From contig CAIIXF020000001.1 of assembly GCA_903813345.2 (NCBI GenBank), forward strand, positions 50,983,885 through 51,047,884: a DNA stretch of 64,000 nt. Reading direction: 5' to 3'. The notes under the pieces were generated by a model. It was not told where the DNA came from and did not search any database. It saw only the letters and a program-made list of their open reading frames with translations. Positions 1 to 64,000 of this stretch are shown here, one piece after another. Every line of letters starts with the position of its first letter. Position 1 is the stretch's first letter. The stretch is from Owenia fusiformis (Eukaryota; Annelida; Polychaeta; Sabellida; Oweniidae). A program made the position numbers and the translations under genes.

Positions 1-227
1 TACCACGTAAAAAAGTATGCAAAATATGTTAAATACATATTGTATTTGCAGAAGTTTCCAAATCATAGGAATACTACATACATTTAGATATTGCATTTTC
101 CTGGCATTTAAAAAATAAATATTATTGTATTTTATCATTCTGACTTGACCTCAGTCAGTTATGGGATACTCCTTTATTTATCCAAAACAAAAAGTTTCTC
201 AACATAAAAGAAATGTTTTGAATTTAG

Positions 228-2501
228 ATGTTGGCCATAGATTTTGTGGCAAGATTTGTCGAGACAGCTTTGAACCTGCAGAAAACAGGACAACTGGCAA
301 TAGAGGGCGCTACAGCACAACTGAAGCAGTTGGATTACACCAATATTATATTCAAGCAGGTAAAAATCATTTTGTCTGAAAAATAGTGACATACAGGCCT
401 GTAGTTAGGGGCGGGGGAGGTCGTAAAGTGAACCCCCTCGGCAAAAGCTGGTACGAGCCTAATATATAGAACTATGTGAATGATGAATGAGTATGACATG
501 TAATGAATAAGTTGTAAGTGTAACATAGTATGAGCAAAGCTCACGTGCATCAGTGTGTCTGACATGCAAAGAAAAATTATGACAAATATTGTACTTATTA
601 ATTGTATAAAAAGTTGGGGGTTATAAAGACAAGGATGTTCTTTGTTGCAGTTGACATGGCTACCAAATGAAGTGGACTTTTTCGACTTTGTTTTGATGAA
701 TGATGTTGATCGTCTCATGAATCCACATGGTGAGGAATATATTATATCATATATTTGTTTCTAATCATATCTTTGTACCAATATACAGGGTGGGCCATGA
801 AAATGGGATGCTAAATATCATATAATATGAGGTTATATAATGGTTGATTCTGTATATCGTGTTTATACTCAAGTGTGTATATGATATATTCACGAGTGAC
901 TGAAGGGAACGAGTGAATATATCATATACTCACGAGAGGATAACGATATACAGAATCAAACATGATCTTATTATCCCATCCTTATCTTTGATCAATAAAA
1001 GGTTAATCTAAATTCAGCAGTTGTATGTCAAGTCGAAGAGTTGTATATGCTGCCCAGGAGTTGTATACGCTATCCAGGAGTTGTACAGTATATTGTTCTC
1101 AAGAGTTGTATACGATGAGTGTTGGTTTTATATTGCAGTTATACAATGCTATTATACAATCATATAAAGCACTTAGGGTGGGATCAATATAAATATATAT
1201 CTAAATATGGAAATCCCAACATTTTCATCAATTTTAAGGAATCCCAAAGATATCTTGCAAAAAGGATGATATGAAAACATCCATCATTTTACTTGAAATG
1301 TAAAATTTGTTCCCAGATGCATAAATTTTTTACTTTTAAATTAGTTTAAAGGACGATTCTCGGTTTGGAGAACGAAGTTCATCAATCTAAATGAGCATTA
1401 TCCCTGCTTCGGACAAATTTGATTTTTTTTACATAATAAAGATTTGAATGTCTTCTTTTGAATAGTCATAATTTAATTTGGGTAATATTCGCAAAAAAAT
1501 ATTAGTGCAGTACACTGATGAACTTCTTTCCCCGAATCGAGACTTGTATTTATATTGAATCGGTCTATTTGAGCATTATCCCTGCTTCAGACCAATTTGT
1601 TATCTTTACATCTTGTAGATTTAGATGTCCTCTTTTGAATATTCATAGTTTAATTTGGGTAATATTTCTATATTTTTCATGAAAAAAATTATTAGCCCAG
1701 GAGACTGTTCTCCAAACCGAGAATTAAATCATCCTTTTAAACTTTCATATCTGCTTGTAAATATGATGTGCATATGTGTCTCATTTTTGGCCTACCCTGT
1801 ATATCCATTTACATGCTCAATAATAATCACTAATTTTTACTACTGGAAAGGAAAGGAATAACTAATGAAACAGAGATTATTAACTTGCCTAAGAGATTCT
1901 CTAATAAATCTTTGAACATTATGTTTCAGCATGGTTTATAAGATTTGGAGAAATTCTCCAAAAGGATGGCATTCTTGTTGCAGTGTCCAGCAAGTTCACG
2001 GTTGACAAAATAGAAGAGATGCTAAGACACTGGTAAGTTACATTTTTATTCTTAGTCAATGGCCCTGTCGATATTTTATGACTAATATATAGTGCTAATT
2101 AAAATATAGAGATTATTACGATTTTTTCTTTATTATTTTCTTTAAATTGGTACTCTTTGAGACTTGACTTAATACTTATGCCATTTGCTGTCAGTTATTG
2201 GCATGCACCATTTTTGTATATAATTTTTTCTAAAAGAGTAAATGAAATAGATAAAAATTCACTTGACAGCAGACTACATGGTAAGAGCTTCTTAACTAAA
2301 TCAGTCATTGAAACTTCATTTAGCAACCTAATCATGAAATCATCTGATTGATATTTTTATTTAGATTATTTAGAATTAAAACAAGATTTGATGTAATGTA
2401 CACATTATATTTCCAGTTTTACACTACTTGAGACCAAAAGTCTGCGTAACAGGGCCGACTCCAAGGGCTACTCTTTAGTTAGTATCTGGAAACATGTCTA
2501 A
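228..2501 (+). CDS. C-terminal exons of a class I SAM methyltransferase-like protein (possibly OvoA-like), 5' end outside window
   Basis: Four exons join in frame: 228-359 (phase 0), 651-729, 1930-2032 and 2417-2501, the last ending in TAA. They give 132 residues. Each junction has AG before and GT after, and the phases chain 0/0, 0/1, 1/2, 2/stop. The peptide contains AIDFVARFVETALNLQ, then FDFVLMNDVDRLMNPHAW and FGEILQKDGILVAVSS. These look like the later strands of a Rossmann methyltransferase fold (an acidic strand end, then a 'DxL..NP..W...g.iLk.dG.LV' strand). The first part resembles the 4-mercaptohistidine methyltransferase domain at the C-terminus of OvoA, which makes ovothiol in many invertebrates, but the C-terminal tail (KGYSLVSIWKHV) is not diagnostic and the SAM-binding glycine motif lies upstream. 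The ATG at 228 is probably internal, because it directly follows an acceptor AG. Intron 2 is filled by the 786-1799 element. Exon calls are fairly sure; the family name is not. Confidence 0.6.
844..959. repeat. Near-perfect foldback (hairpin-forming) sequence
   Basis: TTGATTCTGTATATCGT at 844-860 is the exact reverse complement of 943-959. The inner parts also pair: ATATGATATATTCACGAGTG against GAGTGAATATATCATATACTC. The result is a ~116 bp long hairpin. Confidence 0.75.
1018..1117. repeat. Degenerate ~20 bp tandem repeat
   Basis: Five imperfect copies of a unit around AGGAGTTGTATACGCT(A/G) follow one another. They lie inside the 786-1799 element, between its two foldback inserts. Confidence 0.5.
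1343..1743. mobile_element. Non-autonomous inverted-repeat element with internal direct repeat
   Basis: The ends are inverted: AGTTTAAAGGACGATTCTCG on the left against ATCATCCTTTTAAACT on the right, followed inward by CGGTTTGGAGAAC against GTTCTCCAAACCG. Inside, a ~100 bp block containing GAGCATTATCCCTGCTTC occurs twice in direct orientation (about 1400-1500 and 1570-1670). No ORF. Nested within 786-1799. Confidence 0.6.
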
Positions 2502-2758
2502 ATGAAACATCACCAAGCATAAACTATATAGACACAATATTAGAGGATCTAATGGACATAGATCATTCTTTTATGAGTGTGTCATTTTTGATCTACTATG
2601 GAATTTAATATCATTGATGGAAGAAATGTTCATGGCCCTATGTTCCGGTGTATGAAATGTCCACATAATTTTTCATTGATTAATTGCTTATGGTCGTGTA
2701 ACTTTGTTTTTGAAATATTGTGGTAGAATCAAAGTATATTGTAGTTTTGACAACATTA

Positions 2759-3170
2759 GGGGAGGCATCAAAAGTTCAATGTCGGATTGGAAACTAAATA
2801 AATCTAGTTTTGACTCTGACCCCCCCCCCTCCCCCAAAAACTAAATACCATGAAAGTTGATCGCTGACTTCCGGTTTGAGAATTTGAAAAATTATTGCTA
2901 AACACGATCAATTTTTTGTTAATTCCTATCGTAATTTGCGGATTTTAACAACTATTGATAGAATAGAATCCTTTGGAATGATCTTGACGAAGAAAGCATC
3001 AGGTAAAATCTTTATTTTTAAACCATTTCAAGGCATTCTGAGTCAAAATTGCCAAAAATTTGAAATGTTGAAATTTGTCGGATAGCAAACTGAAATGGGT
3101 TTGAACCCCCTCCCCCCCTTACTAGATTTATTTAGTTTTCTATCCGACATCGAACTTTTGATGCCTCCCC
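2759..3170. mobile_element. MITE with ~50 bp terminal inverted repeats
   Basis: GGGGAGGCATCAAAAGTTC at the left end is inverted as GAACTTTTGATGCCTCCCC at the right. The inversion continues through AACTAAATAAATCTAGT against ACTAGATTTATTTAGTT. TTA flanks both ends, giving a 3-bp (TTA) or 2-bp (TA) duplication. The inner margins carry C-rich runs. It begins about 260 bp after the methyltransferase-like stop, and its left arm contains an AATAAA (2797-2802) that could act as a poly(A) signal for that gene. Confidence 0.65.
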
Positions 3171-3346
3171 TTATAGGTGTATAAAAGTCAATTGTCCAAA
3201 TTAATCACAATGTATCAATTTGGGACAAGACAAAGACTGGTCTGAATAAAAAGTTGTGCAGTTTTTTATTTAATTTTTATGTGTGTAAATCAAATTTTGG
3301 GAAATTTCTTTTTCTCAGCATTACTTCAATCTTTGAAAGAATAAGA

Positions 3347-3352
3347 AATAAA
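3347..3352 (+). terminator. Candidate poly(A) signal for the upstream methyltransferase-like gene
   Basis: AATAAA on the + strand about 850 bp after the stop. An alternative AATAAA lies at 2797-2802 inside the MITE. Neither can be chosen without transcripts. Confidence 0.25.
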
Positions 3353-3824
3353 GCATTTGTCCAGAGTGTTTCAGAATATGTGGAGAATATTTCAAACATT
3401 GATAAGTAATTTAACAGTTTCTATAAACTATCGACATGCATGTAGTGTAGGGAAATAACAGCTAGGATTCAGCATGAATTATGTAACAATTTATTTTGAA
3501 CTATTTTCTTACTTTCTTACATCTCTATATATACGAGTATGTTTATAAGCAGTATTTTATAAGCAAGGATAGCAGAGATTTTTCTCTACTAATGCTAATT
3601 AATTATACACTTTAAAGGGGCAACAGCATATAGAAAGACAGAATAGCACCACCAATTTTAGAGTGTTCATTATATATTTGTGTGCTATAAGCAGTTTTGT
3701 TCCATATGTTGTGAAATATGCCAGTGTTGTGAAAAATGCCTGAGAACTGCCATTGGAGCCCAACACTGATCTTAGAAGGCTCTAAAGACATATTTCACAT
3801 CATAGATACAAACATGTACGTGAT

Positions 3825-4776
3825 GTACTTTATACATTTATTCCCATGGCAAGACCATGTGTGGTAGGGGGTAATGACAAGTACTTTATACATTTATTCC
3901 AATGGCAAGACCATGTGTGGTAGGGGGTAATGACAAGTACTTTATACATTTATTCCAATGGCAAGACCATGTGTGGTAGGGGGTAATGACAAGTACTTTA
4001 TACATTTATTCCAATGGCAAGACCACGTGTGGTAGGGGGTAATGACAAGTACTTTATACATTTATTCCAATGGCAAGACCATGTGTGGTAGGGGGTAATG
4101 ACAAGTACTTTATACATTTATTCCCATGGCAAGACCATGTGTGGTAGGGGGTAATGACAAGTACTTTATACATTTATTCCAATGGCAAGACCATGTGTGG
4201 TAGGGGGTAATGACAAGTACTTTATACATTTATTCCAATGGCAAGACCAAGTGTAGTAGGGGGTAATGACAAGTACTTTATACATTTATTCCAATGGCAA
4301 GACCAAGTGTAGTAGGGGGTAATGACAAGTACTTTATACATTTATTCCAATGGCAAGACCAAGTGTAGTAGGGGGTAATGACAAGTACTTTATACATTTA
4401 TTCCAATGGCAAGACCAAGTGTAGTAGGGGGTAATGACAAGTACTTTATACATTTATTCCAATGGCAAGACCAAGTGTAGTAGGGGGTAATGACAAGTAC
4501 TTTATACATTTATTCCAATGGCAAGACCAAGTGTAGTAGGGGGTAATGACAAGTACTTTATACATTTATTCCAATGGCAAGACCACGTGTGGTAGGGGGT
4601 AATGACAAGTACTTTATACATTTATTCCAATGGCAAGACCAAGTGTAGTAGGGAGTAATGACAAGTACTTTATACATTTATTCCAATGGCAAGACCAAGT
4701 GTAGTAGGGGGTAATGACAAGTACTTTATACATTTATTCCAATGGCAAGACCAAGTGTAGTAGGGAGTAATGACAA
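3825..4776. repeat. Minisatellite: 17 head-to-tail copies of a 56 bp unit
   Basis: The unit starts GTACTTTATACATTTATTCC and ends GGTAATGACAA. Starts fall every 56 bp from 3825 to 4721 with no length change, so 17 x 56 = 952 bp exactly. Copies differ only by substitutions. Most of units 1-7 read ACCATGTGTGG and most of units 8-17 read ACCAAGTGTAG; units 4 and 14 carry the E-box-like ACCACGTGTGG. There is no reading frame through the array. Confidence 0.95.
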
Positions 4777-4848
4777 ATGGTTTAAGGCAGTCAGATCTTT
4801 GACCACATGTATTTTCTAATCATAAATACAACATTTTCATAAAACTAC

Positions 4849-5233
4849 AGCCCATTTCACTGTTTTATTTCATCAGTAGAACCCCAAAAATAAGAAATCG
4901 GGAGACCATTGTGCAATAATATATGGAAAAGTATATTCATATTGTACATGAATGACATTTGTATATTTCAGATTATTTAGCTTTTTGTGCAATAAGCCTT
5001 AGTGTCCTCTTGTAATTTAAAGAATTTCAGCCATGTTAATCTTTTTGAAAATACTATGGCAGAGAAGCATCAAAATATAAGAGGCCACATACTTTATTAG
5101 CTTAACTAGATGCAATGCAAGATATACAAATGTCATTTATGTATAATAGGAATATATTTTTTCATATATTATTGCACAATGATATTTTGATTTCTTATTT
5201 TTTAGGTTTTACTGATGCAATAAAATTTGGGCC
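4849..5233. mobile_element. Imperfect foldback element (MITE-like)
   Basis: The left arm, with AAAAATAAGAAATC and CATTGTGCAATAATATATG, is matched in reverse at the right by CATATATTATTGCACAATG and GATTTCTTATTTTTTAGG. The arms are about 130 bp and diverged by substitutions. They flank a short unpaired centre. No ORF. Confidence 0.6.
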
Positions 5234-5897
5234 ATTAATAAATAAGTAGTCCATTTTCTTCTATCACCATTTCCAAACCATGGTGGTTTGAAAGCTCATG
5301 GTTTCCAATAACGTCTAGATACACACCCCCTAAAATTTGTATATTTTACATTTTGTGTGATCTCATCCACTGATGTATGGCCTCTTGAAAATTCTCTAAT
5401 ATTTAACATTGCAAATTCTCACTTCAGCAAATCCAGCTAATTATTTATTGCCCAAATTGTAGTTAAGGTCCCTAAAATATCAATCTAGGACTATCAGCTA
5501 CCATACCATACATGGTCCTTTGTAAGACATCACATATATGAGTACACATACATGCATATGAGTTAATTTGATGCAAATGAAAAAGATGTGGGAAGATTTA
5601 TTAATTATTAGGCAAACTATGAACTATGGCTTATCAGAACTGTATATTTCTACTACATTTCCATTTATTTTTCCTTTTTTTTTTTTTTTTGGTATGCAAT
5701 GCAAACAGAAATGTATGTGAAAAGATTATGATCTTTCAAATTGTTTCATTAGTACTTTTTGTAATACTGTACTTTAATGACGTAGTATATATTGAAGGAA
5801 TTATGAATCACATGTATTTCATATTGAAATGTAGAGATGTCTGATTCTGATAAATATTCTATTTTTCTAAAACATGTATCATGTAGGATTAGCATTT

Positions 5898-6087
5898 GTA
5901 ATGACCCAGTTGCTATTACAGCTCAGCCGTATTGACAGTCTTGATAGCTCAGTTTGTAGAGCCTCAGACTCTGAACTCGAATGTCCTGGCTTCGATTCTC
6001 CTATGGGGCATTGAATTTAGCACACTCCTTTTCAGGTCTGTATCTGGCTTTTTACACCACAGCTCCTGGGGGTGCCTGGGTCATTAC
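5898..6087 (+). mobile_element. tRNA-derived SINE-like unit bounded by a 12-bp inverted repeat
   Basis: TGATAGCTCAGTTTGTAGAGC (about 5942-5962) matches an RNA polymerase III A box and tRNA D arm, and GGCTTCGATTC (about 5988-5998) matches a B box/T arm. The spacing fits a tRNA-like head. The acceptor stem is not convincing, so this is not called as a functional tRNA. The unit is enclosed by GTAATGACCCAG (5898-5909) and its exact inverse CTGGGTCATTAC (6076-6087), which is unusual for a SINE. Confidence 0.5.
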
Positions 6088-9000
6088 ACATTCATGCTTA
6101 TTGACTTTTCATAAGGATGAAGATTGCATCAAATAGCCAGGGGATACTAATATTTTGAATACTGTCTTCTTATATTTATAACTAAATGACGTTTATATCT
6201 AAAGAAATCCAGCTGGGTTCTGTAGATGTTGGTCTTACATCAAGTTCTTGTGCATCTCCATCCCACTTCCAACACCTTTTATACTACTCATATGTGTAGT
6301 TTCATCATACTTTAATAAAAAGATTTTGCCATTGCATATCTACTTTTCCAATAATAAATAAATCATGTTGTACATTGTACTACTAATATTTATAATGCTT
6401 TTTTCTATTTTGGTTCAAAGATTGGTCATTTTGCCCTGTTGCAAGGATTATACCTCGATTTGAGTATGATACAACATATCCATATTTTCACATGTGATTC
6501 ATTATAAAGTGTTTGGAGACCATGGACTTGATCCATAGACAAGAAGTTATTTTGTACATCATATATTCTTATTTTTCTACAACTTGTGTTATATTGAACA
6601 ATATTTTGTGACTGAATTTGCTGGTCATATTATAAACAGGGTAAACAGTGTAAGATACAAAATGTTAGGAAGGGGTTGATGCCAGGGGCACACATTGGTA
6701 CTCTTAATACAATGGTACTATTATAAGTGCAAAAGTACTATTATTCAGTTCACATGAGTTCTGATCAAGAGTCATATTAAAGAAAACAAATTACAACTTA
6801 TACATACCAACATAAAGGTACAATGTAGGCCTAGTAGTTTACTTTTGAATTACTATGTACTTACTAGAATGTGTAAAGGATTATGGTGAATTCAAGAGTT
6901 GCAGATTTAAAGTTTTTGTTATTATGTATTTGTTAGATGTGTTTGTGTACACCATATGTGTAAGTATATATGCACCATATTATCAACTCAATCACTTTAC
7001 AAATATGGAATAAATTGTTAATAATAAATTATATCTGGATGTTATTTTTAGGTTTTAGTTTAAGGAATATTTAGTTCTTGAAATATATAAAATAGATATG
7101 ATGAGATCTTTGACAGAAAAATTAAATCAGTAAGGATTATCTGAAATTTACATGTCAGTCAATTTTAAAGCAATATTCAAGTGTCTGCAGATTTGGCAGT
7201 GTTGAGGCTCTAACCATGTTGGCGTGGTGATTGGCAACTATGAATGTATGTGAATATGGAAAACTATGTTATCAATTCTTTTATTTATTCATAGATGTCA
7301 TCATACTGATAGGCCCATGATTATTATAATTCAAGAAGTTATTTAATCAATTGACGAGTTGATGTAGGGCCATAGCTAGGATTTACGGGTTTTATACAGG
7401 CGTTGATAAAGTTTCAAGCAATAGAGAACTCATGATTTCATTTTCTCTGTATCATGCTTGTTTACACCTATGCACGTATTGCAATATTTTTTCATCATCT
7501 ATCATTGAACTGTTTTGTATTATATTAATGTATACACAGGAGTACCTCAGCTTCAAGGCTGTAATTACATGTATAACTTTCCTACTTACATATGTATAAC
7601 TTTCCTACTAACATTGATGTAAAGCACTGCTTTTCTATATAGTTAGCAGTAGGAAATATAATTCTAAACTGTTCAGAGAATATCTTTTGTTTTATATTTG
7701 ACTAAATATACAGGGTGGGCTAAAAAAACAATACCCAACAAAGGCGTCACATAAATAATGTATCATATTAAAGATTCCAATATTTTGGTATATAACATTA
7801 TTAATTTGAAAGTAACATACTGGTTTCTGAGGTAGGGTCAGTTTTATGATTTATCTGATTTACAAAAAACAGATATATCTATTGGCCTCTATTGCATTAT
7901 CATTTAATTGATTTATGCGTCAACTGTTTAGTAGACAAGATGAAATGATTGCCTCATGGAATACTTACTTCTAAAATACAGTGTACTTATGTATAACATT
8001 TGCTTACTAAAAACATGTAAATTTCATATCTCAATGCATTATTTTACATTAACAAAGACTTCCCCAGATGAAATGGGACCTACCGAAAGGGTATGCCCTC
8101 CATCATTTTTGTTACTGGTGATCATTGTCAGCATTTTACCCACTTGTTACGTTAATCCCTTGTGTCCTTCCTTTCAGCATTCAAATATTATTATGGCAAA
8201 AAGTTGTTCAGGGACATTCTGAAAAAAGTTTTGAATTTTGATTGTGTTTCATGATATCAGTATAAAAAATTCAATAATATATTTTTTGAATTGCTTGTAT
8301 CATGGACTTCATACATATAGCAACAGTGTTCACTAAGAACTGAAATTTTAGATAGATGGCATCACGTTAGAATATTCTAAAATCAGATGATATTTATATA
8401 GTCCAATATAATCATTAAAATTGAATTTGATTTACTATATGCACCGAGTTCACATGCTTCCTGTCTCATTCAAATTGTCTAGACAACTAATAAACATACA
8501 TGATAAAGACATGTTTATTAGAAAACAAGGGAAGAAGAACAAATAATATTACTTACACCCGTTATTTATCAACAAACGGGGAAAGTTATTATGAGCCAGC
8601 AACCTTGAAAATTTTAAAACAAGACATAATAATTAACAGCATAGTACCATTGTACCTTAGAATGCTTAGATATTAAAGGGATATATTGCAGGGACAATCA
8701 AGGTTAATTGCATGTTTAATGTCCTGTTTAGGGACTGAATCTTAGGAGGGTGGGAGGTGAAAAATTATGAAAAACAAAACACTCATTGTATTTCTTTATG
8801 GTTTCATGTATTTTTCAATGGTGAACAATACAATACTATACAAAAAGACACTCCATTGCATTGACACTCCATTTCAATTCATGTAAATGTTATTAATGAA
8901 GGCAATATCAAAACTGAAATACAGGTAGTTTTGTATATTCATATAATGCTTTCAATATTTTATCGCAAATGTATTCAAAATCTCAAAGTTCCACTTGTCA

Positions 9001-9659
9001 TTTTGATTTGTTACAAGCACATATCACTTAGCAATTAGAAATGTGTTTTCTGAAAATCCTCAGTCTTATGAGTGTGGGGATGTTAAACCTAATATTGTAT
9101 CCTTTTCAGAATCTACATTTTCACCTAGTTTTATGTAAAGCTCTTGGCATCTAAATAATGCAACATCTATGTTACCATGAAGTTTTCTAATGTAACAAAA
9201 TATCAAAAAATAGTTGGCAAATATATTTATAATAATGTAAAATGAGACACAATTTTTGATTCATACAATAAGTTCAGATGTGTAATCCTTGATTAATTCC
9301 AAGATTGACGTAGGACTTTCGTTGCGGTACACCCACCTCTCATTCTTTCATAATTCTGAATTCCAATTGATCAGAATGCACAAATCTCTAGAGCTATTGT
9401 GAGCACAGTTCAAAATGCCATCCGCCAAGAGTATTACAATATAGCACCTCTTGGTGACAAATGTGGAGGTTCATCATTTTTATGATCTTGTTTTTAAAAA
9501 TCTGTTAATGATAGGTTAAATCCATTTCTTTCTACTTGTTTTTGTCATTCTATGCTAATCTGTCCCCAATTGACACAATTTGTATGGCATTTTTTAACCT
9601 TGGGCAATATGTTTATGCTCCTAGAGGATGTCATGACAACTAGAATTTACTCTACTCAC
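6088..9659. other. Intergenic AT-rich DNA, no gene recognised
   Basis: Short ORFs of under 90 codons occur but none has splice context or a recognisable motif. At 7711 the end TACAGGGTGGGCTAAAAAAAC looks like a solo terminus of the CAGGGTG/TA element group; no partner end was seen. At about 7365-7385 GTAGGGCCATAGCTAGG recalls repeat ends found near 35.86, 45.86 and 50.67 kb. Confidence 0.5.
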
Positions 9660-9760
9660 TAGTCTTGCATCAAGTCTTTGGACACTCCTTTATACTAATC
9701 TCCAGCTCCAGGTAAGGTGTATAGGAGATGGGGGGATCACAAGGGCCTGATGCAAGACTA
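9660..9760. repeat. Short palindromic repeat, related copy near 58.5 kb
   Basis: TAGTCTTGCATCA (9660-9672) is inverted as TGATGCAAGACTA (9748-9760). The left end, AGTCTTGCATCAAGTCTTTGG, recurs in diverged form at about 58507-58530. This suggests a small dispersed element. Confidence 0.5.
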
Positions 9761-10298
9761 TATCTTCAATACTTATTCATGATAATAGGACTTTTTGTGG
9801 AAGTAGGGGCAAGAAAGAACTAGTCAGACAGACCAGAATGTGTGGTTGGCGAGCACAGATCTCTGTTCGTGAGTGAAGAAATATGTCCGGGAGCTAGGAA
9901 ATGGTGGTGCGCGACAAGATTTCACATTTGTGATATAAGAATCATGGTCCGAGTGCAAGGAAGTCTAGAAAGCCTGATACTCGAGGGCACAAAGTTCTAC
10001 TCAAGACAAATATTGTGGAGGATTTGCTTGATTAAGTTGAATATGTGTGAAGCTCCACTAGTGTTTCTCTACTAATAGATAGGTTCATTATTAAATCAAT
10101 GGATCAGATTATGATCCATTTTTGGTATGTATTCCACCATTCCATTCCATAGTGTTTGTTAATATATTTGGGATATGATTTGGGAACTTTTTGGGCATTG
10201 TCTTGAAGTCACAATTGGCAAGCAATAAATACTAATATAAGTATAATAAGTATAACAACAAATACATTTTGATTTAGTTTTACATTTTGGTGGTTCTA

Positions 10299-10308
10299 TT
10301 TATTTATT
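10299..10308 (-). terminator. Candidate poly(A) signals for the VLDLR-like gene
   Basis: Two overlapping AATAAA hexamers on the - strand (TTTATTTATT on +) about 2.4 kb after the stop codon at 12722. This would give a 3' UTR of LDLR-like length. Position alone supports it. Confidence 0.25.
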
Positions 10309-11039
10309 CCCTTTTTTACAAGCACTACAATATTGTTTCTAAACAGCAAAAGTGGCCCAAGTTCATAACCTCCAGTAGGAGTAGCATTGTGAATAACAGA
10401 AAAAGCCACATTCTCTTTAATCCAATTCAGTAATATCTTATACTGACTGAGAAACAGTTGTATGATGTAATAGGAAATGACGTGTGAATCAAGAGTATGT
10501 GGGTAGTTGATCTGTTCATGTAAAGCAATGCTTCCCCGCTGGAGTCATTAATAAATAAAGCTGGCCCATATGGTGCCGACATAGAGAGACGTAATGAGCA
10601 TCAATGGGAATTCTTGATCCTGGACTACAATGACGATCTTAACAGAGGTAGGCAAGTTTCCAACATAAAGTTCTCAGAATATAGGCACCCTATAGACAAC
10701 ATAAGGAACAAATGACTGTGGATACCCAATAAAATACATATGGCATATCTCCAACTGACATTACTTTCTAATGTAGATCTCAATATACATACATAAAGTA
10801 TACACCAAATTGTTTCCACAAACTTATAATTATTACATTCACATTTGGCAAAATCTGTATATACAAAGCATTTTGGGTGCACATAATATGACAAATTATT
10901 TACAAGTCACTGAAAAATAAAAATGGATTATAAAGATGGTCTGAGATTGAGGTACAGTACTTATATAACATGTATAAGGCCATGTATAAGGCCATGTATG
11001 AGACTGGTCATTACAGAGAATGAATATTAACAACTTCTT

Positions 11040-11320
11040 AGAAGTGTCACGGCAGCTGTTCGTTTAATATCGCACTTAAAATGAGAATCCTTTTCATAGT
11101 CATTTTATGGTCAGTGAAAAGGAACATACCAACTTCTTAAAAAGTTACAACAGCTGTTTTTCAAAACTTTAAATATCACAATTTTTAGATGAGATATTGT
11201 TCTTAGATTTAGCCAGTTTTTTAATATCACATTAAATGAGACAATTTTTGTGACCGGCCAGACAATGAAAATTTAAATCAGCTGTTTTCTTAATATCAAA
11301 TTTAAATGAGATAGTGTACA
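11040..11320. repeat. Degenerate repeats around CAGCTG and AATATCA..AAATGAGA
   Basis: Four diverged copies of a motif (CAGCTGTT..., then TTTAATATCA, then TTAAATGAGA) start near 11050, 11150, 11215 and 11278. Spacing is irregular (about 65-100 bp), so it is an old tandem or a cluster of related segments, in the probable 3' UTR or flank of the receptor gene. Confidence 0.4.
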
Positions 11321-12721
11321 TTCTTTTACGAAGCCAGTCTTATAGCCAGTATATACAATTGTTGTTGAATACATTCAAACATTTGATTAGCTGTGTTTTA
11401 TGAAAATATGTACAAATACAACTAATGGATGGATTGAAGAAATCTGGATTGCACCCATTTAACAACAATTTGCTTGATTCATTTCTATAGTTCAGTGTTT
11501 CTGATTGCAGCACATTATTTCAGAGTCTGGTCAATATCTCCCCAGAACATGATCTTAACAGTCATATCCAGTTGAGCCATCAACCTTACCCTAGTATTTT
11601 ATAATATTTTCTTTTATACATACAACATTTCATTTTAGAACACTTGAGGTGTAATGTACAAGTTCATACAAAACATTTACAACTTCATTTTTTGGATACA
11701 TCCAGATGAAACCAGGGCTGATATGAATGGATGAAATGATGGCGACAATGAGTTTAATGATTATATACAAGAGATGATGGGAGCAGATGATATAAATGAA
11801 CCTGGTTTGATCTGTATGTTACTGTACAGGGATACCTTGGTAGTTATGGTTCTACCACACAGTCACTACCTACTACAGCTAGAACTAGGGGACACTGGAG
11901 TTTGTGTCAAATCTCCAGGCACTAGCACAAACTATTTCCACCATTCCCATCTAATATTGCAACATATGGTTATGCTCAAACATAAATTAACAAGCTATAA
12001 CAAATATAGAAAACAGATGAAGTAAAAGAACACAAAATAATAATATCAGTTGTTTACAGCGTGAACTATAGACTACTGTGAGAACATAAGTATATACAAA
12101 CAAAATGACTTAAAGTCGTCCGAACAAGGACAGTCAAACTGTGCTACAGAGTCATTTAAGCAATAAATAACATTCCTCCTCAAACTTTGATATCTCAATG
12201 CACAGTTCTAAGGCCCATGATCATTGCTCCTCAGAATAGTTCTAAAATCAGAGGGTTCATCCGACCGTAAAACTGTATCTGACAGCAATGACATCAATAA
12301 CAAATAAAACATACAAAACAAAAATGGAAACCTTAACTTTAGGCTGCCTGATGAATGGTTTGCTCTTGGCGAGTCCAGTTTTGAGCAATAGAGGGGTGGC
12401 AGCAGCAGCAGTAGAGTATCCATTATCCAAGTCTGGCCGCATAGACTGCATGCATTTGAACACTTCCAGTTGCATATGCCAATGATTGTTATTTGGTTGT
12501 TCAATTGAGCATTTGAATGTATTTGGTTGTGTGTCTAGGCACTGCTAGCCCTTGCTGTAATACTGGCTTTGGAATACTTGATGCCCGACTTCACTCACAT
12601 TTACAGTCCATGTGCCCTGTTGACCGTGTTCAGGTTGGACTTGGACACCATACAAACATTCTCATACTTTCTCTCATAGCTGCTCTCTGGGATTTTATAT
12701 TGCAACACTGCCCACTCTCTC

Positions 12722-15700
12722 TCACACTAACTCTGTGCCTGGTGCTGTCAATGGTTCTAAAGTCTGCAAAACAAGACACATATACATGAATAGAGAGCCT
12801 CTCAGTTAGCTTTTGAGTCAATTATTGCAAAGAACTTCTTTGAAAGTTTACCGAGTCCATTCGACTTCGATAATTATTTTATATTTTAAGATTAAATATA
12901 CAAGAGTTTTTTTTAAGTTGACAACATTCACATTAACACAATACGATACAACAAGCGACAACTGAGGTCTATGATGACCATGCAGGACCCAATAGGAGGT
13001 TGACTACATGCTTTCATGAATGAATACATTCACAGAAAATCATACAAAATTAACTACATAAAAATTAAACAAGGATGACTATAGACATAAATAGTAATAA
13101 CAAAGCTAGGTTTACAAAATAGACAAAAATAAAAATAAATAAAACTAAAATAATAGATGCTCATGCTGCACCACACACTTACAGAATCACGACTTACAGC
13201 ACTATGATGGTGTGTTGACTGTCTAGCTGGCTGGTATTGATTTTTCTCTAAACTAAATTGATCTTCTGTAGTTTTCCTATACACTGGATTGTCAAAGTTC
13301 ATGCTCTTTGTTGCTTTCCTCCTGTAGTTACGCCATACAAGAACGCCAATCTGGAATTCAGATTAACATAAGTAAAATAATGGCTAATGATTAAATCACA
13401 TAAGTGTATTTTACAAATAAATTGTTTTTAAAAGAAATATAACAATGACTATCATTTGCGCTTTTCATAATCAACGTAAATACACGTGTTGCTTCACTTC
13501 TGATTTTTATTTTTGATGGATGCAAGATATTTGAATAGTTCTATTTTATAACACCATGCAATACTTACAATTACAACTATGATGAGCACTCCAACAACGA
13601 CTCCAACAATGATGCCAATGAGTTGTCCACTGTTTGAATCTTCGGCTTCTGGAGTTTTGATATGTGTCTTAGGGGTAGTAGTACCATTCATCACAACAAC
13701 TGGTGGGTGGTGTGGGTCTGGTTTGTAGGTAACGGTGTGTTCTGAAGATATAGAAAGTAACAATTGAGCATGGTGTGTTAACCAATTAAAATAAAAATGA
13801 CAAGAGGCTGAGTTCAAATCACACCCTGCATTGATGATGGATGAAAAGACCTTATTCAAAAACAGAAATTGAAAGGACTTCAATTTCTGTAAACATGCTT
13901 TCAAATATGCAAATCAACTTAAAGTTGGTTGTAAAAACCAAATAACACATTCAGATTTATATTATAAAACTCTAATGGTCTCCGTGGGTCCTTCATCTGA
14001 TCTGTGTCACAGCATGAGGCCTTTGGTGCTCCAACTAATAACAGTGCAATTCTAATAGAATAAAACTACCATACATAGTGCAATACACGATTTGCTTAGG
14101 AAAGTCATGTTCACAAAAAGTGTAGAACAAATGCTTTATTTTTAGCCAAATATTTGATTGTACAACAAATATGTGTATTTTGCAAGATGTGTTGGTATAA
14201 AAACTAAACATTATCAATTGGTTGTATCTAAGCATGCAACTTAAATAGTGAAGCCACCACACAGACAAGCACATGATGATGATCAAAGTGATGAAAATGA
14301 ACCTTTTATAATCATTACTTTCACAAAGAAGAAATTATAACTTCAGGACTACTATTAGGGGTTACCATTTTAGGTACATCACTCAAATGGCTAAAATTAC
14401 AATATTAACTTATGATTAAGACGAGTTTGCACATGTGAGACTAACACTAAGTGACCATCACTAAAATATAAGCCAAACAAAGAAGGTTCAAAATGTTTGA
14501 GAACAGAACTTCTTCTCACCACTGGGAATTTGGGCAGTAATAGCTGATACTGTATTTGGCTGTGTGATGGCAGGGGACTGACTAGGATTAGCACTACTCG
14601 ACTCAACCGACTCAGTGGTCACTGCTGCAGCAACTGTTGTTGGCCCTAAATCGCAAAACGATCCAAAAAATGAAGCATATTAGTGATGTGTTAATCTTAA
14701 AACTAAGGAACATCCCATCAGAAGTCTCCTTTTTAGTAACGACGTTATCATAACAACTCGGCAAACACAAAACAAACATAAATTTCTGGGCACACAACTC
14801 CAGATCAGAGTTAAGAAGATTGACAGACTTATCTAGTAAAACGTATCTGTAAGACTGAAACTCACTTGTATCTCTGCATGTCTGTTGGTCTTCTGCAAGC
14901 TCCCAGCCAGATGGGCAGGCACAGGCCACCTTGGCTGATCTTGCATTCAAACGCGCTTTGGGCAGGCACAAATGAGAACATTTCATGGATTGTGCTTCAC
15001 AATAATTGGTTCCAGCAACCTGTTTGAGAGGATGGTACACATGGATATCCATGGGGGAGAACAGATTCTTGGCCACCTGGGTGTAGTTCTTGCCAGTGAA
15101 TTTGTTCATTTTGCTAATGGATTCCAGTTTCCAATCTGTCCAGTAGACATAGTCCTCGAAAACTGTGATGGAGAATGGATGTTTGAGTGTATTCTCATCA
15201 GTTAGTAAAAGTTGTCTATGGAGTCCATCAAGGTCAGACGAGTCAATACTGTGTCTCTTGGCATCCACCCAGAAGAGTCTGCGGCTCACATAATCTACAA
15301 CACATTACAAATACAGTTAAATATGAGAGCCAATATGTATTTTGGTAAACAAGATTTAAAGTCTGTAATTTGAGACTTACAAAATAGAACTAAACATACA
15401 ACTAGTGCTAAGATGGGATTTGGTGCTTAGTACTGCTTACCTATAGTGAGACCATTGGGCCACTGGATGTTATGTGTGACGATTTGTTCACGGGTAGTAC
15501 TGAGGCCATCCATAGAGATCTTCTCAATTCTTGGTTTGCTTCCCCAGTCACTCCAGTACATCCATCCCTCATGTGGGTCGACCACAATAGCTCTTGGTTC
15601 ATCCAGGTCAGTGCTCACAAGAACAGAACGCTTGGTGTTGTCATCTATATGTACCACCTCAATAGTGTCCTTGCCAGTGTCTGTCCAGTAGAGGAGATGA

Positions 15701-18700
15701 TGAATCCAGTCATAAGCCATGCCATCGGGGGTTGCAATATCACTATTGATCAGCTCCATACGATTTTCATTTCCGATATCTTTGCGGTAAATTCTCTCTT
15801 CTGCAACATCGGACCAGAATACTAATTGGCGAGCATGATCGTAATCTGTAGCAACAGCACTTCTGGTTCCATCCACAAATGACTTGTAATCTTTAGTAGA
15901 GTCTAATTTGAGAACTCTGACATCACGTCGATTACTAAACAATAAGGATGGCACGTCTCCATTAGCTTTACAGAAGTGTGGTCTGTTGTTAGTATTACGC
16001 TCCAGTGTATATCCATCATAGCAGTCACACTTGAATGAACCAATTAAGTTCTTGCATAGTTGAGAGCAAGTACCCGGAATAAGGCACTCGTCAATGTCTT
16101 CACAGCTCTTACCATCAGCTCCTAATTTGTAGCCCTTATTACAAGAACAGAAGACGTGGGTGAAGGCATTGGTACATGTGTGGGCACAACCTCCATTATT
16201 GGTTTTACACTCATTATGTTCAGCTGAAAGTAGAATACATTTACATTACAATCAATGATAACATAGTTAATGGTTCGGCTTATGTCATACATTTATACAC
16301 TATTTTGGGGTTTCAACATTGGATTGTATGACAAACTAGTGATGATAAAACTTTGAACCTTACCAGTCTGACAGAAGGAGTCGGTTCCTCGAGGTTCATC
16401 TTCACCACTTCCACAGTTAGCTGTTCCATCACAGACCTGACTGAGTTGAATACATTCACTGCCATCTCCCAGACAATCAAACTCGGTTTGTTCATCACAG
16501 TGAGTGGTTGGGGTTGGACAATCATCCTCATCTGACCCATCCTCACAATCAACAGAGCCGTCACACTGAAGCTGACCAGAGATGCAATCATTGGGACCAC
16601 ATTGGAACTGATCAGGTTTACAAGTGATCTCCCCGCAATCACGCTCATCACTTCCATCATCACAATCCTCATCACCGTCACATTTCCAGGCGATGTGGAT
16701 ACAAGAGCCAACAGCACATTGGAACTCCTGTTCCATGCATTGGGCGCCAGGGGGTGTAGAGGGACAGTTTTCTTCATCGCTGTTATCTGTACAGTCTTGG
16801 TCCACGTCACAGCGCCATTTCAGGGGGATGCAACGACGGGTCTTGTTGCACATGAACTCTTCGGGAGAGCAAGTTGGAGGAGCTGTAACCACATAGAGAA
16901 TACAATCAATTTATCATTTAATGTAAAATGTATACAAGATTCATTATAAACATTCATTTAAAACTACAACATCATTAACGTCATTAAAAAATATCTTTTT
17001 GGGACTTGTCTTAAAATATCACAGGATTTAAGGTTAAGCAGTGAACAACTTCAAAAATGAACTTACCACAGTTATGCTCATCTGAATTGTCTTCACAGTC
17101 ATCATCACGATCGCAGACCCACCTCATGGTGATACAATTGCCATTGGCACAAGTGAACTCATCATCTTTGCATGTAAAGTTTTCTGCAATATAAGAATGG
17201 AAATAATAAGGCAAGTGAACAGTACAATTTCAAGAATACAGAATATATTATACAGGGTGGTGGAACATGGTCCATTTGGAATAGTAAATTTCACATCGGG
17301 CAAAGTGAAAGAATTGATTCATTCTGCATATTATTAGGTTCTCCACTATGAGGCTCACATTCAGCCATGTATAATCTTTTAATAATGTTAAAAATTTCAA
17401 CTTACGGCATCCTTGTTCATCCTCCCCATTTGGGCAGTCTGCTTGTTCGTCACATCTCCAGGCCTTTGGAATACACTGTCCATTGTCCCCACATGCAAAT
17501 TGTTCCTCATCACATGAGCGGCTTTCTGCAAACAGAATGCATTGATATTTTGAAGGAGTGTATGGCACTCAACACATTTATAGAACAACAGTAAAAGTTA
17601 ACTGATAGTTTGTCATGACCTTCTACTCAAATCATGCTTTTAAGGGATGGCACTTTTCTATTCAATGAACTTTTAAACAAATATACTAATATTTCATCAT
17701 CTTTTAGAGGCTTCATAAATTCTGCGGTTTTAAAAATTCCATTTAAACAAATGACTGGCTGGTTTACCAGTCAGGAAGTTTAAAAAAATCCTCTTTTATT
17801 AGAAAGAAGGTAATTAAGTATGCTGGTAACCACACATTTATAATCTAGTCCAGGATATAGTTCATGTTAATTTCCTCAATTCCAACATTTCAAACATCAG
17901 GCCATATCCAGGAAACCAAATAGAACATTTTCTCTTTACGTAGATCATACTGTCACCTATACACAGTTTCTAGAACCCAAAATTTGATTCATTATTCAGT
18001 GCATAAAGAGTATATAAAATATTGACTTAAAGGCTCGACAGTTTGGTATTTTTCAAAGATTTGACAAGGCACTGTTTACATTTGTTTATTCTCAATGTTT
18101 ATATAGTTTTAGCGACCACCCTAACTAACACAGGTAAATCATTTATCATTTATTGATTATCTATTGTCCCAGATCAGGCCATATTAACTTCCAAAAATGG
18201 ATGAAAATAGAAGGAAAGTGGACATAAGTTAATGATTATTAATTTTTATCTTAAGTACTATAGTAAGTTCAGTATTAAGTTTTGATTGACTGTTAACATA
18301 AACCTTTAGCTTTAGTTTCTAGATACCCATATTGAGCTGCATAGTTGTAGTATGAATGGATTTTATGTGTTTGAGTGTGTATGTAAACAGGCAGGCACTC
18401 CCGAGTATCACACCATATTACTGCATGAATAGCTGCCTGCTATGTTAACTGAGCTTCCCAGGTCAAAAATAAGCTCACAATTTAAATGTTGAAAAGTGAA
18501 CATTTGAGATAATGAAATGAACTTGTATTGTGAGGAAAAGAACAGACATCAACAATAAAAACTTTAGAATTACTTCAGGTACTCCTAAATGTCAACTGAA
18601 TTATTTTGCTCTTTTCAAATCAACACTATCGCTGAAAGTTAACAATTTCGACAAGGCATTAACATGCAAAATGTCACTATCTGCCATTTCTTACAGGAGC

Positions 18701-21700
18701 CAAACACTGTCAACAAAAAAGTTGGAGACAATAACTATATGTCACCATTTGTGTAGGTGACATAAAATGAAAAAAATGATATTGAATTGTGAGAAAACAA
18801 CAAACAAAGCAATAGTTGCTCTTTTCAAGGTTTGGGCAAATGTACACTTCCTGCCAGACACGATTATGATAAACATCACGCATATCTTACGAAATATGTT
18901 TTATAATAAATGATGTGTTTACCAACAAAAACTTTAGAATTACTAAGGGTACTTCTAAACATCAAGTGCATATCAATAGAATTTATTTTCTGAAGCGGCT
19001 CGTCTTTTCAAATCATAACAATCAGTATTATGTCTGAAAGCGACTGTTCATTTCAAAACAACTACCCTCCTCTCACATTGCATAAAATGACATTACAAAA
19101 ACTTATGTTAGCAAAGAATCCTTTGAAGTAATTGTTTTTATGTTTAAAAAAGAAAATAATTTAGATAATTTATAAATTAAATAAATCTTTTTCAAGCAAA
19201 AGACAAAAGTTCTTCAATCATGACATAAGATGAGTATTATTGAATTACAAGAATGACTCAATTTCCATGTCATGCTAAAAAGAAGTTTCAGAAGTTCAGG
19301 ATAATACCACAAACACAATGCCTGCTCAATCTTGTCACAAACAGGTTCTAAGAAAAACAACTCTGATGATATTACACTACATCATTTTCCTATAATCCAT
19401 TAACACAAATAAGTGTGAGAATGACGTATCAGTAAGCTCAAGCAGCAAAATAAGCCAATGAGGTTAACTACAATGACATGACATCACTGAGCTTATAGAG
19501 ACTTGAGCTAAACTCGCAAAGGAGAAAACTGCAGTTGTAATATACAATAAGACGGTTGATCCTGATTCCAATAGAGAAACCACGTACGACACAACATGTT
19601 ATGGAAATAGGAGTGACTTGTTAACACCATGAATGAAATCTAGTTAAATACATGTACTATTGAATAATTTCAAATGATGAATTGTAAAAACTTCCAAAAC
19701 AAGATTGAAATGCTTAACTGCAAATTAAAGTGTGTATACATGAATAAAATTCTATGGTTTCCTATGAAGTGTAGAAAAGAGTTACAAGAATCAAAAACCT
19801 CCCCCTAAACATACCATCATCAGGTGATGTTTAACCGCTCTTTTTGACATTGTTAACATTTAGTTCTCATGACAGTGACAGAATACCAGCGTATAAGCGA
19901 CTTCATTATCAGGAACCAGTACAAGACTATTTGTGTTAACTTGATCAAATGCTCTAACTGTTAAGATAAGTAAAGTTATATTGGGTACTTAGACAATGAT
20001 AGTAAAATCTTTGTGAATAGTAGCAATGCCATCATCAACCTTATCATATCTAAGAACAACAATAGATATCACATTGAAGAGCAAGAGCATGTCTTTACCA
20101 CTTATCTTGTCATTGAAATAGATATAGTCCAACATTATAGATATTAATGTCATTACTGTCATTTCATGTTATAACGCTCTAACTTTTAAGATAAAAGTCA
20201 AGTGTCAGGAGGTTTTGATTGCCTGCTCAATGAAAACAAAAAATTGATAAGCTCACACTTAGTTAAGACTTGAAGACTTTTATGAGAAAGCAAACACTTC
20301 AAACAAAAAACATGCTCTTGATATTGCCATATATAGTGCTGAACAGTATATGGGGTGATTAATTGGAGAACTGGGAGTGTCAATATTTAGTGCAAAAGTT
20401 ACCTCCTCGGAGTCCTTCCACTGACAATTATTCTCTAACATGATCTTCACATTCATAGTTATTTTAAGGTTTCTTACCACAGAGTTCTGGAGCTTCATCA
20501 GTTCCATTCTGACAGTCAGAATCATTGTCACACATCCATCTAGTTGGGATACATTTGGTTTCACCTGGGCAGGAAAATTCATTCTCACTACATGTCCTGG
20601 GTGCTGCAATCACAAAGCAACAATATTATTATATTATTAATCACCAGTCTATCACAATATCGCACTGAGATTATGGGACATGCATCAAAACTGTTGATGC
20701 TTAAAAAGTATGTACAAATTCAAAAATAACCTGGCCAGAAATCAGTAGCATGTGGTTTAATTACATATATTGCTTAAATATGGTCATGAGTATACAGCAT
20801 TTCTACATTTTTACAGCATAATATATAGCCCAAATATCCCCCAATTCAATCACATGTACCAATTTCATAACAGGCTAGGTTTTCAAACCGTGATATAATT
20901 TAGTAAGACGTCATGCAAAGTCACCAAAGTAAACAACATTAAAAAATGAGTCAATTGATCCTAGTTTAACTTGAAGTGGAAAACACAGCCTGACCCTCTG
21001 TGCCAATATAGAGACAGTGTGGGACATGTGATATGAAGTATGAATGACATTGAGGTGCAGTGAGGGCGATGCATTATAAAAAGCCATTCATAGATAAACA
21101 ATTTTAAAACAACCAGATTGTAAGAAAATGACTGACAGGAATGCGTAAGGTGGCCTGATCCAAAACTCAAGTAGAGTTATTTTTACCATTATAAAATTAA
21201 CCCAAAACTATCAACTTGTCAGACAAGAAATGATCTTTTTTACACTATCTTAAACCTTGGAATAAATCACGGCTATGTAGTATGCCCTGAAATAACCATA
21301 AACCATCACACCACCATACCGAATGTGCAGATTGGGTTGAAGCTCATACCTAAATACATTTCCATAACATTGACTAACCATCAATCTTGTTCAAGCTTCA
21401 AAGGAAGTAGTGCTGTCCCTAGGTCTGATTTCGTTACTCGGCTCGGAAAAAAGGTTTGTGGGTATCATTTTGTTCCAGACACTCTCTAGAATAAATTCAT
21501 CTTGGGTGGAGTAAAAATGTGTGGTAAACGAATTTGCTATGGGCAATTAAAGTGGCGCCATCTATTCATTTTCAAACATGGGGGTAGGGGTATAAAATGA
21601 TTTTTTAACAACGTTTAGAAGTAAAATGTAACTGAAATACTAAAATTATCTTATGGCAAACATAAAGTTCAATTAACATGAATTATTTCATGTGGATTGG

Positions 21701-24700
21701 GCTGACAATAAGATCACAATTTGAAATTCACTACAGTGGCGCCACCTATTTTCGTACTTCTACCACAAATAATAACTTATTTTAGCTTCATTAAGGGTCA
21801 GATATTTTTTAGTTATTATGAATAAAATAGGGGGAGGTAGGGGACATATGATGCAGGGGTAGTTATCCTCCTGAGATATTATAACAAGGTAATATAAATT
21901 AATTAGATAAACATGGTGTTTTCCCCATATTTTTTATTTTCAAAAATTACTTTACATTTTTAGTGTGTTTATATTGTTCATATTATGGTAATGAAAAATG
22001 CTACTATATTATGTGATCATGTTTCAATCAAGAGTTAGGATAAGATCTTGTATAGTTTTAGAAAAATTGTCATTTAATATTGAAAAATGCTCACTTCCAT
22101 TGGTTCTCATCTCTATTAGTTCATTCGAACCCTTGGGTTTAAATATATAGCACATGTGTTCTTACATCATACATCTCTTTACATCATAAATATTTTTACA
22201 TTATCTACATAATCTGTATCCCATTATAATAAGCTTATAATTATTGGAAGAAAGTATTTGCTTATTTATAAACAACTTTTTTATGCCCTACCCAAGAAAA
22301 CTTTTCAAAAGTAGGTATGGTCAAAACATGTACTTGCTCAAGGCAATCTATAGTTTTATATAATAACAATCAAATAATATACTGGTTATGTATAGTATGA
22401 ACTGGGTGATGGAACACAAGAGTAGTTTCATATTTGTTCATTAAGTTCACATTTAGTTAGTATATATACTCAAGTAAAACCAGAAATAACATACCATACT
22501 ATCTTACAATTTAACTTCTACTTTATACACTTTATACTGTGCATGATATTATGTCACTTTCTTTATTCTTGTGCATCTGTCAGAATTGCATTCAACAGAT
22601 CACTGTCTTTTACAAAAGGATTTCTGCATTTGTTTGGTTCAATGCTGGAACATTTGCAAAATGAAATGCAAAATTCCCCACTTGCTCTACAAGTACACGA
22701 CGCCTGGCTACATGAAGTACAGTTGCATTCTGGTACCAAATCACTTGGCATAATCCTGGTATTTTGAATTGGCAAGAGTGTATCACCTGAATGGGATTTT
22801 TCAAACCCAAAGCTCAAGGGGTCTAGTTTGATGGCTTCCTTGTTTAATACTGTCAACATCTGTTGAGTGGCAAGAAAAGCTCTTTTCAGGTGATCTGCTA
22901 TCAAATGAGATGTAGGTGGTAAACTACTAATGGTTGCAGATTTGGTGTGATGATATATCCATACCCTAAGATCATTCATATTTGTGGCTCTACTTTTTGG
23001 TTTAATTACTTTCACCAAGTAAGCTTCTGCATGAGCATAAGTAGCCTCAGATGGATCTCTTCCAAATTCACTGAGATTCAACATGAACTCTTGTTTGACT
23101 TTGAGTGCTGCCGGTTTTGTCCCAACTTTACTAGTTACGTCTGACCCTGTTAGGAAATGAATGGCAGGGAGAATTCCACACATTTCCTTTCCTACTCTCC
23201 CTGCTAAAGTATGAATGGGTATAAGTCTTGTGGTGTTGCCAACCCCTGCTCTTACCCATACTTCAGAAGCACCATTGTTAACAAGTGCATCTGCATAGTT
23301 CAGGAGCATCACTATGACATCAGTGTCGTTTGATAACACTATTATCCTTGTATATCCCACCAATGCAGCATTGTTACAGTGTGGTAAGATTCTAAGGTCA
23401 GCCTCTTCAACAGGGCTTTCAATATTGGGGATATTTTGTGTTGGATTTTCATTGAAGCTTTGACTTTTGAGGGGGTTTTCGCCAATCGTACCACTCAAAA
23501 CAAATGTAATATACTTGTTGAGCTCAGCTTGTTCCTCAATGGTGTCTCTGAGAAGGCATTGTAGTTTTTCCTTGTTTATGTTTGATGTCCAAAAGTTTTC
23601 CATGTTATTTGGCATAGGGGTAGAGTTGGTCATGGTTCTTAGCTCCATTGGTTGTTTCATGCCTCTGCGTTCTCTCTCTGAATCCTTTATAGATCCTTTG
23701 ACATATGAGTCAAATATATAATCAATTCGGTTTGCCTTCATCGCCTTGCAGCAGTTGATGGTATGCCTGACAATGGTCTGACAGAAATCTCCAAATGTTT
23801 TGGACATTTTGCCTGCTGGGGTAGAGGATATCCTTCTAATCTGGCCCATGACATCAATTATGCATGCTGTTTGTGCTGATCTCCATTTGTTTGGTTCAGT
23901 CATGTCCTCTTCAATCAAGAATTTGGTTTCTAATTCTCTGATAAGTTGGGATTTTGTTGCTTGCTTCATTTGATTGTTCTCATCAAATAAAGCATTCTGA
24001 TGCATGAGGTCATATTGGAGCAATTTTCTTGTATCGTAGTTCCTTTCCTTAGCAACAGCAATAGTTCTTTGGGATTTATCTTTCTTCTTTGGGTCTATTT
24101 TTCTTCCTTTCTTGGCTTCTCTTTCCTCGATGCTTTCAAATGTTTTCACATTTAACCTGTGAATTGGAGCTGTGATGTCAGTCTTTTTCTCAATGAACCT
24201 CTCTTGCCTTATGGTTTGATATGCATCACCTCCAGTTTGTTGAATATTCAGGAGACTCTTTCTTACATCATCAGGCATTATCTCCTGTGTCAGGATGTTA
24301 TGAAGACGCGGTTCAGATTTCATGGATTTAATCAGAAAAGGATTGTTTTGCTCTTCAATATATGCAACTATTTTGTTGACATGTGAGTTCATTGTTGATG
24401 TTTGAGCAGATGTAAACTCATGGTGCAGGTAAAGGTCATTGCCATCTGTTTTGGTTAACCCTAAGAGATCTTTAAAGACTGAAGAAACCAGTAACATCTC
24501 ATGATGGATAAGCTGCCACTCCGTAACATAGTCTTTTTGCCTTGTGCTGCCTATTATGCCTGATGCACTCTTACCAGAACGATTGATTGTTTGTTCTAAG
24601 GCCATGTCAGCTGCAACAGCATTGAACCCACCTTCAGTGCGTTTAACAACAAAGCCTCCATTCATGAAATAATCATGAACTTCAGGTGCCACATCTGGAA

Positions 24701-27700
24701 GTCGGCGCATATCCTCCAAATAAATGGAGGCCCATTTGACATAGTTGGTACTGTCAAATGCTGCGAAAAGTGGCAAAGCATCTTGTACTGCTTGTAGATG
24801 AAGTGGCCAGTCTCCTGTACGGTCAGCACGGATCATATTCTTCAATGTATTTGTCATTGTGACAAATTGATTCCAATACTTGACGGTTTCTGATGCTTCA
24901 CATGATTCACGTTTGAACTGACAAAAATCTCTGAGTAACTTTTGTCCCTCTTGCTTTACATCTTCTAGAGCCTGGATTGATTTGTCTTGTTCCTTAGCTT
25001 TCACTCTTTCCTTTAGGATCTCCACTAAGGCCAACTCCTTGCTGTATACGTCTGTTCCAGTTAGCCTTAAGAATTCGTTCCATTGGAGCCTTTCAATAGC
25101 CTCAGCTAACAGGAAGAACCCAGTGACAGATCTTGTGTAATGCTTCCCCTTTAATACTGAGATGTCAACTACTTTTTTGCCAAATATACCTGCTTCAGTC
25201 AGAATTATATCAGCACCACTCCCACGCAAATATTTTCCGATATTTCCACACAAAATTTTTGTCATATGGAATGTACCTAGGCATAGAACAAGGGACTGGA
25301 ACATTTCAGGGTGATGCAACTGAAGTGGTTTTGCAAGGCAATAAACTCCCTCGTCACAGAATGTTGGTAAGAACTGTTGTGCTTTGAGTTTGGTCAATAC
25401 ACTAATGAAATTTTTCATGGCAGTGAAAACAGTACCAAAATCAGTTACAGGGTATGGAAGGACAGGTGGGAATCCTACAATCTTGACAATGAGACCATCT
25501 TTATTTGTTATAGAACAGAATGAAGCCCAGGAAGGCATTCCCTGGTCTTCATTGATTGCACTTGGTGTTTGATTTAATGGCATATTTTGGTCATTATTAT
25601 TGATGTCTGACTCTTGACTTGATGGAATGTCTTTGTCTTTAGTTTTGGTATCATTCTGAGTTAATGTGCAGGTTCCCAACCTGGAGAGACTCCAAACTAT
25701 GTTTGCATCCTCTATTTCTTTCAGATCTTTCGGGTCCATTCTATATTTTGATTCTTGTACTTTGTAATCATCAGGGAGCTTAGGTTTTGAGGTTGGTTTT
25801 ACATAATCCTGAAGGATCTGGCAAGGAAGTTGACCGAATTTTTTGGGGTCGACCTGATCTATTTCCACAGCTGAAATATTTGGTTTGAGACCTTCCTCCC
25901 TTGGGGAATCTTGAAATAAGACACTAACTGTGTCATGTGTACCTTTTTTGCCACTTAGGGTAGACTCCTCGTGGTCAAAATTATCAAGTGCTGCAATAGT
26001 GTACCCATTAGGGTCAAAATTGCAAGGGAGTGGCATGCCTTCTTCAGTATTGGTTGCTACTGCATACTTAGCGATGTTAAGGTGGTACTTGTCCAATTCA
26101 TTGTAACTCATGCAAATACCCTGATGATTGAACCCTGTTATTAATGATTTACTCTTGCAAACCTGATGAATCATTTCAGCATTCAATACAACAAGAGGGG
26201 ATTTTACAGTGCCACTGTTAATAATATAGTGAATGAACTGATAAACTGAGAGCACTTTTCTAGATTTAGAATTTGATTCATTTACACCATTAATGTCATC
26301 CTTGGATACATTAAACAATGTGGCAAAGAATGTCAAACAAGGTTCTGGAATTGATATGTCGAGCCAGGCTTCTTCAAGGTCCTTGCTGTCCATAAATCTG
26401 TCTTCCAGGCCAAAGTCAATATCTAGAAATGTGGTTCTGAGCTGCTGACTGCACTTGACTACAGGATCTTCATCTTCGATCAAGCTTGTGTTCTAAAATC
26501 AATAAATTGAATAGCCTTGATTAGTTCAGAAAACGTTTTAATACATCTCTTACATGTGAAACAAGGGACTGTGAATGGCATTACATGATAAGATGGACAT
26601 GAAGGAATATACACGAATCAGTTCAAAAACTTGTCCTGTTCAAGTTTGGTTTCAAACCAATATATCAATCATGATTCTTTATCTAACCATCCTGAGAAAG
26701 AGTACCATTAAAAGATTATAGTATTCATCATGGTATTATAGTATTATCGCATTCATTCATGGAGTAAGGCTGATATAAGTGTATATAAGTGTTAATGAGA
26801 AGCTGATATAGTTTTCACTGGACAATTAATATTTATGGAAATTCCAATTATACACACCAATTCAACAGGGTTCAGCTTATGTGGTAGAAAAAAGACTTCT
26901 GACTTGAACCGGCTTTTTGGTTTGCAGAAATACACCTCATTGCCATACTTTTCCTTAAGATACCGTTTTACAAGTCTTTGTTGAACAACCTGTGTATCGC
27001 CCATCAAAGTACACATTTTTGAACACACATCAGCTATTGAATATGCTCTACCATCATTGAGGTGTGGTAAAATGTCATTTAAAACTGATTGGAATGCCTC
27101 TTTGGGTGTTTGGCATTTACCAGATACAGTAGGTGTACATGTTGATTGTTTTCTAATGCTGGCTTTATAGTTGGCATCATATTGTTTGTAACATGCTAGA
27201 TGATAGAACAAGTCAGCTGCAAAGACATCTTCAGGTTCGGTTAAATCACATGTTCTTGTATACACAACATCTTTCAAATGTCTTGTTTGCTCTAGGAACT
27301 CTTGTGCTTTAACTTCAGAGCAAATACGAGATTTTTTATATACTTTGTTTTTTGAAGCTTGATTGCAGTAAATGCACTTAGAATGGAACTCTGATACATT
27401 TTTTGCTCCAATTGGGAGGGGACGGGGACATGTGGAGCGCCTTGTTATCCTGGACTTGCTATTACTCTTTGTCACATCTTCTTCTGAAGTACATTTGAAG
27501 AAGTTCAGCGAAGATTTGTTGACATAGTTTTTATAGCAGTTATTTGTCAAGTGGTAAAATATTGGGCATTCTTTACTTTCAGCAATTTTCAACCTCTTGG
27601 AGACAATATCCTGTCGTATTTTGCTTGCCTCAAGTATACGTTTCTGAACAACAGTTGATTTTGTTGGAGGAACAATTTGCCCATTCTCATTAATTTGCTG

Positions 27701-30700
27701 GTCTTGACAGATAATACATTTGCTAATGTCAAAATCCACGATTGGACTAGATGTCATATTGATATGAGGTCCTGAAAGATAAATAATGATGAACAAATAA
27801 ATATATGCCAATGTATACATTGTGACAAATAAAAATCTTGTAAGCTTATTTTCATAAAAAATAAAATGCTACCAGAACATATTGTATTGCTAATTACGTA
27901 ATATGCTGTCTCATTGAAAAATATAAATACTCATTTTGAGGATTTTGACTTAATTTTGTTTTGAAAAATAAAATAGGATAGAAATTTACCTCAAATAGGT
28001 AAGAATGAATCATTTCTTCCATGCTGAGTATACTGTTCCTTCTTTTTGAAGAGTCATGACATGCCCCAAAGAATATTTTGGAGTATGTGTAATCAGTTGC
28101 CACATTTCTCTTCTAAGAGATATGTTTTGATTTTTTGATTTTTACCATGTATACATTGGCATTGTAAGATGGGAAATAAGTATTGGCAGATTATAGTATG
28201 TTTCTGTACAAGGTTTGATAATTCATCGCAAACAATATTTAGGAAGTATAAAAAATAGAGCCTAAAATACACCTGAAAATAAAATGAGAATAAGTGTATA
28301 ATATTTGATAGAATTTAATAGAATTTAAATCTAGATCAATACACTTTACAGGAATAATGACATAACAGGTTGTACGGAATGAACATAAGAGGATATATGA
28401 ATTACAGTATGTATATTCTCCTCTAAGTTGCCACACCCACTTGTATGACTTTTAAGGGTGGGGAAACATGGGGACTTCTAAAATTAAGTAGAAATGAGAT
28501 AATATAGATCTTAAACTGCATATAGTAGCATTTTTCATTTTCATAAAATGAACAATAAAAACAGTTAAACACACTAAAAATGTAAAGTAATTTTTGAAAA
28601 TAAAAAATATGGGGAAAACACCATGTTTATCTAATTAATTTATATTACCTTGTTATAATATCTCAGGAGGATAACTACCCCTGCATCATATGTCCCCTAC
28701 CTCCCCCTATTTTATTCATAATAACTAAAAAATATCTGACCCTTAATGAAGCCAAAATAAGTTATTATTTGTGGTAGAAGTACGAAAATAGGTGGCGCCA
28801 CTGTAGTGAATTTCAAATTGTGACCTTATTGTCAGCCCAATCCACATGAAATAATTCATGTTAATTGAACTTTATGTTTGCCATAAGATAATTTTAGTAT
28901 TTCAGTTACATTTTACTTCTAAACGTTGTTAAAAAATCATTTTATACCCCTACCCCCATGTTTGAAAATGAATAGATGGCGCCACTTTAATTGCCCATAG
29001 CAAATTCATTTACCACACATTTTTACTCCACCCAAGGTGAATTTATTCTAGAGAGTGTCTGGAACAAAATGATACCCACAAACCTTTTTTCCGAGCCGAG
29101 TAACGAAATCAGACCTAGGGACAGCACTAAAGCACAAATACAACTATTTAAAGTAAAAAAAATATGGGTACTGCTTGCAAGAGCTGGATATACAGTTTTA
29201 CTTGGAAATTTAGTCATTCCAACTTTTCAACATAGCATATCATAAACCGTAATCCAGAACCAGGAGTAAGAGTTTGTTAACCCCACAACTTGAAACACAA
29301 TTGACTCTGACCTCTTTAACGAGGGAAAGCAATATAATATGCTGGAAAACATATATCATGAACTCTTAAAATTATAGTCAATTAAATTCTACAAAATGAC
29401 TGCACAGTTGATATTATATCTGATTTCATTTCAATAATGGTTTGATCATACAAAATTAAATGAGTTTTTTTTAATTACAAAAGAACTAGTTAACCCGTTT
29501 GTTATCTATGTGATAGGTTAAATGTAGTAAATTATTCGGTACATCAGAGTTTACAGTCACTCTTTTTTGGCAAAAACAAGGTGAATCAATTTATATCGGA
29601 TGATTTTGAGCTTGCATTATCATTGCAAATGAATCATTCCTCCTCTCGCAAATGCTCAAATAACTTGGCAATAAATTAAAACTATAAATATGATTGTATA
29701 TTTCTTTGGAATTGATGTTTCACAATTATATATTGAAGAACTAGAATGAGAGTTATGAACCCATGAACCAATTTTTATAAGCGATAATAATACTAAGGGC
29801 CAATCCAAGGTAACCACATCCTTTCATTTGCTATGGTTATCAACATCAGCAGTTTTCTACTGACCAATCAGCTTTCTAGATGAAGAGGGGTTTGGTGTAT
29901 TATAATATTAGATCACCTTACACTGGCGGTAATTCAATGAATGATCCTGCTGATATTTGCTTTATCCTGTTTGGCATTTTGAGCTGCATGGTATGCATGT
30001 AATGTTTCATGCGTCTTGAAAGTGAGAAATGATCCTCTTGACATTTCATGTTCAGACACCGACACATATATTTCAGGGCTTACAAATACCCCTGAATTCA
30101 AAGAAACCCAACTTTGTATCAAATCTACATTGAAAATTTTATCAATTTAAGTATAAAAAAAATATGAACTTCATTCATATATAAAAAATTATAGCACATT
30201 TATCTGGTTTGGATAGTTTTTCAAGCAACTAATCCATATTACACGTATCGAACATATAATAGTTGTAAAATATGTACAACATGATTCAGATATTGATTTT
30301 GTTATACCAATATGGCCTGATCTTATTATCATGTTGTCTGGGTAGACAGTCAGGGGAATTCACACAATATTGCCAAGTGCATATCAATGAAAATGGGTTT
30401 GGTGCAAGCAAAGGTTTCTATCTTTACTGCCTTCAGTAATCTCCCCCCACTATTAGTCAGTTTTTGGGTTGGTAGTTTCAAGTATCCATTACTCACTGGC
30501 AGATATATCACATGCAATTATATACACATTCTCATTCATAAGATGCCAGAGATACTTAGGAAGGGTGTAGCTGTAACCAGATCTACATCACCCCATCGCC
30601 ATATATTCCATTTATCAGCTCTCAGATATTTCATCTATAAAATTCTTTAGTTTTTACTGTAGATTTTGAGACTGCCTAGAGGCAATGAAGGCATAATGAG

Positions 30701-33700
30701 CTCAATATCTATTTACATATGGCCTGATCCTGTTCAGGTGATCAGACTGTTATATAGGCCTACACAATAATGTGAATTATTGATTTCTCTACGGGAACAG
30801 TTTTTTCTATTCTATCCTGAAATGCCCCATAAGTCACCTTTAATAAAAAGAATCAAATCAACAAGTCCATTTTGAAATTTGTATGCCAAAGAGATGGAAC
30901 TTTTCTAATATTTAATATTCTGAAATAGGCAAAAGTTTTTACAATACCAAGATAATTTGTATTACTGGTTTAAAATATTTTCTATTTTAAAACGGTCTTA
31001 ATAACAGATTTCATCATCTTTTTATAAAAGGATGATTTTATTTGTCCAGATGTTTCAATGATGCCACGTGCAATGACGTAGATATAAACCAAGTAGTAGG
31101 TGTATTTACTATTTTGTTTTAATGAATGAACCAATAATGATTGATCAATAATATGGTGCGATGTCTGCCTTCATATTTTAATTTTTCCAATAAAGCTGCA
31201 CTGCCCGTACATTATTCCATTTTCCCATATTGATTTGCCAATGTAAATAATGGAAGTAAAATATATAAAAAAAATATCCTATGGAAAAGAAGAGACAATT
31301 CTATGTCATACTTAAAGTATTTTAAAGAATCACTCTATTGAAGTAACTGGATTGATATAAATTATTACAAAATATGTTGAGAGATCTCCTGATCAAATGT
31401 AATATGATAATGGAAGGGTGGCTTGAGGAGTATCACGCCATAAAGAATGTTGACCTCTACAGGACACAGCTTCAGCAGCAGCTGATCATGGGGTCACACA
31501 AGGTCTCAATCCCAGACTGTATAATTAAGGATTCCAACTAAATACCAGCTTTTTTATCAAGATTGAGCCCAACCAATTTAAATTCAATTGTTTTCACTAA
31601 GACCTAGTACTGAAGATGGTTAAATATTAGTGCGGTCACTTGTCAGTAAATACCCAATTCTTACCCCCTATTACTTTCAATGCAACATGACAAAGCCGAC
31701 TAATGTCTCCCAAAATGTCTAGATACTAAACAAACAATAAAAATGAACAACAAATCATTCCAACTATCTATGAAGACCAGACAATGATAACCTTGTAAAC
31801 ACGAAACAACATTCAACATCCTCAGACAAACTGGCATGTACAACTAGTAGTTATACAAACAAATACAAATAGGTTGTAGAACAACTACATAATTGACGTT
31901 TTAAGAATGATTAAATTTGTAGACTATGGAAAGCAAGTTTGAAATATGAACAGATAAGTCTGAAGCACTACATAATTTACTTTTTAAAAACATATCAAAT
32001 TTGCAGATTTTGGAAAGCAAGTTTGAAATATGAAGATTTTGAAAGCAAGCCTCAAACAAAGCAAGAATGACATATTCAAAGTGTCAGTTATGAACCAACC
32101 ATTTAAATCAAAAATGATGTCTAGTGTTTTGAGAGTTCCACATGTATATTTCAAATGGCATTTGGATTAGTCGTTTGCTTTAAGTCTTAGCAATGATATT
32201 TTTCTCAATAGAAATTTGATCAAGATCGGCGGGCTGGCAAGGTACCAGTCTATAAATGGATCTAAATGGTATAATAGCAATAGGAATGACTTTCACAATA
32301 CAGATTATAGTTAATCCAGTTTAATCTGAGCAGCCATCACAACAAAATATTTACAAGGTCAATTGAACAACTTTTGGATTAAAACAATTTGAAATGATTT
32401 TCAGTTATGCCATGCTTTGTCTGCATCTTGTCTTTGAGATTCAAGAAGAATGCAATATTTGAATTTGAGCCAAAATTTGTATTTATTTTATAGCCATGCA
32501 AACAAAGATGGACACACCTTTCTTATTGACCAATCAGCCAAGAACGAAGATTTTTTTCAAATCGATTGATGTAACAATGAAAATCAGGACTTCATAATAT
32601 GTGAACAAAACTTAGAAACCATCTTTGACAAATTGTAATATACCCTTCAATCTGTCACTTTTTGAATTTTTTGGGTCTTGACAGATTTAGATTAAAAAAA
32701 ACAGATTGCCAGGAAATGTCTTTGTTTTTGTTACTAGGCTCAAATTTAAAACACACATATTATACCAGGCGATCTTCATCTTTCTTTTTATATAAAATTA
32801 TACTCCCTCCAAAACAGTAAAAATGCACCAAAGTTGTAAAAATAAGTTTGTATTAAACTTTTCATCTGCTATACTGGGAACGATAATACTTGACTATTCC
32901 AAATGCTATTCAATGGTCTACATTGCAGACAATAAATTTCAAATCTTATGATATCAGATCTTGTACAACTACAAAATACAGTGAAATTTTCATTATTTCA
33001 ATTCTATAACAGGCTAATTAAGGCAGATCTGCATGAGAAATTTTAGCAATTTTGAAAAGACCACCCAATTTTCTAGTTATTTATACATTCTCATATCCCG
33101 TGCCAGGACTATAGTCCTGGACCGAGCGCACTTACGATACCTACTTCAATAGATTCCTTGGTTTTTAGCATTCTTTTCATGTAGTTGAATCCACAATTGT
33201 CTGGGTTTATCGGCAGAAAGAAGAAATTTTCGTTTTTGATCGCAATATTTGCGTGAAATATTTAACTTATTTCAACCGTCAAATTCCTCCATTTATTGGT
33301 ACTTCCGGGCCAGTCAAACAGGATATTCCCTTTCAAATCCAACTGCCATCTTGAAAAGTGATGGAATCTCACTCGATGAAAAAGAAAAATGTTCCCATTC
33401 TGCCGATAGACCCAGACAATTGTGGATTCAACTATACGAAAAGAATGCTAAAATACCCAGGAATCTATTGAAGTAGGTATCTTATAGTGTAAGAGGCGTA
33501 GATAATGTCCCAAGTTGTAATTGTACAGGCAAAAGATTGTGCTCGTTCCAGGTCTATAGTCCTGGCACGGGATAAGGCACCTTTTATTAAAAAACTTAAG
33601 ATTTAGGCAGTGTTTGGAATGAGCTATGTTCAGCTGAAAAAGCACATGGTCATCAAAATGGCAGAAAGTGCAATCTGACCTTAGGCCTAATTTAAAAAAA

Positions 33701-34476
33701 ACTATGGATCAAATTATTAAAATGTTTAACATTTTGTACAATTCTTACATATCAATTTGTGAGACTCTGATAAATTTGGGGTGTGTCTTCCTGAAAGATT
33801 ATAAGGATTCCTTCAGTCTTCATATTTCCATTATTTATGCTAACTATACATACCACACGATTCTTCATCAGAGTTATCTCCACAATCATCATCTTCATCA
33901 CATCGCCAAGAGAGAGGGATACATTTTCCGTTACCACAAGGATATTGTGAACTGGCACATCGACCTAAAACATGATAATAAAAAATATAACAGATTTGGT
34001 CACAAATATGATATAAAAACTCTACTAAAATGATTTTGATTCCAAGTTATTGTACAACACTTCATGAAAATAAGTTTTTGACACCAAATTAGGAAAAATC
34101 TACAATGTGAAATTGTGAACACACCCCTTCCTCAGAGGTCAAATCCTCACTCATGTGCTGAGTGAAAAATCATCAGATATTCTTGGCAACTTCCCAAATT
34201 CAATTTATAATGAAAAATCAAATGGGAACAATTGAATATATCATTCGGAATGTTAAGAGTATACACAACTGAAGACTTTGGTGAATTTTGGTGATCGAGA
34301 TCCTCATATTTCATGTTTTATTTCATAAAATAGCAGAAATAATGATATGGAAAAAACCGGCATCTCAACATGGCCGGTATTCAAAATTTATACTCACTTT
34401 CCACGGCAGAAATACTCCAGAAAACCGTCACTAGAATTCCCGATAGCACCAGAAGTGCTCTGGACGCAATCTTCAT
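12722..34476 (-). CDS. VLDL receptor-like lipoprotein/vitellogenin receptor, complete, 12 coding exons
   Basis: Type I endocytic receptor, about 925 residues. Exons (- strand): 34398-34476, 33854-33964, 20478-20603, 17406-17525, 17067-17183, 16364-16882, 15441-16223, 14866-15294, 14520-14645, 13569-13741, 13198-13350, 12722-12763. All have GT/AG borders and phases match throughout (phase 1 until exon 10, then 0). Order: signal peptide (residues 1-25, [16 protein letters not shown] start); eight LDL-A repeats (about 27-357; one each in exons 2-5, four in exon 6); two EGF domains, the second IDEC calcium-binding; six-bladed YWTD propeller (FWSD, YWTD, YWSD, FWVD, YWTD); third EGF; Ser/Thr-rich stalk (762-803); TM (about 844-867); cytoplasmic FDNPVY (880-885), the clathrin-adaptor internalisation motif. 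Eight LDL-A repeats match VLDLR rather than LDLR (seven). Repeats 7 and 8 lack the usual Trp before the fourth Cys. Intron 2 (13.3 kb) hosts a large transposon. Expected ligands are lipoproteins or vitellogenin, by family. Confidence 0.93.
13183..13197 (-). other. Alternative exon-11 extension: tandem splice donors 15 nt apart
   Basis: After codon GCT (exon 11 end, 13198) the - strand reads GTAAGT CGTGATTCT GTAAGT. Both GTAAGT sites are consensus donors. Using the distal one adds five codons (Val-Ser-Arg-Asp-Ser) to the cytoplasmic tail and keeps frame into exon 12. Confidence 0.55.
17264..17405. other. Intron with solo TACAGGGTGG end
   Basis: Short intron between LDL-A exons 4 and 5. Near 17253 it carries TATACAGGGTGGTGG, similar to the CAGGGTG termini of TA-inserting elements elsewhere in the window. 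No matching opposite end was found, so it is probably a fragment. Confidence 0.3.
17526..20477. other. Intron 3 of the VLDLR-like gene, nothing coding
   Basis: AT-rich intron. A segment near 18690-18770 (GGAGACAATAACTATATGTCACC, then GGTGACATAAAATG) is shared in diverged form with about 40410-40455. This suggests a dispersed repeat end. The sequence ACAAAAACTTTAGAATTACT occurs near 18560 and 18930 with similar followers, so there is a partial internal duplication about 370 bp apart. Confidence 0.4.
21408..22008. repeat. Left terminal inverted repeat of the transposon
   Basis: Pairs with 28521-29129. It contains two GTGGCGCCA motifs followed by TCTATT or CCTATT (about 21552-21566 and 21735-21750), mirrored in the right arm. 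It shows only scattered substitutions until about 21960, where a small indel region begins, and pairing ends at CTACTATA (22001-22008). Confidence 0.9.
22563..27757 (-). CDS. Transposon-encoded protein: zinc-finger, transposase-like core, PIN/XPG-like nuclease and CXC domain
   Basis: Two exons: 26859-27757 (start MTSSPIV) plus three further bases to 26858, and 22563-26492. The intron 26493-26857 has a GT donor and AG acceptor, joins in phase 0 (GAATTG|AACACA) and gives about 1,609 residues. The ATG at 27757 is chosen because a strong acceptor (TATCTTTCAG) lies just upstream, implying a 5' UTR exon. Residues ~10-215 hold two CxxC...H...C fingers ending CYKNY and CYKQY. A central region has [24 protein letters not shown] and ADMALEQ, which I associate with a family common in invertebrate genomes. 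Near ~1354 is [11 protein letters not shown] and near ~1414 FLTGSDVTS, acidic motifs of PIN/XPG-type nucleases. Near ~1560 is a Cys-rich CXC cluster ([14 protein letters not shown]...CKC). There are no internal stops. Role inferred: transposition in the nucleus. Catalytic residues are not proven. Confidence 0.85.
27894..28103 (-). other. Possible 5' untranslated exon or uORF of the transposon gene
   Basis: A 69-codon ORF starting ATGGCAACTGATTAC has a donor-like TTTGAG|GTAAAT at about 27990. Splicing from there to the acceptor before 27757 would be out of frame with the main protein and stop soon, so it would act as a 5' UTR with a short upstream ORF. Speculative. Confidence 0.25.
28521..29129. 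repeat. Right terminal inverted repeat of the transposon
   Basis: Reverse complement of 21408-22008, starting TATAGTAG at 28521 and ending CAGCACTA at 29129. It lies upstream of the transposon gene, so a promoter for the transposase would be in or next to this arm. Confidence 0.9.
29130..33093. other. Distal half of receptor intron 2
   Basis: AT-rich, with no exon meeting splice and LDL-A criteria. A two-copy direct repeat (about 83 bp; TGGAAAGCAAGTTTGAAATATGAA) lies at 31887-32040. Otherwise I see nothing in it. Confidence 0.45.
33094..33574. mobile_element. Foldback element with ~190 bp arms next to receptor exon 2
   Basis: TATCCCGTGCCAGGACTATAG at the left end is inverted as CTATAGTCCTGGCACGGGATA at the right. 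Further in, ATACCTACTTCAATAGATTCC pairs with GGAATCTATTGAAGTAGGTAT, and the arms stay paired through CAATTGTCTGGG...TCGGCAGA. The left end itself is a small palindrome (CCAGGACTATAGTCCTGG). It ends 280 bp from exon 2. Confidence 0.8.
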
Positions 34477-35849
34477 ACTTCTTACGATTAAATTTTGTGT
34501 CTCTTCTATCTGTATTTACTAATGTTCAACTAGAATTTTAACTTTATCAGAGGACTCTACTCTCAACTGCTCAATCTGTTGTCATGCAAGTAATGCCGTG
34601 GCGCGAACTACTAAATATCTAGAAACTGTTTTTATTGGCTGTTGTGTCTCACACCACCAGCCCGCTGAGTCATGACGTGTTAAATTAATTTGTAATAGAT
34701 AGAATATAAATCGGTTAATAACAAATATTCAAATCACATTTAAATAAATAATTAAAAAATTCACAAGCATCACCAATGTAAATAGTAATGTTTAATATTA
34801 TTGCTTTTAAATATTTTTTGAAATTTCAAAATATAATGGGGGTGATGCCGTCAAATGGGTCGGCAGTAAACTTCATATCACGCCACACTGAATGCAACGT
34901 ACATTGGGGATTATATTCCTTGAAGTTTCACAACTTCTGCATTTTGGTCTTAAAAGTCACAATATTGAGCATCTATGCTTTAAAAAATCAAGAAGTTAGG
35001 ATATTTTGTCGAATTATAATAGTTTTACTCGTTTTAACTGAAGAACATTTGAAACCAATCCATTTTTAAAAGTCTCCATTCATAAAATTTTCACTCACTT
35101 ATTTGTAAAATCAACCAATGAGATTCCCCGAAAATCTCCTGATTCTTACATTTATGAATTGTTGTGTATTAGTCCGCACAATATTTACTATCAAATACTA
35201 CGAATCTCCAACACGTCAGAATTCCTTGTTTATGTTTATATTTGGTGCAAGGGATTGTCACCCACCATCAATTGACTCAGAGGCATTACCAATTGGATAT
35301 CTAGGGTCAAGATCTGGGTGTTCAACTCAAAAACACATAATATCAGACAGCAGACAGCGAAAGGTTCTGGCCATGGAAATCACCCGGGGAAGAATCACCT
35401 TATGAGTCTTATGCAACAAGCTATCAGCAGGCTTCAAGTCCATGTCTTAACTGACTCATTTCACGAGACGTTTGTCAGATGTACAGGATCTCCATTTATT
35501 TTTTACGCATGTATATGTCCCAAAGGCACAGGAAAGAGTTCAACCCTTACCCCCCCCCTCCACTCACTGTGCTCAAAAAACACATATAACTGAATCCATA
35601 TATATTTATTAGAGTGAGGGAGTACACAATCGTGCTTTAAGTTTTATTATACCAGGTCTGGGAGGGTATGGGAGGATGTGGGTGTTCATTGTATTGGACA
35701 TATGAAAAATATCTTTTATTCTGGATCTGCGAATTTGGGATTTTCTAATCCATATTACAATATATTAGTGCTGCCATCTTTAGATGACAGAAAAATAATT
35801 TTCTTATTTGAGACATATTCTCATTACTCTTACTAGTGAGGTTCTAATA

Positions 35850-36100
35850 AGTGTTAATGACTCCAGGGCTGTAGCCAGCAGTCAAGAAGCGGTGCCATTT
35901 TTGGGTTTGCATCAGTGCCTCAACCCCAAAAATATATATAAAAATGATTGGTATCGATATGATGATGATTGGTTAAGAGAAATGTCTGTTTAAAAAGTTC
36001 ACCATATCGATATCAATCCTTTACATTGTATATGGTTCATTTTGAGCATTTCAAACTATTCTTTGTTAATGTTTTTTCAATTTTTTTTTACAAAATTGCT
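35850..36100. repeat. Dispersed repeat copy interrupted by a miniature foldback
   Basis: The sequence AGGGCTGTAGCCAGCAGTCAAG, GGTTTGCATCAGTG and GGTTCATTTTGAGCATTTCAAAC parallels 45855-46030 (CATAGCCAACAAGTGTCAAG, GGTTTGCATCACTG, GCATTTCAAACTATAATCTG). In this copy, ~35947-36015 contains only the joined ends of the foldback family found at 37.8 and 46.2 kb (ATTGGTATCGATATG ... CACCATATCGATATCAAT). Confidence 0.5.
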
Positions 36101-37315
36101 TTTTCTTTTTTGTAGGGTTAGGTCGAGGGGCTGTATTCGCACCCATCACACCAATATCTGTCTTATGTATGATCAAGGACAAATCAATCAATCAATCTAT
36201 GGGGGATCCCATGGAGTCCGAAACCACACCATTGGTGCGGAACAAATGGCAGGCCACTTTTGAATTTGTGATATTTTATACTGAGCTGCGTTGAGTCTTG
36301 AATTACATCCATTGACTAGTGGAAATAGCTATGCAGTTCATTCTCCAGCATACTTTATCAGATATGAGCTACCTAAAACATGATGCGGATAAATGGGAAC
36401 TTTATAATTATATGATATCATGATGTTTATATTAGTGGAGTCAATTACGGCAGTAAAACCCTAGAATTCCACATGCACCATTTCTTGACATAAGTATCAC
36501 TAATACAATATATTTTTCATATCTCACGAAGTGGTGTTGAAAAGTGGCCTCATTTGATAACACATGTAGCAGGCCTTGAATATTTTGGACATTTACATTG
36601 AGCTCCATGTTAATTTATCAATCTTCAAAAGATCACCAGCAGAACAATTTTAGAGTAATAAAGCCCATATTCCCAGGATGTTACAATAACATGATTATAT
36701 TCAAAATAAGAAGGGTTAAATATTTTCTTTTTCCAAAAGGTTTCACCAAATTAATCCTTGAAATGGTAATTGATACATGGACCAATAATTTCTGCCATAT
36801 ATGGGTATGTCGTGATTACAAAATTTGAATTCAAATAGCCCCCATTTTGTTCACTTCAACATTTGAATCGTGAATTTTGGTCTTATTTTCAAACCCAAAA
36901 TTTCAAAAACTTACAAGAAATGATTGAGATATTGGTTCGAATCTTTTGGTCTGTTTATTTTAAATTAATAGTCGGTTATAATTTCAGAAAATAACAACAT
37001 TTTGACGTTTTGATTGTTGGAAAATATCGAGTTTTGATCCTGGGAGCCAATTCTCCTTGGGTGAATAATGAGAGTAAAATTGGTGGTGGGTTCTACTCAT
37101 GAACCTTGCATGGAAATTGTATACTTCCATTTTTACAGTGAAGGGGACCATTGTAATTATTGAATGATTGTCATTTATTGAGTAAAATTAGTATAAACCT
37201 TACAAATGTACAAGATCACGATTCAAAAAAGAAAATAAAGTCTATTTATTCCATAATACTACTGTTTTCCCAGGGAAATATGAAGGAATAAAAATCGTAT
37301 TGAATCGTATTACAT

Positions 37316-37408
37316 GAAAAAATCGTATTGTCCCCGGGAAAAAAATCGTATTGGAGCGTATCACATGAAAAAATCGTATTGTCCCCGGGAAAAATCGTAT
37401 TGGAACGT
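37316..37408. repeat. Short tandem repeat of AAAAATCGTATTGTCCCCGGG
   Basis: Several close copies of AAAAATCGTATTG followed by TCCCCGGG or GA(A/G)CGTA. It lies about 100 bp before the palindrome at 37508. Confidence 0.55.
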
Positions 37409-37507
37409 ACTAACCTATTTTTGGTTTTTCCTGTTATTTCTAACCTTAGCTAATTGATAAAAGCATTTTCAAAATGTAACATTTTAGAGGAATGTATCAT
37501 GGAATAA

Positions 37508-37697
37508 ATAGGTTATTTCTGGTCGGGATTGAATATGGGTTTCATTCCTCGGAAAATATGATATTGACCTTGGGAAATATCATATTGACACTCGGTCGCT
37601 GCGCTCCCTCGGTCAATATCATATTACCCTTCGGTCAATATCATATTGTCCCTCGGAATAAAACCCATATTCAATCCCTCCCAGTAAATAACCTATA
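37508..37697. repeat. Long palindrome with internal repeated ATATCATATTG motif
   Basis: ATAGGTTATTT and GGGATTGAATATGGGTTTCATTC on the left are inverted as GGAATAAAACCCATATTCAATCCC and AAATAACCTAT on the right. The centre repeats GGTCAATATCATATT in both orientations around a CGCTGCGCTCCCTC loop. Confidence 0.7.
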
Positions 37698-37761
37698 TGT
37701 CTTCTCACATGCAAAATTTGCATAATAAAGAACTTTATTAGAGGCGTCTGATATACTTTCA

Positions 37762-38497
37762 AAAAGGATAGGTATTGATATGGTGAACTGAATTCAACAT
37801 ATTTTTCTCTTAAACCAATAAACATTCTGTAAAAAACACGGTCCTTTATGTAATGTTGACTGATTGGCAACAATTTAATGCAAAAGTTATTTATATATAT
37901 TATATATAACTGTTTTGGTTAACATTTTTTTTTTTTAGTGCAATTGTTTTTTGTTCCTTTCTACCAATTCTTGAGAATAAAATAAAATGTCTTTCCAAAC
38001 CTGGTTGGAACAAAATAGGATATACAACATTTTCTTAGACCTCTCAATATTATATCTTTACAAAGGAAATTTTGGTTGATTTCACAAAAAGTATGCAAAA
38101 CCCCCTAAAATAGATAAAAATAGATAAAAAATAAGATAAACCTTTTATTTCAATAACAAGATTCTTTTTTGAAATCAACCAAACTTTCCTTTGAACAACT
38201 ACAATATTGAGAGACCTAAACAGGACTTGGATGTCGTTTTGTTCCAATGAGGTTCGGATAGATGTTTCATTTCATTCCGAACATATGATATCAAGAATAA
38301 AAGAAGTGTCTCGTGTGTGTTTTTAAAACAATATAGAGATAGAGAAAAGGATATATATTTCAAATTATAATGTAACCATCCAAAAGATGACCATTACATA
38401 CATTGACGATGTGTAAACTTTTCAGGATGTTTTGATGACTGGTTTAAGAGAAACGCACGTTCAAAAAGTTCACCATATCGATACCACACACTCCTTT
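37762..38497. mobile_element. Foldback element family, copy 1
   Basis: The ends carry GGTATTGATATGGTGAAC and its inverse GTTCACCATATCGATACC, next to TTCTCTTAAACCA and TGGTTTAAGAGAA. Further in, GGTTGGAACAAAAT ... AGACCTCTCAATATTATA ... TTTTGGTTGATTTC pairs with a near-complete inverse at 38170-38265. No ORF. The same structure occurs at 46224-46873. Confidence 0.7.
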
Positions 38498-40531
38498 CCC
38501 ACAATTGTCAGTAAATTCTGAGACATGCAATTCCCATTAATCTAGTATTTAGAGATCAGTTTTAAAAAAGGTTACAAAACATATGACTTGAATTGGGTAT
38601 TTCTTACAGTAGAACTAATAGAATAGAATGTTTATCTCACTATGACAGACTGTGGAACAATGTTTTTATGGTTTTGAACTTTAGAATACAGTTTTGCAAG
38701 ATAAGTAAATAGTAGATGAATGGTACTGTCACGTTACTCCCAGGGTGACGTGACTTGCGTCAAGGACATTTATCAGGTGACATATGGGCTTGCTTGCGTT
38801 CAGTACTATTCAATTTACTTAAAATTCATTCATTCAGAGGTGATATATGAATAATATTGTAATAAAATGAAATAAGGTGACACATCAAAAGAACCAAAAT
38901 AAACTAACAAGATATCTATTGTGAAATGCCACTGTCAATTGTTAAACGTCTCGCTGTCAATCATTGCAGGAGATGTTGTAATTTAAAAATAAACAACAAC
39001 AATGAGGTGACTCATGGCCTGGGATTGCTTTCCTGTTTGCTAATCTTGACTTTTTGAATGTATGTAATAATAAGTACAGAGTTCTTGTTTTGCCTCTTTT
39101 GCAAATGTATGCACAGAGCCTTGATTTTGGATAAGCAGGGATTCCTTCTGGTCTTTCACATGGCAAAAAAGCAGTGAAAGTACACCCTGGCTGCACCGAA
39201 CATTTTTTCTTGGCAAAAAAATGTTCACTATAATACAATACACTTTTTATCTCAATAAAGACAAATTCAGTAAAACATACAAAACAAAATACAACAATAA
39301 CCCAACAATTCTATTTTTATGCATATCTTCAATTTCATTTTATTTTTCCTTATAGTCAAATTACAAAGATATAATATGTACATCAAAAATTATATCATTG
39401 GTAATACTTCAAAATTCTCTCACAGATTTTCCCAATTTTTTTCACATATTAAGCTAAATATTTTCTGTAAAGGATGCATATTACAAATTCTGTATTCCTT
39501 TCATTGGTCAAATTAATTTGTCAAAGTCAAGCTTATACATTGTGAAAATGATGTCTTCAACAAAGTATAAAAGTTTGTGAAAAAGTCACACAAATTAGAG
39601 CTGTGGGTACCGAAATCTTTTTATGGGGCTGTTTCACAGACCTCACTGGATAGGCCTCATTTTAGAAAAAATTGACCAATGGGCAAAAATGGATCTTGGT
39701 TTTAATTAAAACTGTTAAAAGCTTCAAAAATGGTTTGACATTTTTTTCAATGTCAGCTTAAGAGAATCTGGTACAATCAAAAAATGTTTTCTTGCATCTC
39801 GTTTTCCAAAAATATCACAGCTATACTTTTGTTCGTTACCAAGATGACATTTTGCTGAAATTTGCTTGGTAGGATTCTGTTATTAACCATTATGAACTTG
39901 AAGTTGACCATTTTTGCTTCTTTACATTATATGTTTGTCTCAATAATTTCCCAATATTATCTATCAGTCAATTTACCATGATAACATTGCAAAATTGTAT
40001 TACTTATGTTCATGTATCGTTGCATTTTTTGTAACTAGTTTTTGTATTTATGGCTCACTTTTTATTAATGGTTGCGTGGGATCACCAGTAAAATACAATG
40101 AATTCAGTATTTCTTTTTAACAAAACAGTCATTCAAAAATTAGTTTTTGAGTTGAGTACAACATGTAACTGTAAATTGTCATAATTTTACAACCTTTTTT
40201 TGCTCACAACATTCGATGCCATTCTGAATTTGAACATTTCTGCATCTTGAATCTTATAAATAACTTCCACATGTCATCAGTTATTTTTTCAGATGATAAA
40301 ATTACAATTGATTCCTGATTCGACTTTTCATGCTGATCCCTTCATCAAACAAGGCATTACTATTTGTTACAGACACCAACCGCCCAACACCAACTGGCAT
40401 CACAAAAAAGGAGACCATAACAATGTCACCACTTTTTGATGGTGACATAAAATCAACTATGATGACAATTACCAATTATTTCATTTAAAAGTAAAGTACA
40501 GTACAGTCATTGAAATGTTGATGCAGGTGCT
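38498..40531. other. Downstream flank of regucalcin gene 1, no gene recognised
   Basis: At about 40350-40450 the sequence GGAGACCATAACAATGTCACC...GGTGACATAAAATC parallels 18690-18770 in receptor intron 3, so a dispersed repeat end is likely. Otherwise AT-rich and featureless to me. Confidence 0.35.
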
Positions 40532-40537
40532 TTTATT
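40532..40537 (-). terminator. Poly(A) signal of regucalcin gene 1
   Basis: AATAAA on the - strand, 26 bp after the TAA stop at 40563-40565. A short 3' UTR is implied. Confidence 0.5.
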
Positions 40538-40562
40538 TAATTTCAAAAGTTGATTCATTAGT

Positions 40563-47701
<7,139 letters not shown>

Positions 47702-48983
47702 GTTTCAATGGAATAAGGTCGCCTTGGCTGCAAAGGAAAGATTGTTATAAATACAAATAAACATTACACTTTCAAAATTATTTCTTTGTTCTATCAAACA
47801 TGTTTATGAATATTACAAGTGTTCAATAATTGTAAAGGTATTGTAACAGTTTATGATTTCCTCCAACTCAAAAATAAACATAACACAGAATATGTATATT
47901 AAAATTCTTTATATTGAATAAATCAGATGTACTGTATGTAAAATTTTGTAATGTCTGTTTGAAAATTGTTAAGTTTAAAATGAGAATACATTTTTACCTT
48001 ATCTTTTTTCTTGAGCCTAATGGTTAGATTAGGCAAAATCAAACTACTACAGTATTGGAAAGTGTACCATGTCTTTTAGATTGTGTTTATTCAATGAATT
48101 TCTTGTTTGAATTGTCTATTTTTAGACAGTAAATATTTTCTTCCCTTCACATTTTGTTGTAGTTATGTTCAAAATGTTCAATTGATTTTATCATTGTTTG
48201 GATATTTTTCAGGTTCAACACAATAGTTGTGATTACACATGAAACAATCCAAGGTGATGCATTGTAGGTTGTGCAGTACCGTGGGGGTTGATTTTATAAT
48301 AAGGATCAAACAAAACATATATGTTTGAGGTAAAGAATAATCAGAATTCTATTGTTTGAAGGCCCTGTGTAAAGTTTGAAAATATAGTCGAATCATTCAA
48401 ATATTCCTTTTTATGACTTGAAATCATCAAATACACACTTAACACTGTAAAGCACATTATTTTCTCTACTGATTGAGCAGATTGGGCAAAAGTCATATCA
48501 TTTCAACCATTCAATCTTAATATTGAATTATTTCAACACAATATAGTTTTGGATGTATGTTATTAATTTGTGTAAATTATTACTTAAAGGGACATTCCTG
48601 GCCAGACCATTCCTGTCCTGATATGTAGCTATTATCATATATGTACTTTCCATATTTAGTAAATCACAGGAAAAAGTTTTAATGTAGTCAATATTGATCA
48701 TTTAAAAATAAAGTGCTCATTTCCAGAAAACTGCCATGTCATCAACTCTCAACTTAGCACAACATCACTTCTACACAAGTGGTCCTTATTTATTTTATGT
48801 GCAAAAATATTTTCAGAACTTATCAGCTTAGAAAAAAAGAATAGTCAGCTGGTTTTGTAATTCTTAATAGCTCCTAACTAATGCATATGCAAAGTTGAGA
48901 GTCAAGACATCACTTCCTGAGTGAAATCTTAAACAAGTCACAGGGTGAACAGAATCGCACCCTTGAACAGAATACACTTTCCG
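47702..48983. other. Upstream flank of regucalcin gene 1; no coding exon found
   Basis: It should contain the promoter of gene 1 and, if gene 2 were complete, its last exons could lie here. I looked for NRR...PDGMCID-type and TSCCFGG-type exons on the - strand and found none. Confidence 0.5.
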
Positions 48984-49490
48984 GGATGGAAAATCCAAAA
49001 TGGCCGCCTTAACATTTACCCAGAATGCAGAAAAACTAATGAGTTATAAACATTCATAGGTAGAAACATCCCTGAGAATTTCAAATGAATCCCTCAAATG
49101 GTTTGGCTGGAAACCTGTAGACAAGCCTTGACAGACAAGATTTTAGGACGGAAAATCCAAAATGGCCGCCTTAACATTTACCCAGAATGTCGAAAAACTA
49201 ATCAGTTCTAAACTTTCATAGGTAGAAACATCCCTGAGAATTTCAAATGAATCCCTCAAATGGTTTGGCTGGAAACCTGTAGACAAGCCTTGACAGACAA
49301 GATTTTAGGACGGAAAATCCAAAATGGCAGCCTTAACATTTACCCAGAATCCCGAAAATGTAATCAGTTCTAAACTTTCATAGGTAGAAACATCCCTGAG
49401 AATTTTAAATGAATCCCTCAAACAGTTTGGCTGGAAACCTGCAGACCTGTAGACAAGATTATTCGGGACGCCCACCCGCCCGCCCGGCAA
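48984..49490. repeat. 162-bp tandem repeat with ATGGCCGCC, ending GC-rich (array B)
   Basis: GGA(T/C)GGAAAATCCAAAATGG recurs at 48984, 49146 and 49308, exactly 162 bp apart. Shared inner blocks include CATAGGTAGAAACATCCC and GGCTGGAAACCTG. The third unit is cut short and ends at ACGCCCACCCGCCCGCCCGG. Confidence 0.85.
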
Positions 49491-49497
49491 ACTGATT

Positions 49498-50690
49498 ACA
49501 ATACATAGCCGTAGGGACCGGGGGTTCGATGGGTTCGGACGAACCCCCGGTTGGGATTTCTCCCAAAAAAATATTTGTGGAAAAATCCATTGCAATAACC
49601 AGAAACATATATTCAATTTATACGACCAGTAGGAAAAAATAGTAAAGGAAGAGGTTTGAGTATTGGCAAATATCCCTATGGTCAAAATGAATCATTCTTA
49701 GGTGTAACATGAAGAATAGAATGTCATAATACTTTGGAAAATATTAAAGTGCTGGGGCACACATAAGCTGAGATAGGGATCATTTCATGATTCTCGTCAT
49801 TAATGATAAAATCAGCGGAACTGTGATAGAAAACGGAATGTCTTCAAAGTTTTTATTTTCAATTCAAAGAAAGCACAACAAATAAGTTTTTCAGCATTAG
49901 TTGTTCTTTATTTGTTGCAAGGCATTGAAATTTAAGAGAGATGTTTAATGTTAGAGCCTACAGAGCACAGTGGATATTTTGTTATTTCAATTTTTTTTTT
50001 ATTTCAGCCTATGTTTCATTCCATTAATACAATACTATTTGTCATCTGTCACTTCTATCGTCAGTACCAATTGAGAGTATTCATGCAGCCATTACGACTT
50101 TTATTGTGCGCCATGATTAAATAAGTATTACATTCTTCAAAAATATTTGCTTTTGAATATACTAGTATTCAGAAACTAACTGTAAGTTCATGAGGTCATT
50201 ATGAACTCCTCTATTACAAAATGAAATGGCAGATAAAATTCTTTTGATTTGGATTCTTTTCAAAAATCATCTAAAAGTGTGGGAATAGCATGCCAGAATT
50301 TGACATTTCTATGAATGATGAATCGGGAATGACGATTTTTCAATGGTAGCTCGTTAAAAAATATGTTCCTTAGAGATATGTTGTAATTTGCCCTTTACAA
50401 ACGTTGTCTCAATGTATGCTAACCCTTGATTTGGATTTCATTGAACAATTAAACAATTGTTATATAAAATGTATGATTTTGCTACCAGATTTCAATATCT
50501 TTCAGTAAAAGATTCACCAAAAACTATTTCAATATAGAAAATCAAATTGTTGCCAAACTTTTGGAGGGGTGTAAATTGTATGTACAAAAAATACTTTTAT
50601 GTGAGGTACACAAATGAAGGGGGAGATTTGTGGATACATAAAAAATCGAACCCCTGGTCACCAATTGCTGGCTACGCCACTGCAATATAG
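49498..50690. mobile_element. ~1.2 kb element with degenerate inverted ends (GTAGCC..GGGGTTCGA)
   Basis: The left end reads CATAGCCGTAGGGACCGGGGG then TTCGA. The right end inverted reads CAGTGGCGTAGCCAGC...GACCAGGGGTTCGA. The CAGTGGCGTAGCC terminus is common among non-autonomous DNA transposons. The interior is AT-rich with no long ORF. Confidence 0.4.
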
Positions 50691-50990
50691 CATCTTAGGG
50701 TGCGATAAAGATGGGAGCCTACTGGAATTGAGCACTATATACATTTTAAGTGATCAATATTGACCACATCAAAACATTTTTCTGTGTTTTGGAAAGTGTG
50801 TATATGGTTATAGTTACCATAAGATAGATGGTCTGGAAAAATATGTGTGTGAGAACTAAAATTTTATTTGAAATTTTAGAATTTTTTGAACAAAAAGTCC
50901 TTAAAAATCAACTTAATGAAATTACATGTAAATTGAAAAGTTTCACATAGCACATTTTAAGAACATTGATTACAGTGGGTAGGACTTTAA

Positions 50991-51813
50991 TACAGAGTGA
51001 GCCAAAAAAGGTAACCCAAACAAATGTTAATAACTCATGATAATAACAGCATGGATTCAAAATCATATTTGGCACAATTGCACCTTGTTCTATGGTCTTT
51101 CATTCTATATACGTTTCATTGACCTATTTTTAATGGTTGCGAAATACTGATCAATCAAATTACTGAAACATGCCAAAATCACCCGATATGAATCCCCAAA
51201 CTTTTATCTTTGGAGCTATTTCAAGGATATTGTCCATACTTGCAATTCTAGAAGCAAGGAGGTAGTAGAAGAGGGGGTTCATGGGACTCGTGCGAACCCT
51301 CTTCACCTCAAACCCCCCTTTTGTATAAAATGACCCCCTGGCTGGGAACAACCCCCTTTTCTGAAAGATCAACGAACCCCTGACAGGGAATGAACTCCAC
51401 TCTCAGAAAGATGACTATTTTTGTGCGAACAATGAATCACACGTTTATACTAGCTATTTGATGATGCACAAACTATATTCCATAATTTGATTGTTTCGTT
51501 GAAACTGTTTTCTTTGTGCAAACCACCATCCCTGTACCCCCTTCAGCTTTTCATTATGAAACAAATCCACAGCTGTACAAAAAATAGAACCTTAGTAAAT
51601 TGGTACATTCAAATTATCCTCCAGAGATGAGATAGGCATTTTTAGGAAGTTTCGCTAAATAGCCATAACATTTTGGTCATTTGAAATAGACCAATGAAAC
51701 TTGGAAGAAGGAACATTGTACAAGGTTTGAGTTTGCCAAATATGACTTTAAACATATGCTGGATGACCGAGTAATTAGCATATGTTTGGGTTACCTTTTT
51801 GGCTCACGCTGTA
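50991..51813. mobile_element. 823-bp mariner-like element with 35-bp inverted ends
   Basis: TACAGAGTGAGCCAAAAAAGG followed by TAACCCAAACAAATG at the left is inverted as CATATGTTTGGGTTACC then TTTTTGGCTCACGCTGTA at the right. TA forms both outer ends. No transposase ORF. The termini resemble the solo end at 7711. Confidence 0.7.
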
Positions 51814-52580
51814 TAAGCCATAGGGTTTATAACTTTATATTGGGCCTTGAATAAGTCATCAAAGAAATAAATATTAATTTTACATAAGAAATGCATACAA
51901 ATACAACCTCAATATTAATTAAATCTAAAGTAAAACACCCAGCATTTTTCCCAATGTAGTGTAACTTCTATTTCACGTTTATACTACCACCTAATTATAA
52001 TGCAAAATCTTACCTAGATCTGGCAAATTATGACAGTTGTTCTCACTGCTACTCAGTCTGTACAGAGACTAACATAAAAAATTTTATGTTAGTCTCAGGT
52101 CTGTATAGATTTGATAAAACATCTTCACAAAGACAAAGATAGATAAGGATGGACCATTTTGTAATTGGGGTCAAATTTACACTTTCTTACACATTGAATC
52201 TTATTTTGGGAGATAATAAGGTAAAGAACACATTTGATAGGCCAACTGCAAATACTTAGTGTTACTTAGTCTGATAAAAATAAATGCATAAAACAATTCA
52301 AAAACAGTATTGAGAAAATTAACTGATCAAGTTTTCAAGTACATTCACGATGTATTTGGTGAAACATTCAATGCATTACTAATATTTTTAGTCTCAAAAA
52401 TGCTTCTTTCAAAATTTGACTAACTAGTTTAAATCTTTTAATTATGATAAGAGCTTAATCATCCATATGAAGTTTATCATTCATTGGTTCACCCCTTATC
52501 AGAAAGTTTGACAAGAATGTGTACTTTGATTTCAAAGTATTATCAACTGTACACGTACTTGTAAAATAACACACATAAAA
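51814..52580. other. AT-rich spacer with one perfect hairpin
   Basis: At 52065-52096 GAGACTAACATAAAA is followed two bases later by its exact inverse TTTTATGTTAGTCTC. Nothing else was recognised. Confidence 0.5.
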
Positions 52581-53515
52581 ATGGTGGCCATTTTTCAAAA
52601 TGGCCAACTACTCCCCAAAGTTTTATTAGACAATGTGCCAGGCTTAAAGTATTCACATGTCAAATATGAACAAAATCGCTCCACTACTTTTCGAGTTATA
52701 GTAAAATACGTTAAAATGGCGGCCATTTTTCAAAATGGCCACCTTCTTCCAAAAGCGTCATTAGAAATAGACAGTGTGTCATGCTTATAGTATTCACATA
52801 CCAAATATGAACAAAATCGCTCCACTACTTTTCGAGTTATAGTAAAATACGTTAAAATGGCGGCCATTTTTCAAAATTGTTTTCAAAATGGCCACCTTCT
52901 ACCAAAAGTGTCATAGGACAGTGTGCCATGCTTATAGTATTCACATACCAAATATGAACAAAATCGCTCCACTACTTTTCGAGTTATAGTAAAATACGTT
53001 AAAATGGCAGCCATTTTTCAAAATGGCCGCCTTCTACCAAAAGTGTCTTTAGACAGTGTGCAATGCTTATAGTATTCACATACCAAATATGAACAAAATC
53101 GCTCCACTATTTTTTGAGTTACAGCCAAAATCGTAAAATGACGAGTAAAGGCCGCCATTTTTCAAGATGGCTGCCATGTGCTTCTTTAATATTTACATTT
53201 GTAGCATTATTAATGTCCTTTATAATTTTTTTACATTTAAAACATATTGCTATTACAGTTTTACATATAGCACCTAAATTACTGTAAAATCATCACTAAA
53301 ATGGCCGCCATTTTGAAATGAGCGGCCATTTTGAAAATCGGCTTTTCGAGCAGAACTTCTACCCCCATAGGGTATATGTGTACAAAATATGAACAAAATC
53401 GGTCCAACGGTATTTGAGTTATTGCCCGGACGGACGGACAGACGGACGGACGGACGTACGTACGTACGGACGGACGTACGTACGGACGGACGTACGGACG
53501 GACGGAGGCGTTCCC
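52580..53515. repeat. ~140-bp tandem repeat with ATGGCGGCCATTTT and GACG microsatellite end (array C)
   Basis: CTCCACTACTTTTCGAGTTA recurs with starts near 52680, 52821, 52968 and 53103, and a diverged fifth copy lies at 53402. Each is followed by AAAATGG(C/A)(G/A)GCCATTTTTCA. The array closes at 53424-53510 with (GACG)n and GTAC(G) repeats, then CCCTCCGAACTTCGTTCGAT. An ORF here translating as repeated Arg-Pro-Ser-Val is a by-product of the microsatellite. Confidence 0.85.
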
Positions 53516-53874
53516 TATATCCCTCCGAACTTCGTTCGATGGGATAATTATTCATGAATACCTTATGGAGTATTTTCAGTTCAAACCAATCATTCAAATC
53601 TCAATTTTTTCTTGTTGATGGATATGTCAGGGAATAAAAATCTTTAAACATCTCTAAAAGGCTGTATATTGACAATCCAAGGGTGCCTCCTAGGCCAATT
53701 GCCAAGCATAGTGAACATTACAAGCCAGACACAGACATGAAAGAGTGTGTCAATATGTTGTATTGAAAAGTATATTTAAAATACACATGCATATAATTGT
53801 TATGTTATCTGTAACAATTAATGCACATCCCCAATGAGGTGGGTCAATCAAAAAAGACAAAATGGCCTACTTAC

Positions 53875-55270
53875 CAATATCACCAGTTATGTCATCATAA
53901 TCAAATGCATAAACATTTTTTGTTTCGGTATCAATGTAATACATTGTCTTTCTATCTTTGCTCCATGCCAAACCATTAGACACTGTCACCCTTTCAACCA
54001 TTTTTGTCAATGTAAGGTTTGTATCAAGTCTATATAGATTGCCGCTCTCTTTGTTTAATCTCTCAAAAGTCTCTTTTTCCATTTGTGTGTCCATTGTACC
54101 TGAAAAAATTATTTTTATACACTAGGATTTGGATTTCTAAATGGGGTGGGGGGGGGCTGGGGTATGTGACAAGGTGGCCATTCTGAACTTTTGAAAATCG
54201 GCATTTGTAATAGAGGCAAAAATGATTGTTCAGTTAGTCAGGTACTCACCAACCCATAACCGACCCTGTGGATCACACTTCCCATCATTAAATCTGTTAG
54301 TTGTGTTTGCTTCTACTTCTTCTGAAAGGGCTTGTCGCAGGGTCTGTCTGTCTGAGTGAAGGTGATACAACTGACGTCCTATGGTAATTACATAGCCACC
54401 TGACCTGCGAGGTACAATCAAGCTTATTGGCCCTATGTCTGAAAAAAACAATATATCAAGTATTCAAGTCATATATTTAGTAATCTAATACCCAATAGAA
54501 TTACGAAGTGTGTTCAAAACCCCAAAAATTTAACCCCCACAATTTTAATTTGTATTGCGATTACTACAGAAAAATAAAATGTTCCTGCATATTGTTTGCT
54601 CTCAGAAAAAACATCTCAATAACATTAGAACTTAAATCTTGAAGACCTGGTTTATAATTCAGAAAGGTGTCAAGAAACAAACAAAAGGGGATGGGTCATG
54701 ATTAAGAGCGGAAACCAATTATTGTGACCCTTTATTTATACCCCCATCAACTCGGTGAAATCTTACCAGTTCTGAATCGATCCACTTTTTTAGTATGAAA
54801 GCTCCACCAGATGACAGCATAATCATCAATGTCAACGAACATGAGAGTCTTAGTAACATCATCCCAATGTGGACCTTCACCAACGGTCTTAGCAATATTC
54901 CTTAATTGAGGTACGGGAACAACCACATGTCCAGCGACCACCTTTAAGTAAAAATGTTGAGTATTTACCTAAACGAATTAAATATTGTTGAACTGTTAAC
55001 TACAACTCAACTCTTGACTACTGTCAAACTAAGGTTTTACTATTTTAGAAAAATAATCCAGTCAGTATTTTTAGTGCAGCATAAATTGCGATGACAGGTA
55101 TTTTCCAACCATTCTGTCCTGCAGTACAAGATGATCGCAATACATGAATATAACATTGCAATATATACTACATTGTAGTAACTTTAAGTGCGATAAATTG
55201 CAGTTACACATTATAAATACCATACCTGCATAAGTGAAACAGCAGTTATAACAGCACAAAACAACAGCAT
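53875..55270 (-). CDS. Regucalcin / SMP-30 family gene 2, signal-peptide form, 3' exons missing
   Basis: Four exons (- strand): 55226-55270 (ATG, 15 codons, phase 0), 54767-54941, 54250-54438, 53875-54099 (then phase 1). Exon 1 encodes MLLFCAVITAVSLMQ, continuing as VVAGHVVVPVPQLRN. This is a short hydrophobic signal peptide with likely cleavage after VVA, so the product would enter the secretory pathway. No in-frame ATG is available in exon 2, so the signal exon is needed for initiation. Family motifs are present: GEGPHWDD, RFNDGKCDPQGR and SNGLAW. The last two family exons, with PDGMCID (a metal ligand) and SCCFGG, were not found between 53.87 and 47.70 kb, where repeat arrays lie instead. 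Reading through the last donor adds Lys and then a stop. It is either a truncated gene or pseudogene, or it splices onto the phase-compatible 3' exons of gene 1 (41311 and 40768). Confidence 0.8.
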
Positions 55271-57028
55271 AGTGTCAATCTTGGGGCAACTCTCTATTGT
55301 AACTCTCTAATTGTAGTCACACTGTAACAATCTTAGTATTCCATAAATACTATCATTTATCTGAGATATCTCAATATTTTATCATTGTGACAGAAAATGC
55401 AGGGTCGTACCATTTTTACACAATTTAAATGGCAATTTTAAGTCTTGATATAAAATATTGCTTGAAAATAAATTGTCAAATAAATGTTCCATCCATGACA
55501 CACATTCTGTACTACATATTGAACTTGAAATGACTTACATGAAACGACTCATGACTTTCTTCAATGAAATAAGAGAGATAAAATGTTTTAAAGCCAGTTA
55601 CCTTGGTTTTCCTCATCTGTTTGTTTCTTTCAATTACTTTCATTTATTACAAATAGTGTTGAATTCTATACGTACTACTTCATTTAAAATGGCAACATAT
55701 CATCCAGTAATCATTTCTAAACTATTTTATAACCAAAAATATGTTGGACAACAAGTGAAATCAAATACATTTAGATGAAGTATATATCTGGTTCAAAATC
55801 GACTGATTGTTATATTCGGAGATTCATTTAAATATAATACGTCTCTTTTATCACAGTATATTTTATTTTTTTGTCATATTCTGACTGTCTTAAAATGTTG
55901 ATGCTTAACATAATACATACAAATGTTTTTGACAAAATTGTACAGACACTATACAACCAATGAAAACAATAAAAATTATCAAAAATATATCAAATTTTCA
56001 ATTTGAGGAAACACTTTGAATTTCATTAAGGAGTTATCTGTGCTTGGCAATGGGAAATTTAAAATACCTACAAATATGCTAAATATTCAAGAATTTACAT
56101 TTTCCCCAACCATCGATTTATACCATGACAAGAACTGTTTTAATCTAGTTATCCATGTGAAAAATGTTAATCATTTTACATACCCAAGCTACCAGTAAGT
56201 TCATGCATCCATTCCATTCTAATACATGTAGTTCATTTGTGAATTGGTTAATATAAAAAAGTAGACATCTAGATGGCAGAAATTTTATGGAGGCCCTTAA
56301 GACTTGTTTGCCATTTTTTAAGTGAACAAAAGGAGGAAAAATCCCAATATAATACAACTCTTTGTCAATTGTAGATAGCACAAGCTTTCAATTGAAAGTC
56401 CATGTAGATAGTTTTCAGAAAAAATCAATGAAAGGTCATATCTCAAATCTGGCAACTCTTAGATGATTATAAAAAAAGAGATTAGTTTGAACATTTTAGT
56501 TTGAACTCTGTTAACTTTGAATATCTCTAGTCATTTATGCCCTTAGTCAAGTAAATTCCATAAAATAAGTAGAAACGAATGTGTTGAATAATAATAAATG
56601 GTAATAAAAAATTGACAAAGATAAGGGCCTCCTAATAACATATGTACAGCAAGAAGAACAGCTTTGCATCAAAAGAAACTGCTGGTAAGTATAGCACATA
56701 TAGAATGAACATGAAAATACCAGCATCAAGAAAGTTCTATACCTTACTATAGTCTTTTAGACTATAATGAGAAAATTAATATGAATAATACCACCTTGCG
56801 AGGCCTATTCTTAGGGTATGACTACTACTGTTCTACAGTACATGTAGTTTAGAAGGCTAATATTTTAAGTTATTGAATGATTTGAAGTGCAAAACAGGAT
56901 ATATTTTGCTCGAGAAATCCTGTATTGGAACGAGACGAAGTTGAGTGGCAATACAGAATATCGAGAAAATAATAATGTTGTCATTGCATCAGTTCAGTCA
57001 TATATTGTATATCACAGGTTCATTTCAT
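55271..57028. other. Spacer between regucalcin genes 2 and 3
   Basis: It holds the promoter region of gene 2 and the 3' end of gene 3; no clear AATAAA was seen close to the gene 3 stop. At about 56905-56975 CCTGTATTGGAACGAGACGAAG and TTGAGTGGCAATACAG form a weak palindrome like those at 844 and 37.5 kb. A 106-codon + strand ORF at 55458 shows no motif or splice context. Confidence 0.4.
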
Positions 57029-60533
<3,505 letters not shown>

Positions 60534-63500
60534 TGCGCTGAAAATAATGATTTACAAAATATTATTTACTTACGTAAAAACAAAACAGTTTATTATGACG
60601 ATGCGTATATGGTTCGTGGTTGTAATTTTTACAAGGATGATTGGCTCCCAGAATGCAACACCGATATTCTGCAAAACAATCACCTAGCGATAGCTTTGTA
60701 GGGGAGAGTCTCGGGTCATGCTCCATGCAGTCGTACAAATAATATAGACACGAATAGCAAATGACGCATGCGTGGAGATTAAAGAATATCGAGTTGGAAC
60801 CCTGGCTTCCAATCCTCCTTGAATTTTTAAAAACTTTATTTTTAGGAGTCTATTATCACCCACCGGTAAATTAGAATTACTTCAATTGTTATTTGTCTTA
60901 CAACAAGCGCGGTTCAGATTTAAAATACTGTATAAAGATTGCCTATTTATATATATAAAGACTACTTTACATGCTATAAGACTGAACAGTGCTACTAACT
61001 GATGTAAATCAACAAATAATACCTACCAACAATTTTTTACAAGTTCAGGAAAGCTATATAAAAGATGGCGCCAAAGCTATAGTAGCAAAACTCCTTTTTA
61101 GTATTCTGTATTTGTCAGGCTTCATATCTGCTCAACATACAGCAAAACAAATTGCTTATACCTGTCTTTGAACCTCATTAGAGTTCCTCAAAACATTTCT
61201 GTAGCTTATCAGTGAGATTGTGCATGATTGACTGTCTGCTTTTAGTACACCTTATACAATACAGTGCACGAGTGAGAGGTTCATGGTCGATCTATGTTGT
61301 AAAAAATCTGTATAGCGACAGGCCCATCCACAGAGGGGAGGGTGTTGGCACTCTTTTCCAGAAATTTATTTTAGTTTTGATTTTACTGGTGCAAATATGG
61401 CTCTCAGGTATGCTCAGAATGCACCAGAGGATCTAAATTTCATGACTACTCTAGCTTGCGCCACTCCCCACCTGCAAGTCGCCCCACTCCCTTTGAAAAA
61501 TCCTTCAGACAGGCATGTGTCTAGATTTGTTTTTTTTTCATATTGGATAGTAAGATTTGATCATTTATGATATAGGCATAATATTATATTAAGGGGGGGA
61601 AAGAAAAATTAACAACAATGTTTGAATTATATTTTAAAAAGTTTATTTCATATTCCATAAATATAGAACTTTACAAATATTTTAGGAGTCTCTACACTAA
61701 TAACTACATATATGCTTCCACCATGTCACCAAAATCATCATTATAATTCTAACAGAACACTTTGTGTAAAATTATATATCACAACAATTCAAAACTTCAA
61801 TTTGATTCAATATAAAAACATAAAGATCACAAATAAAAAAAATAGTGCAATGGCAGCTTACCATCTAATGCTTAAGGTAAAATTAAAGGTATTTCCGTAT
61901 GTTCAGACATTTGGAGTCCCAATGTTATTTTCAGTACAGATAAATCATTCCATACTGAGTACATAAGTCTATCAATTATTAGTAAGGGTTCATAATATTC
62001 TACAATGTATGAAAGTTCAGTGATCTACTTTTTGAAAGTACAACAAACATATTTCACCGAATCTGGGTACATTTCTGGGTACATTCTTTTGTCTTATTAT
62101 GTGTACCTGAAAATAACATGGAATTCCTAGGAAACCATTAGAAAACATACCAAATTACCTGAATTTAAATGACCTTATTTAGCACTGATTGACTTGGGCA
62201 GAGGGGCAATGCCTTTTTGAGGTTTCATTCTGAAAAATCTTGAATGAAATAGACGCCCATCTTCAATTTCCAGGTACACCACTGCTCAGAGTTATTTGAA
62301 ATAAAGAAAGTAATCCCTGAACTAAGTTCACCTGTATAGTTATTATGAATGTGTACTTATTAAATGGCTGAAGTGAATAACTGCAAACATATAATAAAAG
62401 AAAAATATTTTAGATGCCAATGAAGAGGAGGATGAACAATATAATGTTCATCAATATGAAACAATTTTCAATCTGTCATTATACAAGTCTACACCAAAAA
62501 CATTTGCCACACGATTAGCCTGTTAACATGACTTTGTAATAAATGTTATAAGAAATGAATCTGTAAATGTTCTGAAGCAAATGAAAGCATTTACAGATGA
62601 GCCAAAACATTTGAAAATAAAATGAATTCTTCCACATTTACAATATTCATACACATTTTTAAAATATATATTAAAAGATAATATTGGTGAATGAAATTCA
62701 TTTGTACATTCATCATATGGCTTCAAGTTACTTTGGAATAATAGGTCTACTTGGCATGATGGGCAAGTCTGCAACTTTTAGTGAACATTAGCAAACATCA
62801 ATATTTTAATTATTCATCGATTCAAACTACAAAAAGACTTGTTGAGGAAAACATTTGACTGCAAATAACAGAATATTTTATCTTTAAGTTAAATACACAC
62901 ATGTTAAAATAATTACATTTCAATATGAAACAATTTTCATGAAGAAACTAGAAAAATGAACTCCCATACTCGTAGCAAATCCCACTAATTATAACATATT
63001 TTATGAAACCACTTGTAGAAATTCCTTCTTGAGTAGAAGTCCAATGTCACACCAGTCTCTAAAATTTGGTCCAAACTGGTGGGAATTTTAAATTGATATT
63101 AAAAATTCATTTTTGAATAGAATATTCCCATAGTATTACTGAATATGAAATTTCTATAAAGACACTGGTCTATAGACTTTGGACCAAATCCAATATCTGG
63201 TATGTGTCATGAAAAATTGGGATCATTTTGAATTTAGTGGCCATCTTGAAAATTTCTTGAGTTATTAGACCGACAAATGAACTTCTATACACTACCCAAA
63301 CATTAATTGTTGGATCATAAAACATGTCCAGCGTCATCATATGTCCTGACTGATTAAAGGACCAGTAGCATCATAAATAACCCAACAAGATTTCAAATGA
63401 ATTCTAGAATATGATACAATGACATTCAAGTTCACAAATTCCATAGATGAAACTTATCCTTTTTAATATTAAAATTTGAAAATATATGAGTACAGAAAGT

Positions 63501-64000
63501 TTATATTTGATCATGGGTACTTATAACTTCATAAACTACATCTCTTTTTAATTATCTCTCGAATCCCTTCCTCTACATTTTTTGAAGAAAAAATAAATAT
63601 TCATTATTGGTGAAAATGTAGTGTTTACAATAAGTAATACATTTAAGTCAGACCAAATGTGAAACATGGGTCACATCTAAAATAAAATGATGATACACAG
63701 ACCCTTTAAAATTGTCATACTTCAAAGAATAATTATTCCATTACACATTCTTTATTTTTGCCTTTTTGTTACTTATTAATGCATGAGATCTAAGCAGGAA
63801 CACAGAGCTGAACATGGAGAATAAAAGCACTTTTTTCCACAACATAAATGTCCTTTGGCCAGTCAAAGTTAAATATATGTTTAACATCCTCTTAGCTTCC
63901 CCTTAAGATTGAAGCAATCAGGGCCCAAATGCAAAAAATTTTGGGCCCCTAAAACCGAAAAGTGGGCCAAAACTTTGAGGCCCATTTTCTTCAAAATTTG
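60534..64000. other. Upstream flank of regucalcin gene 3 and window edge; no gene recognised
   Basis: The promoter of gene 3 must lie just above 60533. ORFs up to 84 codons show no motif or splice logic. At about 63200-63330 TTTAGTGGCCATCTTG then AGTTATTAGACCGACAAATG resembles single units of the ATGGC-type arrays. At 63921-63949 GGGCCCAAA...TTTTGGGCCCC forms a small hairpin that may start a repeat running off the edge. Confidence 0.4.

Follow-up and report, generated by a model that had tools for sequence, protein, structure and literature searches.

The window, a 64,000-nucleotide stretch of Owenia fusiformis DNA, contains an element of 7,722 bp (21408-29129) with inverted ends and one uninterrupted open reading frame (ORF) in two exons. 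Its terminal inverted repeats (TIRs) are 564 nt each and 99% complementary, the left arm (21408-21971, plus strand) beginning TAGTGCTGTCCCTAGG and the right arm (28566-29129, minus strand) ending CCTAGGGACAGCACTA; they differ by four substitutions in the 564 positions, all transitions. Inward of these arms lies an 8-bp indel followed by an extra 44-nt arm pair (91%). The reverse-complementary ends described in the original prediction are thereby confirmed. The element junctions read GGAAG/TAGTGCTG...CAGCACTA/AAGCAC, revealing a 3-bp target-site duplication, AAG, at both borders (21405-21407 and 29130-29132) that the original prediction had not included. Chance is excluded as an origin of the inverted structure, since the arms are so long and so nearly identical and since other copies have these termini and 3-bp duplications as well. 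Ends, duplication and ORF are all intact and the element looks complete, in keeping with the proposal of a TIR transposon carrying one large gene.

The gene lies on the minus strand and its joined ORF encodes 1,609 aa in two exons without an internal stop, exactly the size predicted. Coding exon 1 (26858-27757; aa 1-300) contains two Cys/His finger-like clusters, recognized by eye and presumed to bind DNA, and is separated by a phase 0 GT...AG intron (26493-26857) from coding exon 2 (22563-26492; aa 301-1609 plus stop), which carries a transposase core, a nuclease module and a CXC domain. In the relative L011, which has the acceptor position in common, the homologous exon starts directly after a TTTTTTCAG acceptor and an exon-1 homolog lies approximately 4.7 kb upstream, supporting the predicted intron at the sequence level. 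Comparison of the window protein with that of L011 gave a pS of 0.81 and a pN of 0.27 across 1,273 codons, indicating that the protein has been kept by selection since the two split. The exon-1 protein has 34 matches in the genome at E up to 10, itself included, with a strong group of 39-49% identity falling mostly in aa 108-300. Its Pfam match was below threshold and judged to be chance, weak Pfam matches to Spectrin, ARM and HAD were attributed to coiled coil or chance, and an NCBIfam search with the window protein found nothing.

The transposase core (24393-26045, minus strand) contains D470 (in DNFD), D680 (CDEGVY) and E933 (DMALEQ), in full-protein numbering, which are invariant in all seven aligned proteins and are candidates for the catalytic DDE triad of what we infer to be a DDE fold; a single-sequence AlphaFold model of the core (pLDDT 36.7) was not interpretable. 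D680 and E933 align with a D and an E of a protein bearing the Pfam domain DUF6589 (PF20231). Compared with two such proteins, L025 and L026, which are homologous over exon 2, the window family aligned collinearly along 921 columns that span core and nuclease (E 5.7e-60), and judging by the end coordinates of the alignment the homology probably extends into the CXC domain; identity in this comparison was only 19%. Both L025 and L026 score above the cut-off for DUF6589, whereas the window protein alone has no Pfam match to the domain and none of 17 DUF6589 matches found genome-wide falls in the window. L016, which belongs to the same set as the window protein, does reach DUF6589 (E 1e-4), at 21.6 bits versus a cut-off of 27. 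The alignment suggests that DUF6589, a Pfam family of unknown function that occurs in none of the papers searched, may be part of an Academ-type transposase.

Downstream of the core, the nuclease module (22848-23891, minus strand) resembles the Rad2/XPG/EXO1 group in its set of conserved acidic residues and a K/R helix, SxKxxERxRR. Six acidic residues (D1228, E1330, D1332, D1356, D1358, and D1418) and three basic ones (K1236, R1240, and R1243) are invariant in 17 of 17 proteins, while D1180 is kept in 16 and the adjoining E1329 in 12. These counts cover all 17 proteins, distant members included, and were made without a motif filter; an earlier filter (EE[AG]D, DTD-like), which favors conservation, had admitted four of eight further relatives and dropped L048, L053, L054, and L055. 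When the nuclease family profile was compared with the PDB, Exonuclease 1 was the only match at E up to 10, with a weak best E of 0.03 and an alignment in two pieces of about 40 residues (i-values 97 and 5.7), neither significant alone. An hhalign comparison of 21 bacterial 5'-3' exonucleases with 13 relatives (E 7.8e-4, with a low probability of 24.9%) placed the EEAD, DTDV, and TGSD motifs in catalytic register, and its score of 34.9 lies above those of 100 column shuffles (none higher than 21.6) and of the reversed control (13.6). With all 17 rows the score was 30.1 (E 0.0039, probability 8.6%; best of 100 shuffles 23.6), and nine unfiltered rows gave a probability of 27.9%. Eight bacterial exonucleases against nine relatives scored 31.9 (E 0.0015; best of 30 shuffles 24.4), and a profile of two FEN1/XPG sequences from the same genome also aligned in register with the nuclease region (E 0.004, probability 8%). 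The PIN/XPG-like nuclease originally proposed is supported at the level of family profiles; Pfam finds no XPG in single proteins of the family, and none of 10 genome-wide XPG_I matches lies at a window-family locus. A single-sequence AlphaFold model of this region (pLDDT 32.6) was likewise not interpretable.

The C-terminal cysteine cluster (22593-22760, minus strand) is of the CXC (Tesmin/TSO1/LIN54) type. When a profile of nine proteins from the family was searched against the PDB with E 1 as the limit, LIN54 (5FD3) was the sole match (E 4.8e-4), a match that includes a large composition bias of 18.5 bits. The predicted CXC domain holds for the family profile but not for single proteins in Pfam, where the scores are 8.9 bits for the window protein by itself and 20.3 for L025, both below the cut-off of 23.5. 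LIN54 binds the sequence TTYGAA (CHR). Docking of the CXC domain on this sequence was considered but is unsupported, because neither three complete TIRs nor the DNA flanking 18 insertions is significantly enriched in it: three sites occur in the window TIR versus 0.97 expected (P about 0.08) and none in the TIRs of L012 or L019, while flanks contain seven versus 3.8 expected (13 insertions) and one versus 1.5 (five further insertions).

Related elements are dispersed through the genome. Among 23 elements whose two inverted ends were compared, 19 have a perfect 3-bp duplication (13 of 13 in one set and six of six in a second, five by script and one by eye), and 17 of these 19 have TAG...CTA at both ends; L011 and L073/L074 have one altered end each, the latter with a TAT/TAT duplication and a left end of TACTGC, read by eye. 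The element ends have at least 40 genome matches (40 scored of 251 candidates), two of them the window element's own, and the exon-2 protein has at least 52 (35 of 621 candidates scored), whereas 803 bp of the interior gave no further genome copy. Further copies, asked for as a test in the original prediction, were found for ends and protein but not for the interior, which is single-copy. The outer ~390 bp of the left TIR is common to eight fetched copies at 87-89%, and ~340-350 bp to two more. No TIR pair was resolved within the stretch fetched for L013-L016, L018, L025, or L026; L014 has an inverted pair of 148 nt (80%). A 12-kb pair was also noted at C10:1040572-1053048, and a scan of viral contigs, by the criteria applied, detected no family relatives there.

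Empty sites, likewise anticipated, were found for four other elements but not for the window element, each flank of which matches only itself in the genome. In a search that tested six elements whole (40 of 2,116 candidates scored), junction-spanning matches to empty sites were recovered for four. In those of L021, L020, and L001 the 3 bp occur once, and in that of L019 CAC replaces TAC. None was among the matches listed for L012 and L002, an absence that is uninformative because their own flanks are also missing there. The flanks of L021, L020, L001, and L019 lie in repeated DNA. Two pairs, L012/L021 and L019/L020, are nearly identical (99.5% across 7,903 bp and 99.7% across 6,429 bp, respectively) with differing flanks outside the TIRs, indicating that these relatives moved recently. 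TIR divergence was discarded as an age estimate, since the two arms within L019, and likewise those within L020, differ by about 3% even though the two elements are 99.7% identical.

The AcademX lineage of the Academ superfamily reportedly goes back to Kojima in 2020. The superfamily is described in passages of one source as encoding a DDD/E transposase (PMC9587614), and passages of another describe AcademX transposons as nuclease-encoding with duplications of 3-4 bp, and AcademH transposons as helicase-encoding with duplications of 9-10 bp (PMC10045372). The window element has a 3-bp duplication, as do 19 of the 23 elements compared, and at the family-profile level a nuclease beside its transposase; it differs from AcademH, with which it shares the superfamily name, in duplication length and in having no Pfam helicase match. 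The suggested XPG branch of Academ gains support, the duplication agreeing with AcademX as those passages describe it (PMC10045372). Very probably, the window element is a cut-and-paste DNA transposon of autonomous type within the AcademX lineage, a placement made from its structure, the length of its duplication and its set of domains. It represents well an established group that has received little study, and does not constitute a new kind of element.

A sister lineage that has the core, the Rad2-like nuclease and the CXC domain in common with Academ yet merits a name of its own, with true AcademX represented by, for example, the DUF6589-bearing elements, would account for the missing DUF6589 match in the window protein and the low identity noted above. 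We consider this unlikely given the collinear homology, running from core to nuclease and, by end coordinates, to CXC, and the reach of L016 to DUF6589. That a domesticated host gene came to lie between inverted repeats by chance would suit the single-copy interior and intact ORF, but is highly improbable in view of the TIR ends, the 3-bp duplication and the termini common to many dispersed copies. Elements of the CACTA group begin with CACTA (5'-CACTA...TAGTG-3'), and the 3-bp duplication and the letters CACTA and TAGTG at the ends of the window element could recall an EnSpm/CACTA transposon; the termini are, however, reversed (5'-TAGTG...CACTA-3'), L012/L021 start with TAGGTC, and no EnSpm transposase was matched in Pfam, making this explanation scarcely credible.

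For the proposed AcademX element, which may still be active, a likely mechanism is one in which the long TIRs are bound, presumably, by the Cys/His fingers at the N terminus, by the CXC domain at the C terminus, or by both, and the DDE-type core would cleave the strands to be transferred and link them to the target at positions staggered by 3 bp, which would yield the 3-bp duplication. The built-in Rad2/EXO1-like structure-specific nuclease would cleave the opposite (5') strand or remove a flap on the transfer intermediate. We advance only tentatively, as somewhat doubtful, the idea that one eukaryotic transposase polypeptide contains two unrelated nucleases sharing the strand cuts, with a LIN54-type CXC for docking on DNA or chromatin. 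Rad2 enzymes work chiefly in DNA repair and replication, and the module could have another role, such as donor-site repair or the binding of DNA structures only, with no second catalytic center in transposition; this is rather unlikely, as conservation of the six acidic and three basic positions in all 17 proteins, distant members included, suggests that nuclease catalysis has been selected.

Academ appears little studied: no title among those listed by a literature search on Academ assays concerned such an assay, and the literature passages obtained contain no description of Academ biochemistry. Here one large predicted enzyme combines a transposase with a nuclease of the DNA-repair type and with a DNA-binding domain resembling that of a cell-cycle regulator, and the window copy, with intact ends, duplication and ORF, offers a practical way into the question of why such a nuclease forms part of a transposase. 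Its use as a starting point is increased by the outer ~390 bp of its TIR also occurring in non-autonomous copies.

Among known systems, the DUF6589 proteins L025 and L026 match the window protein in the order of core and Rad2-like nuclease and in having a CXC-like C-terminal cluster, and differ in passing the DUF6589 cut-off and, in L025, in an OTU protease domain. Exonuclease 1, FEN1 and XPG share the order of acidic residues, VFD...SxKxxERxRR and G(C/S)D...G, whereas the window module is embedded in a 1,609-aa transposase; LIN54 has the common C-x-C...C-x-C...C-x3-C-x-C...C-x-N pattern, in a tandem pair where the window protein has a single CXC. In Tn7, TnsA and TnsB combine a DDE enzyme with a second, unrelated nuclease that is restriction-enzyme-like. 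The window protein may work similarly in sharing strand cuts between two nucleases, although its modules lie in one protein and the second is Rad2-like; if this were so, it would provide a self-contained analog of the TnsA/TnsB division of labor in an unbroken copy that can be tested in cells.

The element at window positions 21408-29129 is bounded by TIRs of 564 bp that carry four substitutions between arms and is directly flanked on left and right by AAG, a 3-bp duplication. Its gene runs from 27757 to 22563 on the minus strand and encodes 1,609 aa in an uninterrupted open frame, much as the original prediction had described (near-identical inverted ends around an uninterrupted two-exon gene of ~1,609 aa). 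The single intron (365 bp, GT-AG, phase 0) is credible because L011, the best of the other matches listed, has a splice acceptor at the homologous position and a homologue of exon 1 ~4.7 kb upstream. An LRP2-like receptor gene (exons in 13494-16910, minus strand; LDLa, EGF, and YWTD, best solved relative LRP2) comes within ~4.5 kb of the element's left end, measured to its closest recognised exons, and indicates an animal host. Tandem arrays occupy 3825-4776 (56-bp unit), 43508-44030 (32 bp), 44396-45408 (347 bp), and 48984-49446 (162 bp).

Searching the genome with the exon-2 protein gave at least 52 matches, with 35 of 621 candidates scored. Among those listed, the best other than itself is L011 at 58% identity and the next full-length match is L012 at 45%; many matches of 25-29% identity retain open frames longer than 1,400 aa, and stops interrupt several. 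Two pairs of relatives indicate recent movement: L012 and L021 share 99.5% identity across 7.9 kb, L019 and L020 share 99.7% across 6.4 kb, and every copy carries its own duplication. The arms of L019, and likewise of L020, differ by 3%, so the near-identical arms of the window element give no age. Against L011, the element's coding sequence shows a saturated pS of 0.81 and a pN of 0.27, indicating that selection maintained the protein in these lineages. L012 (C1:51706500) lies only 0.7 Mb from the window; L021 (C4:11457000) has an interrupted frame. L011, together with L061/L062, forms a 12.4-kb element (G000:C8:31324686-31337091) with 615-bp TIRs, whose ends differ (left TGATCC, right TAGTCC) around an intact AAG duplication.

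The original prediction had proposed a search for shared-TIR copies and empty sites; it yielded TIR copies and the empty sites of four other elements, but not that of the window element, either flank of which matches itself alone in the genome. Querying the 498-Mb genome with the initial 293 bp of the TIR (40 of 251 candidates scored) listed two matches that are the window element's own and 38 others of 87-91% identity, many of them in facing pairs spaced 2-12 kb. Ten such pairs (L001-L010) were taken as full sequence and six more read only at their ends. Similarity to the window element covers the outer ~390 bp in eight of the ten and ~340-350 bp in L007 and L008. None of the ten full sequences contains a match to the window protein or an ORF of 150 aa, and they are therefore non-autonomous. 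In L001-L006, L009, and L010 the inverted arms reach 0.9-1.7 kb, exceeding the window's 564 bp, with inner units repeated. L007 and L008 are composites of two repeat types, a 340-350-bp window-TIR piece (from TIR position 6) being nested in a different inverted repeat of ~2.2 kb. Within the window element's interior, 803 bp upstream of the coding region match only themselves in the genome, plus a 41-bp piece of the element's own other arm.

A perfect 3-bp duplication flanks 19 of the 23 elements in which both inverted ends were compared: the window element, L001-L006, L009, the six end-read pairs (one of them, L073/L074, with left end TACTGC, scored by eye), and the protein-coding relatives L011, L012, L019, L020, and L021. 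The other four are L010, with imperfect ends, L017, with unresolved ends, and L007 and L008, where the TIR-like sequence lies inside another inverted repeat. For L021, L020, L001, and L019, the two flanks put together match places elsewhere in the genome that have no insertion and carry the 3 bp once, with one mismatch within the 3 bp for L019. For L021 this place is G000:C218:21888-22188, on a 25-kb contig (98% over 301 bp, insertion absent), which is either another haplotype or a repeat copy. L020 sits in a tandem array of ~800-bp units (G000:C1:31437328-31439845); three nearby units lack the insertion and align with the joined L020 flanks right through the junction.

An XPG-like nuclease had also been predicted, a claim that family profiles uphold but single-sequence searches do not: Pfam gave almost no matches for the protein and its relatives, NCBIfam none for the window protein, and Pfam XPG_I found ten places in the whole genome, none in this family. 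At E ≤10, a nuclease-region profile of 13 relatives retrieved four PDB sequences, every one of them Exonuclease 1, with a best E of 0.03. VFDxY..SxKxxERxRR and then G(C/S)D...G align in the correct order, neither stretch being significant alone. Comparison by hhalign with 21 bacterial 5'-3' exonucleases gave E 7.8e-4 at a probability of only 24.9%, with EEAD, DTDV, and TGSD in catalytic register. The score of 34.9 compares with 21.6 for the best of 100 column shuffles and 13.6 on reversal. Nine rows picked without a motif filter gave E 6.3e-4 (probability 27.9%), and all 17 rows E 0.0039 (8.6%), with a score of 30.1 where the best of 100 shuffles reached 23.6. Across the 17 proteins, six acidic positions are invariant, as are K1236, R1240, and R1243; D1180 is kept in 16 and E1329 in 12.

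The predicted C-terminal CXC cluster was supported by a profile of nine relatives, whose sole match at E ≤1 among 177,635 PDB sequences was LIN54 (5FD3; E 4.8e-4, composition bias 18.5 bits). In the middle part D470, D680, and E933 are invariant in 7/7 proteins, and we infer that they are the DDE residues. The middle part and nuclease align to two proteins with above-cut-off Pfam DUF6589 (E 5.7e-60, 19% identity), an alignment that, judged by end coordinates, takes in the CXC too. These proteins, L025 and L026 (the latter truncated at the 5' end), resemble transposases of the Academ type. L025 (G000:C11:19949800-19959700, ORF 1113-7373; 2,087 aa) combines DUF6589, Rad2-like motifs, and CXC with an OTU cysteine protease domain (Pfam OTU, E 2.8e-7, aa 740-892) N-terminal to the DUF6589 match. 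DUF6589, a Pfam family of unknown function, has 17 matches in the genome, eight above cut-off and several in frames of ~2,000-2,600 aa; loci include G000:C11:14708020, C3:26995943, and C5:17848263. No mention of DUF6589 was found in the literature searched.

Academ is listed among the DDD/E-transposase superfamilies (PMC9587614) and has been reported as amplified in bivalves (PMC10294476). According to a further account, AcademX elements generate duplications of 3 or 4 bp and AcademH elements of 9 or 10, lengths tied to the nuclease and helicase that they respectively encode (PMC10045372). The window element, with 3 bp and a Rad2-like module, fits AcademX as there described, in both duplication length and gene content. 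Its 3-bp duplication and lack of a helicase match speak against AcademH, and the orientation of its termini against CACTA-type membership.

Most likely, the DDE core would cut the transferred strands and join them with a 3-bp stagger, and the Rad2-like module would cut the other strand or a 5' flap; the CXC and Cys/His parts presumably bind DNA. LIN54 recognises TTYGAA; neither the TIRs nor the insertion sites show a significant excess of this motif, so a LIN54-type specificity is unsupported. The cutting logic proposed for the two modules resembles that of TnsB and TnsA of Tn7, whereas the window protein would hold both parts in one polypeptide.
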